Shown: positions 1 to 53,466 of the stretch, one piece after another | Position numbering within the stretch: position 1 is the stretch's first letter | Layout: each line of letters begins with the position of its first letter | Assembly (NCBI GenBank): GCA_003402315.1 | Contig: QFXI01000032.1 | Location: forward strand, 1 to 53,466 | Reading direction: 5' to 3' | From: Candidatus Nitrotoga sp. LAW | GTDB lineage: Bacteria; Pseudomonadota; Gammaproteobacteria; Burkholderiales; Gallionellaceae | Length of the DNA stretch: 53,466 nt | Translations under genes and position numbers: made by a program | The notes under the pieces: generated by a model | What the model saw: the letters and a program-made list of their open reading frames with translations, nothing else | The model's database searches: none | What the model was told of the DNA's origin: nothing

Positions 1-139
1 CAGCAGGAGATTGATATGACAATGTTCAGATTGAACAACCGACCCAGAAAAAGGCTTGAATACAAAACACCCAGTCAGATATTCTTCAAGTCAGGCGTTG
101 CACTTCAAACTTGAACTCGCGTACCTCAACAAGAACTGA

Positions 140-388
140 TTACTCACATTTCCCAGCTGTACATTTTGATGATGCGCATACAGCAGGTTTCACACATGCG
201 TCGCCTTTTGGAAGTGAATGAAGCGCGATACATTTAGATGGAGTCACTGCCAAAAGGCAGGCTTCATTATGCTTAGCGTCACATACTGTCATAGCGTTAT
301 CTTTGTTGCAAGCATCGCCAAAATTTTGGTTTAGTGGCATTATTTGCAATTTTATGTGGCACTGATTTCTGGGTTCAATACCGTTCAA
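140..388 (-). CDS. Cysteine-rich short ORF, possible gene remnant
   Basis: An 82-codon frame with ten cysteines, spaced like small disulfide-rich secreted modules (GDAC, CDAKH, SKC, GDAC, SKCTAGKCE). The frame opens with a TTG that has no purine-rich ribosome site, and no signal peptide precedes the cysteines. It may therefore be the C-terminal remnant of a longer secreted protein rather than an intact gene. A start at the internal methionine MPLNQ is also possible. No function is assigned. The rest of 1-651 shows no supportable feature. Confidence 0.3.
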   Translation of the reverse strand: MNGIEPRNQCHIKLQIMPLNQNFGDACNKDNAMTVCDAKHNEACLLAVTPSKCIALHSLPKGDACVKPAVCASSKCTAGKCE

Positions 389-651
389 CTGATTAAAGCC
401 CTACGTTCCTGTGACATACTGGAAACGAAAGACTGAGATAGAACGGATATCCAAGAGGAATTTACACGCGGGAATTTCGGATGAAAAACATTGTTATTTA
501 ACCCACTGGATTCCACGATTGCCAACTGGCCTCAATCCCACACTTCCGGCAACACGTTACCAAGTATATTTGGCCTTTAGTTGACCCACACGCGCTCCAG
601 CACACCGTATGGTGAAATATTCTGCGCTAACCTGTTCCGTCCAGTTTGTTG

Positions 652-1395
652 CTACATTACCCCATCACGCTGTCTTCTCGACTCAAACAAACACACCCCT
701 GCGCTCACAGATACATTCAGGCTTTCCACGCTGCCCAGCATTGGGATACGCACCAGCTGATCACAGATTTCTTTAGTAAGCCGCCGCAAACCTTCGCCCT
801 CCGCTCCCAGCACCCAAGCCAATGCGCCGGAATGCCGAAATCCATGCAAATCAGTTGTTGCCTCGCTATCTGCACCCACTACCCAAATATCACGTTCCTG
901 TAGCTCGCGCAGGGTACGCGCAAGGTTAGTGACAGTAATATAGGGAACAGTTTCTGCCGCGCCGCAGGCAACCTTTTCCACGGTCGCATTCAAGCCAACG
1001 GCACGATCTTTGGGAGCGATGACGGCATGTATGCCGAAAGCATCGGCACTGCGCAAGCAAGCACCCAGGTTATGCGGATCTTGCACACCATCCAGCACTA
1101 GTAGTAACGCGGGTTCGGTGAGTGTGTCCAACACATCGTCCAGATGCCGCACCTTTTGCGCGGCGTCTACGCGAGCGGCAACCCCTTGATGGCGAGCATT
1201 GCCAGCCATGCCATCAAGACGTTTGGTATCCACTGGAACCACGCGCACGTTATTACTTTCCGCCAGCTTCAACAGATCACGAACACGTGGATCACGGCGT
1301 TGGGTATCAACGTAAAGTTCCAGCACACTGTCCGCTTGCTGACGAATACGCGCAGTAACAGCATGAAAGCCATGAATTACACGAGTTTCAGCCAT
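652..1395 (-). CDS. rlmB: 23S rRNA (guanosine-2'-O-)-methyltransferase RlmB
   Basis: A 247-residue SpoU/TrmH-class methyltransferase that 2'-O-methylates a conserved guanosine of 23S rRNA (G2251 in E. coli). An N-terminal substrate-binding domain (about residues 1-80) precedes the trefoil-knot SPOUT domain. The three SpoU motifs are visible: [21 protein letters not shown]-like motif 1 near residue 100, [12 protein letters not shown] motif 2 near 190, and [14 protein letters not shown] motif 3 near 225. Length is normal for the family. It overlaps the end of rnr by 8 bases, so the two are co-transcribed and probably translationally coupled, as in many proteobacteria. This is chromosomal backbone, not ICE cargo. 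Confidence 0.95.
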
Positions 1396-3622
1396 GGCGT
1401 TCTTTAGATTTTTTGGGTTTCTTAATTTTCGCGTCCTTAACCGGCGCTTCCCCAGCTGGCAAGTTCAGCACGAAGTCGAGCTTGGTACTCTCCATATCTA
1501 CCCTTACGACTGTGACGCGCACACGATCACCTAAGCGATAACGCTTGCCAGAACGCTCACCCATCATTTGGTGCTTGGTCGCATCATAATGGAAATAATC
1601 CGCACCAAGTTCTGACACATGAACCAGCCCTTCGATATAAAGATCGTCCAGCGCGACGAACAGGCCGAAGCCAGTCACTGAAGATATGGTGCCCTCAAAG
1701 CTGCTGCCGAGATGGTCCCGCATGTAGAAACATTTCAGCCATGCTTCAACATCACGCGTAGCATCGTCAGCCCGGCGTTCTGTCATGGAACAATGTATGC
1801 CCAGATCTTCCCACTTCTCTTTTGGTTTGTATTTTTTGTCATTTAGCACAGCCTTAATAGCGCGGTGTACCAGCAAATCTGGATAACGGCGAATAGGCGA
1901 GGTAAAGTGTGTATAAGCATCATAGCCGAGGCCAAAATGCCCAGCATTTTCCGGGCAATAACGCGCTTGGCGCAATGAACGCAACATCACTGTTTGCAAT
2001 AAAGCTGCATCAGGCCGCCCCTTGACCTGCTTAAGCAGCTTGGCGTAATCGCCAGCCTCAGGTTTTTCGCCTCCTCCAAGTTCCAGGCCAAATTCCTTAA
2101 AGAACTCACGTACTGCTTCCAATTTTTCAGGGGTGGGACCTTCATGCACACGGTATAACACCGGGTGCTTATGTTCATTAAGAAAATTAGCGGTACACAC
2201 GTTGGCCGCCAGCATACATTCCTCGATCAGGCGATGCGCATCGTTACGTACCAAGGGTACGATGCGCTCAATCTTGCCCTGATCGGTAAACATCATCTGG
2301 GTTTCTATGGTCTCGAAGTCAATCGCACCACGCTTCTCACGGGCTTGCAGCAAGGTCTTGAATAAGGTATGCAAATGATTGATTTGCGGCAGTACAGAGG
2401 CAAATTTTTGAGCCATTTCGCCTTGTGGCTGAACCAGCATATCAGCTACCTGGTTGTAGGTCAGACGCGCCTGCGAGAACATAACCGATGGATAGAAGCG
2501 GTAAGCTTCAATATCGCCGTGAGCGCTGATCTGCATATCACATACCATGCACAGGCGCTCAACATGTGGATTAAGCGAACAAAGGCCGTTGGAAAGCTCT
2601 TCCGGCAACATTGGAATAACACGGCGAGGGAAATATACCGAGTTACCACGATTCAAGGCTTCCTTATCCAGCGCATCTCCGGGTTTTACATAATGACTTA
2701 CATCAGCAATTGCCACCACTAGGCGGAAACCATTGGCGTGCGGCTCGCAATACACCGCGTCATCAAAATCCCGTGCCGTCTCACCATCTATGGTGACAAG
2801 CGGCAGCTGTCGTAAATCTTCGCGTCCTGCATAATCTTCGGGTAACACTTGGGGCGCAATTTTTTCAGCTTGGTGTTTCGTTTCAACTGGAAACTCATAT
2901 GGCAAGTCATGCTTACGTAACGCAATTTCAATTTCCATGCCAGGGTCGGCATAATTACCCAAAACTTGCACAATACGACCTATGGGTTGTGCATTTTTGC
3001 TAGGTTGTTGCAGAATTTCCAGCATGACTACCTGTCCGGCCTTTGCCCCGATGTGCTCACCTGGAGCAACCAGGATATCCTGACTAATGCGACGATTTTC
3101 CGCTACCACAAACTGAATGCCATGCTCCTCATACAACCGTCCGACCAGACGCTGGGTGGCGCGCTCTAGCACCTCCACTATACCGGCCTCGCGGCGCCCA
3201 CGCCGATCGGTGCCTGTTTCGCGTACCATAACAATATCGCCATGCAACACTTTATGCATTTCCTTGGCACTCAATACCAAATCGGTGCTGCCATCATCAG
3301 GAATCAAAAACCCAAAACCATCGGGATGGCCTTGCACCTTACCCTTAATCAGGTCCAGTTTGTCCATTACGCAAATTGCCCGCTTGCGGTTACGCATAAT
3401 CTGACCATCACGCTCCATCGCGCGCAGACGGCGCGTGAACAATTCTGCCTCGTGTTCATCAATATGCAACATGTGGCACAACTCTTCCTCAGCAACCGGC
3501 ACGCCTTGCTTTTCCAGTAATTGCAGAATGTACTCGCGGCTGGGTAGTGGGTGATCATATTGCGCGCGCTCTCGATCCAAAAATGGATCGAGAGCGCGGA
3601 TGTTGTTTTTCTTATTTGTCAT
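1388..3622 (-). CDS. rnr: Ribonuclease R
   Basis: A 744-residue 3'-to-5' exoribonuclease of the RNase II/R family that degrades structured RNA and acts in RNA quality control. Domain order: N-terminal winged-helix region (about 20-80), cold-shock OB domains (about 85-230), RNB catalytic domain with the metal-binding aspartate cluster TARDFDDAV (near 285), and C-terminal S1 domain (about 640-725) with [13 protein letters not shown] lysine-rich tail (KKPKKSKER), typical of RNase R rather than RNase II, follows. The ATG at 3622 starts MTNKKNN. A 14-bp perfect palindrome lies in codons 9-20 (listed separately). rlmB follows with an 8-base overlap. Upstream is the oppositely oriented tRNA-Leu. Confidence 0.96.
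3565..3598 (-). repeat. 14-bp perfect palindrome inside the start of rnr
   Basis: Arms 3565-3578 and 3585-3598 are perfect reverse complements (CGCGCTCTCGATCC) around a 6-base loop. In rnr mRNA this stem begins about 24 nt after the start codon and codes for [12 protein letters not shown] stem this strong so close to a start codon would be expected to affect translation or mRNA decay. Whether it is regulatory is inference. Confidence 0.6.
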
Positions 3623-3683
3623 TGACAGAAAATCCTATAACGATTAACTTGTGCGCCCTCAAGAAGCAAAGTTTTATTTTATT

Positions 3684-3768
3684 GCCCAGATGGCGGAATT
3701 GGTAGACGCGCACGGTTCAGGTCCGTGTGCCGCAAGGTGTGGAGGTTCGAGTCCTCTTCTGGGCACCA
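3684..3768 (+). tRNA. tRNA-Leu (anticodon CAG)
   Basis: An 85-nt class II tRNA with encoded CCA. The acceptor stem pairs GCCCAGA (3684-3690) with TCTGGGC (3758-3764), followed by discriminator A and CCA. The D-arm has GGTAGACGCG. The anticodon stem CACGG/CCGTG encloses loop TTCAGGT, giving anticodon CAG at 3718-3720. A variable arm and the T-arm GGTTCGAGTCC follow. The integrase begins about 145 bp downstream on the same strand, so the 3' half of this gene is the probable integration target. The tRNA is intact. Confidence 0.97.
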
Positions 3769-3780
3769 TCAAAATACAGA

Positions 3781-3815
3781 AAAAGCCCCGTTCCAATAGG
3801 TTCAGGGGCTTTTTT
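3781..3815 (+). terminator. Rho-independent terminator after tRNA-Leu
   Basis: AAAAGCCCC (3781-3789) pairs with GGGGCTTTT (3805-3813) and is followed by a T-run. It lies 12 bp after the tRNA CCA and should separate tRNA transcription from the integrase gene. Confidence 0.75.
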
Positions 3816-3824
3816 GTTGCCTTC

Positions 3825-3911
3825 TTGTCGCAATATTGACACACGATTTGTCGCGGTTTGTATCGGTTTGGCGTTATTATGTGCGACAAATTTCCGACAA
3901 GAGTGCGACAA
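3825..3911 (+). promoter_or_regulatory. Integrase promoter region with repeated 7-bp sites
   Basis: TTGTCGC occurs at 3825-3831 and 3848-3854. Its reverse complement GCGACAA occurs at 3883-3889 and 3905-3911, with a one-mismatch copy (CCGACAA) at 3894-3900. A sigma70-like promoter TTGACA (3836-3841) - 17 bp - TGTATC (3859-3864) lies among them. The arrangement fits arm-type binding sites of a tRNA-targeting tyrosine recombinase that would also repress its own promoter. Binding is inferred, not shown. Confidence 0.55.
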
Positions 3912-3912
3912 C

Positions 3913-4878
3913 ATGGCTAGCTTCCGTAAACGTGGTTTGACTTGGACAGCCGAGATACGACGCAAAGGTGTATCGACTTCGGCAACATTCTCTACTAAGG
4001 CTGAGGCCGTTGCATGGGCCGCCAAAGAAGAGGCTAATATAATAGCAGGAAAGCGCGGGGATATTCCAAACAAGACATTTGGGGATCTGTTGAGCAAGTA
4101 TGCTGATGAGGTCAGCCCAACAAAAAAAGGAGAACGCTGGGAGCGGCTACGCATCGGACTGACTCTTCGAGATGAGATCGCTAAAGTCAATCTGCGGGTG
4201 ATCGATGCGCGCGATGTGGCGGCATGGCGGGATCGGCGACTGGCTCAGGTATCACCGGCCAGCGTGAGGCGCGAATGGAACCTGCTGAGCAATGCCTGCA
4301 CCATCGCGATGAAAGAATGGAAGTGGCTGACCGAGAACCCGATGCGTGAAGTACGTAGGCCGCCACCTACTGAGGCGCGTGATCGGCGTATCTCACAAGA
4401 TGAGATCGACCGGCTAATGTTGGTATTCGGGGATAATGTTGGAACTGTCACAGGGCGAGTTGGCAAGGCGTTTCTGTTTGCTATTGAAACAGCGATGCGT
4501 GCCGGTGAAATTGCCGGATTGACTTGGGACAATGTGAGGCTGGCGCAGCGCTATTGCAAAACGCAGGGGAAGACAGCAGCGGCGAAGCGCGACGTGCCGC
4601 TATCGAATAAGGCGATCCAGATACTCAAAGAGATCGGCACCGAATCGGGCAGCGTGTTCAACATCAGCACTACGCAGATCGATGCGCTGTTTCGCAAGGT
4701 GAAAGCTAAGGCTGTAGTCGATGAGCTACACTTCCATGATTCGCGACATGAAGCCGTCACCCGACTGGCCAAAAAGCTTGATGTTCTGGCACTAGCCAGA
4801 ACAGTTGGGCACCGAGACCTGCGGCAGCTTATGGTTTATTACAATGAGAGCGCGGAAGATATGGCTGGCCGGCTTTAG
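3913..4878 (+). CDS. int: Tyrosine-type site-specific integrase
   Basis: A 321-residue phage-integrase-family recombinase that would catalyse integration and excision of the element at the tRNA-Leu site. It begins with a short N-terminal segment starting MASFRKRG, typical of this integrase group, then a SAM-like core-binding domain (about 55-140) and the catalytic domain. Catalytic residues are visible: Arg in ETAMRAGEIAGL (near 196), HDSR (His-x-x-Arg, near 275), GHRD (near 300) and the tyrosine in MVYYN (near 309). The ATG at 3913 is chosen because the upstream in-frame extension would run through the tRNA gene. The protein is somewhat shorter than many ICE integrases but the catalytic set is complete. 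Confidence 0.93.
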   Translation: MASFRKRGLTWTAEIRRKGVSTSATFSTKAEAVAWAAKEEANIIAGKRGDIPNKTFGDLLSKYADEVSPTKKGERWERLRIGLTLRDEIAKVNLRVIDARDVAAWRDRRLAQVSPASVRREWNLLSNACTIAMKEWKWLTENPMREVRRPPPTEARDRRISQDEIDRLMLVFGDNVGTVTGRVGKAFLFAIETAMRAGEIAGLTWDNVRLAQRYCKTQGKTAAAKRDVPLSNKAIQILKEIGTESGSVFNISTTQIDALFRKVKAKAVVDELHFHDSRHEAVTRLAKKLDVLALARTVGHRDLRQLMVYYNESAEDMAGRL

Positions 4879-5040
4879 CTACGTCTAAAAGAACTTACGA
4901 CTAGATCAGGTGCGCTGGAGACGTGCTGAAGTTGTACTGGGTTTTCTGAGCCGGTGCTGGTCGCTGGCTCAGACGTGCTGGAGAAGTGCTGTAGATGCTC
5001 TGGCGGCGCGCTGATGGCAACGAGCGTACATGCAGACAAG
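4875..5040 (-). pseudogene. Fragment of traI-like linker sequence
   Basis: Translated on the minus strand, this stretch gives PEHLQHFSSTSEPA and then STGSENPVQLQHVSSAPD, ending at a TAA at 4877-4875. It closely resembles the linker of the TraI relaxase at 42.3-44.4 kb (NPERPQHLSSTSKQ and STGTENPVHLQHVSSTAE). The similarity is also clear at DNA level, for example shared GTACTGGGTTTTCTG and AGACGTGCTGGAGA. There is no start codon and no relaxase domain, so it is a dispersed fragment or the tail of a lost paralogue. It sits convergent to the integrase, overlapping its stop by a few bases. Confidence 0.55.
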
Positions 5041-5064
5041 AAAGCAGTTTATCCGCGTACATCA

Positions 5065-5304
5065 TTATTTCTTGGGGTGTCTGCCCGTCATCGACACCAC
5101 GTTCGAGCCTTGATACTCCTTGTGAGCACCTGCCAGTTCAACGGAACGCTTGATCAGATCACCAAACGATCCAGGCTTCTGCTCATCCTCCACGAGGCTT
5201 GCGATGTCATCCCTGATGTACTTGGGTTGTTGAGCGATGATATTTGCCATCCGCTCAGGGCGTTCCAACCCCTCTAGCAGTTTGTCCATGTTTTTTTTCT
5301 TCAT
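5065..5304 (-). CDS. Small charged hypothetical protein
   Basis: A 79-residue, mostly helical, charged protein containing the segment MANIIAQQPKYIRDDI and a basic C-terminus (GRHPKK). I do not recognise the family. Two starts are possible: ATG at 5304 (MKKKN) or ATG at 5289 (MDKLLEG). The second follows a purine-rich stretch, but neither has a clear ribosome site. It lies upstream of the traI-like fragment on the same strand. A role in element biology is only guessed from position. Confidence 0.5.
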   Translation of the reverse strand: MKKKNMDKLLEGLERPERMANIIAQQPKYIRDDIASLVEDEQKPGSFGDLIKRSVELAGAHKEYQGSNVVSMTGRHPKK

Positions 5305-5414
5305 GGTTGATGCGCCATGCTATCGCAATATCGAGTTGGCTAACAGCATGTTTCTGCGTATTTTTATATGACTTTGCACCCAGCGCAAATGCGCGCTTTC
5401 AACTTGGACGCGAA

Positions 5415-5456
5415 AAGTGCCATTCCTGATGATATGACTTATCAGGAATGACACTT
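5415..5456. promoter_or_regulatory. 16-bp inverted repeat, candidate operator
   Basis: AAGTGCCATTCCTGAT (5415-5430) and ATCAGGAATGACACTT (5441-5456) are inverted copies with one mismatch around a 10-base spacer. The repeat sits between the minus-strand gene ending upstream at 5304 and the plus-strand frame starting at 5469, just ahead of that frame. No T-run follows, so an operator or element end is more likely than a terminator. Confidence 0.5.
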
Positions 5457-5468
5457 GATGGGTATACC

Positions 5469-5780
5469 ATGCGATCGGTGTTTCGCCTTGATCACTACAG
5501 CGATATTGCTGCGCTGCTGCCAGGCAGTTTCGACATGATGGTGCTGGCCTGGCCGAACCTCGACACACCGTTCCGCTAACAGGTCGCTCACGCGATGCGC
5601 TCCGGACAGGTTATGATTCTCGAAGGCGAAGAGAAAGGCGGCAGCACGGCGACCGATGAGTTTTTCGATGTGCTCAGCGCCAATTTCGAACGCCTTAACG
5701 CCGATACGCTGGCGCTCAGCGAATATCACCGCACGTTCCCCGGTTTGCACGATCGGTGTCAAATATTGAGGAAAAAATGA
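5469..5780 (+). pseudogene. Interrupted small gene (in-frame stop)
   Basis: The frame from ATG 5469 reads 36 codons to TAA at 5577-5579, then continues in the same frame for 67 codons to a TGA at 5778-5780. The sequence on both sides is coding-like (DHYSDIAALLPGSFDMMVLAWPN before, QVAHAMRSGQVMILEGEEKGG after). Without the single TAA it would be a 103-residue protein. An ATG at 5595 could still express the second part. Its stop overlaps the start of the next gene as ATGA, which suggests former translational coupling. I do not recognise the family. Confidence 0.45.
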
Positions 5781-6313
5781 TTGAGGCACCCATTAGCACC
5801 CCACCGCAAGCGTACATGGATATCATCAATTCGCTGATCGACAAGGCGCGGGGCTTTCTGGAGGCCGGTGAAAAACTTCAGGCATTCGCCTTCGTTGGCA
5901 ATCTGACCACCAAGGAAGTCATCCCGGTGATGATTCATCCTGAAAGCGTCGAGGACAAAGATCAATCTGCGCGGAAGATAAAGTCAGCGGCGTTGGCATT
6001 GGATGCTGATTTTGTGTTCGCGATTATGGAAGCATGGACGCTTCGGCCAAACAAAATTCCTCAGATGAACGCGATCCTCGACAAGTACGGAAGTATAGGC
6101 GCCTCGCCCTACGCGATAGATACGTGCTCCTTTTCGCTGGAAACGAGGCATGGGGTGTGGGCTGCACAACCGCAGATCAAGCCCAAGGGAATTTCCAAAA
6201 AAAAACGGACAATTGGGGTAGTCGAGTTCCGCTATTTCAAGGAAGTTGAAGGCCGATTTATGCACCTGCTGCCCAAGAAGGAAAACAACGAGCCGCCGAC
6301 AATTTTACATTAA
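5777..6313 (+). CDS. Hypothetical protein
   Basis: A 178-residue protein of unknown function. The ATG at 5777 is chosen because a GAGG ribosome site sits 6-8 bases upstream and because it overlaps the preceding stop as ATGA; a GTG at 5756 in the same frame is less likely. The N-terminal half is helical (SLIDKARGFLEAGEKLQAFAFVGN), followed by a mixed region (IPVMIHPESVEDKDQSARK) and a basic stretch SKKKR before the end. No catalytic motif or membrane segment is seen. It is downstream of the interrupted gene and convergent with the small minus-strand gene at 6339. Confidence 0.6.
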   Translation: MIEAPISTPPQAYMDIINSLIDKARGFLEAGEKLQAFAFVGNLTTKEVIPVMIHPESVEDKDQSARKIKSAALALDADFVFAIMEAWTLRPNKIPQMNAILDKYGSIGASPYAIDTCSFSLETRHGVWAAQPQIKPKGISKKKRTIGVVEFRYFKEVEGRFMHLLPKKENNEPPTILH

Positions 6314-6338
6314 TGGATGAAGTTGTATTGGGGTTCAT

Positions 6339-6593
6339 CTACGATAACTTCAACTGTGCTTTCGATTTCCTGCCCGGCGATGCTGTAGATGTATATCCAG
6401 CTACCCTGTAAATTGTTCCCTCGATTTTCTCGTCCTTCTTAAACCTGATTGAATGGCACGCCACAACTTCACATTTGGCAACAAGTTCTGCTAACTGCAA
6501 ACGCTCGGTGGCAAGTGAGATGCCTGTAGCTTCAGCGATGTCCGTGTCCAGCCGTTCCCCATGTTTTTTCAGATACTGTAGGATTTCCTTCAT
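6339..6593 (-). CDS. Small helix-turn-helix-like protein
   Basis: An 84-residue protein whose first 50 residues look like a winged-helix DNA-binding fold: LKKHGERLDTDIAEATGISL gives a DTDIAEATG turn, followed by ATERLQLAELVAK as recognition helix and a wing-like strand pair (VVACHSIRFKKDEKIEGTIYRVAGY). The start at 6593 (MKEILQYL) is preferred over 6626 because the extra upstream residues do not look structured. The C-terminus is basic (GRKSKAQLKLS). Possibly a transcriptional regulator of the neighbouring genes; target unknown. Confidence 0.5.
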   Translation of the reverse strand: MKEILQYLKKHGERLDTDIAEATGISLATERLQLAELVAKCEVVACHSIRFKKDEKIEGTIYRVAGYTSTASPGRKSKAQLKLS

Positions 6594-6673
6594 AATTTCA
6601 TTGCCACACAGCCCCGAAGCCGACATTCAGAAACGCAACCACCAAGATGCCCCAGCAGTTGCTTGTGGGGTAT

Positions 6674-6958
6674 TTATTTCTTTCCGCCGTTCACAGCAGC
6701 CTTGAGAGTAGCGCCGGCCTTGAATGCTGGCGCCTTGGATGCCTTGATCTTCAGTGCCGCGCCTGTTGCTGGGTTGCGACCATTGCGCGCTGCGCGCTTG
6801 CGTACCTCGAATGTACCGAAACCGACCAGTGCGATGTTGTCGCCCTTCTTGAGTGTGGTGGTGATGATGTCAATCAGTGCTGCAATGTTACGGTCAGCGT
6901 CAGCCTTGGTGCTGTCTGTTTTTGTTGCCAGTGCGTCGATCAGTTCTTTGCGGTTCAT
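6674..6958 (-). CDS. HU-family histone-like DNA-binding protein
   Basis: A 94-residue nucleoid protein of the HU/IHF family that binds and bends DNA. The start MNRKELIDALA, the GFGTFEVRKRAARNGRNPATG core with the intercalating proline in RNPATG, and the A/K-rich C-terminal helix (AFKAGATLKAAVNGGKK) are all present, and the length is normal. A GGAG ribosome site lies about 9 bases upstream of ATG 6958. It is the first of three HU/IHF genes in the window; the HU-type sequence differs from the two IHF-beta-type genes. HU/IHF proteins are often needed for integrase complexes and oriT function, so a role in this element is plausible. Confidence 0.93.
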   Translation of the reverse strand: MNRKELIDALATKTDSTKADADRNIAALIDIITTTLKKGDNIALVGFGTFEVRKRAARNGRNPATGAALKIKASKAPAFKAGATLKAAVNGGKK

Positions 6959-7069
6959 GTGATTTATTCTCCGTAGTTGACTACTGCACCATGCAGTGAT
7001 TAAAGTTTAGCATTTTGTTAGTTAAATATTTTTCTTGTCTTTCGTTGCGCTCAATTAGTTCTTCTACCG

Positions 7070-7267
7070 TCATACCATATCTTTCTGCGGTAGCTTTTCT
7101 TTTTGCTTCTTGTTCTGCCAGATCAGTGGTGCTCCAACGTTAACCGCTGAGCCGATTATAATAAAAGGTATTTCTCTAATGGATTCATTGGGAATGCGCC
7201 AGAATCCAGCGCGCTCAGCATAACTCAATTCGGCTAATGGATTATCTGGGTTAAATCTCTTGATCAC
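7070..7267 (-). CDS. Short hypothetical protein, possibly frameshifted
   Basis: GTG at 7267, preceded by AAAGGGG, starts a 65-residue protein (IKRFNPDNPLAELSYAERAGF, then IREIPFIIIGSAVNVGAPLIWQ). After that point the same strand carries coding-like sequence in another frame (TTDLAEQEAKRKATAERYGM, then TVEELIERNERQEKYLTNK) that ends near 6987. One frameshift near 7125-7140 would join the two into a protein of about 95-110 residues. No family is recognised. It is divergent from the jet operon, which begins 92 bp away. Confidence 0.4.
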   Translation of the reverse strand: MIKRFNPDNPLAELSYAERAGFWRIPNESIREIPFIIIGSAVNVGAPLIWQNKKQKEKLPQKDMV

Positions 7268-7358
7268 GATGCCCCTTTTAATAACTCTCCGACAAAGGAA
7301 AGAATAAACTAACATGTTAATAGTAGGCTTGATTTGCCAATCCCACCAAAAGTAAATA

Positions 7359-8717
7359 ATGAACTACATTACGTTGCTTTCTACAGCCGTTCGCTTCATT
7401 GATCTTCACGATTCTGATCGTGAGTACGGTGGTGCGCCCAGCTTCACGAGAGAGACCCGCTCAGGCAAATCAGATGGGGTCTATCTCAACATCGCCATTT
7501 TAGTGCTGGAGTGTTTGCGCAAGCTCGATCAGAGTTCACACCAGGAATACATGTCATTTAATTCCATCCTCAATGTGGTTAAGATCGACAGGCCAGATGT
7601 GGACGAAAATGACGTTCTCTATGTGCTGAATGTCTTGCGGCGACCCTCTGAGCTCTTCTACTTAAAACCGTCGCCCGATGCATCCAAGCTGATCAGACAA
7701 TCGGAAAAGCGCAAGACGGCGATTGTTGAGAAAACGGAAAGCGCCGGCGAATACCGCCTCTCCCAGTCGGGTCGCCTCTTTTTCTCGTTGGTCAACGCCG
7801 CCCGTGATGCGGTATATATTCGAGGTGATGCTTACAACCTTCTTCATGCTATCGAGGGGTATGACTTCCCGAATATCATTGCTTATTCCAATGAGATCGT
7901 AGGACGACTGCGCAATGAAATACTAGACATTCGTTCGGCACTGGAAAGGATTGGCCGTTCCGAGAGCATCGACAAATATATTGGGAAGTTTGATCAATAT
8001 CGCAAGGTCGTTGATGAAACCATTCTGATCGTGCAAAAAGCAGAACGCCAGTTAGATAATCCAGAGACCTTTGAGGTGTTTTCCAACTCGGATATCGACA
8101 TCAGTTTTGAAGGGTTGTGCGCGAGCGTGAATCGTGTACGGCAGGTCTTGATCCCCTTCAATCGACTTATTTCCGAACTGGTCAGCACAGCGCTCCATGA
8201 TCGTCGCAACGTCGCGCCACCTCCGCAGTTTCTCAAAGCCGCCATCCATTTTGTTAAGAACCCACTATCTCCCAATCGTGAGGATTTCTTGCTCAATCAA
8301 TGGGGGGCTGTTGGACTTGATACTCCATTCCACTCGGCGCTGGATGGGAAGGCCGCCGTCAAGATCAAACCCGAACCCGTGAAGTCTCAATCGATGGTAT
8401 TCGATGGCGAACAGATTGAGCCGATCTCCCGACTCGGCAAACTCCATTTCCTAGACCGCCATGGCGCGGCCATCGCAGAGGCCTTGAGCCGTGCCCCACT
8501 GTCTTTATCTGAGGCGATTGATAATGGCTGGATTATGGTTGATGAGCATTCATTTATAGGGGATCTGGTTGGCATATTCATCGCGCCAGATGTTCTGCCT
8601 GTCAATGGAGATATCCATATCCGAATCTCCCCATCACTCAACACTAAAAAGATTGGTGACGATGACTTTTTGTTCAACGATATTGAAATAGGCATCACCG
8701 GAGGAACCAATGAATAA
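7359..8717 (+). CDS. jetA: Wadjet-like condensin subunit JetA (MukF/MksF-type kleisin)
   Basis: A 452-residue protein, first of four overlapping genes whose order, sizes and last two products match Wadjet (jetABCD), a bacterial SMC complex that recognises and cleaves closed circular plasmid DNA. The N-terminal part (about 1-140) is winged-helix-like. A long helical middle (VGRLRNEILDIRSALERIGR, VQKAERQLDNPETFEVFSN) and a C-terminal domain (about 360-450) follow, as expected for a kleisin bridging the SMC heads. The role is assigned mainly from operon position; the protein itself lacks short diagnostic motifs. ATG 7359 has only a weak ribosome site. It overlaps jetB by 8 bases. Confidence 0.7.
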   Translation: MNYITLLSTAVRFIDLHDSDREYGGAPSFTRETRSGKSDGVYLNIAILVLECLRKLDQSSHQEYMSFNSILNVVKIDRPDVDENDVLYVLNVLRRPSELFYLKPSPDASKLIRQSEKRKTAIVEKTESAGEYRLSQSGRLFFSLVNAARDAVYIRGDAYNLLHAIEGYDFPNIIAYSNEIVGRLRNEILDIRSALERIGRSESIDKYIGKFDQYRKVVDETILIVQKAERQLDNPETFEVFSNSDIDISFEGLCASVNRVRQVLIPFNRLISELVSTALHDRRNVAPPPQFLKAAIHFVKNPLSPNREDFLLNQWGAVGLDTPFHSALDGKAAVKIKPEPVKSQSMVFDGEQIEPISRLGKLHFLDRHGAAIAEALSRAPLSLSEAIDNGWIMVDEHSFIGDLVGIFIAPDVLPVNGDIHIRISPSLNTKKIGDDDFLFNDIEIGITGGTNE

Positions 8718-9495
8718 CTCAGAGTTGGGACGTGTTCAGGCATATCTACTTCGGCATCGTCATGCCGAAACAAAATCGATGCGTCGCAGTATTAGCCGGG
8801 AAGAACGGGAAGTGGCGACTCTGTTGCGGGATGCCGATCTGAGTATGCGGTCTCTTCTTGAGGAAATACTCGACGGGCAAGGATTGACGCTCAAATCGTT
8901 CAACGAATTCGATGCCGCCGGGATTCATGTAGGCGCAATGGTTTTTGTTCTCGCCAGAAAGCCCGACTCCAATCCTCCTTTCTTTGGCACCGAGAAACTC
9001 ATTGCGAAAATGCTTCAAGTGCGTGGCGGGATTAACAAGGAATCGGAAGCGAAAATCTGGTTTACTCAACTTTGGTTTATTTTGCTTGACCTGCTTTATA
9101 CCCGCAAAAACCGCAGTCCGACTTCCTTGCAGGATTGGGTTGAAACTACCTTCGTTAAGGATGTATTTGTCGATGCGGTCAAGGAATACATCAATGACCA
9201 CGTTCTCAAAATCGACCGCTCAACTCTCACAACGGATGCCGTTTATGAGACGCTGACCAGCCTGAAGGAAGGCACGATATCAAAGCTATGTCAGATCTTT
9301 ATTGATCTCATGTGTGATGCGGGTTTGCTCGATGAAATGGAAACGAGCAACTATCGGCAATCACTGCTGTTTGCCTATGAAATGAAAACGAACTACGACC
9401 GTCAGTTGGAACCACTTCTGCCCAAGGCGGATCCGTTCTTATCCGCATCAACTCTTCTGGTTGAGCAAACTGAAAATAAAACGGAGGAGTCATAA
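8710..9495 (+). CDS. jetB: Wadjet-like condensin subunit JetB (MukE/MksE-type)
   Basis: A 261-residue helical/winged-helix protein in the position of JetB, the KITE subunit that binds the kleisin. After a charged N-terminus (LLRHRHAETKSMRRSISREE) come two helix-rich domains with conserved-looking segments IWFTQLWFILLDLLYTRKN (near 118) and CDAGLLDEMETSNYRQSLLF (near 200). Size is close to usual JetB proteins. It overlaps jetA by 8 bases and is separated from jetC by 1 base after its stop, so the complex is expected to be made stoichiometrically. Assigned from context more than from sequence motifs. Confidence 0.65.
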   Translation: MNNSELGRVQAYLLRHRHAETKSMRRSISREEREVATLLRDADLSMRSLLEEILDGQGLTLKSFNEFDAAGIHVGAMVFVLARKPDSNPPFFGTEKLIAKMLQVRGGINKESEAKIWFTQLWFILLDLLYTRKNRSPTSLQDWVETTFVKDVFVDAVKEYINDHVLKIDRSTLTTDAVYETLTSLKEGTISKLCQIFIDLMCDAGLLDEMETSNYRQSLLFAYEMKTNYDRQLEPLLPKADPFLSASTLLVEQTENKTEES

Positions 9496-9496
9496 C

Positions 9497-12400
9497 ATGG
9501 CATCTATTACCCGAATACAACTTGCGAACTATCTTACCGAGGGTTATGTCGGCGGAAGCGGGATGGAATGGATGCCCCTCTATCGTGGCGAGACCCTCCG
9601 CCTGTTCGGCCAATCTGCGGCTCTACAAATCGACAATGGGTGTGGAAAAACAAGTCTTACGGAAGCCTGCCTTTATTTGCTGAGCCAAGATCGTCGCCTG
9701 AAGAAGCGTGTTGAAGAGCGGGTTGCCCCGCTGGATAAAGGATGGTCGCATGTTCGAATCGAGTTCATCGAGAAGCCCCACGAGGACAACATATTACAGT
9801 CCTCTTTGATTACCGTTCTGCCCGATGAAGTACCTGGCACACCCTACGTCATCGGCCTGTGCTGGAATCGGGGGAAAGATCCTTACTTCTACCACTACCA
9901 AGGATTGCTTGAAGATGCGGAGTGCTTTCTAAAAACCGAAAGCAAGCTTGAGCTGATCGATAACGCGGCCTTTAAGAAGTCGGTTGAAAAAATACCCGGC
10001 TCACACTGGAACACTTGGCGGAACATCGCCGAATGGCACGACGAGATTCGCTACTTTACAAATGTGGAGGTCATCAAACAGAACGTAGAGTTTCAAGTTG
10101 AGGGCGCTGGCGACTATTCGGCCATGGTGACGAATGTCAAACCACAAAATGGAGAAACTTATGATGTCGCCTTCTTTCGTCAGTGCGTGGCTCCCGAGCT
10201 GCTTAAACAACCTCTCGGAGAGGAAGTCGAGGCACACGAGCAGAAATTTGAGGAGGCGCTGTTTGCGACTCTAAAACCGACTGCGGATGCTTTGGTAGAC
10301 ATCAACCGCAAGCAGCAGGAACTGAATGACGCAACCGACGCGATCAACAAGTTCCAGCCGGTCGAAGAAAAAGCACAGGAAATCATTCAGGCGAACATCG
10401 ATTACAACAATGAGTTGACCAAGGTAGTGCAAGAGGCCGCGATCATCCATGCGATTGCCGTCAAAAATCCCATTCCTGGAGTTCCAGTCATTCCGGCGAA
10501 TCCTCAATGGATAAACGACAAGAAAGTGCTTGAAGCACTATCGCATCTGGTGATCGATAAACGTGAGGGGGCGCTAATCACGGATGAGGGATTAAGTCTG
10601 CTCACAAGGATTCCTACAGGCGAAATAAATAAGCGCTCTACGAACAGAATTACAATCGACTCGCAAGTTATTGAATTGGCCCAGCATCTCAAAGGATTAA
10701 ATGACAAATCTTCAATCCAAGAAGAAGTGGGCGATAGCTCACAACTTGTTGTAAATAAAGAGCATCTCAAACATAACCGAGGGGGGAGACGCTATGCCCT
10801 CACTTGTTATTCACTTAATGAGGCGCTTGTTATTCTACAAGCCATTAGCAATCTTGCTGGCGCCAAAACTGAAGGCTTGTGTGATACCTTGACCCGCGCT
10901 TTTGGTATCGCTACTACAGAGCTAGACACCAACCCCTACCGCAAAGAAAAACGAAAGCTTTCAGCCGAACGAGAAATGTTCCGTCAGGCTCAAAATATTG
11001 AAAAGGCAAATCAGGCACACTGGCAGGCAAAATATGAAGAGCTACTGAGTGCTTCCCGTGAAACTCAAGAGAACCAAGTCGCCTACGAAATCTTTACCGC
11101 AAGAAATAAGGAGTTTCCAGAAGAGTATTGGCAGACCCCATTGATGGCTCAAGAATGGGCCGTGAAAGCCAGAGAGAACTCTCAGAAAGAGCATTCTGAT
11201 CATATTGGCCGAGCGGGCACACTCAACAATGATTTTACACTTTGGAAAAAACTAAAATCCAAGCATGGACTCATCACTCTTCCCTCTGCATTGGAGGATC
11301 TCAATAGTGCTTTTGGAACGGCCCGTGAGCAAGATCAGAATGCCAAACGAGCGCTAACAGAGGCTCGTGGAAATCACAGACAACTTTCAGGTAAGTTTTC
11401 GGAGAAGAAATCCAGGCTGGAGGCGCTTGATGGACAACATGAAAAACTGTCTGGTTTGGCGATATCTATGCCAAAGTTCCATGAGATTTTCGGGGAGGCT
11501 GATCCTGAGTCCCTTAACCCACAAAAAGCACTAAAGGAAGCCAACCAATCGTTGTCGGCAAAAGACGCTGAACTGAATAAAGCCAATAGCAATAAATCTG
11601 TTATAGACGCGCTGATTCCACGTGTCGCGACATTCAAAAAAATATTTGGCGAAGTGGAGCCATCCACACTGAATCCAATAAAAGCGCTCACCGATCACAA
11701 AGATAAGATTAGCGCCGAACAGCAAGTCATGGATGGGGAGCTGACCTACGTTGAGGCGTTAAATATTTTCCAGGAGACCCATCCAAATAAAACCCCGGAT
11801 GCTTGGTTGAAAGAAGTTGCCGATGTCCGTAATGGCCTGGGCAATGAAAAAAGGGAAAACACAAAAAGAATCGAAGAGCTAGAGAAAGAGCTGGGAGACC
11901 TAGACAAGTACGCCGTGGCCGATAACAGAGTGTACTCCAACGCCCTCGACGCACTCCATGCAGCAGGGGTGCCGTTCGAACGTTTGCATGAAACCATAAC
12001 CCAAGCCGTAAAAGGGAGCCGCCGTCAGCAACTATTATCGCTTTTTTCTGGTGCGCTTTCGGCTCCTGTTGTCTCTACGTTGGAAGATGCGGATCAGGCC
12101 ACCAAGATTCTGGAAACGGCGAGACTTACCGTGCCAGTGTTTTTCAAGCCAAGCCTGTCCCAGTTCGTTCAGCAAGGGGAAGTAAAGCTAGATGGCGCAA
12201 TCGCCTATACGATTCTTGTTGGGCGTCATACCAGACAGGTTGAGATCCTGCTCAATCCAGATCTGATCGAAGAAGAAAAATCACGCATTCAGACCGATAT
12301 CCAGAAGCATTCTTTACGCAATAAAGAGATCGATACGGAACTAGCCAAGGTTTCAGAAGAAAGTCAGCCAGTCAAGTTGGCGGTATCAGCAAAGGATGCG

Positions 12401-14461
12401 ATCAAGCGTGGCTCGGAAAAAACATTCAACGCGGCAAAAGCGCAATTTGAACGGATGAATGCCGAGCTGGCCGACTTTGAGTTACGGGCCTCCAGTGCGG
12501 CGATAAACTCCATAGAAGCGATGAAGCAATATCGCAATGCTGGTGGGGAGAAAAGCTACCACGAACTCATCGAGATTTTTATTCCGCGACTGGCCGGTGA
12601 AAAGAAAATCATTGGAGAGCTTATCGAGACATTGAATGCACAAGTGACCGAAGAGGCAAATCGGGCATTACACGCCGCCAAGGATTATAAGAAACTCGGG
12701 GGCGATACGGAGTTGAACCGCTTGACCAAAGAGATCGGAGTCCTTGGGCCTGAGGTGGAAGTTCTCATGAGCCAGGTAGATGAAATAGACCGACAGATAC
12801 GTGACGTGCTTGGGGGGGCCTCAGAAGAATGTACTCAAAAACTAGATCAACTGAATGAAACCTATTCAATCGACAAACAGCACCTTGAAACGGCTATCGC
12901 TTTCGAGAAGGCTGGCAATGTAGAGTTTATGCAACAGGAATCTACAGCTCGCCAAAAGTTGGTTGGTGATTTAGAGATCGCACGACGACGTTTGGAAAAT
13001 ATCGATTTCAAACGTGCGAACAGTTACATCCAGGCAACAAGAGTGGAAGAAAGAAGCATCGCCGATCAGCTTGCCGAGGCCGAGCGTGAACGCGATCAAG
13101 CCAAGACCAAAGAAGGCGAGGCACAACAGCGCGTCAACAATCTTTCGGGCCAGATATCGACACTGATTCCTTTCGTTGAGGCGATCCACGAAATGGTGGT
13201 TGTCATTCGATCACAACACGCCAAAATCGTCCATTTTTCTGATGATATTCGTCAGCGCATGCAAAAAGATGGAACGGTTCATCCGGAAATCCTGGGTTAT
13301 GTAGAAGAGCTCCGCCTTGCTTGTTTGGGTGATCGTGCCTGCACCTCGGAAGAGACCCGTGCGGCCATTGCCAATCTGAAAGTGGAAGTTGAAGAGTTGG
13401 AAATCGACACCAAACAGCTATTGAACCTTTCAAATGCCTGTTTGAAAGCGAGAAGGGATTTTGGAGAAAAAAGGAAAGAGTTTTGCGACAAGGTGCGGAA
13501 AGAAGAAATCAAGGGACTTCATACTCTTGAGATAGAAGAAATCGAAAGAGCAAATACCGTTGAACAGCTCATTTCTATCCATACACTCAAAGGAAAAATC
13601 GAAGCTCAGATCAGAGAGCATGAAGCTAATCTTAAAATCTTCATAAACACGATGGAATCCAATAAGAGTGCGACGGTAGATAGCCTCGCCCGCTTTGCTC
13701 GAAACGCCAAAATCAATCTTGCAATCCTCGATAAAGTTATGAAGCGGAAGCCTGACGCACGTTTCATTATCCAAGCAGAAATGGCAAGCGAAGAAAGAAT
13801 CCAGCAGATTATCAGTTCGCTGATTGCGGACATCGAAGATCGGGAAAAAGCCGCACGTGAACGATCAGGCCCCGCACTCAATAACGATATCGAAAGCAGA
13901 AATAAAACATACAAGGATCTGATTAACTCCAAGATATACCATGATATTTTTATCAGCCCCAAAGTGACCTTCATCCATACATCAATCTATGCCGGTCGTG
14001 AAACTCCTCTCACAGCACCAGGGGCGGGTTTATCTACTGGGCAACACACGGCATTGGCGATGATGTGGCTGGTGCGTCAGGCTGAATACGCTCAGGCCCG
14101 TGTCGTGGCTATGAGCGGAACGCGAAAGGAACAGCGTGCCGCAATGAAGGGTTCACATCGCATCATGTTCTTCGATGGTCTGTTCTCTAACCTGTCTAAT
14201 GAAGGCTTTATAGATACAGCTTTTGAGGGACTCAAAGATGTGGGCGACAACTTCCAACTGATCGGCCTCATCCACAACCCTTACTATGTCAACAACAAAG
14301 ACATCTTCCCGGCTCACTTGGTAGGCAAACGAAAGATGGCGAAGAGTAACGAAAAAGAACGTTTTTTTGTTGCGGTAGAGGAATGGCAGAAAGACAACGG
14401 CATGATCGTTTACACCAGTGCCTACAAACATAATCCAGACAGTGACCATGCAAAAGCTTGA
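9497..14461 (+). CDS. jetC: Wadjet-like SMC ATPase JetC (MukB/SbcC-like), unusually long
   Basis: A 1654-residue SMC/Rad50-type ATPase and probable loop-extruding motor of the jet complex. Walker A is IDNGCGKTSL (about residues 45-54). Long coiled-coil regions (about 290-780 and 860-1440) surround a hinge-like globular part. The ABC signature GLSTGQ lies near 1512 and Walker B IMFFDGLF near 1559. The usual acidic residue after the Walker B aspartate is Gly here, which is odd. ATG 9497 is chosen because GGAGG sits about 11 bases upstream and the preceding in-frame codons overlap jetB. The protein is longer than the roughly 1100-1400 residues I expect for JetC, so the subtype is uncertain. Confidence 0.8.
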   Translation: MASITRIQLANYLTEGYVGGSGMEWMPLYRGETLRLFGQSAALQIDNGCGKTSLTEACLYLLSQDRRLKKRVEERVAPLDKGWSHVRIEFIEKPHEDNILQSSLITVLPDEVPGTPYVIGLCWNRGKDPYFYHYQGLLEDAECFLKTESKLELIDNAAFKKSVEKIPGSHWNTWRNIAEWHDEIRYFTNVEVIKQNVEFQVEGAGDYSAMVTNVKPQNGETYDVAFFRQCVAPELLKQPLGEEVEAHEQKFEEALFATLKPTADALVDINRKQQELNDATDAINKFQPVEEKAQEIIQANIDYNNELTKVVQEAAIIHAIAVKNPIPGVPVIPANPQWINDKKVLEALSHLVIDKREGALITDEGLSLLTRIPTGEINKRSTNRITIDSQVIELAQHLKGLNDKSSIQEEVGDSSQLVVNKEHLKHNRGGRRYALTCYSLNEALVILQAISNLAGAKTEGLCDTLTRAFGIATTELDTNPYRKEKRKLSAEREMFRQAQNIEKANQAHWQAKYEELLSASRETQENQVAYEIFTARNKEFPEEYWQTPLMAQEWAVKARENSQKEHSDHIGRAGTLNNDFTLWKKLKSKHGLITLPSALEDLNSAFGTAREQDQNAKRALTEARGNHRQLSGKFSEKKSRLEALDGQHEKLSGLAISMPKFHEIFGEADPESLNPQKALKEANQSLSAKDAELNKANSNKSVIDALIPRVATFKKIFGEVEPSTLNPIKALTDHKDKISAEQQVMDGELTYVEALNIFQETHPNKTPDAWLKEVADVRNGLGNEKRENTKRIEELEKELGDLDKYAVADNRVYSNALDALHAAGVPFERLHETITQAVKGSRRQQLLSLFSGALSAPVVSTLEDADQATKILETARLTVPVFFKPSLSQFVQQGEVKLDGAIAYTILVGRHTRQVEILLNPDLIEEEKSRIQTDIQKHSLRNKEIDTELAKVSEESQPVKLAVSAKDAIKRGSEKTFNAAKAQFERMNAELADFELRASSAAINSIEAMKQYRNAGGEKSYHELIEIFIPRLAGEKKIIGELIETLNAQVTEEANRALHAAKDYKKLGGDTELNRLTKEIGVLGPEVEVLMSQVDEIDRQIRDVLGGASEECTQKLDQLNETYSIDKQHLETAIAFEKAGNVEFMQQESTARQKLVGDLEIARRRLENIDFKRANSYIQATRVEERSIADQLAEAERERDQAKTKEGEAQQRVNNLSGQISTLIPFVEAIHEMVVVIRSQHAKIVHFSDDIRQRMQKDGTVHPEILGYVEELRLACLGDRACTSEETRAAIANLKVEVEELEIDTKQLLNLSNACLKARRDFGEKRKEFCDKVRKEEIKGLHTLEIEEIERANTVEQLISIHTLKGKIEAQIREHEANLKIFINTMESNKSATVDSLARFARNAKINLAILDKVMKRKPDARFIIQAEMASEERIQQIISSLIADIEDREKAARERSGPALNNDIESRNKTYKDLINSKIYHDIFISPKVTFIHTSIYAGRETPLTAPGAGLSTGQHTALAMMWLVRQAEYAQARVVAMSGTRKEQRAAMKGSHRIMFFDGLFSNLSNEGFIDTAFEGLKDVGDNFQLIGLIHNPYYVNNKDIFPAHLVGKRKMAKSNEKERFFVAVEEWQKDNGMIVYTSAYKHNPDSDHAKA

Positions 14462-15542
14462 AGACCGCATCTACCAGTGGTTTCTTAAGCGAGCATCCTC
14501 CGATTCAGGCAAGGTTCGAACGAAAGGCATTATGGCGAAGCTATGTGCCGATATCGTCAACAATCCAATCGACCTTCGCAAAGCGTTAAAAAATCTTCAA
14601 GCCGATGGGCGTTTGGTATTCTCAGCAGATCCACGTGGTGAACCTATCAGCAGTTCCATCACGGTCATTCGCCCCATCGTTAAGACACTCCCCCACGAAG
14701 ACCAATGGCAAAGCGTGCTGGAAGAGGTTGGGCTGCCCGAAAAGGATATCGCCGCTCTACGCCCCCTCTACGTGGCTCTGGATGGCTTTAATGTCCGCCA
14801 CATGGAAGTCTTGCTTGCAGGATTGAGGAAGCTACGGAATGAGCAACATCTCGTCGCTGGTCAGCCCTCTTTCATCGTGAGCGCATCCTACTTGATGGGT
14901 TCGTCCAAACTGATTTCCTCGCTGGACGGGAAAAGCCTTCGGTCGTTCGGAATCGACCTCGATCAATATCCGACCAGAACTCCCTATGTGATGGTGGGTG
15001 GAGGTGGAGAAAATCCAAAGACAGTCATCCTCGTAGAAAACCCGATTGCATTTGAATCGGCAATCCGTTCAACCGCAGCAACTCAGCACGCTTTCGTTTG
15101 CACGTTCGGGTTTGGATTGAGCAACTCCGCCAGCGAATACGGAAACCAGTTGGCCGGTGCCATTGAAACAGGTGGAGCTATTCTGCTTAGGCGCACCGAA
15201 GGAGCGCATATCAGTTTTGACCAAGTCCTCCAGCATCCCGAAATACACTTTTGGGGAGATTTGGATATCGCAGGGATGCAGATTTTTGAGCGTATCGCAT
15301 CCAAAATCCCACATCTAAAGCTTTCCGCGCTATACGAACCGATGATCCAGGCGGTGGCGCTTCCAGCGGGCCGTCATCCCTATGTTGCGGCGGTGGGCAA
15401 AACGGGCCAGAAACCATTCAGGTTTACGCGAAGCGACACGGGGGCCTTGCTAGGACATTGCGACAAATGGGCTGTCGATCAGGAAATCGTTAGCGAACAC
15501 GATCTTCAAATACATGCCGGCGCTGTGTTGCAACTCAGATAG
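14448..15542 (+). CDS. jetD: Wadjet-like nuclease subunit JetD (DUF2220/Toprim-like)
   Basis: A 364-residue protein in the JetD position; JetD is the topoisomerase VI-related nuclease that cleaves plasmid DNA in Wadjet. An N-terminal winged-helix region (about 1-70, TKGIMAKLCADIVNNPIDLR) is followed by a central domain and a C-terminal Toprim-like part. The Toprim glutamate is probably in ILVENPIAFES (near 195) and the acidic pair in HFWGDLDIAGMQIFERI (near 270), which matches the WGDxDxxG pattern of DUF2220. ATG 14448 overlaps the end of jetC by 14 bases and is preferred to the upstream 14418 start, which lies inside jetC. A terminator follows at 15669. Confidence 0.8.
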   Translation: MQKLEDRIYQWFLKRASSDSGKVRTKGIMAKLCADIVNNPIDLRKALKNLQADGRLVFSADPRGEPISSSITVIRPIVKTLPHEDQWQSVLEEVGLPEKDIAALRPLYVALDGFNVRHMEVLLAGLRKLRNEQHLVAGQPSFIVSASYLMGSSKLISSLDGKSLRSFGIDLDQYPTRTPYVMVGGGGENPKTVILVENPIAFESAIRSTAATQHAFVCTFGFGLSNSASEYGNQLAGAIETGGAILLRRTEGAHISFDQVLQHPEIHFWGDLDIAGMQIFERIASKIPHLKLSALYEPMIQAVALPAGRHPYVAAVGKTGQKPFRFTRSDTGALLGHCDKWAVDQEIVSEHDLQIHAGAVLQLR

Positions 15543-15668
15543 ATCTATTGGCCGAGAGCATGAATAGTCAAAGCCGGGGACTTGTTGCTGGTCGGTGTTT
15601 GTTCAGATTGCCGTGGAGATATTGCTCGAGTAATCGAGCAGAGCTGATCGATTAACATTCTAAAAAAA

Positions 15669-15688
15669 CCAGCGCACGAATGCGCTGG
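15669..15688. terminator. Bidirectional terminator between jetD and the minus-strand operon
   Basis: CCAGCGCA (15669-15676) and TGCGCTGG (15681-15688) form a perfect 8-bp stem with a CGAA tetraloop. Plus-strand T-rich sequence (CTTCTTTTTT) follows on one side and a run of seven A on the other, so it can end both the rightward jet operon and the leftward operon. A second small hairpin (GCTCGA/TCGAGC, 15624-15639) lies upstream. Confidence 0.8.
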
Positions 15689-15714
15689 ATCTTCTTTTTT
15701 CGTTGCGCCCCACA

Positions 15715-15870
15715 TCAATGTGAAAGACGCAACGCCTCTTGTACCTTGGCTCGCAGGCTGAGCGTTATTTCCTGCCCATTTGTAGGAGCATGGTACACAT
15801 CGCAAGCCAAGCAAAAGTTCTTCTTGGCCACCTTGTCAAAAAATAAGCGCATTTCGGCAGATAACGGCAT
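15715..15870 (-). CDS. Small cysteine-containing protein (51 aa)
   Basis: A 51-codon gene starting ATG 15870, with AAGGAG eight bases upstream, a strong site that argues it is real. The sequence MPLSAEMRLFFDKVAKKN is followed by FCLACDVYHAP with a CxxC pair, then a helical tail ending EALRLSH. Function unknown. It is the last gene of the minus-strand operon and stops 27 bp before the bidirectional terminator. Confidence 0.55.
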   Translation of the reverse strand: MPLSAEMRLFFDKVAKKNFCLACDVYHAPTNGQEITLSLRAKVQEALRLSH

Positions 15871-15910
15871 GATGAATCTCCTTTGTGTTGTTGGTAAAAG
15901 AAGCCAAACA

Positions 15911-16006
15911 GGGGCTTCACTAAATCAGTGATGACTTAGTGGAGCCCCCGCCCGGTTTTCACCAGAAGGGGACTCATCGCGGCTTTATCCACGTTGTAAA
16001 ACGTGG
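15911..16006 (-). promoter_or_regulatory. Structured leader upstream of the 51-aa gene
   Basis: Two stems precede the gene on the minus strand: GGGGCTTCACTAA against TTAGTGGAGCCCC (15911-15948; fully paired apart from wobble and one internal mismatch) and CCACGTT/AACGTGG with a 4-base loop (15989-16006). The first resembles an attenuator stem. It has no run of T directly after it, so termination is uncertain. This leader is different in sequence from the repeated leaders at 17.5-24.7 kb. Confidence 0.45.
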
Positions 16007-16119
16007 CGGCCGATTATTACCTGCGTTGCGTAAATATCAGGCAAAACGAATCACTCTGATAATCGGTTTCCCGCATCACAGAGCTTTTCTCTTGCCTGAG
16101 TTCTTGCCGGTTGCGCTGC

Positions 16120-16317
16120 TTACAAAATCAGGCACAACTGACCATCTGTTTCCGGTACAGAAATTAATTCGATAATTGGCGACAAATCAATTTCTGCCGA
16201 AATGGACATTTCACGAATGCCGCCCTTCGACTTCCAGAAAAGCACCGCATGATTTTCACGTTGGCCCGATCCATAAACAACTACCGGATGACCCTGCAAT
16301 GAAAACCATTTTGGCAT
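16120..16317 (-). CDS. Small hypothetical protein (65 aa)
   Basis: ATG 16317 starts MPKWFSLQGHPVVVYGSGQR with GGGGGC as ribosome site a few bases upstream, and lies 12 bp after the stop of the preceding gene. The protein is strand-rich (HAVLFWKSKGGIREMSISAE) and ends in a hydrophobic stretch QLCLIL. No family is recognised. Its tight spacing with the upstream small gene supports an operon. Confidence 0.5.
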   Translation of the reverse strand: MPKWFSLQGHPVVVYGSGQRENHAVLFWKSKGGIREMSISAEIDLSPIIELISVPETDGQLCLIL

Positions 16318-16329
16318 CGCCCCCGAATA

Positions 16330-16575
16330 TCACAGGGCACGCCATCCGCCTGATCTACTGGCGTTATTGTCAAAAACCATGGCTTCGGCAAGCGCTAACG
16401 CGCGCGTTCCGGGGATCTCCATAAGGAAGTCAACCCATTCGGCGCACACCACCAACTTGCCACCCACAGACACAATCAGGCCGGTTGAATCTCCGCGTTG
16501 GCGAAGCCCTGCATTGATCGCCTCATGGTCGTGGTACACCAGCGTCGTGGCACCTTCATATATTTGCACCGGCAA
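16330..16575 (-). CDS. Small hypothetical protein (81 aa)
   Basis: A frame opening with TTG 16575 and running 81 codons (PVQIYEGATTLVYHDHEAIN and STGLIVSVGGKLVVCAEWVD). It has the feel of a compact alpha/beta domain, with no catalytic signature I recognise. The start has no good ribosome site; a TAA lies three codons upstream in frame, so the protein cannot be much longer. It follows ardC in the same operon and precedes the 65-residue gene by 12 bp. Confidence 0.5.
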   Translation of the reverse strand: MPVQIYEGATTLVYHDHEAINAGLRQRGDSTGLIVSVGGKLVVCAEWVDFLMEIPGTRALALAEAMVFDNNASRSGGWRAL

Positions 16576-16581
16576 CAGCTT

Positions 16582-16712
16582 TTAGGCTTTGACGGTTGGC
16601 TTGCGCACAAGTCCGTATGAGCTATGAACCGTTGCGAATGACGTTTGCAGGAATCCGCCGTGAGAAACACAGCTGACATTGCCACCGTCACAAGACCAGG
16701 AAGCTTACTCAT
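16582..16712 (-). pseudogene. Possible frameshifted small exported protein
   Basis: ATG 16712 overlaps the ardC stop and has an excellent ribosome site (GGGGAGG, 6 bases upstream). It begins MSKLPGLVTVAMSAVFLTAD, which looks like a signal peptide, but the frame then becomes unconvincing (it stays open to 16476). The adjacent frame carries GGFLQTSFATVHSSYGLVRK and stops with TAA at 16584-16582. One base change near 16650 would give a roughly 43-residue secreted peptide. This reconstruction is inference. Confidence 0.3.
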
Positions 16713-17559
16713 GACACACCTCCCCTGCTTTCGCGGATTGGGTGCCTGCCTTGAGTATCTTGTCGGCTGCTGAAAAAACCCGTGATGCGCTTTTTTTGGA
16801 AAATTCATCGGATTGCTCCTTTGAACCCAACCAACCCTGAATGTAGTCACGACTTTCTTCAAGTCCTGGCAATCCAAGTGTGGCGCAACACAAATAGGCC
16901 ACCGCTTCCGCTTCGGCCTCCTTGATGTCTTTCTGCATCAAATCGCCGTCCGCCATCTGCGCCTCTTTCGAATGCATCAGGCAGTGAGCCATTTCGTGGA
17001 AAAGCGTCTTCCACGGCATCAGCGCTACGGGCGACACGGAAAGCTGTTTTTTGTTGGGAATGGAATACCCTTGCGTGTTTCCATCCAGCAACTCAAAACG
17101 TTGTTCCGTGATTCCAAGACCGGACAAGGCTTGCACCTTATTCCATTCGGAAATCGTGACCTCGTTAGTGTAGTCCGCTCCCTCTGTTTGATCCAAAGAA
17201 AACCAGATATTTTTCAGCACAAACATCGTGCGTCCTGAATTTCTGACTTCCTTGGTGTTGTCATTGGATCCAGCACCGTTTTCAAGCTCATCACTGGATT
17301 TGGTTTTGACGGTAACAGGCATGACCAATGCAATTGCCTTCTCGCCCTTTTTCACGCACCGCCCCAATTTCTTCCATTTATTGAAGGAAGCAATCGGAGA
17401 CAGTGGCAGCCCCTTGACGGTTAATTGCAGAGCGGCGAGGATGGCATTGCCAAGGCTGTAATCGTGAAATACCGAGTACGCCTCAGAAACCTTTCCAGGG
17501 CAGGAAAGCGCATCCGAAAACAATTTGCCCCAGTTGGCGCGATTTAATTTTTCTTGCAT
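16705..17559 (-). CDS. ardC: ArdC-like antirestriction protein
   Basis: A 284-residue ArdC-family protein. ArdC proteins bind single-stranded DNA and protect incoming plasmid DNA from restriction. The ArdC_N domain (about 1-110) has the typical SLGNAILAALQL, PLSPIASFNKWKKLG and KKGEKAIALV segments. The C-terminal zincin-like domain (about 150-260) has LFHEMAHCLMH (HEXXH) and a following glutamate in EAEAEAVAYLC as likely third ligand. The start ATG 17559 lies at the end of a repeated leader that can hide the GGAG site. It belongs to the establishment block with RecET, SSB, RadC and a methyltransferase, consistent with expression early after transfer. Confidence 0.88.
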   Translation of the reverse strand: MQEKLNRANWGKLFSDALSCPGKVSEAYSVFHDYSLGNAILAALQLTVKGLPLSPIASFNKWKKLGRCVKKGEKAIALVMPVTVKTKSSDELENGAGSNDNTKEVRNSGRTMFVLKNIWFSLDQTEGADYTNEVTISEWNKVQALSGLGITEQRFELLDGNTQGYSIPNKKQLSVSPVALMPWKTLFHEMAHCLMHSKEAQMADGDLMQKDIKEAEAEAVAYLCCATLGLPGLEESRDYIQGWLGSKEQSDEFSKKSASRVFSAADKILKAGTQSAKAGEVCHE

Positions 17560-17624
17560 GGTGTTCTCCTATTCATGAAAAAAACGGAGACACCATGCCC
17601 CTTGCGGGGAAGTGTCCCCGCGTG
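17557..17624 (-). promoter_or_regulatory. Repeated attenuator-like leader, copy A (before ardC)
   Basis: Minus-strand RNA contains GCGGGGA-CACT-TCCCCGC (17621-17604), then CATGGTGTCTCCG and a T-run (to about 17578), then GGAGAACACCATG, which carries the ardC ribosome site and start codon. The middle segment GTGTCTCCG can pair back to CGGGGACAC (one G-U), giving a terminator-like stem plus T-run. Alternatively it pairs forward with GGAG-A-ACACCATG (12 bp), hiding the ribosome site and AUG. The three pairings exclude each other. Confidence 0.7.
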
Positions 17625-17668
17625 GGTCAAATTCGCCGGATTAACCGACGAATTGCTTATTACTTATT

Positions 17669-18394
17669 TCAAGATGCGTGGCAGCATTCAATCCGCTTCA
17701 CGGTCTTGGGAATCATTACAACCTCTTCGACAACCTTGCAACTCCCAATTAGCTCAATGAAATTATCCCGGATTTCGTCACACGCTTGATCGAACCGGAG
17801 AACCAGTTCAACGCGATTACGAAGTTCCAACATCGACCATTCAGAAAAATTCTCATTCTGGTCGAAGCTCTTTCCGGGATACACAGATAAGCGTTTTGGT
17901 GGCAACGTGTAATTGACGCGGCCATATTCGCCTTCAGCACCGCATGCGCCACACCTGTTGCCCATGGTGTAATCCTTGGCAATCACCGCAGCCGTTATCA
18001 CGCTTTCTGCCGAAGCGTCAGGTGTATAAACATAGCGGTAATTTCTTTGGCCGCAGGTGCGACAGTGCGACTTGTGTCCAGTCAATTCATACTCGCTGTT
18101 GTAAAGAACGAGGTAGCCACTGGATCGGCCATTGGTTCCAATCGTGTATCTCCCACTCATTTCCGAGGTGAAGTCTGCAATTGGCTGGTCGATTTCGTCC
18201 CAAAAATCCGTTTGCAGCATGTCGTATGCTGCGTTCAATTGCTCGGAAGTCAGACCCAATTTGGGCAGCTTTATGTTTTGCGCATAGCTTGTCGAGCGAT
18301 TCCAACTGTTCATTGTGTTGTACCTGCAATGACCAGTAAAAAAATCAATCATCGCTTTTTTGCTACGCTTGTCTAACGTCTTTTCAAAAAACAT
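17669..18394 (-). CDS. Hypothetical protein with two CxxC pairs
   Basis: A 241-residue protein of unknown function. Its middle holds CRTCGQRNYRYVY (near 112) and CGACGAEGEYGR (near 147), two CxxC pairs likely to bind one zinc ion. The N-terminus is basic (DKRSKKAMIDFF) and the C-terminus is helical (LELRNRVELVLRFDQACDEI). ATG 18394 follows GGAG in a copy of the repeated leader. It sits between the methyltransferase and ardC in the establishment operon, so a part in nucleic-acid processing after transfer is plausible but unproven. Confidence 0.6.
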   Translation of the reverse strand: MFFEKTLDKRSKKAMIDFFTGHCRYNTMNSWNRSTSYAQNIKLPKLGLTSEQLNAAYDMLQTDFWDEIDQPIADFTSEMSGRYTIGTNGRSSGYLVLYNSEYELTGHKSHCRTCGQRNYRYVYTPDASAESVITAAVIAKDYTMGNRCGACGAEGEYGRVNYTLPPKRLSVYPGKSFDQNENFSEWSMLELRNRVELVLRFDQACDEIRDNFIELIGSCKVVEEVVMIPKTVKRIECCHAS

Positions 18395-18462
18395 GGTGCT
18401 CTCCTTAATATATGAAAAACGGAGACACCATGTCCCTTGCGGGGAAGTGTCCCCGCGTGGGT
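18392..18462 (-). promoter_or_regulatory. Repeated attenuator-like leader, copy B
   Basis: Same architecture as copy A. GCGGGGA-CACT-TCCCCGC occupies 18456-18439, flanked by outer CCC/GGG. CATGGTGTCTCCG with five T follows, then GGAGAGCACCATG at the start of the 241-residue gene. Pairing of the middle arm with the start-site arm is preserved through a G-U pair where the base after GGAGA changed from A to G. Confidence 0.7.
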
Positions 18463-18472
18463 TGATAAAACA

Positions 18473-19354
18473 TTAAATAGCCCAAATACCTCTCTCGACA
18501 GGCTGTGCTATCAATTGAAGTGTTTGGCGAATTTTTGCTTGCCAGTTATTGTTACCAGCAAGCTGGCCTGGTGCTGCGTTGGCTACCGCTGAATAAATAT
18601 CTTCCAGCTTTGCTTTGCCGCCCAATGTTATGAGTGCGTGCCTTACAACAGCCTTCCATGTAGCCCTTAATGCCGTTGAATGTTGCTTTGCCATGCCAGC
18701 CAGATCGGACAAGATGGACACCATTACCTCTTGTGGTTTGTTCCAGAGGATGATGTATTCATGCAATATCCGCATGTGCTTCATTTTCGCGTACTGCCTC
18801 GAATCTGAAACGCAATTGTGTTGCGCCTTTATGACAACAGCCGCAAGTTCTGACTTGGGCATTCTGGCAATACAGTCTGCCTGATAACTCTTGTATTGGC
18901 CGTTGCGCCTCAAATCACCAATTAGCAGGCCATACATGCCACCCGCTTTCGTTGCTGCACGTTGATTTAGAAGTGCAACCTGGATTTTCTCCATGAAGTC
19001 TTCGTCGCTTGTGCAGCGTAAAAGGTCATCGGCGTGTGGTTCTCCCCAGACCTGACCGCTATACACGATCATGTCGTGGTATGGATGGTGGCTGAACACC
19101 ATATCCGCTTCTTTCCCTACCCTTTGCAGGATTGAGTCGCGCAGAATATTGAAACCGCTGTGAAGATCGAGACCGTAAGCCTCGATCCCCATTTCGTCAG
19201 CAACCTCAACTGATGTGCCACCGCCGACCATTGGGTCAACAAATATCCTGGGTTGATACTGCTCGAACAATGTCTTATAGACATGCCCTGAACAATTGCC
19301 GCGCCAAGAATTTTTTCCCCACTTGCCTCGATTTTCAAAGGATAGGATGCTCAT
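18473..19354 (-). CDS. DNA methyltransferase-like protein (orphan)
   Basis: A 293-residue S-adenosylmethionine-dependent DNA methyltransferase-like protein. Motif I is FVDPMVGGGTSVEVADEMG (near 38) and motif IV is DMVFSHHPYHDMIVYSG (near 85), where the usual first proline of a PPY-type motif is histidine. A long RAATKAGGMYGLLIGDLRRN segment follows near 140. It resembles orphan methyltransferases found on plasmids and ICEs and may protect incoming DNA from restriction. ATG 19354 (MSILSFENRGKWG) is chosen because it overlaps the stop of the preceding 59-codon gene (ATGA) and has GAGGAGG upstream; the frame stays open upstream but that part does not look coding. Confidence 0.75.
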   Translation of the reverse strand: MSILSFENRGKWGKNSWRGNCSGHVYKTLFEQYQPRIFVDPMVGGGTSVEVADEMGIEAYGLDLHSGFNILRDSILQRVGKEADMVFSHHPYHDMIVYSGQVWGEPHADDLLRCTSDEDFMEKIQVALLNQRAATKAGGMYGLLIGDLRRNGQYKSYQADCIARMPKSELAAVVIKAQHNCVSDSRQYAKMKHMRILHEYIILWNKPQEVMVSILSDLAGMAKQHSTALRATWKAVVRHALITLGGKAKLEDIYSAVANAAPGQLAGNNNWQAKIRQTLQLIAQPVERGIWAI

Positions 19355-19530
19355 TGCATCACCTCCTCTTTTATCCACCGATGAGAGCGACCGAGAAACT
19401 TTCCGGTGATCGGGTGGTGTTCGATGAGATCGGCACTCGCACACCATCCTTTCGGTTGGCGATAGGCGCGAATGTCACCTTTGCCGCTGAACTTGCGCCA
19501 ACGTACTGAACCGTTTTCGTAGTGATACAT
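19351..19530 (-). CDS. Small hypothetical protein (59 aa)
   Basis: A 59-codon gene, ATG 19530, placed exactly after GGAGAACACC of a repeated leader, so its start is well supported. The sequence MYHYENGSVRWRKFSGKGDI leads to a GWCASADLIEHHPITGKFLG segment and ends RWIKEEVMQ. It is strand-rich with many aromatic and basic residues. The family is not recognised. Its TGA overlaps the ATG of the methyltransferase gene, implying coupled translation, so it may be a partner or regulator of the methyltransferase. Confidence 0.6.
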   Translation of the reverse strand: MYHYENGSVRWRKFSGKGDIRAYRQPKGWCASADLIEHHPITGKFLGRSHRWIKEEVMQ

Positions 19531-19599
19531 GGTGTTCTCCTTTTTTTGAATAAAGAAACGGAGACACCATGCCCCTTGCAGGGAGGTGCCCCCGCTGAG
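19528..19599 (-). promoter_or_regulatory. Repeated attenuator-like leader, copy C
   Basis: GCGGGGGCACCTCCCTGC replaces the standard first stem and remains foldable through G-U pairs. The upstream arm CGGGGGCAC still pairs with GTGTCTCCG because its A-to-G change gives G-U. The start-site arm GGAGAACACCATG is as in copy A. These changes that keep pairing support the stem as functional. Confidence 0.65.
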
Positions 19600-19612
19600 G
19601 TTGAATAAAACT

Positions 19613-19846
19613 CTAATTTTGATACGCCAAATGTGCTTTTCGATTTACCAAGTAAATTTCCACATAGGCTTCCAGTATTACCTGCGGCGTATCGAGCCGC
19701 TTGATAATGGCTTCAACAGTATGTTTAGCCAGGTCAGCAAGATCCTGCTCTCGTTTGCAAACGGGACATTCCTTTGTGTTGTACACATCGGAATGCATAA
19801 ATTTCCAGGACGAGTTGCATTGATCGCAATACACCTTTTTTTTCAT
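19613..19846 (-). CDS. Small zinc-ribbon protein
   Basis: A 77-residue protein with CDQCNSSWKFMHSD near residue 7 and CPVCKREQDLADLAKHTVEA near 29, a CxxC-x20-CxxC zinc ribbon, followed by a C-terminal helix pair. ATG 19846 lies 19 bp after the RadC stop, so it is co-transcribed with radC. Function unknown; small zinc ribbons of this sort often bind nucleic acid or act as adaptors. Confidence 0.6.
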   Translation of the reverse strand: MKKKVYCDQCNSSWKFMHSDVYNTKECPVCKREQDLADLAKHTVEAIIKRLDTPQVILEAYVEIYLVNRKAHLAYQN

Positions 19847-19865
19847 CTTTTCAGAAATGGCACAC

Positions 19866-20465
19866 TCATATCAAACCTCGTTCGGCAAAAGACAATGCCT
19901 CTTGCTCGCCGATCACAATGTGATCGAGAACTCGAACATCTACCAATCCAAGCGCTTGCTTTAGTGCTTCAGTTAGCGAGCGGTCGGCACTGCTGGGCTC
20001 TGCCACCCCTGAAGGATGGTTGTGGCTCAGCATTACCGCTGCCGCGTTGTGTATCAAGGCGCGTTTTACTACCTCGCGTGGATACACGCTGGTTTGTGTC
20101 AGCGTCCCGTGGAATAGCTCTTCCGAAGCGATAAGACGATGCTGTGCATCAAGAAACAGCACCATAAATACTTCCTGCTGCCGTCCACCCAACACCAGCC
20201 TCAAGTAATCCTTGACCACCTGTGGTGCAGTAAAGGATACGGGGTGGTTATGGATGTCCTCTTCAAGTGCGCGCACAAACAACTCTTTGGCTGCTGAGAT
20301 GATAGGTGCGGGCACATATGGAGCTTCATTTTCGCAAACCATTTCCTGACGATTTGCACGCATTCCAAATAAAACGGAAAGTGGAACTTGTGATAGCTTT
20401 TTAGCCATCCTTTTTCCTACCAGTACGGACAACAAGTCAGGTGTGCTGCAATTTTTGATATTCAT
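19866..20465 (-). CDS. radC: RadC-family JAB-domain protein
   Basis: A 199-residue RadC/MPN protein common on mobile elements. The C-terminal JAMM metal site reads [20 protein letters not shown] (HxH...D, about residues 144-163), preceded by the family segment [25 protein letters not shown] (starting near 98). The N-terminal helix-hairpin-helix of chromosomal RadC is mostly absent, as usual for plasmid and ICE versions. The exact reaction is not established; a role in recombination or anti-defence is proposed for mobile copies. ATG 20465 is preceded by GGAGACACACA from leader copy D. Confidence 0.88.
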
Positions 20466-20528
20466 TGTGTGTCTCCTTTAAATAAAGAAAGGGACACAAA
20501 CCCTTGGCGGGGACGTGTCCCCGCTGGG
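20463..20528 (-). promoter_or_regulatory. Repeated attenuator-like leader, copy D (before radC)
   Basis: GCGGGGACACGTCCCCGC forms the first stem. The middle arm is TTTGTGTCCC followed by TTTCTTT, and the start-site arm is GGAGACACACAATG. Here the middle arm has changed from GTGTCTCC to GTGTCCC, which fits the upstream GGGACAC perfectly, while the start-site arm changed from CACCATG to CACAATG in parallel with the loss of GG in the middle arm. Confidence 0.65.
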
Positions 20529-20580
20529 TAGTTATGACGATCGCTCGTCTTCTGTTTGTTTTAATTGGTCAGCCGCCAAT
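20516..20580. repeat. 65-bp duplicated segment, copy 1 (leader edge plus gene tail)
   Basis: Nearly identical to 24706-24770 (three mismatches by eye). On the minus strand it encodes the tail AADQLKQTEDERSS followed by TAA at 20534-20532. An in-frame stop upstream means only a remnant of a coding region is left. Confidence 0.65.
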
Positions 20581-20706
20581 TTCAACTCAAGGCATAGCCG
20601 TGAGGATGAATTCTCTTTTTATGGCGCACTCATCGAATGCGTCATAAAAAGCCCCGCAAGCGAGGTAAAACCACCTTGGGCAGGCATGTCCATGCAACTG
20701 GGCTGC

Positions 20707-21774
20707 TTACCGTGCGGCAGTTTTTTTGATGATTGCCTGATAGACATTGCTATTGATAACATCCAGCCAGTCAACAGATTTCATTCCTTGCGGAATATCT
20801 GTGTCAGGTAGCTTGATGCTGGCCTTGACGCCTTCTTTCCACAGGCGTTTTACCAGTGACTTCGCCGAACTTAATCCATGACCTTCTGGATGAATCATGG
20901 AAGGCCGGTCTTTGTCAGCATAGATCACCACATCAATACCTTTTGGCGGCACGAAGTTTTCCAGCAAGTAGGCGTTTCCAGCAGCCCATACAGGCACATT
21001 GAAAGCACCCATGATGGCCAGTGCTGTTTCGATGCCCTCTGTGACTGCCAATACCTTGCTACTACCCTGTACCGCTATCCTCATCGCGCCAAACAAATTG
21101 TCGGCGCAGTGCCGCATCATTTTTTTGGGTGATTGGATATTTGCTTTCGCGCCATCGTGTGTAATGTAGGTGCGATGAACGGTCGAAGAACGACCGTTTG
21201 CATCGCACACCATAGTGACAATGGCGGGATACCTGTTGACCAGCTTTCCCTTTTCGTAATACTCAAGTGAAGGAACAAAACGGATCATCTTGCTATCAAT
21301 TTTTCGATAGTCGATCTGCCCGATTCTACGGTTCGCAAAATACAGCCTTGCTGCCCGCGCTTCGGGAGAAGTCAGAGGAATGCTGGCTTTCCACACATGA
21401 TTCAGAGAATCGCGAATGTCTTGCCTGTTATCCTCATTTTTGACACACACTTTTTTGGCTGGCAAGGGCGCGTAATGCTTCTCGCCGCTTCCCAATAGCA
21501 TGTCGTGTATGGCGCGGTGGGTAGTAAGAAAATCCCACCCGTTCGCCCACATGAGTAGCGTATATCCATCGTGATGGATGCCGCATGTGTTGCACACACC
21601 GCCGCCTGTCTCATCAAAATCCCGAAACAACCGGAATCCATCTGTCCCGCCATGCACGGGGCACGGCACATGATTCGGCGTGCGCTCTACTGCCTGACCA
21701 AGATGCGGGGCGAGCGATGTAACAATGCTTGCCCAGCGTCCTGCGGCCAACAACTTCAGTTCTTTCGCTTCCAT
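20707..21774 (-). CDS. Toprim-domain primase (P4 alpha/TraC-like) with zinc finger
   Basis: A 355-residue primase-like protein. The N-terminal zinc-binding primase domain reads CPVHGGTDGFRLFRDFDETG (near 42) and VCNTCGIHHDGYTLLMWANG (near 63). The C-terminal Toprim_3 domain has LAVTEGIETALAIMGAFNVP (near 245) and VVIYADKDR (near 285). It would prime complementary-strand synthesis on the transferred single strand. ATG 21774 is chosen because AAGGAGG lies 4-6 bases upstream; the frame is open further upstream but without a ribosome site. It belongs to the establishment operon. No helicase domain follows, so it is primase only. Confidence 0.85.
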   Translation of the reverse strand: MEAKELKLLAAGRWASIVTSLAPHLGQAVERTPNHVPCPVHGGTDGFRLFRDFDETGGGVCNTCGIHHDGYTLLMWANGWDFLTTHRAIHDMLLGSGEKHYAPLPAKKVCVKNEDNRQDIRDSLNHVWKASIPLTSPEARAARLYFANRRIGQIDYRKIDSKMIRFVPSLEYYEKGKLVNRYPAIVTMVCDANGRSSTVHRTYITHDGAKANIQSPKKMMRHCADNLFGAMRIAVQGSSKVLAVTEGIETALAIMGAFNVPVWAAGNAYLLENFVPPKGIDVVIYADKDRPSMIHPEGHGLSSAKSLVKRLWKEGVKASIKLPDTDIPQGMKSVDWLDVINSNVYQAIIKKTAAR

Positions 21775-21915
21775 GATGCCTCCTTGGTATATCCAGCACG
21801 GGACACACCAGAGCACCCAGCGGGATGTTCAGGTGAGTCCCGTGTGGGCGGGTGGTTGTAAAACCACCGGCAAAGAAGCATCCCATGGGGGATGATTCCC
21901 CCGGTGGGTGTTTGA
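21775..21915 (-). promoter_or_regulatory. Divergent structured leader before the primase (copy E)
   Basis: On the minus strand three stems occur in series: GGGGGA-ATCA-TCCCCC (near 21886-21902), GGTGGTT-TTAC-AACCACC (near 21852-21869) and CACACGGGAC/GTGTCCCGTG (21797-21847). It keeps the general GGGGA/TCCCC flavour of the repeated leaders but lacks the middle arm complementary to the start site, so it is a relative at most. Confidence 0.4.
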
Positions 21916-21918
21916 GTT

Positions 21919-22152
21919 TTAGATAGATCCTTCGTCAAATTTAGGCTTTGGGCCTGCCTTTGTGGTTTTGCCTTTGTTGGCATCAGGCGCAGCAGGTGCT
22001 GCAACGCGCGACTCACCATCCGTCTTGTTGCCACCGAGCATTTTCATCTTGAAGACAACAATTTTTGTGACGTAACGATCCTCTCCGACTTTCTGATATT
22101 TCCCAGAGGGGAACGATGTCCCTGTGAGGGTGATTAAACCCGGATAATCCAT
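21919..22152 (-). pseudogene. ssb: Truncated single-stranded DNA-binding protein
   Basis: A 77-codon frame whose part GKYQKVGEDRYVTKIVVFKM and then KMLGGNKTDGESR matches the end of the SSB OB-fold, followed by a low-complexity linker (AAPAAPDANKGKTTKAGPKP) and an acidic end FDEGSI. The first roughly 85 residues of SSB, including most DNA-contacting aromatics, are missing. The frame instead starts in MDYPGLITLTGTSFPSG, whose DNA equals part of a repeated leader (AGGGACATCGTTCCC). A palindromic MITE-like element lies just upstream. It looks like a deletion product, probably non-functional. Confidence 0.6.
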
Positions 22153-22161
22153 TAGAAAATT

Positions 22162-22258
22162 TAACCACCCTCCCCCTTTTTAAAAGGGGGATTGAGGGGG
22201 ATTTTTGTGTCCATACAACGCTCAAATCCCCCCTAGCCCCCCTTTTTCAAAAGGGTGG
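22162..22258. repeat. MITE-like palindromic repeat
   Basis: About 97 bp with long imperfect inverted arms: CCACCCTCCCCCTTTTTAAA on the left and CCCCCCTTTTTCAAAAGGGT on the right, each rich in CCCCC and GGGGG blocks around a short centre (GTGTCCATACAACGC). Elements of this type are dispersed in many proteobacterial genomes. Its position, directly upstream of the beheaded ssb, suggests it took part in that rearrangement. Confidence 0.65.
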
Positions 22259-22301
22259 AATGCGTCGTCATCGCGCGAATCGGTCTAATGGATCGTCTGG
22301 A

Positions 22302-23357
22302 TTAAACCAGGCTGCCTTGTTCAATGATCGCGTCTTTGCATTGGCGATACTCGCGCAGAGCGACCTCAAGCTCTGCATCCTCCAGATCCACTTCAGCACG
22401 GATATAAATCTCATCCAATGCCTCCACAGTGCTGGCTGATTTCAAAGCCGCGACAACCTTGTCCAGCTTTTCGAGTTTGCTCGGTTCTTTTGCCGATTGC
22501 GGTTGGTTCTCGGTTTGGGCGGGCACTTTTTCTTTGATCTCCACTGCCTCATCCACAACATCAACCGGCGCGTAACTGCCGTCGATCACATCGTTCAGAT
22601 TCAGATTTTGACCTTGCCCTGCATGCGCTTTTTCATCCATCGCCAGGGCCGTTGCCAGCTCGGGTGATTTAGGCAAGAACTTGCAGATGCGTCGAATGAC
22701 AGTTTTCAGCCCCATCGCCACAAAGTCGGTATCCCAGACGGATTCCTTCTTGTACTTTTTGGCTGCCTGGTAGCCGCGACTGCCATCACGGATGCTTTCG
22801 ACTTCTTTGCGGCCCATTGCAACAAACGTCCTGCTATCATCTTTGAGAACGCCTACCGCATAGAAGCCAACCACCTCTCCGCGTTCTTCATCAGACGCAG
22901 GAAAGCCGCCCGGTGCAGTCAGCGGTTCGTGCTCCAGGCTTCGTTCCATGCCGAGTTTTAGCGCGAACGTATCGTTCATGCGTACCTCGTGTGCATAGAT
23001 GTCCTGTACCAATCCACTCTGACGTGCCAGCTTCATCAATCCGGTGTAACCCGGAATGAGTTGGCATTGATTGCCAAACGGGACAAGGTGAGCTTCGCCC
23101 ATGAGCCCGACTTCAAGTCCAAGTTGCGAGGACTGGATAACGGCAGCAAACACACTGCGCGGGTCACATTCACCCAACTTCGGGGTCATGCGAAACGCTG
23201 TGAGCGCAATGCGTGCCATGCGATCAGGATTAATGTGCTTGGGCAGCGCGCGGGCGATTTCTCCCTTGAACTGTTCAAGCATTGCCGGGAAGCCTTGGGG
23301 TTGCTCGTTCTTGGCTGCGGCGGTACGGTTGATGTTTTTGAGTGCTTGTAATGACAT
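22302..23357 (-). CDS. recT: RecT-family single-strand annealing protein
   Basis: A 351-residue RecT/Bet-type recombinase that anneals complementary single strands and works with the RecE-like nuclease two genes upstream. The RecT core spans about 20-230: IARALPKHINPDRMARIALT, the diagnostic SVFAAVIQSSQLGLEVGLMG, then EAHLVPFGNQCQLIPGYTGL and SVWDTDFVAMGLKTVIRRIC. A charged, low-complexity C-terminal tail follows. ATG 23357 (MSLQALKNINRT) follows GGAGAAACACC of leader copy G, so it is preferred to the longer open frame beginning at 23492. It probably helps circularise or recombine the incoming element. Confidence 0.92.
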   Translation of the reverse strand: MSLQALKNINRTAAAKNEQPQGFPAMLEQFKGEIARALPKHINPDRMARIALTAFRMTPKLGECDPRSVFAAVIQSSQLGLEVGLMGEAHLVPFGNQCQLIPGYTGLMKLARQSGLVQDIYAHEVRMNDTFALKLGMERSLEHEPLTAPGGFPASDEERGEVVGFYAVGVLKDDSRTFVAMGRKEVESIRDGSRGYQAAKKYKKESVWDTDFVAMGLKTVIRRICKFLPKSPELATALAMDEKAHAGQGQNLNLNDVIDGSYAPVDVVDEAVEIKEKVPAQTENQPQSAKEPSKLEKLDKVVAALKSASTVEALDEIYIRAEVDLEDAELEVALREYRQCKDAIIEQGSLV

Positions 23358-23433
23358 GGTGTTTCTCCTTTTTGTTAAAACAAAAAAAACGGAGACACCA
23401 CGCCCCATCGGGACAATGAATGTCCCCGTGGAG
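23355..23433 (-). promoter_or_regulatory. Repeated attenuator-like leader, copy G (before recT)
   Basis: First stem CGGGGACA-TTCAT-TGTCCCG, then CGTGGTGTCTCCG followed by eight T, then GGAGAAACACCATG. The middle arm pairs back to CGGGGACA (8 bp with one G-U) directly before the T-run, or forward with ACACCATG plus GGAG at the recT start. Confidence 0.7.
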
Positions 23434-23520
23434 TTGCTTGAATCGAACCGGTTGCCCGAAACGATGCTTAATGCTGTTTTATCTTTCGGCAAGGCCAGCT
23501 GCCTTTTTCACGTCACTGCA

Positions 23521-23763
23521 TTACGCAGCAACTTGAATTTTCTTTCGCACCCTCTTCTTCTTTTCAGTCAGAACAGGAAAAGCTAATCCACGCCGAATGA
23601 ATGTGGGTGTTTCAAGACCTGCCCTGTTTGGCTCGTTTGGCATTGGTGCTGCCGGAGTCCTGGTTGCAGACTTTGCTCTCATGCGTGGTTTGATAAATAC
23701 CATCACAGCACGAATGGCCGAATAAAGCGCCCACGCCAGCATGACCAAGATAAAGATTCCCAT
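23521..23763 (-). CDS. Small single-pass membrane protein (80 aa)
   Basis: An 80-residue protein starting MGIFILVMLAWALYSAIRAV, a single N-terminal membrane helix, followed by a basic, proline-rich cytoplasmic-type tail (KPRMRAKSATRT, TEKKKRVRKKIQVAA). ATG 23763 is preceded by GGAGACACAAA from leader copy H, so the start is well supported. It lies between the RecE-like and RecT genes. Function unknown; the very basic tail could bind nucleic acid at the membrane. Confidence 0.6.
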   Translation of the reverse strand: MGIFILVMLAWALYSAIRAVMVFIKPRMRAKSATRTPAAPMPNEPNRAGLETPTFIRRGLAFPVLTEKKKRVRKKIQVAA

Positions 23764-23832
23764 TTTGTGTCTCCTCATTTGAAATAAAAAAGGGGACACA
23801 AACCCTGGTCGGGGAAGTGTCCCCGACAGGGT
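23761..23832 (-). promoter_or_regulatory. Repeated attenuator-like leader, copy H
   Basis: The first stem is extended: CCCTG-TCGGGGA-CACT-TCCCCGA-C-CAGGG. The middle arm TTTGTGTCCCC is followed by six T. GTGTCCCC (plus strand 23792-23799) pairs perfectly with GGGGACAC (plus strand 23817-23824), giving the best terminator-like form of the set. The start-site arm is GGAGACACAAAATG; its ACACAAA matches TTTGTGT of the middle arm. Both arms differ from copies A-C in a compensating way, which supports real pairing. Confidence 0.75.
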
Positions 23833-23837
23833 TGTTG

Positions 23838-24650
23838 TTACGCTTCAATATCAAAGTTTGCTGCCCAGCGCGGAAGATCAATACTTTCAATCTCGCCGCT
23901 CGGTTGATAGCCGGGAAAATGATTGTTTTTCTGGCACCATTTCAGCAACTCAAGCGCGCCGCGATACTTGGCACGCCCTACTTCGATCATTTCCTGGCTG
24001 GCGATGTAGCAGGCCGTCGAATACGGTGCATTTTTTTCCACTGCGATAAAATAAAAGTTGACTGATCTTCCAGTCACCGCTTTCATGCCGTCAGTGTAAA
24101 AAGCGGCCTGCACGTCATAGCCAAGATTGGCTATTGCTTTGGAGAAGCTGTCTTTGCTCGCACCACAGCAGCTTTTAAGGTCTGCCATACCGTACTCGCT
24201 CATCCAGTCCGGACGTATCCTGCACGGCAACCCCGTGTAGTCATCAGTCCAAAACAGGGATGACTCAGCTTCGCCATCGTCAAGCATTTTGGCTGCGCCC
24301 GCATGATTGAAAACGCTTACCCTCATTGCAGCAAGTGTGTCCATCTGCTCTGTGCTCAAAGATATCTTGCCCGCATTTTCAGCATCCCACTTTGCGGCTA
24401 TTTCCTTGTCTTCCTTGGTGCGTCGGTCGAACTTCGGCGCGAGCACATAATCTTTTGCAAAGACCTCGGGTTCAAGGATAAAGCCGTGAAATGCCGAACC
24501 AAATTCCATTGCTGGCGTTGGCTCGGCTGACCCCATTTTGTATTGCAGGTAGTGTTCGGGTGACTTGAGTAGTTGAACAATCCCGCTGTGTGATATTGCC
24601 TCACTGGCGTGATAAACCTGTATAGGCAAGTCTCTGACGATGCGTTTCAT
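23838..24650 (-). CDS. RecE-like PD-(D/E)xK exonuclease
   Basis: A 270-residue nuclease of the RecE/YqaJ/lambda-exonuclease group that would resect double-stranded ends to feed RecT. Recognisable elements: EFGSAFHGFILEPEVFAKDY (near 50), the acidic residue and core motif RIRPDWMSEYGMADLKSC (D...DxK, near 145-160), and the late motif LGYDVQAAFYTDGM (QxxxY, near 178). Length suits the exonuclease domain alone rather than full-length RecE. ATG 24650 follows GGAGACACAAA of leader copy I. It is the first gene of the minus-strand operon, and the AcaB-like gene is divergent. Confidence 0.85.
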   Translation of the reverse strand: MKRIVRDLPIQVYHASEAISHSGIVQLLKSPEHYLQYKMGSAEPTPAMEFGSAFHGFILEPEVFAKDYVLAPKFDRRTKEDKEIAAKWDAENAGKISLSTEQMDTLAAMRVSVFNHAGAAKMLDDGEAESSLFWTDDYTGLPCRIRPDWMSEYGMADLKSCCGASKDSFSKAIANLGYDVQAAFYTDGMKAVTGRSVNFYFIAVEKNAPYSTACYIASQEMIEVGRAKYRGALELLKWCQKNNHFPGYQPSGEIESIDLPRWAANFDIEA

Positions 24651-24719
24651 TTTGTGTCTCCTTTTTGGAATAAAACGGAGACACCATGACCCTTGCAGGG
24701 AACGATGTCCCCGCTGGGT
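24648..24719 (-). promoter_or_regulatory. Repeated attenuator-like leader, copy I (first gene of operon)
   Basis: GCGGGGACATCGTTCCCTGC, then CATGGTGTCTCCG with TTTT, then GGAGACACAAAATG. GTGTCTCC is perfectly complementary to GGAGACAC at the ribosome site (8 bp). Because it precedes the first gene, this copy could control the whole operon. No convincing promoter was identified between here and 24955, although the spacer is AT-rich. Confidence 0.7.
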
Positions 24720-24770
24720 GGTTATGACGATTGCTCGTCTTCTGTTTGTTTTGATTGGTCAGCCGCCAAT
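24706..24770. repeat. 65-bp duplicated segment, copy 2
   Basis: Counterpart of 20516-20580 with three mismatches by eye. The minus strand again encodes a coding tail, AADQSKQTEDEQSS, ending in TAA at 24724-24722. No gene remains upstream. It marks a duplication that copied a gene end together with the adjoining leader. Confidence 0.65.
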
Positions 24771-24955
24771 ATCAGCTCATGGCATTAAGCACATGAACAA
24801 GATGTGACAGACACTACACAGGTTTTATTCTTTCTTCCATGCTGATAATCCGCAAAATCGCCGACTTTCGATCATATTTTTTCTGAAGCCCTGTTTCACT
24901 ATTTAGTTTTGTAATTGTTCTGTTTTTTGGTTCAAGAACCACAGAGGAGAAATTC

Positions 24956-25714
24956 TTGGAAAACGGTAAAGCAGTGAAAGGCGCATCAAAAAAGAAGTCT
25001 GATGAGTTCAGCAATCCATTCCTCACCCAAGAGGTGAAGATACATTCGTCACCCGCCCAGGCTGTTTTTGAAAACGGCTACGATAAATGTGATTCGGCAC
25101 TGCATAGCTTGAGCGTTGTTCTGCCAGCAGTACTCAAAAGTGATAACGAAATAATGACCGTTAACGGCGCGGTCGATCACTTGATTAACAATGCGTTTGC
25201 AAATCTGCGCAATGAAAGCGCGCGGCTCAAGAAGATCGCCGAGGACAACGGCATTGAGATTGGCAGGGTAAATTACACGAATATCACAACTTACCAAGCA
25301 AAAATAACTTGCAACAAGTCCGGCCAATATCTGCAAATGATCCGTGAGCTCGACAGGTTGATGGAGTTGGTGCATTCAACATGGCTTGCCGGATTCATCG
25401 CCGACGATGCAAAGGGCGCATTGGAGCGGCAATGGCGCAGGAAGACGCTGGGCGTTTCGGCAGAAATTTCTGCAATCCTGGCGCGCGCGTTCAGTGCCGC
25501 GCAGAAGCTTAAGCATGATGCTCAGGCAGAATCCGGCCGAGCGGCAACGGATAGCTCCGCAGACGAGGTAATAGGAACACCTAAGAAAAAGTCGCGCAAT
25601 GCGAAAATCCAGGCACCTGATAGTGCGGTAGCTATCGCTTCCTCGCCACTTGATGATGCGGTTCTTTCGGAGCGCACCACGAATCACGATGGTGTGGCAG
25701 CAACCAATTCCTAA
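24956..25714 (+). CDS. AcaB/PFL_4669-like ICE protein (probable)
   Basis: A 252-residue protein starting at TTG 24956 with GAGGAG seven bases upstream. The helical core (DHLINNAFANLRNESARLKK, QMIRELDRLMELVHSTWLAG, then QWRRKTLGVSAEISAILARA) resembles the integrating-conjugative-element family TIGR03761/DUF1845, which includes the AcaB regulator. The C-terminal 60 residues are low complexity and basic (TPKKKSRNAKIQA). If the assignment is right it may regulate or organise transfer functions. It is divergent from the RecE-like gene, and what followed it has been disrupted by a decayed IS110. Confidence 0.5.
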   Translation: MENGKAVKGASKKKSDEFSNPFLTQEVKIHSSPAQAVFENGYDKCDSALHSLSVVLPAVLKSDNEIMTVNGAVDHLINNAFANLRNESARLKKIAEDNGIEIGRVNYTNITTYQAKITCNKSGQYLQMIRELDRLMELVHSTWLAGFIADDAKGALERQWRRKTLGVSAEISAILARAFSAAQKLKHDAQAESGRAATDSSADEVIGTPKKKSRNAKIQAPDSAVAIASSPLDDAVLSERTTNHDGVAATNS

Positions 25715-25902
25715 TGTTGCCACAGGTAAAACATTTCTAAGCGCATGCGGTTATTTCATCTGGGCATTGCACCATTCAGGCCTGCCCCTCCCATGCTGCC
25801 CGTTCAGTCTAAAAAGATCATCGGCCCATTTTCCGAGGATGCGGACTTCTACGACATTCATGAACTGGTTTCGGATAAATCGAAAAAGCAACATCAGTGG
25901 TG

Positions 25903-26521
25903 CTGCCTTTCAGGAAGCGCGGGTACTGCAAACGTTGTTAGTACGCCGTGAAGCCATTGTCCAAGATTTCAACGCGAGCGCAATCGCCAGGAGAAAGCCG
26001 GTGCCACAGACACGCCAGCGCTTATTCATAAATCACTTGCAGAGAGCATTGAGTTTCTGGTCAAACAGTTAGCCCAGCTGCAAAAAGATATTGACGCACG
26101 TATCGACCAGCATTCGAATTTTCAGAACGATAGGGCATTGCCCCGGAGTATTCCAGCCATTGGCTCACAGGTGGGGCGCAATTTACTCTCTGTGATGCAC
26201 AATCATGATTTTGGTTCGGCTGAACAGTTGGCGGCTTATCTGGGACTCGTTCCGGTAGAACGACAGTCGGGTAGTTCGGTGCTGGGACGCGCGCGCATGT
26301 CCAAGGCCGGCCCCGCCAGAATGCGCGCCGTGTTATATATGGCTGCCGTCGTGGGGACACGCTACAACCCACACGTCAAAGCTGTTTATGAACGCCTGCT
26401 TGCCCGAGGCAAGTCCAAGATGTACTCCCTCGGTGCAGCAATGCGCAAGCTGGTGCATTTGTGCTTTGGTGTACTCAAAACTCAACAGCCGTATCAACAT
26501 GATTACTTGAAAAATTCTTGA
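25903..26521 (+). pseudogene. Decayed IS110-family transposase (C-terminal part)
   Basis: The frame EARVLQTLLVRREAIVQDF (to about 25975) shifts by one base into QRERNRQEKAGATDTPALIH, then continues to SIPAIGSQVGRNLL and YLGLVPVERQSGSSVLGRAR, ending at TGA 26521. This is the linker and Transposase_20 domain of IS110/IS116 transposases; the N-terminal DEDD catalytic domain is absent. An ATG at 26138 could express only the last 127 residues. The upstream frame 25745-25951 (MRLFHLGIAPFRPAPPMLPV) may be the start of an unrelated gene cut by this element. Confidence 0.75.
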
Positions 26522-26598
26522 CGTTAGAGACGGTATCTACCGCGCTTTAGCAGAAATATTCGAGCCTGGCCCCTTTAATTTAGCCGCAGGCGGTAAAA

Positions 26599-27072
26599 AT
26601 GACCCTTCATGGCAGCATTGTTGACCCGGCATATAGCCGGATGCTGATTCAAAAAACGGATTTGTCGTTGCAGGAAATTTTCGCGCTCGACCGGGTACAG
26701 AAGAAGTTGCCACTGGATGAAGCCATGGTAAAACATTTGCGCCGCGCAAATCTTATAGAGGGGCATAAACCTAACCTTCACGTCTCTGCAATGGTTGCTA
26801 ACGCGACTGCGTCGAAAGCTGATTATATTCGTACCCGTGCGCAGGATGATGAGTTCTATGCCAAGCTTGTTTTGGATTATCTGGTGAAGTTTGGAACTGC
26901 AAGCCGCAAGGAAATAGATGCCTTGCTGCTAGGCAAGCTTAGCGATGCATTGGACGACGGACAAAAGGAGAGCAAGATTGGAAACCTTCTTACTCACATA
27001 CGGCAAGCTGACCTTATTGAAAATACGGGTTCTCGCAAAGCATCTCAATGGGTATTGAAAGAGAAAAATTAA
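26599..27072 (+). CDS. C-terminal fragment of an AlbA_2/RecG-like regulator
   Basis: A 157-codon frame matching the C-terminal winged-helix part of AlbA_2/HATPase-type putative transcriptional regulators: FALDRVQKKLPLDEAMVKHL (near 32), LRRANLIEGHKPNLHVSAMV, YLVKFGTASRKEIDALLLGK and IRQADLIENTGSRKASQWVL. The N-terminal AlbA_2 and ATPase-like domains are missing, apparently removed together with whatever stood between it and the IS110 remnant 80 bp upstream. Such proteins often sit beside type III restriction genes, as here. Functionality is doubtful. Confidence 0.6.
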   Translation: MTLHGSIVDPAYSRMLIQKTDLSLQEIFALDRVQKKLPLDEAMVKHLRRANLIEGHKPNLHVSAMVANATASKADYIRTRAQDDEFYAKLVLDYLVKFGTASRKEIDALLLGKLSDALDDGQKESKIGNLLTHIRQADLIENTGSRKASQWVLKEKN

Positions 27073-27157
27073 GAATAAAAAGAATATAAAGAGCAAATTG
27101 AAAGAATAAATTCCCTCTAATTTTCTGTTTAATAAAGAAGTTATAAATTGAAGAGAA

Positions 27158-30100
27158 ATGAAATTAAAATTTAAAAAACAGCCATACCAGACCAACACCG
27201 TGGTAGCCGTGGCGGATTGTTTCGCCGGTCAGCCGAAAAACAACGGCTCCCAATATCGGATTGATCCGGGGAAAGCAGAGGCAGGCACTCCGCAGCAGCA
27301 CGGGTTTCTGGATGAGGGTTTCAAGAACGCGGACATCGCGATTTCCCAAACTGCGCTTTTGGCAAACATTCAAGCCGTCCAGCGTCACCAGAATTTGCCG
27401 CTGTCCGCCGCGATGGTCAGCAACAAGGTTTGCCCGGTCAATCTCGACATCGAGATGGAAACCGGCACCGGCAAGACCTATTGCTACATCAAAACCATGT
27501 TCGAACTGAACCAGCGTTATGGCTGGAGCAAGTTCATCGTGGTGGTGCCCAGCATCGCGATCCGTGAAGGCGTGTTTAAATCTCTGGAGATCACCGCCGA
27601 ACATTTTCTGGAAGAGTACAAGAAGCGCGCCCGCTTCTTCATCTACAACTCCAAGCAGTTGCACAACCTGGAAAGCTTTTCTTCCGATGCGGGCATCAAC
27701 GTGATGGTGATCAACGTGCAAGCTTTTGCGGCACGCGGCGCGGATATCCGGCGCATTTATGAAGAGCTGGACGATTTTCAGTCGCGCCGACCGATCGATG
27801 TAATCAAGGCCAACAGGCCGATTTTGATTCTCGATGAACCGCAAAAGATGGAAGGGGCGCAAACCCTGAAGTCGCTGGAAGAGTTCAATGCGCTGATGGT
27901 GCTGCGTTATTCGGCGACCCATAAGACCACGCATAACAAAATCCATCGCCTCGATGCGCTGGATGCGTACAACCAGAAGCTGGTGAAGAAAATTGCGGTG
28001 CGCGGCATTTCCGTGAAGGGCTTGAGTGGCACGAATGCTTATCTCTATCTGGAGTCCATCGAGGTATCCACCAGCAAGCCGCCGCTTGCGCGTCTCGAAG
28101 TGGAGATTAAACAAAAAAGCGGGATCATCAAACCCGTGTTGCGCAAGTTCGGAAAAAATGACAACCTCTTCGATATTTCCGAAGGGCTAGACCAGTACAA
28201 AGGCTTTGTCATTGCCGACATCAATGCGCACACGGATACCGTGTACTTTACCAACGGCGAGGAGATTCAGGCAGGGGAAGCGACGGGTGATGTGAACGCA
28301 TCGGTATTGCGGCGCATCCAGATACGTGAAGCCGTGAAAGCGCACTTTGAAAAAGAACAAGCGCTCTTCCATCAAGGCATCAAGGTATTGTCACTATTTT
28401 TTATCGACGAGGTCGCCAAGTATCGGCGCTACGATGAAAATGGCGAAAACCCGGGCGAGTACGCGCAGATTTTTGAAGAGGAATATAACCAGCACCTCAA
28501 TGAAGTGCTGACGCTGGAAGATTCGCCTTATAACCATTATCTGAGAGGAATAACAGCAGGCAAAACACATGACGGCTATTTTTCCATAGACAAGAAAACC
28601 AAGCGTCTTGTCGATCCCGCGACCGGCAAAAAGTCCACCGAAACGGACGATGTGGATGCCTATGACCTGATCTTGAAAAACAAGGAGCGCTTGTTGTCGC
28701 TGGCCGAGCCGGTGCGTTTCATCTTCTCTCATTCCGCATTGCGCGAAGGCTGGGACAACCCGAATGTGTTTGTCATCTGTACGCTGAAACACAGCGACAA
28801 CACTATCTCTCGCAGACAAGAAGTGGGGCGCGGTTTGCGTATCTCGGTCAACCAGAACGGCGACCGCATGGATGATCCGTCCACCGTCCACCAGATCAAT
28901 GTGCTGACCGTGGTTGCAAGCGAGAGCTACAAGTATTTTGTCACCGCTTTACAGCGCGACATCAGCGATTCGCTTTCCGAGCGACCACGGGTGGCAGACA
29001 AGGCTTATTTTGTCGGCAAGATTATGAAAACAGAGGCGGGCGATTTTGTAGTAACAGAGGATCAAGCAACGGACATCGAGTTTTATCTAATTCAGAACGG
29101 CTACGTCGATAAGAAACGCAATATCACCGACAAGTATCATGAAGCGAAAAAAGAGGGGACTCTGGAAGCGCTTCCAGATGAGCTGAAGCAGTATGCCGAT
29201 CAGGTGCTGGCCTTGATCGACAGCGTGTTTAGCGACGTGCAGTTACCGCTTCCTGAAAATGATCGTGGAGCGAAGCCCAATCGTCTAAACGAAAACTTCA
29301 ACAAGAAGGAGTTTAAAGAGCTGTGGAACCGCATCAACCGCAAGGCCGCTTACGGTGTTCAATTCGACAGCGCAGAACTCATCGACAAGTGTGTCAAGGC
29401 GCTGGAGACAGAGCTTCGCGTAACGCCCTTGCAGTACACCATACATACTGGTGAGCAGGCCGATGTGGCGACCCATGCCGGACTGAAGCAGGGCGAGGCT
29501 TTCAAGCTGACCGCGACCGAGACGGACAGGTATACCAACTCGATCCATTCTGCTGTGAAATACGACCTGCTGGGCAAAATAGCCGAGGCCGTGCAGCTGA
29601 CCCGAGCTACCGTGGCATCCATTCTGCGCGGCGTTAATGTTGCCGTATTTGCACAGTTCAAGACCAACCCGGAGAGTTTCATTGCACAGGCGAGCCGGTT
29701 GATCAACGAACAGAAAGCTACATCCATCATCGAACATCTGGTTTATGACCCCATTGCCGAGACCCACGACATCGACATCTTTACTCAAGGCCAAAGCAAG
29801 CAGGATTTCAGCAAGGCAGGCTCGTCCCTGAAGCGCCATATCTATGACTATGTGATTACCGATTCCAATATTGAACGCGAGTTCGTCAAGGAGCTGGACA
29901 CCAGTACCGAGGTGGTCGTTTATGCCAAGCTGCCAAAGGGATTTTTTATACCTACTCCGGTAGGCAACTACAACCCAGACTGGGCCATCGCTTTCCATGA
30001 AGGCGCTGTCAAACACATCTATTTTATTGCCGAGACCAAAGGCACCATGTCTACCATGGAATTGCGAAAAATCGAAGAATGCAGAATCGAATGTGCGCGC

Positions 30101-30184
30101 AAGTTCTTCACCAAAATCACTTCCGACCAAGTGAAATACGATGTGGTAGACAGCTATGGCAAGCTGATGGAATTGGTGAAGTAA
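27158..30184 (+). CDS. res: Type III restriction enzyme Res subunit
   Basis: A 1008-residue Res-type helicase-nuclease. The superfamily 2 helicase motifs are clear: [18 protein letters not shown] (motif I, near 105), [13 protein letters not shown] (motif II, near 225), LRYSATHKT (motif III, near 250), and late motifs [20 protein letters not shown] and [14 protein letters not shown] (near 530-565). The C-terminal PD-(D/E)xK nuclease reads [16 protein letters not shown] then [12 protein letters not shown] (near 935-965). Length is normal and the frame intact. The Mod methyltransferase normally required for specificity and protection is not in the window, so this Res may be inactive, silenced or dependent on a distant partner. 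Confidence 0.9.
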
Positions 30185-30249
30185 ATCACATCCGTGTCTG
30201 TAAATGGAAGGCTAAACACCTCGGTGCATCATATTTACAAGCACCAATG

Positions 30250-30279
30250 CTGGATGCCAAACTTTCAAATGGCATCCAG
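30250..30279. terminator. Perfect 10-bp hairpin after res
   Basis: CTGGATGCCA (30250-30259) and TGGCATCCAG (30270-30279) with a 10-base loop, 66 bp after the res stop. There is no T-run, so it is a weak terminator candidate or an mRNA-stabilising stem. Confidence 0.4.
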
Positions 30280-30335
30280 GCTGGAGTAAAATTCGACGCT
30301 TCACACAAAATCACATCGCTAACCAATCCTCGCCA

Positions 30336-30620
30336 ATGAACCGCTCCGAACTCATAGAACGCATCGCCAACCGATTCCCACAACTTCAACTCAAGGATGC
30401 CGAGTTTGGGGTGAGGGTTATTCATGAGGTCTTGTCCAATGCGCTATCAAAGGGAGACAGAATAGAAATTCGTGGCTTCGGGAGTTTCGCTCTCAATTAC
30501 AGGCCGCCGCGCACGGGGCGCAATCCGAAGATGGGCAGCAAGGTGTCAGTGCCAGCCAAGTATGTGCCGCACTTCAAAGCCGGTAAGGAGCTTAGGGAGC
30601 GGGTAGCTAAAAGCAAGTGA
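30336..30620 (+). CDS. IHF-beta-like DNA-bending protein
   Basis: A 94-residue IHF beta-type protein: start [20 protein letters not shown], core [20 protein letters not shown] then [20 protein letters not shown] with the intercalating proline in RNPKMG, and the usual end [12 protein letters not shown]. Length equals chromosomal IHF-beta. It is one of two IHF-beta-type genes in the window and differs from the one at 52.4 kb by many substitutions. No alpha-subunit gene is present; the product might act alone or pair with the host IHF-alpha. It follows res and is convergent with the capP gene. Confidence 0.92.
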
Positions 30621-30701
30621 CCCATGGGAACAGGGCTAATCGTTATTGGACTAATCTGCCTGAGCTTGGCTCTTCCGACTCTGCTGATAATCGCTATTCT
30701 T

Positions 30702-31553
30702 TTACCACAAAGGCCAAACGTCTGTTGAACGCGGCAGAAAAAGTAAGCTCAGCACGGTATCGTACCGCTCGGCATGTATCTTCATTTCGCGTACTGAGAT
30801 GTGGGAGGCTGCGTGAGGAAACCAAATAGAAGCTGGAATCTCTACCCCCAGCCGATTATGCTTGACTGACGAATCTTGTGCTAACGCCCCCATTGGAACA
30901 GGAATTACGTTATTCCGCGTTCGAAAGAATGCGCCAGCCTTGAAAGCAGGTTCACTTGACCACGACCAGTTAATGAATCCATCGTTCGAGTGCACCAGCA
31001 CAGCCTTTTCATCGGTGTATTGCAACCACTTTAAGATGGCTGCTGTCAGCGAAACGCCGTAGCGGTCGGCACAGTGTCCAAACAAGTCCAAATCAACAGT
31101 AGAGGTGACCTGCTTGCGATAGTCATCAAGCGGCATTAACAGATAAGACGCAAACAGATCGGCTTGTGCCTCTATATCGTGATCGTCTTGCGACCAATTC
31201 AACATATCGGCATCACTACACTGGAACGACTCCCTCATTTTCCTATGAAGAATGTAGTGTCCTAGTTCATGCGCTTGTGTGAATCGGACTCGCCCAGTTG
31301 AGGATATAACGCTGTTGTATAGGAGTAACCAATCCTTCTTTCCCTCTCCAGGGAAGAGTGCCCCGTCAAAGCCTTTGATATCAGTCGATTGAACCTGTGT
31401 GATTGGGTCGGGCCAGCCAAAAATGCGAGCCGCATCCAGTGCGAGCGGTGTGACCTCCACAGGGAAGCGATCCAGCCCATGTGCCAAGCTGAACGCCTCA
31501 GTGAGCTTTACCAAGCGGTTGGCTGCCCGCTGTGGGGTCCGAATTTCGCTCAT
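30702..31553 (-). CDS. capP: CapP-like ImmA/IrrE zinc metallopeptidase
   Basis: A 283-residue COG2856-type peptidase. The metal site reads RFTQAHELGHYILHRKM (HEXXH, near 90), with the third ligand and helix in DDHDIEAQADLFASYLLMPL (near 128). The C-terminal part (about 165-283) is a sensory-type domain. It is encoded directly after a helix-turn-helix gene (TAATG overlap) and divergent from a CBASS operon. This is the arrangement described for CapH/CapP, where the peptidase cleaves the repressor on DNA damage. The match in family, pairing and position is good; the trigger is inferred from that precedent. Confidence 0.8.
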   Translation of the reverse strand: MSEIRTPQRAANRLVKLTEAFSLAHGLDRFPVEVTPLALDAARIFGWPDPITQVQSTDIKGFDGALFPGEGKKDWLLLYNSVISSTGRVRFTQAHELGHYILHRKMRESFQCSDADMLNWSQDDHDIEAQADLFASYLLMPLDDYRKQVTSTVDLDLFGHCADRYGVSLTAAILKWLQYTDEKAVLVHSNDGFINWSWSSEPAFKAGAFFRTRNNVIPVPMGALAQDSSVKHNRLGVEIPASIWFPHAASHISVREMKIHAERYDTVLSLLFLPRSTDVWPLW

Positions 31554-31876
31554 TACGAAGGTTTCTTGAAGGCACTTAGTATCTTGCGAAGATGATCTTT
31601 TGCTACAGGATCAAGCTTCTGGTAACCGCGAAAAAATGCTTCATCCAAATGTCGCTCTTCGGGAGCGCGCACATCCTCCTCGATGAAGTATGCAGCGGAT
31701 ACACCCAGTACATCGGCTAAGGCGGTAAGTTTTTCCGCAGAAGGCCGTTGGGATTCTCGATTCTCAAGTTCCCATAAATAACTCTTGCTTAGTCCTGCAA
31801 GGTCGGCCAGTTTTTCGAGCGTCAATTGACGCTCCTTACGAAGTTCGCGCAATTTTTCGCCAAGACGGGTTGCCAT
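31553..31876 (-). CDS. capH: CapH-like XRE helix-turn-helix repressor
   Basis: A 107-residue regulator. The helix-turn-helix domain covers about residues 1-65 (LRELRKERQLTLEKLADLAG then LSKSYLWELENRESQRPSAE), followed by a helical segment FFRGYQKLDPVAKDHLRKIL that could mediate dimerisation. ATG 31876 (MATRLGEKL) is chosen over 31894 because AAGGAAA lies about eight bases upstream. Its stop overlaps the capP start. It probably represses both itself and the divergent CBASS promoter by binding the repeats at 31919-31997. Confidence 0.8.
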   Translation of the reverse strand: MATRLGEKLRELRKERQLTLEKLADLAGLSKSYLWELENRESQRPSAEKLTALADVLGVSAAYFIEEDVRAPEERHLDEAFFRGYQKLDPVAKDHLRKILSAFKKPS

Positions 31877-31918
31877 AGTCGCGTTTCCTTTCAATCAATG
31901 CACAATTGCAATATTACC

Positions 31919-31997
31919 ACGATTCCGAACTTTTTAATTGACAATCGAAAAAACAGGCGTATTATGCCAACTTGTTCACGATCCCGAACTTTTAATT
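31919..31997 (+). promoter_or_regulatory. CBASS promoter bracketed by two direct repeats
   Basis: A good sigma70 promoter TTGACA (31938-31943) - 16 bp - TATTAT (31960-31965) points at the CD-NTase gene. ACGATTCCGAAC followed by TTTTTAATT (31919-31939) overlaps its -35 box. The near-identical ACGATCCCGAACTTTTAATT (31978-31997) lies just past the expected start of transcription. A repressor on both copies would shut the promoter. Copy 1 also covers the probable leftward capH promoter region. Confidence 0.7.
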
Positions 31998-32075
31998 AGG
32001 GTACGTTAATATATCGACTGGTTCGATTTGGATAACTAAGCCCACGAATGCAACTGATATGAAAGGATCTTTTAG

Positions 32076-33041
32076 ATGTCCAGATCACATGTAGACCATC
32101 CAGACCTTGTTCGCTTTGCCAATGAGAAGGTCAATCTCCCGAAAGACAAGGCCGATGAATACCGCGCCCAAGCGAGAGGCCTACGGGAAAAGCTGGAAGG
32201 CTACCTAAAAGAGCATCCAGACTTTTCGTTAAAGCGGATGCAATTGTCGGGCGGCCTTGCTAAGGGCACGGCCCTGCGATCACTCAACGACATTGATGTT
32301 GCTGTTTATATCAGTGGCTCCGATGCGCCGCATGATCTTCGTGCATTGCTTGATTATCTGGCTGAACGGCTGCGCGGAGCATATCCAAACTTCAGTCCAG
32401 ACCAAGTTAAGCCACAGACCTATTCAGTCACAGTGTCCTTCCGTGGCTCTGGCCTAGACGTGGATGTGGTGCCCGTGCTGTACGACGGCCTGCCCGATTG
32501 GCGCGGCAACTTAGTTAGCCAAGAAGATGGGGCATTTCTGGAAACCAGTATCCCACTGCACCTAGAGTTCGCACGCAAGCGCAAACAAGCACAGCAGACG
32601 CACTTTGCTCAAGTCGTACGATTGGTGAAGTTCTGGGCTCGCCGCATGAAGCAAGAGCGAGATGGTTTCCGCTTCAAGTCGTTTATGATCGAAATGATTC
32701 TTGCAAAGCTGTGCGACGACGGAGTGGATTTTTCCGACTATCCTGAGGCAATGCAAGAGTTCTTCACTTATGTGGCGCGTAGCAATCTGCGTGAACGCAT
32801 TGTGTTCGAGGATCACTACAAGACATCTGAGGTCGGCAAATTCAACGATCCCGTTCAAATCATTGATCCGATCAATGCCACCAACAATGTTGCATGCCTA
32901 TATACCGCAGAGAACGCAGATGCCATAGTTGATGCTGCCCTTGATGCCGGTGATGCAATCGATGCGGCGCTTAGTGCTCCGACAAAGGAGTTGACGGTGT
33001 ACTACTGGCAGAAAGTTTTCGGCTCTGCTTTCCAAGGATAA
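32076..33041 (+). CDS. CBASS CD-NTase (cyclic oligonucleotide synthase)
   Basis: A 321-residue cGAS/DncV-like nucleotidyltransferase that makes the CBASS second messenger. The nucleotidyltransferase core shows SGGLAKGTALRSLNDIDVAV (G[GS] motif and DxD metal site, near 58-75) and the third acidic residue in GSGLDVDVVPVLYD (near 127). The OAS1-C-like helical part has VVRLVKFWARRMKQERDGFR then FKSFMIEMIL (near 185). The ribosome site AAAGGAT is about 8 bases before ATG 32076. It heads an operon with HORMA and TRIP13-like genes, which define type III CBASS. The product nucleotide cannot be read from sequence. Confidence 0.92.
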   Translation: MSRSHVDHPDLVRFANEKVNLPKDKADEYRAQARGLREKLEGYLKEHPDFSLKRMQLSGGLAKGTALRSLNDIDVAVYISGSDAPHDLRALLDYLAERLRGAYPNFSPDQVKPQTYSVTVSFRGSGLDVDVVPVLYDGLPDWRGNLVSQEDGAFLETSIPLHLEFARKRKQAQQTHFAQVVRLVKFWARRMKQERDGFRFKSFMIEMILAKLCDDGVDFSDYPEAMQEFFTYVARSNLRERIVFEDHYKTSEVGKFNDPVQIIDPINATNNVACLYTAENADAIVDAALDAGDAIDAALSAPTKELTVYYWQKVFGSAFQG

Positions 33042-33046
33042 ATATT

Positions 33047-33562
33047 ATGAGCTACAGCTACACAACCACTGAAACAAAAACCTTTACCCTGACGCATGCT
33101 CGACATCTGGCTGCTAAGGTGGCTACTGATCTGAAGCGGCTGAAACGACTCTACGGAGAATTATCTGATGATCGAATAGAGCAGTTTGAAGGAGAGGCAA
33201 CAGAGCTGTTGCGGCAAGGTTATCTAGAAAGTGTGACCTATGGATTCCAGCGAAATGGCAATTGGATCGAGCCGACGTTGCAATATACCGCTAAAGAACT
33301 TGCCGATAGTGGAGGGGACGACGATCCTGGGCGCGTCCGCCCCGGTGCGAACATCGCTGGCGCTTCGTTCTATAGCTTCCTAACTTACACCCAAGCATGG
33401 CATGCTCTCACGGCGCAACAGCGCGAAGCCATCGAACAACAGTTGCCTGTCCAACGTACAGGTGCTAACGAACCGCAGGTCGAAGGCGGACGCTTCGTAG
33501 ATGACAGAACCTATTCATCCGGCGGTCGCGCGCTTGGACGAGCCAGTGTAAGGAGCTATTGA
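33047..33562 (+). CDS. cap7: CBASS HORMA-domain protein (Cap7)
   Basis: A 171-residue bacterial HORMA protein: start SYSYTTTETKTFTLTHARHL, then YGFQRNGNWIEPTLQYTAKE (near 65), NIAGASFYSFLTYTQAWHAL (near 100) and the C-terminal safety-belt region RTYSSGGRALGRASVRSY. In type III CBASS the HORMA protein binds a peptide ligand and then activates the CD-NTase. It starts 5 bases after the CD-NTase stop and its own stop overlaps the next ATG. Only one HORMA gene is present. Confidence 0.9.
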   Translation: MSYSYTTTETKTFTLTHARHLAAKVATDLKRLKRLYGELSDDRIEQFEGEATELLRQGYLESVTYGFQRNGNWIEPTLQYTAKELADSGGDDDPGRVRPGANIAGASFYSFLTYTQAWHALTAQQREAIEQQLPVQRTGANEPQVEGGRFVDDRTYSSGGRALGRASVRSY

Positions 33563-34494
33563 TGAGCCAGCAACCCAATCCCCATGGACTTTTTGAACGC
33601 ACAGTGACGCTACCTGACACCGACGCACGTGAACGGCTTGGAAGGCTAGTCGGCATGGAAGACAAGATAAAGCGCTTGTCCAACGTGCTGAGCGTACTGA
33701 TCAATCCTGTCGGCTTGCAACACTGGTTGACGCAGCATCATGCCGATGGAACTCATCTCTTAGATGCCGTGCTGCGGCGCCCCCCCTTGGTTGTGCTATC
33801 CGGCGATGTGGGCTCCGGCAAGACCGAACTCGCTGAGACGATCGGTGACCAAGTAGCCCGGCAGGAAAAAATCGACATCACGTTGCTTCCATTGAGTTTG
33901 TCATCGCGTGGCCAAGGGCGAGTCGGTGAGATGACACAACTTGTCACGGCGGCCTTCGAACATACGTTCAACGAAGCTAACAAACTCAAGTCCACCAAAG
34001 GTGCAGCGCGCGGTGGCGTGATCCTACTGGTTGATGAAGCCGATGCGCTAGCCCAGTCGCGCGAATCAGACCAAATGCATCACGAAGATCGTGCTGGTGT
34101 GAATGCCTTTATTCGCGGCATTGACAGGCTGGCCAGCGGAAAACTCCCTGCAGTTGTGGTGATGTGCACCAATCGCTTGTCGGCGCTGGATCCCGCCGTG
34201 AGGCGTCGTGCAGCAGAAATTCTAATCTTCGAACGCCCCAATGACGTGCAACGCGAAGAAGTTTTACACCGTCGCCTATCTCCGGTCGGATTTGGACGTG
34301 CAGACATTCAGGCATTAGTGTCGGCAACAGGTGCTCATGCCAGGTGTCCCTATGGCTTTACTTACTCCGATCTTATCCAACGGCTGCTTCCGGCCATTGT
34401 TCTCGATGCTTATCCATCCGGCCCAATCAAGCCAGCGCGCGCCATTGAGCTTGCGCGCTCGATTGCGCCTACACCTCCGTTCAAGGATGCTTAG
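33562..34494 (+). CDS. cap6: CBASS TRIP13/Pch2-like AAA+ ATPase (Cap6)
   Basis: A 310-residue AAA+ remodeller that disassembles the active HORMA-CD-NTase complex and so restrains signalling. Walker A is LSGDVGSGKTELAE (near 85), Walker B GGVILLVDEADALA (near 155), sensor 1 VVVMCTNRLSALD (near 195), and arginine-finger region PAVRRRAAEILIFERP (near 210). ATG 33562 overlaps the HORMA stop (TGATG) and has AAGGAG seven bases upstream; an in-frame TTG one codon earlier is less likely. Confidence 0.92.
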   Translation: MSQQPNPHGLFERTVTLPDTDARERLGRLVGMEDKIKRLSNVLSVLINPVGLQHWLTQHHADGTHLLDAVLRRPPLVVLSGDVGSGKTELAETIGDQVARQEKIDITLLPLSLSSRGQGRVGEMTQLVTAAFEHTFNEANKLKSTKGAARGGVILLVDEADALAQSRESDQMHHEDRAGVNAFIRGIDRLASGKLPAVVVMCTNRLSALDPAVRRRAAEILIFERPNDVQREEVLHRRLSPVGFGRADIQALVSATGAHARCPYGFTYSDLIQRLLPAIVLDAYPSGPIKPARAIELARSIAPTPPFKDA

Positions 34495-34547
34495 GTAGCT
34501 ACGATGCGCAAAGCCTGAATTGGACAACACTGAACGGAGACCCCAAC

Positions 34548-36098
34548 ATGACAAAGGCGATAGCAGTGCGAAGGGAAGGCGATGCATTCCAAGCAAGGAT
34601 TTTCTGGAGAAAGGCTGCGTGTCTGCTCGACCCTACAAGCCCGATAATCCGAGTTGGATTTGAGTCTGGCCCAAAGGGTTTTGATGATGTGTGGGTCGAG
34701 TATGCGACCGGCCGTGGCCCCGTTGACCAGGAAGGGCAGTCCATATTGCGAGAACATATTCAATGCAAGTGGCACGTATCCATCAACGACTATGGCTACG
34801 CGGATCTTGTTAACCCGGACTGGATTAACGCGACCTCGTATTCCTTGCTTCAGCGTGCTCGTAATGCACAATTAACTCATGCTAAAGATGGAAAGTGCGT
34901 GCGATTCAAATTGCTTACCAACTGGCGCATCGCACAGAACGACCCTCTTCGTTCTTTGATCTACCAGCGCTCAAAAACGCTACGTCTTGATGATCTGTTC
35001 AATGGCAAGACCGATGCCAGTGCCACAGGTAAGATGAGGAAGCTATGGAGAGAACATCTGAATATTGATGACACTGAACTGCGTGACTTTGCACGTACGC
35101 TGGCATTGGACACAGATTCCACCTCGCTCGACGATCACCGCGACAATCTTGACCTGCTTTTTGGTAATGTTGGGCTACGTCGAATTCCCATCAATGAAAG
35201 CAGCTTCAGCTATGACGATCTGGCGTTTCAATGGCTAGGACAGGGACGTTTGGAGTTTGATCGGCAGTCGTTTAAGGATGCCTGTGTACGTGAAGGGCTA
35301 TTTTCCAAGGAGGGCAAGGCTCACATGGTATTTGGCGTGAAATCCTTCGAACATACATTTGATCGCCTTGAGGATCGCTGCACAACCGTCTTGGATTTGA
35401 TCACATATTTCGACGAACGGACAATTCGCGAGCAGGCGGAATGGGTATCTACGCTTTACCCAAAACTAAAAGAATTTTTGCATGCTTCTGCACGAGACAA
35501 TCAGTATCTTCGCTTGGTTCTTGATACCCACATCACTCTGGCTTTTGCGGCAGGATCTGTGCTGAATATTAAGTCAGGTCGCAACATCGAATTGGAACAG
35601 CGTACGAACCACCGGCAGATTTGGAATTCCAGCGATGTAGAGCGCGACACAACGTGGCCCACATGGGATTATGAAATTGAGGTGTTAAATGAGCATGGTA
35701 GCGACATAGCGGTGGCAGTGTCGCTTACGCATGATGTTGCTCCGGCTGTCAAAAACCACATCGCCAAGTCGGTGCCCGAAATTGGAAAATTGCTAGTGGC
35801 ACATCCAACCTGCGGGCCTGGGGCGCATTCCGTAGCAAGTGGGCAGCATGCCTTCGATCTTGCCGAGACACTAGTACAGCGGATAAATATTGAGCATGTG
35901 CAAGGTAAAGTGCCTCTGCACATATTCATCGCCGCTCCAAATGCGTTCACCTTTTTTATGGGACAACGGCAACCAGCCCTTGGAATAGTTACCCTGTATG
36001 AATACGACTTCGAAGGGCAAAATGGATCCACATACAGAAAGTCATTATCGCTTCCAATCCAGCCGATCCAGCCGATATCTGATTCGGCCTACCTCTGA
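34548..36098 (+). CDS. cap4: CBASS effector, nuclease-SAVED protein (Cap4-like)
   Basis: A 516-residue effector. The N-terminal part has a PD-(D/E)xK-like site, GPKGFDDVWVEY followed by EHIQCKWHV (D46/D47 and QxK at 72-74), fitting the DUF4297-type DNase of Cap4. The middle is helical. The C-terminal SAVED domain (about 330-500) shows WPTWDYEIEVLNEHGSDIAV, LLVAHPTCGPGAHSVASGQH and PLHIFIAAPNAFTFFMGQRQ; SAVED binds the cyclic oligonucleotide and triggers DNA degradation. GGAGA precedes ATG 34548. The nuclease motif is read by eye and diverges from classic Cap4, so the exact nuclease family is less sure than the SAVED call. Confidence 0.85.
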   Translation: MTKAIAVRREGDAFQARIFWRKAACLLDPTSPIIRVGFESGPKGFDDVWVEYATGRGPVDQEGQSILREHIQCKWHVSINDYGYADLVNPDWINATSYSLLQRARNAQLTHAKDGKCVRFKLLTNWRIAQNDPLRSLIYQRSKTLRLDDLFNGKTDASATGKMRKLWREHLNIDDTELRDFARTLALDTDSTSLDDHRDNLDLLFGNVGLRRIPINESSFSYDDLAFQWLGQGRLEFDRQSFKDACVREGLFSKEGKAHMVFGVKSFEHTFDRLEDRCTTVLDLITYFDERTIREQAEWVSTLYPKLKEFLHASARDNQYLRLVLDTHITLAFAAGSVLNIKSGRNIELEQRTNHRQIWNSSDVERDTTWPTWDYEIEVLNEHGSDIAVAVSLTHDVAPAVKNHIAKSVPEIGKLLVAHPTCGPGAHSVASGQHAFDLAETLVQRINIEHVQGKVPLHIFIAAPNAFTFFMGQRQPALGIVTLYEYDFEGQNGSTYRKSLSLPIQPIQPISDSAYL

Positions 36099-36125
36099 TA
36101 TGGTTATTTTAGATTTTCCGCAAAA

Positions 36126-36965
36126 CTATACATTGCCATCGAGCTTTTTTAGGCGCATGTAGGCCACCATAATTTCCTCTGAATCTTCGCCACTCATGGC
36201 GTTTGCCTTATTTAAAGTGAGTCTTGCAGCACGGAGTAGCTCGGTTCTACGCCCTGGTTTATTTTCGGCGGCATCCATCAATGTGGCTGCTCGTGTAGTG
36301 CAAAGAACCGACATGGTCGAGTTGCTGCCATTAAGACGGTTACATGGCAAATCAACAATATCACTCGCTTCCAACGCCTTATCCAACAGCCCAGAATGTC
36401 TGTAAAGAGTTGCAAGAAGAACACGCCGATAAACATCGAAAAGCCCCTCGTTTTGTTTTTCAGAATGAATTATCCACTCCGAAATGAATTTTGCTCCGCA
36501 CTTCATAATTGAGGCCTTGCTATGTGTTAGAAGTTCGTGAATTCTCTCCCAGTCATCACTATTCGGTATCTTGCCTTTTTGATCAAAGTTCCTGATCGCG
36601 TTGGCTAGTAAGAGTACGTTGCCATCTCCGCCAAGCTCTGAAACAAAAAAACCACGAGTGCCAAGATACATATTGGCTTCTACAATGTTTTTATCGCCCT
36701 TCGATAGCGTGTCGTTAATTTTCTGTCTAACTTGACATCCAATTTCATCGTCCAAGAAAAACGCACCTGAATGAAAGAATCCGTATGGTCGAAGCACTTG
36801 CTGAAACTGTCCATCTTTGACAACTGCCAACCCTGATGGCTTGGCAGATTTAATAATCCATATATCGTCCGCGTCGGAGTACTCAGCATTCTCTAACAAT
36901 TCCAATTCCTCGTCTGTCGCCCACGATGTCCATCTAACAATTTCTGCGCCGTCGAATTCGATCAT
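36126..36965 (-). CDS. Hypothetical protein convergent to CBASS
   Basis: A 279-residue protein, ATG 36965 (MIEFDGAEIVRWTSWATDEE). The N-terminal half looks like a mixed alpha/beta domain (DDIWIIKSAKPSGLAVVKDG, VLRPYGFFHSGAFFLDDEIG). The C-terminal half is helical with repeat-like pairs (ISEWIIHSEKQNEGLFDVYR, RRTELLRAARLTLNKANAMS). No catalytic motif, signal peptide or membrane helix. The family is not recognised. It ends 27 bp from the Cap4 stop on the opposite strand, so it is a separate unit; whether it is a defence gene or a transfer-region accessory is unknown. Confidence 0.6.
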   Translation of the reverse strand: MIEFDGAEIVRWTSWATDEELELLENAEYSDADDIWIIKSAKPSGLAVVKDGQFQQVLRPYGFFHSGAFFLDDEIGCQVRQKINDTLSKGDKNIVEANMYLGTRGFFVSELGGDGNVLLLANAIRNFDQKGKIPNSDDWERIHELLTHSKASIMKCGAKFISEWIIHSEKQNEGLFDVYRRVLLATLYRHSGLLDKALEASDIVDLPCNRLNGSNSTMSVLCTTRAATLMDAAENKPGRRTELLRAARLTLNKANAMSGEDSEEIMVAYMRLKKLDGNV

Positions 36966-37046
36966 TTTGTCGCCTTAGGGTGTGGGCAAAAACGGACATT
37001 ATCATGTGTCCACTGAAGCGGGTGAAATCCAGACCATAAGAACCGT

Positions 37047-37445
37047 TTAGTTTCCCAGTATCTTTGCCGCCTTCCCCAAATCCATCCCTTCGCTTGGTGG
37101 CATGCCGTTTCGACATAAATTCAGTTCGTAATTCAGCGCAAAGTCAGTTTTACCGCCCTCTTTGGTTGGCGTGTTCGGCTGAATTAATTTAACCGCAAGG
37201 CGGCTACACCCTTCCTGATTAAATTTCCTGATTGTTGATACCTCCGCTCTGACGGGATCGGACGCGCCGGTTGCAGCGTGAACTGTATCTGCCTCTTTGC
37301 CCTCTATAATCCCTTTGGCTGCGCCGTTAGGCGCATTCAATGCCTGCATGAGCAACGCCTTTACGCTAACGCTTTCCGCTGCGTTTGCCGCAGTTACCAA
37401 AAGAGTGATTGTTGCAATGGTGATAAAACATTTTGTAACGATCAT
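37047..37445 (-). CDS. Exported hypothetical protein after traN
   Basis: A 132-residue protein with a clear signal peptide (MIVTKCFITIATITLLVTAA, cleavage likely after ANA). The mature part has two cysteines (EGCSRLAVKLIQ and LNLCRNGMPPSEG) about 40 residues apart, possibly disulfide bonded, and a strand-rich centre (KTDFALNYELNL). ATG 37445 overlaps the traN stop as ATGA, so it is translated with the transfer genes. Family not recognised; a periplasmic role in pilus or mating-pair assembly is inferred from position. Confidence 0.65.
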   Translation of the reverse strand: MIVTKCFITIATITLLVTAANAAESVSVKALLMQALNAPNGAAKGIIEGKEADTVHAATGASDPVRAEVSTIRKFNQEGCSRLAVKLIQPNTPTKEGGKTDFALNYELNLCRNGMPPSEGMDLGKAAKILGN

Positions 37446-39184
37446 TGACGACCTCGCGTGTAGTAGTTATTCAGCTTGCGCTGCATGGTGGCGGTGCTAT
37501 CGGTGTTGATAATGGTTGCGCTTGGCATTTTCACGTTCGCCATAATCTCGTTAGTGAATTCGGTTAGGTCAATTCTCGAAAAATCCAGACTGGAAAACTC
37601 GGTTGGGGTGAAGCCTGTGCAGTCCGTGACAGGCTTACCAATTTGCACTCCGCCTGATGTATTGATAATTCTTGCCAGACGGGAATTGAAACAGCAATAA
37701 CTTTCCGTTGTCTGCAAACAGGTGCCGATAATTGGAATCTTTATTGAACAATGGCTCCCTGTGTAGCGGCAAAGGTTCTGCCCTTTTTTCATGGCGAGCA
37801 TTTTTTCTGGCTGGTCGCACGACAAAAGTTCCTGAAGAATCATCAGTCCTACTTGGATCGCGAGTGAGGTGGGGTCGAATGCAAAACTGATCCCTCCAAA
37901 AGAACCCAGTGCCCCCGGCATTGCTCCCCACGTTGCGGTAAAGCCGTAAAGCGAAAAAGACGGACTGAATGGCATCGACGACCCACCGGCGAGTGATCCG
38001 ACCGGGGTTGATGCAAGCACCGAGTCCAATCCTCGCACAATATGAAAGTTATCAAACAGCGTGTCATACATGTAACTGCTGCCATATTTCAATGTCTGTC
38101 CACCGGCACTCACGGCATATCCCATGACGGAAGCATTGCTTACTGCCGCGCCACCTCCACTCGGCTTGCAGCAGTTAACCAAACCAAACAGTGATTTTTT
38201 ACAACTAGACCCCTGCCCTCCAAATATACGCAGGCTCGCTGCATCCATGTAATTTCCGGCTTGTCGCATGACTTCCATCATGGCGGCTGTTTGAGCAAAA
38301 TCCGTGTCCGGCACATGACCGGTATTGAAACAGTTGCCGCCTGTGCAATATGTGTTTCCACCGCAATCTGCAACAGTGGAAGACGATCCGGGTGCGCTTT
38401 GGCAGCGATAGGTTTTTTCGATGAGACTGCACTGGTTGTTGAAAGCTGTTGTCAGGCATTGCGATGTGCTGAGCGCGCATCCTCTAGCCTGCAATGCGCC
38501 GCAGTCCGTTTGCAGCGTCCCCAGACACGAATAATTGTCTTGCCAACTCCAGCAGTCTCGATATACCGGCAATCCATTGATAATACGGGTTGCCGCTGGC
38601 TCAACGCAGATATGCGACGCAATCGCGCAGGTTGGGCTGTTTGCGTATGATTGGCACTGGGTGTTATTGAGGGTGTCGGTCACAATGGTATAGCTATCAG
38701 CTACCCTTATTGTGTTCGGCGGCGTGGGTAACGCCGGGTTGCCACACCGCCATGTGTTATCCCATTGCATGCAGCCAGTGCCAAACGTGGTGTCGGTAAC
38801 CGCACACGTTGAGCTGACTTGCCAACACCCTGGAATTTGCCTGAAGGCTGAACAATTATCGACAGCGTTGGGTTTGATGCAGGTATAGGTGTCCTGATAT
38901 TCCCAGCAACCGCCAACCTCGGCCAGCGTCACCGTGACACCGGAAATCGTTTTGCTGGCCGTGCTATCAACACAGATGGAACTTCCCAGCCGACAGTCAG
39001 CGGCAATTGCCCGACCGCAGAGCACCATGGCTAAAAATATCACTACAGAGCCGACCAATAAATAGTGTGCCGTGCGCCCCGAGATTGTCGAAGCGACAGG
39101 TGGTTCGACAAGCTCACCACGAACGGATTTCAATACTGATTTCAATTTATTTAATGACCGAACCACTAACGCTAGCGCCTTCAT
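37442..39184 (-). CDS. traN: TraN, C-terminal part as a separate gene
   Basis: A 580-residue cysteine-rich protein corresponding to the larger part of TraN, the outer-membrane mating-pair stabilisation protein of F-type systems. Repeated modules such as CWEYQDTYTCIKPNAVDNCS, CMQWDNTWRCGNP and CWSWQDNYSCLGTLQTDCGA give a very high cysteine count. It carries its own export signal (YLLVGSVVIFLAMVLCGRAIA, then ADC). ATG 39184 overlaps the stop of the preceding gene, which holds the N-terminal TraN module, so traN is split. Between start and signal lies RGELVEPPVAS, the translation of a REP-type repeat. Confidence 0.8.
   Translation of the reverse strand: MKALALVVRSLNKLKSVLKSVRGELVEPPVASTISGRTAHYLLVGSVVIFLAMVLCGRAIAADCRLGSSICVDSTASKTISGVTVTLAEVGGCWEYQDTYTCIKPNAVDNCSAFRQIPGCWQVSSTCAVTDTTFGTGCMQWDNTWRCGNPALPTPPNTIRVADSYTIVTDTLNNTQCQSYANSPTCAIASHICVEPAATRIINGLPVYRDCWSWQDNYSCLGTLQTDCGALQARGCALSTSQCLTTAFNNQCSLIEKTYRCQSAPGSSSTVADCGGNTYCTGGNCFNTGHVPDTDFAQTAAMMEVMRQAGNYMDAASLRIFGGQGSSCKKSLFGLVNCCKPSGGGAAVSNASVMGYAVSAGGQTLKYGSSYMYDTLFDNFHIVRGLDSVLASTPVGSLAGGSSMPFSPSFSLYGFTATWGAMPGALGSFGGISFAFDPTSLAIQVGLMILQELLSCDQPEKMLAMKKGQNLCRYTGSHCSIKIPIIGTCLQTTESYCCFNSRLARIINTSGGVQIGKPVTDCTGFTPTEFSSLDFSRIDLTEFTNEIMANVKMPSATIINTDSTATMQRKLNNYYTRGRQ
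39084..39124. repeat. REP-like repeat inside the traN 5' region
   Basis: GTCGAAGCGACAGGTGGTTC followed by GACAAGCTCACCACGAACG. The GGTTCGACAAGCTCACCACG core is a dispersed proteobacterial repeat, readable as RGELVEP on the coding strand. Here it is in frame at the start of the second traN gene. Confidence 0.55.
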
Positions 39185-39927
39185 TACTGTGCTCGCTGTT
39201 GCAAGACGACGCACTCATTGGACGTCCAGGTGCTTACCGTCGAGCCACCTCGCCGACAACTCAAAGATTCGTAGCTTTTTGCTGTCTGGCTGCATTGATA
39301 GTTGGCATCGGCATCCACCACAATCGTGCGTCCGACAATACACATGTGACTGGTTGTGGTCAGATACTCGTTGCAGACTTCGGTGGTATAGGTTGGCGGC
39401 TTGGTGATGGTTTGAGTCGTGCATCCGGTAAAAGCCCCGATTGCGGATGGACTGGCATACCCCAATGATGTTGCTGCCAGTGTTCCAGGATTGGCTTCTA
39501 TGATTCTCGATCTTGTGACATTCGGATCGCCTGGGGTAAGGGTGAACTGCGGTCGCGTTGTCGGGTTGCGCGCCATGTAATTGATGGCTTCGCAGTTTTG
39601 CTGGAGGAAGGCGTTTGGGTTGACCGGGCCGGTCTGACAGGCGGTCACTTTCCCTAGCCCTGACGTAATCGTGTCTCCGCTTCCCCCCATGAAATAGCCA
39701 GCTTCTGGCGCGGTACCGCTGTAATTGTAGTAGCTCGGATTGAAGCTGTTAACAGTAGTCGCTATTGTGCCGTTGGTTATGTTTGTCGATGCACTGGGTA
39801 TGGCACTTTGCGCGGTGGCTTGACCATCGATAAACGCCTGCTCCACGGGTGTAACGGCGTGTGACAGCAGCGGGATTGCGCCACTCAGATACAAGACCAC
39901 GGCAAACTTTCTGCACCCTGCTCTCAT
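39184..39927 (-). CDS. traN: TraN N-terminal module as a separate gene
   Basis: A 247-residue exported protein. A signal peptide (CRKFAVVLYLSGAIPLLSHA) is followed by QAFIDGQATAQSAIPSAS, a GYFMGGSGDTITSGLGKVTA segment, and FTGCTTQTITKPPTYTTEVC then NEYLTTTSHMC, all typical of the amino-terminal third of TraN. The frame stops after CVVLQQRAQ, where a full-length TraN would continue into the module now encoded by the next gene. ATG 39927 overlaps the trbC stop (ATGA); the longer open frame upstream lies inside trbC. Together the two parts total 827 residues, close to a normal long TraN. Confidence 0.7.
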   Translation of the reverse strand: MRAGCRKFAVVLYLSGAIPLLSHAVTPVEQAFIDGQATAQSAIPSASTNITNGTIATTVNSFNPSYYNYSGTAPEAGYFMGGSGDTITSGLGKVTACQTGPVNPNAFLQQNCEAINYMARNPTTRPQFTLTPGDPNVTRSRIIEANPGTLAATSLGYASPSAIGAFTGCTTQTITKPPTYTTEVCNEYLTTTSHMCIVGRTIVVDADANYQCSQTAKSYESLSCRRGGSTVSTWTSNECVVLQQRAQ

Positions 39928-40580
39928 TGACGATCCATTTTGACTTTGTCGCCAAACAAGCGCGCAATCGCAGCCCATTGCGGTGACGTGCGCTCGATGT
40001 AGTCAAGTGCGTAGTCCTGACTTACGTCGCCCGTAACCTTCACGTACCGATCCGGTTGGGCGCAGCCGCTGTCCAGTTTGTCGCCAGCGTCGGATTGAGC
40101 GAGCACCAGTGCAGGCACTTGATTCACTTTGAACTGAGTAAACGCGGGCGGATGGATGACTGCTTCAACACGATGATTGCCTAGCAGCGCGCTGATGCGC
40201 TTTGACATGTCGGTCATTTTGTCGCCATTGAAACCACGAAAAATCAGCCGCGCACCGGTTTTTTCCGACTGTTCAACAATGCGCAGCAAACTTTCTCGCG
40301 GCATCGAGAACGACACAAAGATCATCATCTCTGGTGTTGCTGGCTTTGTTTGCAAGGGCTGCTGGCGGAATTGTTTTGCCAAGTCTGCCGGGTTTGCAGT
40401 GGTCGCCGGTTTAGGCAATGCGGTTACATCAGGTGCGGGGGCTCGGTATTGATTAACAACGCGCTCGTTGATCTCCTGGAGAATCCGGTTTGATCTTTCC
40501 AGTACCGTTTCCGCGCTGATTTGCTGTACCAGCAAAACAAGCACACAGGCCAATGTGATGCGTGACGTTACGTTCACCAT
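39924..40580 (-). CDS. trbC: TrbC, F-type pilus assembly protein
   Basis: A 218-residue periplasmic protein of the TrbC type, needed for F-type pilus assembly. Signal peptide VTSRITLACVLVLLVQQISA; the TrbC domain begins at MMIFVSFSMPRESLLRIVEQ (near 75) and continues GARLIFRGFNGDKMTDMSKR and QFKVNQVPALVLAQSD, a thioredoxin-like pattern. ATG 40580 overlaps the traU stop (TGATG); the open frame continues upstream inside traU and is not used. The order traW-traU-trbC-traN matches the F plasmid. Confidence 0.9.
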   Translation of the reverse strand: MVNVTSRITLACVLVLLVQQISAETVLERSNRILQEINERVVNQYRAPAPDVTALPKPATTANPADLAKQFRQQPLQTKPATPEMMIFVSFSMPRESLLRIVEQSEKTGARLIFRGFNGDKMTDMSKRISALLGNHRVEAVIHPPAFTQFKVNQVPALVLAQSDAGDKLDSGCAQPDRYVKVTGDVSQDYALDYIERTSPQWAAIARLFGDKVKMDRQ

Positions 40581-41587
40581 CAGAATGCTCCCTGGCAACA
40601 GTTCCGCTTGCGGAAGATCATGTAGGCAAAGTCTTCGCCAGCGGCCGGTATTTCTTTGCCGGCTCCCCAAATGACAGTTGTGCGGCCTAGCGGCTGGCAA
40701 CACTTTCCATTGATCTTGTCTTGCGCTACCGGAAAGTGCATTTGGTATTTGTAGTTGGTCTTGTCCATGAGCAGTTGCGGGTAGTATCCACACATGCCGG
40801 AACTCCCCGATGCGGCCCACATCAGCCCTTCGCGATGCATCTTGGCAATGATGCGCGACACCAGCAGGCTCGATGCCTGCACGCCTCCAATATGTGAAGC
40901 GACATGTCCGTTCAACGGGTACATCGAACCCTGACAACCGGCACACCAGAACAGCGTATTGCTGCCAAATCCAAGGGAGGACGCAACGCAATCCGCGCCA
41001 CAGGCGAGTCTGGCTACCAGGTTGCCAAACAGGAATGAATCCGGATTGAGGATGCTGGTCATTTCGTCATCATTCCAAAGCGGATCGAGTTCGGTTAGAT
41101 AGGCCACATCAAACACCTGCTGTTCGAGACACGGACTATCCACAACGGCTTCTAGCAATATCAATATCGGATCAACATACCAATGCACCTGATAGAACGA
41201 GCTGGTGTCGGAGTTGTCTTTTTTTCTTTGTGTGCCGTGTGGTGCGTCGAATCCGGGGTTCATATCAATACCGCCCAACGATGTCATGCAGAATGGTTTT
41301 CGCACCACGTCAACGTGCCGCACCGGCTCCCAGAAACTGATCTTGATGCCGGGGTTGATGCCGCACAGGCAAATCGGCGCACCACCAGGATTCGGTGTGT
41401 CCTCTTGCCCGAGCGCGATGGGTAGCGACAGCGCGCCCGCACCGAACGTGATCGGGAAAACACAACTCCAACAGATGTCGGTAATCGGATTGGGGAATCG
41501 CCCTTGGCATTCAAGTGAGGCCAGCGCATTCTGTCCCCATAGCAGCAGGCCGAACGCACAGAGTAATGTTTTAGTAACGTAGTTCAT
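40580..41587 (-). CDS. traU: TraU, conjugative transfer protein
   Basis: A 335-residue cysteine-rich periplasmic protein of the TraU family, required for DNA transfer and mating-pair stability in F-type systems. Signal peptide KTLLCAFGLLLWGQNALA, then ECQGRFPNPITDICWSCVFP, ICLCGINPGIKISFWEPVR, LVARLACGADCVASSLGFGS and FWCAGCQGSMYPLNGHV, all hallmark TraU segments. ATG 41587 lies inside the end of traW (17-base overlap). Length is normal. Confidence 0.95.
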   Translation of the reverse strand: MNYVTKTLLCAFGLLLWGQNALASLECQGRFPNPITDICWSCVFPITFGAGALSLPIALGQEDTPNPGGAPICLCGINPGIKISFWEPVRHVDVVRKPFCMTSLGGIDMNPGFDAPHGTQRKKDNSDTSSFYQVHWYVDPILILLEAVVDSPCLEQQVFDVAYLTELDPLWNDDEMTSILNPDSFLFGNLVARLACGADCVASSLGFGSNTLFWCAGCQGSMYPLNGHVASHIGGVQASSLLVSRIIAKMHREGLMWAASGSSGMCGYYPQLLMDKTNYKYQMHFPVAQDKINGKCCQPLGRTTVIWGAGKEIPAAGEDFAYMIFRKRNCCQGAF

Positions 41588-42203
41588 CAATACGCAGCCT
41601 CTTCCCTTCTTGTCTGACGATGGCGGGCACGTGGGTGATGGCGAAACGTCTGGTCAGCCTGCCGCCTTGATCGAAATAAACGGGCATCTTCCATTTGCGC
41701 ATCAGCTCCAGCGGGGCGCCTGCTACCAGCACCAGCTTGACCGGCCTGTCGGATGCTGCGGTAATTCTTTTGCTGAATTCCAACTGTTTGGCGTCTCGCG
41801 CATCCACGAACAACAAGTATTTATTCCAGCCGATGTAATCGAGCGGATTAACGCGCGTCCCACGGGGATAAAGAATCTTTCCGGTTGCGTCAGTGACATC
41901 TTTGTCCGTGACTATGGAAGGGTCGTAATAGTGTGTATTGTCTGTTTCTGTGGCTTGAATGCCCGGTATCGGCTTGGGATGTTCAATGCCCGACATCACG
42001 CGGTTTTTGTATTCAGTCTGTCGTTTCGCCAGCTCGCCGGTTTTCTCCATGTGGCGCAATTTGTCCTTCATGAACTCGATGAGGTCACGTTCGGCAATGT
42101 CATATGTCTTGCCGATAACACCGAGGTCTTCTGCGTGAGCTAAACCGACGTGGGTGGTGATCAGCACAGCGTAAAGCGCAGTAAGATAAAAGTTGCTTCG
42201 CAT
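41571..42203 (-). CDS. traW: TraW, conjugative transfer protein
   Basis: A 210-residue exported protein of the TraW family that acts with TraU and TrbC in the periplasm. Signal peptide NFYLTALYAVLITTHVGLAH followed by AEDLGVIGKTYDIAERDLIE, the typical mature start. The core LYPRGTRVNPLDYIGWNKYL then LFVDARDAKQLEF and a C-terminal PVYFDQGGRLTRRFAITHVP close the family match. ATG 42203 is chosen over an upstream 42269 start because the signal peptide begins there and GGTGAG is adjacent. Confidence 0.92.
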   Translation of the reverse strand: MRSNFYLTALYAVLITTHVGLAHAEDLGVIGKTYDIAERDLIEFMKDKLRHMEKTGELAKRQTEYKNRVMSGIEHPKPIPGIQATETDNTHYYDPSIVTDKDVTDATGKILYPRGTRVNPLDYIGWNKYLLFVDARDAKQLEFSKRITAASDRPVKLVLVAGAPLELMRKWKMPVYFDQGGRLTRRFAITHVPAIVRQEGKRLRIDELRY

Positions 42204-42299
42204 CTCACCGTCCGCTTTGTGAGTCTGAATGTATCGAATGCCAGACCAACCAATGCCCGTGCGGATCATATCCAGTGAACATGATGATCTGCTTTGTGT

Positions 42300-44402
42300 T
42301 CATGTTCTCAATTCCGGGATGTCGGACGGTCTGATACCCCGCATGAGATGGGCTGCAGCTTTGACGCCAACTTTCTGCTGCACCAACAAATTGATGTCAC
42401 GCTTGGTCAGTTCTTTGCCGCCCCTCTTGGCCGCTTGCAACAATTCGTTTAGTTTGGCTGTTTGGCTAGTCAGATCAACAGGCGGTGGCGATTGATCTTT
42501 GATCGCAGCATTGCTAGCCGCGCTTGGCTTAGACGCAGCACGCTTCCTTGGTTTGCTATTGGGGGGTTTGACGATGTTCTGCTGCTCAGGCACAGCGCTC
42601 GTAACAGGCTGGCGAACTGCCTTTGTCTCCGGCTGCAGATCGGATGCGGGAACCGTATTGACAGTGGCGCATTGAAGCGCGGTTGTAGCGCGCTGCGGGA
42701 AAAGATTGCTGATCGACCGAGTAAGTCTGATGGCCTTGGCTACGCCGCTGGCGAACTCGGCTTCACCTACTTTGGCAACATCACTGTCTGCTTCCATCCA
42801 GCCGCGCTCGGTAAGGCCATCCAGTATCTGTTTGGGGGTGAATTCATAACTGGTAAAGGCATTGGGCCACTTGAGGCGCAAACAACCGTCTTCGGGACGC
42901 AAAGCAAGGTCATTCAATGCTTTTTTGCCGGTTCGGAAATCATCGATCAGTACCTTGAGTAATTCGCCCATGCTGCCGGTGAGCTGCTCTGTGGTGGCAA
43001 GCGTTGCTGGCCCAAGGGTTTCTGACTCAGCTGTACTGGAGACGTGCTGCAGGTGTACTGGGTTTTCTGTGCCAGTGCTAATCACTTGCTTAGACGTGCT
43101 GGAGAGGTGCTGGGGACGTTCTGGGTTTTCTGCGCCAACATGGGTTTCGATACTGCCAGCAGCTTCGTTGTTGCCGATCACGCGGCCCGCGACAGGCGCA
43201 ATCGGCATCGCGCTGATGAGCGCCTGATCGCGCAGCCGGATGGACTTCAGTTTCAGTGTGGGGATTTTTTCAGTGAGTACGTCGGGCGCGATATGGAAAT
43301 AAGGATCACCATCGCCGTCACGCATACAGGCAATCCCTCTTTCAACCATCATGTCGAGGATGCCGTCCGGGGTTTTGGGCATGCCGGGAATATCTTCGTC
43401 GTTTGTGCGCCGAGCAATCTCCTCCCCCGCCATCGGCCAGACAAGGTAGGTAATGCCGTCGATATTCCATACTCTGGCGGATGGTTCGTTGATTCGCCAT
43501 ACGCCCTCTCGCACCAGACGACGCATGATGTCGGTCAGATAGCGCTCGACGGGCACACCGATCTCGTAGCCAGCCATCGCCACGCCCATGGTTTTCAGGT
43601 CACGCTCGACGCTTAACTGGTCAGCTCTGATCACATAGTCATGTATCTGGTTGGTTTGTCCGGAGTTGCTGTTGAGCGATTCTGTCAGCCAGATCACCAC
43701 ATCTGTGCTGCCGTCACTTATCCAGTCGAACGACTCTTTGGCGATCACCGCATCGATCAGTGTGCTGGATACATTGGTGTGATGTCTTCCCCTCCCCTCT
43801 TTCCAGTGCAAAAAATAATTCTCAATATCGTGCGACAGTGCCCAGTCATAAACACCTTGGTTGTAAGGTCGCCACCTTTGCGAGTTCGCGCGGTCGGTGA
43901 CAGTCAAGTCGGTCACCACCTTGCCGAGGTCATGGCAGATGCCAGCCAGGAACACAGCCAGCCGCCAGCGCGGCTCTATCACCCGCCGTTGCTGTGGCGT
44001 GGTCACACCGCGTATCAGTTTGCCCTCGGTTTGTTGCAGTGCCCACAACCCGACTTCGAGAGAGTGGCACAACATGCCCCCCGCCCCGCGATGATGATGC
44101 GCTTGCGAGGCCGGCAAGAGATGAACAAAGGCAGCAAGGCGCAACATCGCCGGGTTGTAGTGAGTTGCCAGCAGCTCCGCGTCAGCAATCAGTTGGCGAA
44201 TTCCGCCCGTGAGTTCGTGTTGCGTAGCGAGCAGCTCTGCGGGAGCATACACAGGCAATCCCTCCATGAATGGCGGGTAGCGCGGTATCCTTTGCAGGTC
44301 TTCTATCCGCTTGGCAGACTCTATCTGTTTGATTTGCACAGCCTCATACACGCCCGGCAGAAAGCGGAGTTTGCGCAACAGTCGATCGGTTAAGGTATCC
44401 AT
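42300..44402 (-). CDS. traI: TraI, MobH-type relaxase (TraI_2 domain)
   Basis: A 700-residue relaxase of the MobH class, expected to nick oriT and pilot the transferred strand. The TraI_2 domain covers about 40-330: GLPVYAPAELLATQHELTGG, HHHRGAGGMLCHSLEVGLWA and FLAGICHDLGKVVTDLTVTD, an HD-hydrolase-like metal site. A C-terminal winged-helix-type domain lies near 500-590 (FEFTPKQILDGLTERGWMEA-like). A low-complexity linker near 430-460 has two repeats of ENPxxxQHxSST, also found as a relic at 4.9 kb. It lies 3 bases after trhF and 97 before traW, an unusual place for traI. Confidence 0.88.
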   Translation of the reverse strand: MDTLTDRLLRKLRFLPGVYEAVQIKQIESAKRIEDLQRIPRYPPFMEGLPVYAPAELLATQHELTGGIRQLIADAELLATHYNPAMLRLAAFVHLLPASQAHHHRGAGGMLCHSLEVGLWALQQTEGKLIRGVTTPQQRRVIEPRWRLAVFLAGICHDLGKVVTDLTVTDRANSQRWRPYNQGVYDWALSHDIENYFLHWKEGRGRHHTNVSSTLIDAVIAKESFDWISDGSTDVVIWLTESLNSNSGQTNQIHDYVIRADQLSVERDLKTMGVAMAGYEIGVPVERYLTDIMRRLVREGVWRINEPSARVWNIDGITYLVWPMAGEEIARRTNDEDIPGMPKTPDGILDMMVERGIACMRDGDGDPYFHIAPDVLTEKIPTLKLKSIRLRDQALISAMPIAPVAGRVIGNNEAAGSIETHVGAENPERPQHLSSTSKQVISTGTENPVHLQHVSSTAESETLGPATLATTEQLTGSMGELLKVLIDDFRTGKKALNDLALRPEDGCLRLKWPNAFTSYEFTPKQILDGLTERGWMEADSDVAKVGEAEFASGVAKAIRLTRSISNLFPQRATTALQCATVNTVPASDLQPETKAVRQPVTSAVPEQQNIVKPPNSKPRKRAASKPSAASNAAIKDQSPPPVDLTSQTAKLNELLQAAKRGGKELTKRDINLLVQQKVGVKAAAHLMRGIRPSDIPELRT
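43025..43140. repeat. Tandem repeat in the traI linker
   Basis: Two diverged units of about 60 bp, each with CTGGAGA(C/G)GTGCTG and CTGGGTTTTCTG, encode ENPxxxQHxSST. The same unit pair occurs at about 4912-5000 beside the integrase. Confidence 0.6.
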
Positions 44403-44405
44403 GAA

Positions 44406-44936
44406 TCAGAACAGCTTGAATGCCTTGCCGATGACGTGGCTGGCTGACACCAATCCGACCGCTTCATACCGGGAATCAAGACTCAGCGGGTGATCGGCCA
44501 TTACATAGTAGTGACCAGCGGGGATTACGCCATTGAACCCCAGCTCCCGAATCGGTCGCCCGGTACTGGTCGCAGGTTTTGCCTCACCCACGAATGTCCC
44601 ATTGACATAATATTTGTGGTCGCGGGATTGAACAGAATCGCCCGCTGTGCCCATGACGCGCTTCAAGAAGCGTGTGCCTTGCGGGTACAGGAAATTGCTC
44701 TGGTAGTTGAAGGCGACATACTCCCCTCGTTTGGGTAGGTCGCCCTTCTCTATGAGGTACAGCGTACCCGGCAGACTTCGGCTTACGTTGACGGCAAACT
44801 CATAGCGCAGAGAGAAAGCAAGATAGGCAAGCAGCAGCAGGACGTATGTTTTGTACTGGCGACAGAGATGCTCGTACAACACATCCATCTTGCCTGAAAA
44901 CCAGAATAACGCCTTGAGGGATCGAATGTCTTCCAT
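44406..44936 (-). CDS. trhF: TrhF/TraF-type S26 signal peptidase
   Basis: A 176-residue peptidase of family S26 that processes the conjugative pilin. A membrane anchor YKTYVLLLLAYLAFSLRYEF precedes the catalytic serine in FAVNVSRSLPGTLYLIEKGD. The general-base lysine is in GTRFLKRVMGTAGDSV, and GHYYVMADHPLSLDSRYEAV gives the conserved late region. ATG 44936 (MEDIRSLKALFW) is preferred; an upstream TTG at 44963 adds a cysteine-rich stretch without a ribosome site. Its stop is followed 3 bases later by traI, so they share a transcript. Confidence 0.88.
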   Translation of the reverse strand: MEDIRSLKALFWFSGKMDVLYEHLCRQYKTYVLLLLAYLAFSLRYEFAVNVSRSLPGTLYLIEKGDLPKRGEYVAFNYQSNFLYPQGTRFLKRVMGTAGDSVQSRDHKYYVNGTFVGEAKPATSTGRPIRELGFNGVIPAGHYYVMADHPLSLDSRYEAVGLVSASHVIGKAFKLF

Positions 44937-45320
44937 GCAACAATTGTTGCACGGGAAGCACAATTAAATCAGGTGAGTTCTGAGCAATTATGCGCAGAAT
45001 CTGTGTTGCAATTTACGGGTGGATATGGACGTCAATCACTTGGGATAGCGTATCCAAAACATTGTTCTCGCGGTTACGGCACTCATTGCAATCACAAACC
45101 TGCCACCTATAACGATGCAATGTCGACCACCTAAAATGGCGCAAAAGCGCCACTGGATTTCCGAGGATTTGTGATGATCCGCTTATGAGTGTACAGCAAT
45201 CGTTGATTTCAACGTGGTGTGGCTGACAGTAAATCAGCCTAAACAGACAGTGGTTGCTAATCGAGGGATTTCATTTCTAAGTGTCCGCTATGCCAGGTTT
45301 CGAGTGTATACATCTACCGT
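44937..45320. other. Gene-free interval upstream of trhF
   Basis: About 380 bp without a convincing frame. It must hold the promoter of the trhF-traN block if that starts here. One perfect hairpin, TGGCGC-AAAA-GCGCCA (45137-45152), lies in the middle. I looked for IS ends and inverted repeats at its borders and found none that were convincing. Confidence 0.4.
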
Positions 45321-46229
45321 TTAGCATTTATTAGCGTTCTGGCGCTCAGGTGTGCAAATGCTCGCCTGAGCCTTAACTGTAGCATTGTCGAGCAACCGAT
45401 CCTGTGTCGTGATCACTTGAGAAGTGATCCATTCGCGGAAGCGCGAAACGCGTGAATATACGCCAGGATTGATTCCGCAGCCCTCTCCGGCAACTGTTAA
45501 GCCGAATTGAATGGCGGCACCGTCTCCCAGTGGCTTGTACAGGGGCCCGCCACTGTCACCTTTGCAGGTGTCGCTACCGACCTTTCCGGCACAAATCAAT
45601 TGCTCTGTAATTTTTGTCCCGTAGCCCGCACTTTCCATGCAAACTTTAAGAGGAATCTCTAGAACGTCGGCATACAGTAGTTTATCAGAGATGCCAGCAT
45701 TTTCGGTTTTCCCCCAGCCTGTGACACGAAATGTTAGCGCAGGAGACTGTTCGTCCTCCATCGCTGCCAGAGCCATTGGGGGAATGCTCATCGCTGTTCC
45801 GATTTTGACCAACGCAATGTCATTTTCCCAAACGCCGAATCGATAGTTTGGATGCACTATTACATCGACTATTTTGAGCGGGTTTATTCCGATTGACAGC
45901 ACGGAAGAGCCCGCCCCTGCGCCGAGCATATATTTCGGATAGCGAACACCTGTGTATGGATTATAGAAGCAATGCGCGGCCGTCAATATCCAATGAGGCG
46001 CAACGACGGATCCACCACATACGAGACCGAGCAGAGTGCCTTCGGAGGAAAGATAGATTACAGCTTGCCAAGGCGCATCGCGGTACGACATTGCCTTTCC
46101 GCCATATATGAAGGGCTTGAAGACCAGGGTTTGGCTTGCCAGCTCCTTGCCATTGACCGCAGCGGGATAGGATGAAACAGACCATAGCCCGAAAATCAGT
46201 CCAAGCATAGTGCAAATAATCCTTTTCAT
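45321..46229 (-). CDS. Secreted trypsin-like serine protease (S1)
   Basis: A 302-residue S1-family protease with a signal peptide (CTMLGLIFGLWSVSSYPAAV). The catalytic triad is complete: WILTAAHCFYNP (His), GVWENDIALVKIG (Asp), and SDTCKGDSGGPLYK (Ser). An aspartate stands six residues before the serine (GSDTCKGDSGG), which predicts trypsin-like cleavage after Arg/Lys. A propeptide-like FKPFIYGGKAMSYRDAPWQA precedes the mature domain. ATG 46229 is chosen because AAGGG lies six bases upstream; ATG 46244 is also possible. It is divergent from the secreted coiled-coil gene. Not a known part of transfer machinery. Confidence 0.9.
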   Translation of the reverse strand: MKRIICTMLGLIFGLWSVSSYPAAVNGKELASQTLVFKPFIYGGKAMSYRDAPWQAVIYLSSEGTLLGLVCGGSVVAPHWILTAAHCFYNPYTGVRYPKYMLGAGAGSSVLSIGINPLKIVDVIVHPNYRFGVWENDIALVKIGTAMSIPPMALAAMEDEQSPALTFRVTGWGKTENAGISDKLLYADVLEIPLKVCMESAGYGTKITEQLICAGKVGSDTCKGDSGGPLYKPLGDGAAIQFGLTVAGEGCGINPGVYSRVSRFREWITSQVITTQDRLLDNATVKAQASICTPERQNANKC

Positions 46230-46286
46230 GCAGTACCCTTTCATATAATCTTGCCTGACAGTCCAAAATACATAGTACGCGGTTAC

Positions 46287-46315
46287 TAGACAGTTCGCTT
46301 TTACAAAAATATTAT
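46287..46315 (+). promoter_or_regulatory. Sigma70-like promoter for the 46345 gene
   Basis: TAGACA (46287-46292) and TATTAT (46310-46315) are separated by 17 bp. They lie 30 bp before the start codon in the 112-bp gap shared with the divergent protease gene. GAGGGGG provides the ribosome site. Confidence 0.55.
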
Positions 46316-46344
46316 TTTATACAGGGCAATTCAGAGGGGGCATG

Positions 46345-47928
46345 ATGTCAATTCAAAAAACTTTATTACTTGTCGCCATGCTTGCTTGTGGCAGTACTTC
46401 CGCGCTCGCACAACCAACGAAAGAAGACACATTACTTCAAGCCGAAATTGAAAAAGCAAAAGCGGAGGCCGCTGAATCAAAGGCAAGGGCCATAAAGGCC
46501 GAGTTAGAGATTCAGCAAGCGGGAGAAAAGGCCAAGCTAGCTTTGCAGACTGCCCAGAATCAAGCCGACGAAGCAAAGGCTAAGGCCAAAAAGGCCGAGT
46601 TGGATAATCAGCAATCTGAAGATAAAGCCAAACTTGAGTTGCAGACTGCCCAGGATCAAGCCGACGAATCCCGGAGGACTGCACTTAAAGATGCGAGCAA
46701 GAGCCTGTCCGATCTTGCCCTGAAGGGGGAGATAAAGGATGTCACGGTCTCCGGTTCTCAGATCGAATCTTCAACGTTAACCTACCGCGCTCTTTCTCCA
46801 GTAGTAAAACAGATTGTCGCGGAACTCAGCCCCCAACTTTGCCTCCTGGGAGCTGAATCCGTGGTGCTAACAGATGACCAGGCAATTGGTGCATTGCCGG
46901 CTTTTGAAGCAACCCTAGCTTCTGCGCAAACGGTTGCGACGCAATATCAGTCGATCATCGACCAGGTTCGGCAGACCTTCCAAGGCTTAAAAACTAGTTA
47001 TAGCACCAGCCAACGCTTTGCAATGGCTAGCTTGCCCTTGGTTATGGAAGGTGTGGTGGCCTTGGCCAGCCTAGCTCAAACGTTCAAAACGCAATTCAGC
47101 GTAACCTCGACATCCGTTACAGTCGACACGCTCGCCCTTCAGGGTGTCCTAGCGAAGGAGTGGGTAATCAACTGTCCATCGACCAAATCCGAGGGGGCAA
47201 ATGTTTCTTCAGCCAGCAATCGGATGAATCCACAACCGATACTTACGGCTTATCCAAACCTAAACCAGAATTACGCAAGTACCAAAATCGGTGTGGCTGT
47301 GACCAGCTTGAACACATCTCAGAGCCAAGGGCTTCAACTTGAGACGGAAATTACCGTTTGGTTGAAACAGGCAAAGGCAAGCATTGCGCAAAAACCGGCT
47401 GCGGACGTCGACGCGGCAAAACCGCCCGTTGCAGCGAAGGTGCCCACAATATCAGCACCCAAGAATCAGCCTGATGAGCCAGCAGATTCCGCGAAGAAAG
47501 CCGAAGACGTGGCCGCTGCAGCCAAGAAACAAGTCATTGAGGACGTTGAGATGGTTTTGGAGAAACTCAAATCGGCCAATCAACGTGCGGACCAAGTTTT
47601 GCTGGGATTTATCGCGACAACGGAAAAGCAGCCGATCAGTCCGCTAATCCAGTTGATCAAGAGTGAACGACTTGCAACCATGCTGAATAAGCCGAGCACA
47701 TATGCGCTAAACCTTAGGGCAGTGGCTGCCGGCGGCAACACCGTAGCCACGAACAATTTCTGGACCGGCCCAAAACTGTTTCACTCCGGTGGAGCTGTCC
47801 TTGCCTATACCCTAATTGCCTCAGATGGCCACTTTGTTGGCGGCGGGGTACTGGATTCGCACACAGGATATGTGCGGCTCAAGATTCAAGATGCGTCAAC
47901 GCTTGGAAACAGTTGGGGCTTGCCCTAG
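46345..47928 (+). CDS. Exported coiled-coil protein of unknown function
   Basis: A 527-residue protein with a signal peptide (KTLLLVAMLACGSTSALAQ). Residues about 25-115 are a highly charged coiled coil with two 32-residue tandem repeats (starting AELEIQQAGEKAKLALQTAQ and AELDNQQSEDKAKLELQTAQ). A globular middle (about 120-320) and an alanine/lysine-rich linker (PVAAKVPTISAPKNQPDEPA) lead to a C-terminal helical and strand part (GGNTVATNNFWTGPKLFHSG, near 460). The second ATG at 46345 is preferred because GAGGGGG is too close to the first at 46342. Family not recognised. It is paired divergently with a secreted trypsin, possibly substrate or partner. Confidence 0.75.
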   Translation: MSIQKTLLLVAMLACGSTSALAQPTKEDTLLQAEIEKAKAEAAESKARAIKAELEIQQAGEKAKLALQTAQNQADEAKAKAKKAELDNQQSEDKAKLELQTAQDQADESRRTALKDASKSLSDLALKGEIKDVTVSGSQIESSTLTYRALSPVVKQIVAELSPQLCLLGAESVVLTDDQAIGALPAFEATLASAQTVATQYQSIIDQVRQTFQGLKTSYSTSQRFAMASLPLVMEGVVALASLAQTFKTQFSVTSTSVTVDTLALQGVLAKEWVINCPSTKSEGANVSSASNRMNPQPILTAYPNLNQNYASTKIGVAVTSLNTSQSQGLQLETEITVWLKQAKASIAQKPAADVDAAKPPVAAKVPTISAPKNQPDEPADSAKKAEDVAAAAKKQVIEDVEMVLEKLKSANQRADQVLLGFIATTEKQPISPLIQLIKSERLATMLNKPSTYALNLRAVAAGGNTVATNNFWTGPKLFHSGGAVLAYTLIASDGHFVGGGVLDSHTGYVRLKIQDASTLGNSWGLP

Positions 47929-48215
47929 TAGTGTTGAAAATAAAAGAGGAGCGGGTTACTTCTTACCCAGCGGGCGCACCAAGATGCGGGTAAACCCACT
48001 AGCTAGTGTAGTGCTGCATTCTTGATGGAACTTATTTTTGACATCATTTTTTTAGTATTTATTGCATGAAGTGTCAAAATTTAGAGATACAACCCGTTGT
48101 TTTGGCTGCTACGTTCGCAATATCTTGCAATGAGTTTCTTCTGTGATCAGCTGTATATCTTCCAATTAGCGTGCAAACCTACACTAGAGAGAGGGCGAAC
48201 AGACCGACCTTTTTT

Positions 48216-48245
48216 CGGCCTTATGTAGCGCTCCACATAAGGCCG
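48216..48245. repeat. 30-bp palindromic element, left copy
   Basis: Arms CGGCCTTATGT and ACATAAGGCCG enclose the 8-base centre AGCGCTCC. The element at 49503-49532 is its exact reverse complement (centre GGAGCGCT), so the two copies lie in opposite orientation around the tacAT module. Confidence 0.8.
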
Positions 48246-48354
48246 ATTATATAGACCGCTCGATTATGTGGACTGTTCGTTGCGGCATGGCAGCGGTGCC
48301 TTGTGTAATCTGGGTTTTCGGCGATTGATGTAACGGCAAGCTCGACATAATTTC

Positions 48355-48395
48355 AATGATCGTCTGAAGTGGTGGTCCCACTTCAGGAGATCATT
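48355..48395. repeat. 41-bp near-perfect palindrome
   Basis: AATGATC-gt-CTGAAGTGG, loop TGGTC, then CCACTTCAG-ga-GATCATT. Stems of 7 and 9 bp are perfect with one 2-by-2 mismatch between. Possibly an insertion-sequence end or REP relic; no T-run follows. Confidence 0.6.
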
Positions 48396-48426
48396 ATGAA
48401 ACCCATCTCATCAATTGTTAATAATC

Positions 48427-48512
48427 GGGGTCAGAGTAATATTATCTATACCAAGAAAGGCAGGGCGACCACAAAAGAAAATAGCCCCCCCAATAAATGC
48501 TACTCTGACCCC
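48427..48512. repeat. Inverted repeat pair GGGGTCAGAGTA/TACTCTGACCCC
   Basis: Perfect 12-bp inverted repeats at 48427-48438 and 48501-48512 bound a 62-bp centre. GGGGTCAGAGTA ends are common in REP/RAYT-type dispersed elements of proteobacteria; no transposase lies inside. Confidence 0.65.
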
Positions 48513-48591
48513 GTGATTGCTTCGAGAGAGCCCCCTTGCAATGTGAGCACAGATGGCGCACAATTTAGCCATTAATCTCTGGGAGCCCAAC

Positions 48592-48873
48592 ATGGAAACC
48601 ACAACGCTCAAGGAAAATCGCCTGAATATCCGCTGCGACAGCCGCACTCGCCAGTTGCTGGATAAGGCGGCCAGTTATGCCCACGTCAGCATTTCCGAAT
48701 TTGTCCTGTCGAATGCATTGGCATCCGCAGAGCGGGTGGTGCAGGAACATGAATCAATCACATTGAAACCCAAAGACTTCGAAGCGTTCCTGACAGCGCT
48801 GGATGTACCGGCCAAACCCAATGCAGCACTGAAGCGCGCTTTCAAGCGTCACGCCGATCAAGTTCGCCGCTGA
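48592..48873 (+). CDS. tacA: TacA-type antitoxin (DUF1778)
   Basis: A 93-residue antitoxin. The N-terminal ribbon-helix-helix (KENRLNIRCDSRTRQLLDKA then ASYAHVSISEFVLSNALASA) binds the operator as a dimer, and the C-terminal tail (ALDVPAKPNAALKRAFKRHA) wraps the acetyltransferase toxin. ATG 48592 is chosen over 48553 because the family starts just before KENRL; GGGAG lies about 8 bases upstream. Its stop overlaps the toxin start (TGATG), the usual coupled arrangement. Confidence 0.92.
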   Translation: METTTLKENRLNIRCDSRTRQLLDKAASYAHVSISEFVLSNALASAERVVQEHESITLKPKDFEAFLTALDVPAKPNAALKRAFKRHADQVRR

Positions 48874-49370
48874 TGACTTATTGCATCAGGCCGCTTGATG
48901 CATTCATCAATGCTGCGGATTTTCAGTGCGGTAGCGAGCCCCTGAATGACTATATCCGCCGCTATGCGTCGCAGGATGTGCGCAGAAATATTGCCCGGGT
49001 TTTTATCGCCACACCGGAAAATGATCCACGGCAACTGTCAGGATTTTTCACCCTGAGTGCAGGGAGCGTGAGTTGTTCGAGCCTCCCGGCATCCCTGGCG
49101 CGTAAGCTTCCCCGCTATCCGGTGCCGGTTGCACTGATCGGTCGGCTGGGAGTGGATAAAAAATTCCAGGGCAAGGGGTTGGGTTCAATCCTGCTTGCCG
49201 ATGCCTGCCAAAAAGTATCGCAAGCCAGCACCGTCCTGGCCGTGGCTGGAATCATCATTGACGCCAAAGATGATGATGCAATTTCGTTTTATAAGCACTT
49301 TGGTTTTATCCCGTTGCAAGGACAAGCAGGCAGGATGTTGCTGCCAGCTTCTGTGTTTCAGGCAAAATAG
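48873..49370 (+). CDS. tacT: TacT-type GNAT acetyltransferase toxin
   Basis: A 165-residue GNAT toxin that acetylates charged tRNA and stops translation. The acetyl-CoA loop is GVDKKFQGKGLGSILLADAC (QGKGLG, near 90-105), the tyrosine region AISFYKHFGFIPLQG (near 138) holds the expected general acid Tyr, and the N-terminal CGSEPLNDYIRRYASQDVRR segment is typical of TacT. It overlaps tacA by one base. Together they act as an addiction module on the element. Confidence 0.92.
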   Translation: MTYCIRPLDAFINAADFQCGSEPLNDYIRRYASQDVRRNIARVFIATPENDPRQLSGFFTLSAGSVSCSSLPASLARKLPRYPVPVALIGRLGVDKKFQGKGLGSILLADACQKVSQASTVLAVAGIIIDAKDDDAISFYKHFGFIPLQGQAGRMLLPASVFQAK

Positions 49371-49502
49371 GCTCGCAAGAAAATTGGATGCTGACATATA
49401 GGCAAGACTAAGCGATGATTTCTAATAGTGAAAAAACAAGATTGGATTTTCGCAGCGCGCCATGAATTGCCGTTCAGGCAACTTTTCCAGATGCCCGTTC
49501 CT

Positions 49503-49532
49503 CGGCCTTATGTGGAGCGCTACATAAGGCCG
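49503..49532. repeat. 30-bp palindromic element, right copy (inverted)
   Basis: CGGCCTTATGT-GGAGCGCT-ACATAAGGCCG, the exact reverse complement of 48216-48245. It lies 132 bp after the tacT stop. Confidence 0.8.
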
Positions 49533-49555
49533 ATAAAGAAATAGTGATTAAATAA

Positions 49556-49786
49556 TCAGTTGAGGCACATTACTGCCTTTCTTATCAGAGTCGGCTTCTG
49601 GCCTTTACCAAGTGGCCATCGACACAGCATTGGCATCATTGGATCTGTGATCCCAACACAAATCGAGCGTGGGATTGCATTTGGCTAAACAACACTGATG
49701 AATCTAGGGTAGGCAAGCTAATCAGCTATGAAGAACTAGTTCGACGACCGGGCATAGAATTTTTGACTAATTTTCATCGTGATTAA
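49556..49786 (+). pseudogene. Orphan coding remnant without start
   Basis: An open frame of 76 codons with no start codon and coding-like content (KWPSTQHWHHWICDPNTNRA, then WLNNTDESRVGKLISYEELV and RRPGIEFLTNFHRD), ending TAA 49784-49786. It is probably the C-terminal end of a lost gene cut at about the palindrome at 49503-49532. The family is not recognised. It lies 21 bp before the SRAP gene. Confidence 0.4.
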
Positions 49787-49807
49787 GGCTATGGCGAGGA
49801 AAATGAT

Positions 49808-50488
49808 ATGTGTGGCCGCTTCGCACTGAAAGAAAATCCCAAGAAGCTCGGTGAATACTTCCAGCTGACCGGCGACTTGGAATTTCTGCCATCTTGGAAT
49901 ATTGCCCCATCGTCTCGCATCTGTTCTATTACTGCTGATGCGGAAGGGAACAGGCATCTCCACAAGATGCGCTGGGGCTTGATTCCGTCGTGGGCAAAGG
50001 ACGACACGATAGGCAACAAGCTCGCCAATGCACGAGGCGAAACCGTTGCGGAGAAGCCATCATTCAGGTCAGCCTTCAAGCATCGGCGCTGCCTTATCCC
50101 CGCATCGGGCTTCTATGAATGGAAAACAGAGAATGGCATCAAGTATCCGTGGTATGTCAGTCTCAAATCTGGCTCCCCCTTAGCTTTCGCTGGTCTTTGG
50201 GAGATATGGCATCCTGAAGATGGTGAGCCCATTGAAAGCTGCTGCATCATCACTACTGCCGCGAATTCGCTCATGGAACCGATCCATGAACGTATGCCCG
50301 TGATCCTGAATCCAGACCAATGGACTACCTGGCTGTCACCACAAGAACAGCAAATCGTTAAACAGCTTCAGATGATTCATCCGTGTGACCCTGATTCCCT
50401 GCAAGTCTGGCCGGTCACCCGCGAACTCAATCGAGTTGGATTACGGGATGATGCTGGACTGGTCGAACCCCTACCAAACATTGCTTGA
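49808..50488 (+). CDS. SRAP-family abasic-site peptidase (YedK/HMCES-like)
   Basis: A 226-residue SOS response-associated peptidase. Family members cross-link through Cys2 to abasic sites in single-stranded DNA. Visible residues: catalytic Cys in MCGRFALKENP, NIAPSS (near 36), KLANARGETVAEKPSFRSAF (near 72), SGFYEWKTENG with the catalytic Glu (near 103), and PIHERMPVIL with His (near 160). It is the first gene of an SRAP-umuD-umuC cluster. It fits protection of single-stranded transfer DNA as well as SOS. Confidence 0.93.
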   Translation: MCGRFALKENPKKLGEYFQLTGDLEFLPSWNIAPSSRICSITADAEGNRHLHKMRWGLIPSWAKDDTIGNKLANARGETVAEKPSFRSAFKHRRCLIPASGFYEWKTENGIKYPWYVSLKSGSPLAFAGLWEIWHPEDGEPIESCCIITTAANSLMEPIHERMPVILNPDQWTTWLSPQEQQIVKQLQMIHPCDPDSLQVWPVTRELNRVGLRDDAGLVEPLPNIA

Positions 50489-50497
50489 CCTGCACTT

Positions 50498-50520
50498 ATG
50501 ATTATTGTTACGATAATCAT
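50498..50520. promoter_or_regulatory. Palindrome immediately upstream of umuD
   Basis: ATGATTAT (50498-50505) and ATAATCAT (50513-50520) are perfect inverted 8-mers around TGTTACG, ending exactly at the umuD start codon. It does not match the CTGT-N8-ACAG LexA box. It could be an operator of an element-encoded repressor or a stem occluding the start. Confidence 0.5.
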
Positions 50521-51126
50521 ATGAAACAAACCAACTCAAAATCATCAACACGCGGCGGCACGCGTCTTGGTGCTGGCCGTAAAGTCGGCTCAAGTCCCTA
50601 TGGTGAAAACACAAAGCTCATGCGTATCCCGGAAAGTATAGTCGAAACGGTTGGGGGCATCCTTGCGGCTTGCAAAGCTCAACGGCTAGGGGCACGCTTC
50701 AAAAATGACATTTTATACCCGGCCTTGGATAGCCAGCCCATCCGGGTGCCCCTGTTTAGTCATAAAGTTCCAGCCGGTTTTCCGTCCCCCGCCGATGATT
50801 ACATCGAAGCCAGGTTAAGCCTGGACCAGCACCTGATTACAAACAAGGACGCAACTTTCTTTGTGCGCGCCAAAGGCAACAGCATGATTGACGCTGGCAT
50901 CTTTGATGGTGATTTGCTCGTAGTCGATAAGTCTTTGACGCCCTCATCTGGCAACATCGTCATTGCCATTATTGATGGCGACTTGACGGTGAAGCGTCTT
51001 ATCCTGCGGGATAACAAGACCATCCTCAAACCAGAAAATCCACGTTTCAAAGAAATAGAACTCAAGGACGGACAGGAGCTGCAAGTGTGGGGAGTAGTGA
51101 CCTCCACAGTGAAGAAGTTCATCTGA
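50521..51126 (+). CDS. umuD: UmuD-like self-cleaving SOS protein
   Basis: A 201-residue UmuD/LexA-type protein that, after RecA-stimulated self-cleavage, joins UmuC to form DNA polymerase V. The cleavage dipeptide is in SHKVPAGFPSPADD (Ala-Gly, near 91), the nucleophile in AKGNSMIDAGIFDGD (near 131) and the general-base Lys in GDLTVKRLILRD (near 167). It is about 60 residues longer than classical UmuD because of an N-terminal basic segment GGTRLGAGRKVGSSPYGENT, which could bind DNA. ATG 50521 is chosen over 50485 because the earlier start precedes the palindrome and has no ribosome site. Confidence 0.9.
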   Translation: MKQTNSKSSTRGGTRLGAGRKVGSSPYGENTKLMRIPESIVETVGGILAACKAQRLGARFKNDILYPALDSQPIRVPLFSHKVPAGFPSPADDYIEARLSLDQHLITNKDATFFVRAKGNSMIDAGIFDGDLLVVDKSLTPSSGNIVIAIIDGDLTVKRLILRDNKTILKPENPRFKEIELKDGQELQVWGVVTSTVKKFI

Positions 51127-51135
51127 TAGCGAACC

Positions 51136-52410
51136 ATGGCGCTCGCCCTCATCGACTGCAACAATTTTTACGTCTCATGCGAGCGCGTTTTCCGGCCCAA
51201 ACTGGAAGGCAAGCCAGTCTTGGTGTTATCCAATAACGACGGCTGCGTCGTCTCCCGCTCCAATGAAGTAAAAGCGCTTGGTCTCAGGATGGGCGAGCCT
51301 TGGTTCAAGCTGGAGAAGCTGGCCAAACAGCATGGCATCGTTGCGTTCTCAAGCAATTACACGCTCTACGACGATTTATCCAAGCGTGTAATGTCCATTC
51401 TTTCCACGTTCTCTCCCCGTCAGGAAATCTATTCGATTGACGAATGCTTCCTTGATCTTGATGGCTTTAATCCGCTATCGTTGATGGCATATGGTAAGAC
51501 GATGCGGCAGACTATCATGCGCAACGTCGGCATTCCCGTCTGCGTGGGTATCGCTGATACCAAGACGCTGGCCAAACTGGCCAACCACTGCGCCAAAAAA
51601 GGATTTGCTGGAGCGGATGGCGTATGCGACTTCGGACTGCTGGATAATGCCCAGCGCAGTGCGCTCTTTGCCAGCATTCCGGTCGGAGATGTATGGGGAG
51701 TTGGGCGGCGTATCTCCGAAGGACTCCTTGCCATGAAAATAAAGACCATTGAAGACCTACGCACGGCCAGTCTAAAGCGAATCCGTAATCAGTTTTCGGT
51801 CGTTCTGGAACGCACCGTGCAGGAACTCAACGGCGTCACCTGCATCAGGCTGGAAGAAATCGGCAAGCCACGGCAACAGATCATTGTTTCCCGCTCCTTC
51901 GGCACCATGGTGACGGGACTGGATGACCTGTCGGAATCAATTGCCTACTTCACCACACGGGCAGCCGATAAGCTGCGGCGAGACGGTTCGGTTGCTGCCA
52001 GCATTTCAGTTTATATCCATACCAATCCGTTCAAGACTGAAGCGCCTCAATACAATGGGGCCATCACAGTGTCATTGAATCAACCCAGCGATGACACGAT
52101 GGAACTCATCGGTGCTGCGCTCATGGGCTTGAAGGAAATCTATCGCAGTGGTTTTCACTATAAGAAAAGCGGCGTGCTGTTGATGGGACTTCAGAGTAAA
52201 GGATCGATTCAAGCGACGCTATTTGATGACACCGATAAGCAAGCCAAGTCTGTCAACATGATGCGCACTCTGGATGCGATCAATAAGAAAATGGGAAAGG
52301 GGAGCGTAACCTTGGCCGCATCTGGCATAAATCACCGTTGGGCAATGCGGAGGGAGAGGCAGTCTCCGAACTACACCACTGACTGGTTTGAATTGCCGGA
52401 AGTAGCGTAG
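51136..52410 (+). CDS. umuC: UmuC, Y-family DNA polymerase V catalytic subunit
   Basis: A 424-residue error-prone translesion polymerase. The Y-family motifs are intact: [20 protein letters not shown] (metal-binding Asp, near 6), [35 protein letters not shown] (Asp-Glu catalytic pair, near 100), [20 protein letters not shown] (near 136) and [13 protein letters not shown] (near 190). A little-finger region and a C-terminal beta-clamp-type tail follow. It starts 9 bases after umuD. Its last 40 bases overlap the convergent IHF gene. Confidence 0.96.
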
Positions 52411-52691
52411 CTACCCTTGATTACTCGATCCCTGAGCTCTTTGCCGGCCTTAAAGTGTGGCACGTATTTCGCAGGCACTTCCAATCGTTCACCAGTTTTT
52501 GGGTTACGTCCATTGCGTGGCGGTCTGTAATTCAATTTAAAGCTGCCAAAACCACGTATCTCAATACGCCCACCATTCGATAGTGTAGTGGTCAGTGCAT
52601 CAATGATTGCCTTGACTATGCTCTCGACATCTTTGATTTGAAGTTGAGGGTGTAGGTCGGCCAGGCGTGATATTAGATCAGAACGGTTCAT
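52371..52691 (-). CDS. IHF-beta-like DNA-bending protein with extended tail
   Basis: A 106-residue IHF beta-type protein: [60 protein letters not shown] and [10 protein letters not shown], followed by an extra tail [14 protein letters not shown] not usual in IHF-beta. The tail lies in the 40-base overlap with umuC, suggesting that the stop was displaced when the genes were brought together. ATG 52691 is chosen; the longer open frame upstream contains decayed copies of the same gene. With the genes at 6.7 and 30.3 kb it is the third HU/IHF gene here. Confidence 0.9.
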
Positions 52692-52789
52692 GCTGGTACC
52701 TTTACTAACTGGTGATAGTTCACGGTTACAGAACATCCTCTTAGCCGTAGAAAGCAGACGATTTAGCAAAGACGGAAGCAAGCAGTTTG

Positions 52790-52910
52790 TTAGTGTAGTG
52801 GTCAGTGCAATCAATGGATTGCCTTGGCTATTTACTATCGGCATCTTTGATTATTAGTTGAGGGTGTAACTAGACTAGGTGTGATATTAGGTTGGAGCGG
52901 GTCATTTCTA
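52790..52910 (-). pseudogene. Decayed partial copy of the adjacent IHF gene
   Basis: GTGTAGTGGTCAGTGCAATC followed by ATTGCCTTG, ATCTTTGATT, AGTTGAGGGTGTA and GTGATATTAG follows the same order as the N-terminal coding half of the intact gene (52590-52690), with insertions, deletions and stop codons. It corresponds to about the first 35 codons. It is a tandem duplication relic. Confidence 0.7.
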
Positions 52911-53250
52911 GTGGCTAAGGTGCGCTGTGTAGCGGAATTCTTCATCACCAAAGAAGCCAGCCGAAACCACCTTCTAGTGTTAATGCCTTGACTACCTGGC
53001 TTAGGTAAACATATCCCCTACACTCCGACGATCTCGAAAATTAAATGCCCAGATGTTGCCTGTCGTGATGGTCAGCAAACGACACGTTGCGGTCATTCAG
53101 CGTAGTGAGTATTTTACGAAACACATTGCGTTGCTCGACGCTGGCGCTACAGAGAATTTTCAGCCTCTATCAAATAGATCATCTCAGAAGTGTCCGGCAA
53201 TTTTGCCAAGACGGTTAATAACATATTGATGTTTAATGGGGAATATTATG
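52911..53250. other. Interval without a supportable gene
   Basis: About 340 bp between the IHF relic and the IS4-like element. No frame longer than about 40 codons looks coding. A match TGCCCAGATG at 53046-53055 to the tRNA 5' end was examined as an attachment site and rejected. Confidence 0.4.
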
Positions 53251-53251
53251 T

Positions 53252-53466
53252 TTAGGGGTGTCACCGACTTGAACGTGAATTTTTTGGGAAACTGGGGTTT
53301 TCTCCCCGAGGTTTCCTATCATGTATTCAGGCAAATTGGTGTTCTCGCAACTCATGGAACATTTACCCCTTCATACGTTTCGCCGCTGTGTGCAGCGTTA
53401 CCCTTCAAAATATCCGACCAAAACTTTTTCGCATCTCGATCAATTTCTCTGCATGGCATTCGCGCA
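53252..53466 (+). mobile_element. Left end of an IS4-family insertion sequence (partial)
   Basis: AGGGGTGTCACCGACTTGAA near 53255 begins the non-coding left end, followed 45 bp later by a transposase start. The element runs off the window, so the right end, target duplication and inverted-repeat match cannot be checked. The exact left end is a guess. Confidence 0.55.
53321..53466 (+). CDS. IS4-family transposase, N-terminal part (cut by window end)
   Basis: ATG 53321 begins MYSGKLVFSQLMEHLPLHTF then RRCVQRYPSKYPTKTFSHLD and QFLCMAFA, which matches the N-terminal DUF4372 region of IS4-group transposases (short hydrophobic start, RxF...Y, then SHLDQFLxMxFA). Only 48 residues lie inside the window; the DDE catalytic domain is beyond it. 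Confidence 0.8.
   Translation, partial: MYSGKLVFSQLMEHLPLHTFRRCVQRYPSKYPTKTFSHLDQFLCMAFA

Follow-up and report, generated by a model that had tools for sequence, protein, structure and literature searches.

Seven genes of a mobile DNA element in the nitrite-oxidising genus Nitrotoga carry leaders of the same build. We analyzed a stretch of 53,466 nucleotides (hereafter the window) and compared its leaders with homologues in other genomes and plasmids. The preliminary description of this locus proposed that seven intergenic gaps share one design, in which a middle arm pairs either backward, giving a terminator-like hairpin followed by a T-run, or forward with the ribosome site and start codon. 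It left open whether such structures would control transcription or translation, or act in single-stranded DNA.

Seven Leaders in the Nitrotoga Element

All described parts of the shared layout are present in the seven gaps, in their places and on the minus strand, and the seven leaders are confirmed (Table 1). The count of seven holds for full leaders, and further traces exist as a leader-like sequence and a remnant. A covariance model of the seven copies recovered these seven from the 2.8-Mb genome at E 1.5e-10 or better, with 150 of 453 first-look candidates scored; three more matches (E 0.16 to 0.96) come from the opposite strand of these very sites. The downstream genes include establishment and recombination types, in agreement with the early-acting kinds that had been expected.

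Table 1. Leaders and associated features in the window (window coordinates).
Feature	Position	Strand	Context	Remarks
Leader A	17557..17627	(-)	before ardC (16705-17559)	89.5 bits with model R1
Leader B	18392..18462	(-)	before 241-aa protein without Pfam match (17669-18394)	
Leader C	19528..19602	(-)	before small ORF (19351-19530), then 297-aa protein without Pfam match (18473-19366)	
Leader D	20463..20530	(-)	before radC (19866-20465)	TTTGTGTCCC subtype
Leader E	23355..23434	(-)	before recT (22302-23357)	stem 1 register shifted (GGGACA/TGTCCC)
Leader F	23761..23833	(-)	before 80-aa protein (23521-23763)	TTTGTGTCCC subtype; shortened fold favours 1:2
Leader G	24648..24720	(-)	before DUF3799/RecE-like exonuclease (23838-24650)	
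Leader-like sequence	about 21774-21850	(-)	before Toprim/primase-like gene (20707-21774)	by eye; missed by covariance models
Leader remnant, arms 1 and 2	22101-22132	(-)	before truncated ssb (21919-22098)	
Pseudoknot-like module, leader G	24739..24802	(-)	upstream of leader G	stem ATTGG/CCAAT, loop CGGCTGA, then AAAACAAACAG; model R3, E 6.8e-12
Pseudoknot-like module, leader D	20549..20612	(-)	upstream of leader D	model R3, E 4.8e-11
Terminator-like hairpin	20652-20665	(-)	with the second hairpin, a pair at 20615..20665 upstream of the leader D module	its T-run doubles as the 5' arm of the second hairpin (by eye, at about 20615-20651)

Each leader consists of arms 1, 2 and 3 and of an arm 4 in which the ribosome site and the start codon lie; the pairings 1:2, 1:3 and 3:4 exclude one another. 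The arms, of about 8–12 pairs, run up to the start codon. At full length, all seven leaders fold better than all 200 of their own dinucleotide shuffles (z -3.8 to -7.2). When the leaders were shortened to just past the T-run, the 1:3 hairpin became the predicted fold in six of the seven, as anticipated for a middle arm that pairs back; copy F (23761) retains stem 1.

Three Pairings Preserved in Homologues

The preliminary description had read the changes between the seven copies as covariation, a reading that did not hold up for 1:3. All 56 cells of this helix pair across the seven copies, yet none of its eight pairs is altered on both sides; the variation consists of one-sided G-C/G-U, A-U/G-U and C-G/U-G changes, and all 500 shuffles do equally well. 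Judged by sequence comparison, it is the homologues that prove 1:3, and the seven copies alone were discarded as proof.

Among 67 non-redundant leaders, matched arms pair far better than mismatched ones for 1:2 (z -11.5), 1:3 (z -10.6) and 3:4 (z -9.5). Control arm pairs lack such a preference (1:4, z 0.0; 2:4, z 0.1), and the matched pair is slightly worse for 2:3 (z +2.6). Because arms pair much more closely with partners from their own leader than with those from other leaders, and the control pairs show no such preference, we regard 1:3 as established. Shuffling among paralogues within an element gave the same picture for 1:3 in 63 leaders from 8 elements (z -6.4) and in a largely separate set of 89 leaders from 12 elements (z -10.5), with 0 of 2000 shuffles in either set, and for 3:4 (z -7.9 and -9.6, respectively); the models that picked the leaders contained 1:2 and 3:4 and were free of 1:3. 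Within the IncC plasmid alone, 30 gaps of at least 55 bases yielded z -8.6 for 1:3 and z -6.4 for 3:4, against z -1.6 (equalled by 305 of 5000 shuffles) and z +0.8 for 11 control starts with short gaps.

Compensating changes preserve the pairings in homologues, which bears out the proposal of a three-way leader repeated before genes of integrative and conjugative elements. In an alignment (A5) that was itself fitted to the 1:2 and 3:4 structure, this model including an outer stem shows two-sided changes in 14 of 18 pairs (146 cells vs. 48.9 when shuffled), and 1:3 in 6 of 8 pairs (12 cells vs. 4.5). The three pairings and their coexistence are observed computationally, as are the strand, position and distribution of the leaders.

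Predicted Switching

We defined a predicted switch as 1:3 pairing when the leader is cut after arm 3 and a closed ribosome site at full length. By this definition 167 of 204 leaders switch, compared with 24% of dinucleotide shuffles and 58% of chimeras; a switch in which arm 1 re-pairs locally is predicted in 132 (65%), vs. 5% of shuffles and 19% of chimeras. Chimeras switch so often, and so many shuffled leaders (68%) still pair arm 3 upstream when cut, that part of the predicted switching comes from composition and from the G-rich arm 1 that the leaders share. The ribosome site is paired in the predicted ground state of 181 of 204 leaders (89%) vs. 36% of shuffles, a pairing that the leader-picking models contain. 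The median opening cost is 10.2 kcal/mol for leaders, 11.1 for chimeras and 8.6 for the less structured shuffles, and arm 1 lowers it by only about 1 kcal/mol. Arm 3 keeps at least four upstream pairs in the full-length minimum-energy fold of 36 of the 204. At the ribosome site, the 3:4 helix often carries an A.C mismatch (49 cells vs. 13 with G.U), indicating imperfect closure.

Transcription Termination or Translation Control

The 1:3 hairpin and the T-run might instead form an intrinsic terminator, so that read-through would depend on which of 1:2 and 1:3 forms, perhaps under an antiterminator. All seven window leaders contain a T-run (at least six T in some eight bases, anywhere within -42 to -14), and 1:3 is the fold of most shortened leaders as described above. 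Terminator-like sites on both strands are also in excess in the window, with 19 vs. 5.3 expected at 20300-25100 and 9 vs. 4.6 at 16600-20300; such sites touch all the leaders except F and G, via a hairpin smaller than 1:3, and internal terminator-like hairpins lie ahead of many upstream modules. Across homologues, however, the T-run after the alternative hairpin is not conserved. It is frequent in AT-rich elements and occurs in 146 of 239 leaders overall, but is absent from most leaders of the IncC plasmid (2/18), where 1:3 is kept, and of several GC-rich elements (L106, 1/7; L107, 1/8; L111, 0/5). The scanned half of the IncC cluster holds 22 terminator-like sites on both strands vs. 14.8 expected (sd 3.8).

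These counts rule out a universal terminator and make attenuation of transcription an unlikely general function. The preliminary description had allowed for either attenuation or translation control; because the T-run is not general, translation control is favored. In the AT-richer elements, the window included, the T-run after arm 3 could make 1:3 a weak terminator as well, although not as a general rule.

RNA or Single-Stranded DNA

Conjugative elements enter cells as single strands, and establishment kinds occur among the downstream genes; establishment genes of pLS20 likewise have structured upstream sequences (PMC8708921). The structures might thus act in single-stranded DNA at entry, resembling promoters, primers or recombination sites. 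Isolated G.U mismatches outnumber A.C mismatches in 1:2 (67:19), in 1:3 outside the anti-ribosome-site (72:15) and in 3:4 outside the ribosome site (45:21), indicating that the coding strand folds, as RNA would, although G.T would also be tolerable if the DNA strand were the coding strand. Arm 4 coincides with the ribosome site and start. Promoter-like sites are not in excess in the window operon (4 vs. 4.3 and 3 vs. 3.8 expected, one overlapping leader B) or in the scanned half of the IncC cluster (3 vs. 10.0 expected). The single-stranded DNA alternative raised at the outset is weakened by the mismatch pattern and by arm 4, and we consider it very unlikely.

A scenario in which the leaders are commonplace hairpins between genes, spread by recent duplication and with no part in switching, is scarcely credible: copies A and B are 87% alike and the leaders before IncC genes L101 12210 and 17045 nearly identical, but leader position is tied to the downstream start codon and, in line with the earlier argument against simple duplication, arm partners are preserved among leaders of unrelated sequence inside single elements.

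A Model for the Leaders

Of the original interpretation, a switching leader kept in homologues survives, and the general terminator does not. Our preferred reading, to which we assign a probability of roughly 0.7, is that each leader, lying in the 5' untranslated region of its gene, would work in cis as an RNA switch, and that the genes would form a polycistronic establishment and recombination operon. In the finished RNA, 1:2 and 3:4 would pair, closing the ribosome site (in several copies the AUG too) and silencing the gene. Arm 1 mimics arm 4, and during RNA synthesis, or when arm 3 leaves arm 4, arm 3 would pair with arm 1 and free the ribosome site. Each gene would thereby be closed in its ground state but have a programmed way to open, which may confine translation of a long shared transcript to suitable circumstances, most plausibly the time right after the element has entered a new cell. 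The upstream modules, pseudoknot-like here and radC RNA elsewhere, are candidate sensing parts. We infer the shared transcript, the effect on translation, opening by folding kinetics, the timing and any trigger.

Apart from the F/IncI-type single-strand promoters, little is known, to our knowledge, of how conjugative elements turn on their protective and repair genes (ssb, recT/bet, exonuclease, ardC, radC and methylases) when they enter a cell. Somewhat tentatively, the leaders might belong to a previously undescribed RNA regulon of conjugative elements, combining an interchangeable sensor module with a common three-way platform and switching on dozens of genes, those of IncC included, together at entry. 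A translational switch before most genes of the 27-kb IncC cluster would open a way to study how this important group of multidrug-resistance plasmids becomes established. It would also place the orphan radC RNA in a context and supply folding studies with an unusually large natural collection of switching RNAs.

Comparison With Known Systems

In phage T4 late genes, hairpins hide the ribosome site in long read-through transcripts. The new leaders would close the ribosome site likewise, but add a third arm that mimics it as a built-in open state, and at least 20 genes of one element carry the device. The radC RNA is a 5' leader of radC, antirestriction and methylase-type genes, and leaders A and D likewise precede ardC and radC. 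On plasmids and conjugative elements this motif (RF01754; Weinberg et al., 2010, PMC2864571) is found ahead of radC and STY4534-type genes, but it has another sequence and structure with 149 positions and sits upstream of the leader. Membership in this family was rejected, with no match above the cut-off in the genome and none in the window at E up to 10. STAXI (RF01728) occurs near antirestriction, ssb and integrase genes like the leaders but is made of tandem pseudoknots (PMC2864571); it was likewise rejected, with no covariance-model match in the window or the scanned IncC stretch.

EGeRS1 of the pLS20 family comprises structured sequences directly upstream of the ribosome sites of establishment genes, ardC among them, with the mechanism left open. 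It resembles the leaders in being repeated within one plasmid upstream of ribosome sites; it differs in its length of about 325–600 bases, its Bacillus plasmid hosts and its highly similar copies, and the portion of the report cited here describes no three-arm design (PMC8708921). Frpo/ssi single-strand promoters also serve leading-region genes but place promoter boxes within a long hairpin, whereas the leader arms are short and reach the start codon (PMC11541004).

Distribution and Upstream Modules

The layout was thought to fall outside described families, and the library searches agree. Against Rfam (4227 families), the whole window matched only tRNA at the gathering threshold, 16400-25600 gave only chance-like matches at E up to 10, and bases 1-19500 of the IncC stretch L100 had no match at gathering level. 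Our literature search, largely confined to openly accessible main texts, turned up no description of these leaders. With leader A as the BLAST query, the phage records gave two matches, one of 37 bases to a Salmonella record filed among them and one of 20 bases. The design recurs beyond this element: other conjugative elements have it, as do 31 of the 369 genomes sampled from the class (the window's own genome counted), and an IncC multidrug-resistance plasmid has at least 20 copies filling the 27-kb cluster.

Directly upstream of some leaders lies a new pseudoknot-like module, which copies D and G have in common, or, in other elements, the orphan radC RNA. In the class sample, model R3 found the module only in the window's own genome among 369, under stricter filters with few candidates scored per genome; among 12 records selected for having leaders, 11 contain it at E <= 0.1, the exception being the radC RNA genome G322. 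Since leaders occur in 31 genomes of a sample of this kind and the module in one, yet in 11 of 12 leader records, the module is confined to some elements. A radC RNA search was positive in one of 274 genomes of the class and in one of seven within that genome's family. Of the 10 radC RNA loci examined with a leader model, 6 have a leader downstream of the radC RNA and ahead of the start codon. Compared with a riboswitch, which has a conserved ligand-binding core, the leader itself has little conserved unpaired sequence, and the upstream module has more.

Seven Leaders in One Operon of a Conjugative Element

Judged from its genes, the window, one contig of a 2.8-Mb genome in 33 contigs, carries an integrating conjugative element (Table). 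The products of its leader-bearing operon include a DUF3799/RecE-like nuclease, with its closest relatives in Candidatus Nitrotoga (96% identity), an 80-aa protein, RecT, a Toprim primase-like protein, RadC, ArdC, small proteins, and two proteins without a Pfam match. The preliminary description placed a leader in seven intergenic gaps of this operon, which we could confirm at all seven gene starts (leaders A-G); each folds better than 200 of 200 shuffles. Each leader has four arms, of which arm 4 holds the ribosome site and the start codon, with the mutually exclusive pairings 1:2, 1:3, and 3:4. In the computed fold of the full leader, an outer CCC/GGG stem encloses GCGGGGA...TCCCCGC, followed by a second hairpin, e.g., GGTGTCTCC with GGAGAACACC. 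This second hairpin includes the ribosome site, and several copies also enclose the AUG in it. When the leaders are ended after the T-run, GCGGGGACAC is predicted to pair with GTGTCTCCG or similar in six of the seven. By the folds of full and cut leaders, arm 1 is a mimic of arm 4. The covariation claimed among the seven copies was not borne out: 1:3 is paired in all, yet no change occurs on both sides, and we therefore examined homologues.

The operon also contains a leader remnant (arms 1 and 2) joined to a truncated ssb, from which the gene start and the remaining leader are absent. Over 59 aa, the ssb remnant shares 83% identity with the C-terminal portion, starting at residue 84, of an intact ssb at another locus (L055), which has a leader in front. 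The inverted repeat between recT and the ssb remnant has 32-nt arms, 78% complementary and rich in G/C runs.

Table. Features of the window
Feature	Position	Strand	Remark
tRNA-Leu	3684-3768		part of integrating conjugative element
Integrase	3727-4878		part of integrating conjugative element
MobH relaxase	42300-44402		part of integrating conjugative element
TraN, TrbC			parts of integrating conjugative element
Leader-bearing operon	24650-16705	minus	
Upstream module (R3)	24739-24802	minus	before leader G
Upstream module (R3)	20549-20612	minus	before leader D
Leader remnant	22101-22132	minus	fused to ssb remnant, both together 21919-22132
Inverted repeat	22173-22255		
Hairpin pair	20615-20665	minus	
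Four-gene operon	7359-15542	plus	perhaps Wadjet-like
Defence genes	27158-36098		
UmuDC-like and other genes	48553-52410	plus	

Homologues of the Leader

The covariance model R1, built from the seven leaders as the preliminary description had proposed, matched only the seven leader sites in its own genome and found homologues beyond it, with 10 of 61 genomes of the relatives set matched at E ≤ 0.01 (own included, 1-17 matches per genome). Model R2, built next on 102 matches, hit 31 of the 369 class genomes at E ≤ 0.001, 19 of them at least twice, and 37 of the 300 order genomes at the same threshold; both counts include the own genome, and few candidates were scored per genome. On the single IncC plasmid examined, pKPC-8e09, R2 gave 27 matches at E ≤ 1, all inside 95.1-122.2 kb of 178.6 kb and 23 on the coding strand, in a region bearing ssb, bet, exonuclease, cytosine methyltransferase, and many small genes. 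When leader A served as the query, plain BLAST matched 748 plasmid records, 726 predicted conjugative; the 30 matches listed were mostly from enterobacteria, mostly with about half of the query aligned. A 181-base IncC piece, containing one leader and the module upstream of it, matched 861 records; in 723 of them the alignment covered 80% or more of the query. From the first set of 102 leaders, 76 downstream proteins were taken, leaving aside very short proteins and many orthologues of proteins already chosen; among the 76, Pfam identified SSB (8), RecT (8), DUF3799 (7), ArdC (6), RadC (5), PRTRC_E (4), SNF2-type helicase (3), and ParB (2). The leader is a real cis-regulatory RNA design, common to very different conjugative elements and undescribed in the literature and databases searched.

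Pairing of the Arms

Among 67 leaders less than 80% alike (from the 102, minus one truncated leader), arms of the same leader pair better than arms combined from different leaders in 1:2, 1:3, and 3:4, with no such advantage for 1:4, 2:3, and 2:4. Because the aligning model contained 1:2 and 3:4 but not 1:3, the 1:3 signal was not produced by the alignment. A second, alignment-free test required each leader to have both a start codon and a reading frame of 25 codons, keeping 101 of 102 in the first set (80 after dropping those more than 75% alike) and 138 of 150 aligned, of 188 matches, in a second set (130 after the same step); the duplicate locus L104 was taken out, and the sets share at least one leader (L062, inside L103). 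Shuffling of partners within elements with four or more leaders, whose copies are paralogues, gave z -6.4 (63 leaders) and z -10.5 (89 leaders) for 1:3, with 0 of 2000 shuffles as good in each. In IncC alone, matched 1:3 arms of the 30 gaps of at least 55 bases in the cluster reached -15.5 versus -10.9 kcal/mol; some of these gaps are not leaders, which weakens the signal rather than helping it. Eleven control starts with shorter gaps gave z -1.6 for 1:3 (305 of 5000 shuffles as good) and z +0.8 for 3:4, three further starts belonging to neither group. Alignment column counts were consistent with the pairing tests.

Isolated mismatches within helices, scored by Watson-Crick pairs only, revealed more G.U than A.C in 1:2 (67:19), in 1:3 outside the anti-ribosome-site (72:15), and in 3:4 outside the ribosome site (45:21), so it is the coding strand that folds, in the manner of an RNA. 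At the ribosome site of 3:4, A.C exceeds G.U (49:13), since arm 3 has to serve GGGG and GGAG alike.

Predicted Switching and Function

Of 204 non-redundant leaders pooled from 239, the full-length fold closes the ribosome region in 181, and arm 3 pairs upstream in 186 when the leader is cut after it; both hold for 167 (82%). The corresponding values are 36%, 68%, and 24% for dinucleotide shuffles and 88%, 66%, and 58% for chimeras, in which the opening 34 bases come from a different leader. When local re-pairing of arm 1 in the full form is added, 65% of leaders (132/204) remain versus 5% of shuffles and 19% of chimeras. With the ribosome site forced open, arm 3 pairs upstream in 178 of 204 leaders. 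Opening costs a median of 10.2 kcal/mol in leaders, against 11.1 in chimeras and 8.6 in shuffles; measured this way, arm 1 changes the cost little. Sequence comparison and these modelled folds together support the predicted switching and a probable translational role of the leader.

All seven leaders of the window have a T-run, defined as an 8-base stretch with at least six T anywhere between -42 and -14, but the terminator reading of the preliminary description is not general: T-runs occur in 146 of 239 leaders and are scarce in IncC (2/18) and at loci L106 (1/7), L107 (1/8), and L111 (0/5). As the pairing persists where the T-run is absent, the function common to all leaders should be translational, with attenuation as a possible supplement in AT-rich elements.

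Upstream Modules

A new, conserved 64-base module, described by the covariance model R3, lies upstream of leaders D and G, at seven IncC sites (L101), and in other elements. It has a variable 5-bp stem with GCTG in its loop and AAACAAACAG behind; all five stem pairs vary on both sides, and 94.6% of cells are paired. The module is possibly an H-type pseudoknot through GCUG:CAGC, of which three pairs seem invariant and the fourth is missing in 11 of 26 copies; this invariance is partly built in because the collecting pattern demanded GCTG and almost all of AAACAAACAG. Among 14 further R3 matches outside the pattern, 13 retain GCTG and CAG (one shifted). At L050 (13053-13116), the loop reads GCCG with CGG replacing CAG, a double change preserving the pairing; it is one event only, in the direction fitting a pseudoknot. 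The stretches scanned gave no Rfam match for the module.

Module copies first in an operon can have TTGACA-17-TATTTT-like promoters directly upstream (L114 scanned, others by eye). Many internal copies, inspected by eye, come after a terminator-like hairpin whose T-run begins a second hairpin; in the window, as in L051, L101, and L105, this T-run is the 5' arm of the longer second hairpin. The hairpin pair may be cut by RNase III or terminate transcription in both directions, and our guess for the module region is antitermination or processing.

In other elements, the radC RNA (RF01754) occupies the place of the module. Ten such loci were examined, four in one genome and six from nine plasmid records, all above the Rfam cut-off. 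In six of them (L062, L118-L122), R1 or R2 places a leader after the radC RNA and before the start codon; L061, L064, and L123 have a similar layout by eye only, and L063 not clearly. Lying directly behind the radC RNA, the three-arm leader is a possible expression platform for this orphan motif.

Other Genes of the Element

The four-gene operon encodes products of 452, 261, 1666, and 374 aa, the last weakly matching JetD models, with no PADLOC match for the other three. The element includes a defence island, as its annotated genes indicate, with a type III restriction enzyme, an HU-like protein, an IrrE/M78 peptidase with HTH regulator, and a CBASS-like cyclase with SAVED nuclease effector. 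At higher coordinates lie a TacA-like antitoxin with a GNAT protein, an SRAP protein, and an S24 peptidase with a Y-family polymerase, resembling UmuDC.
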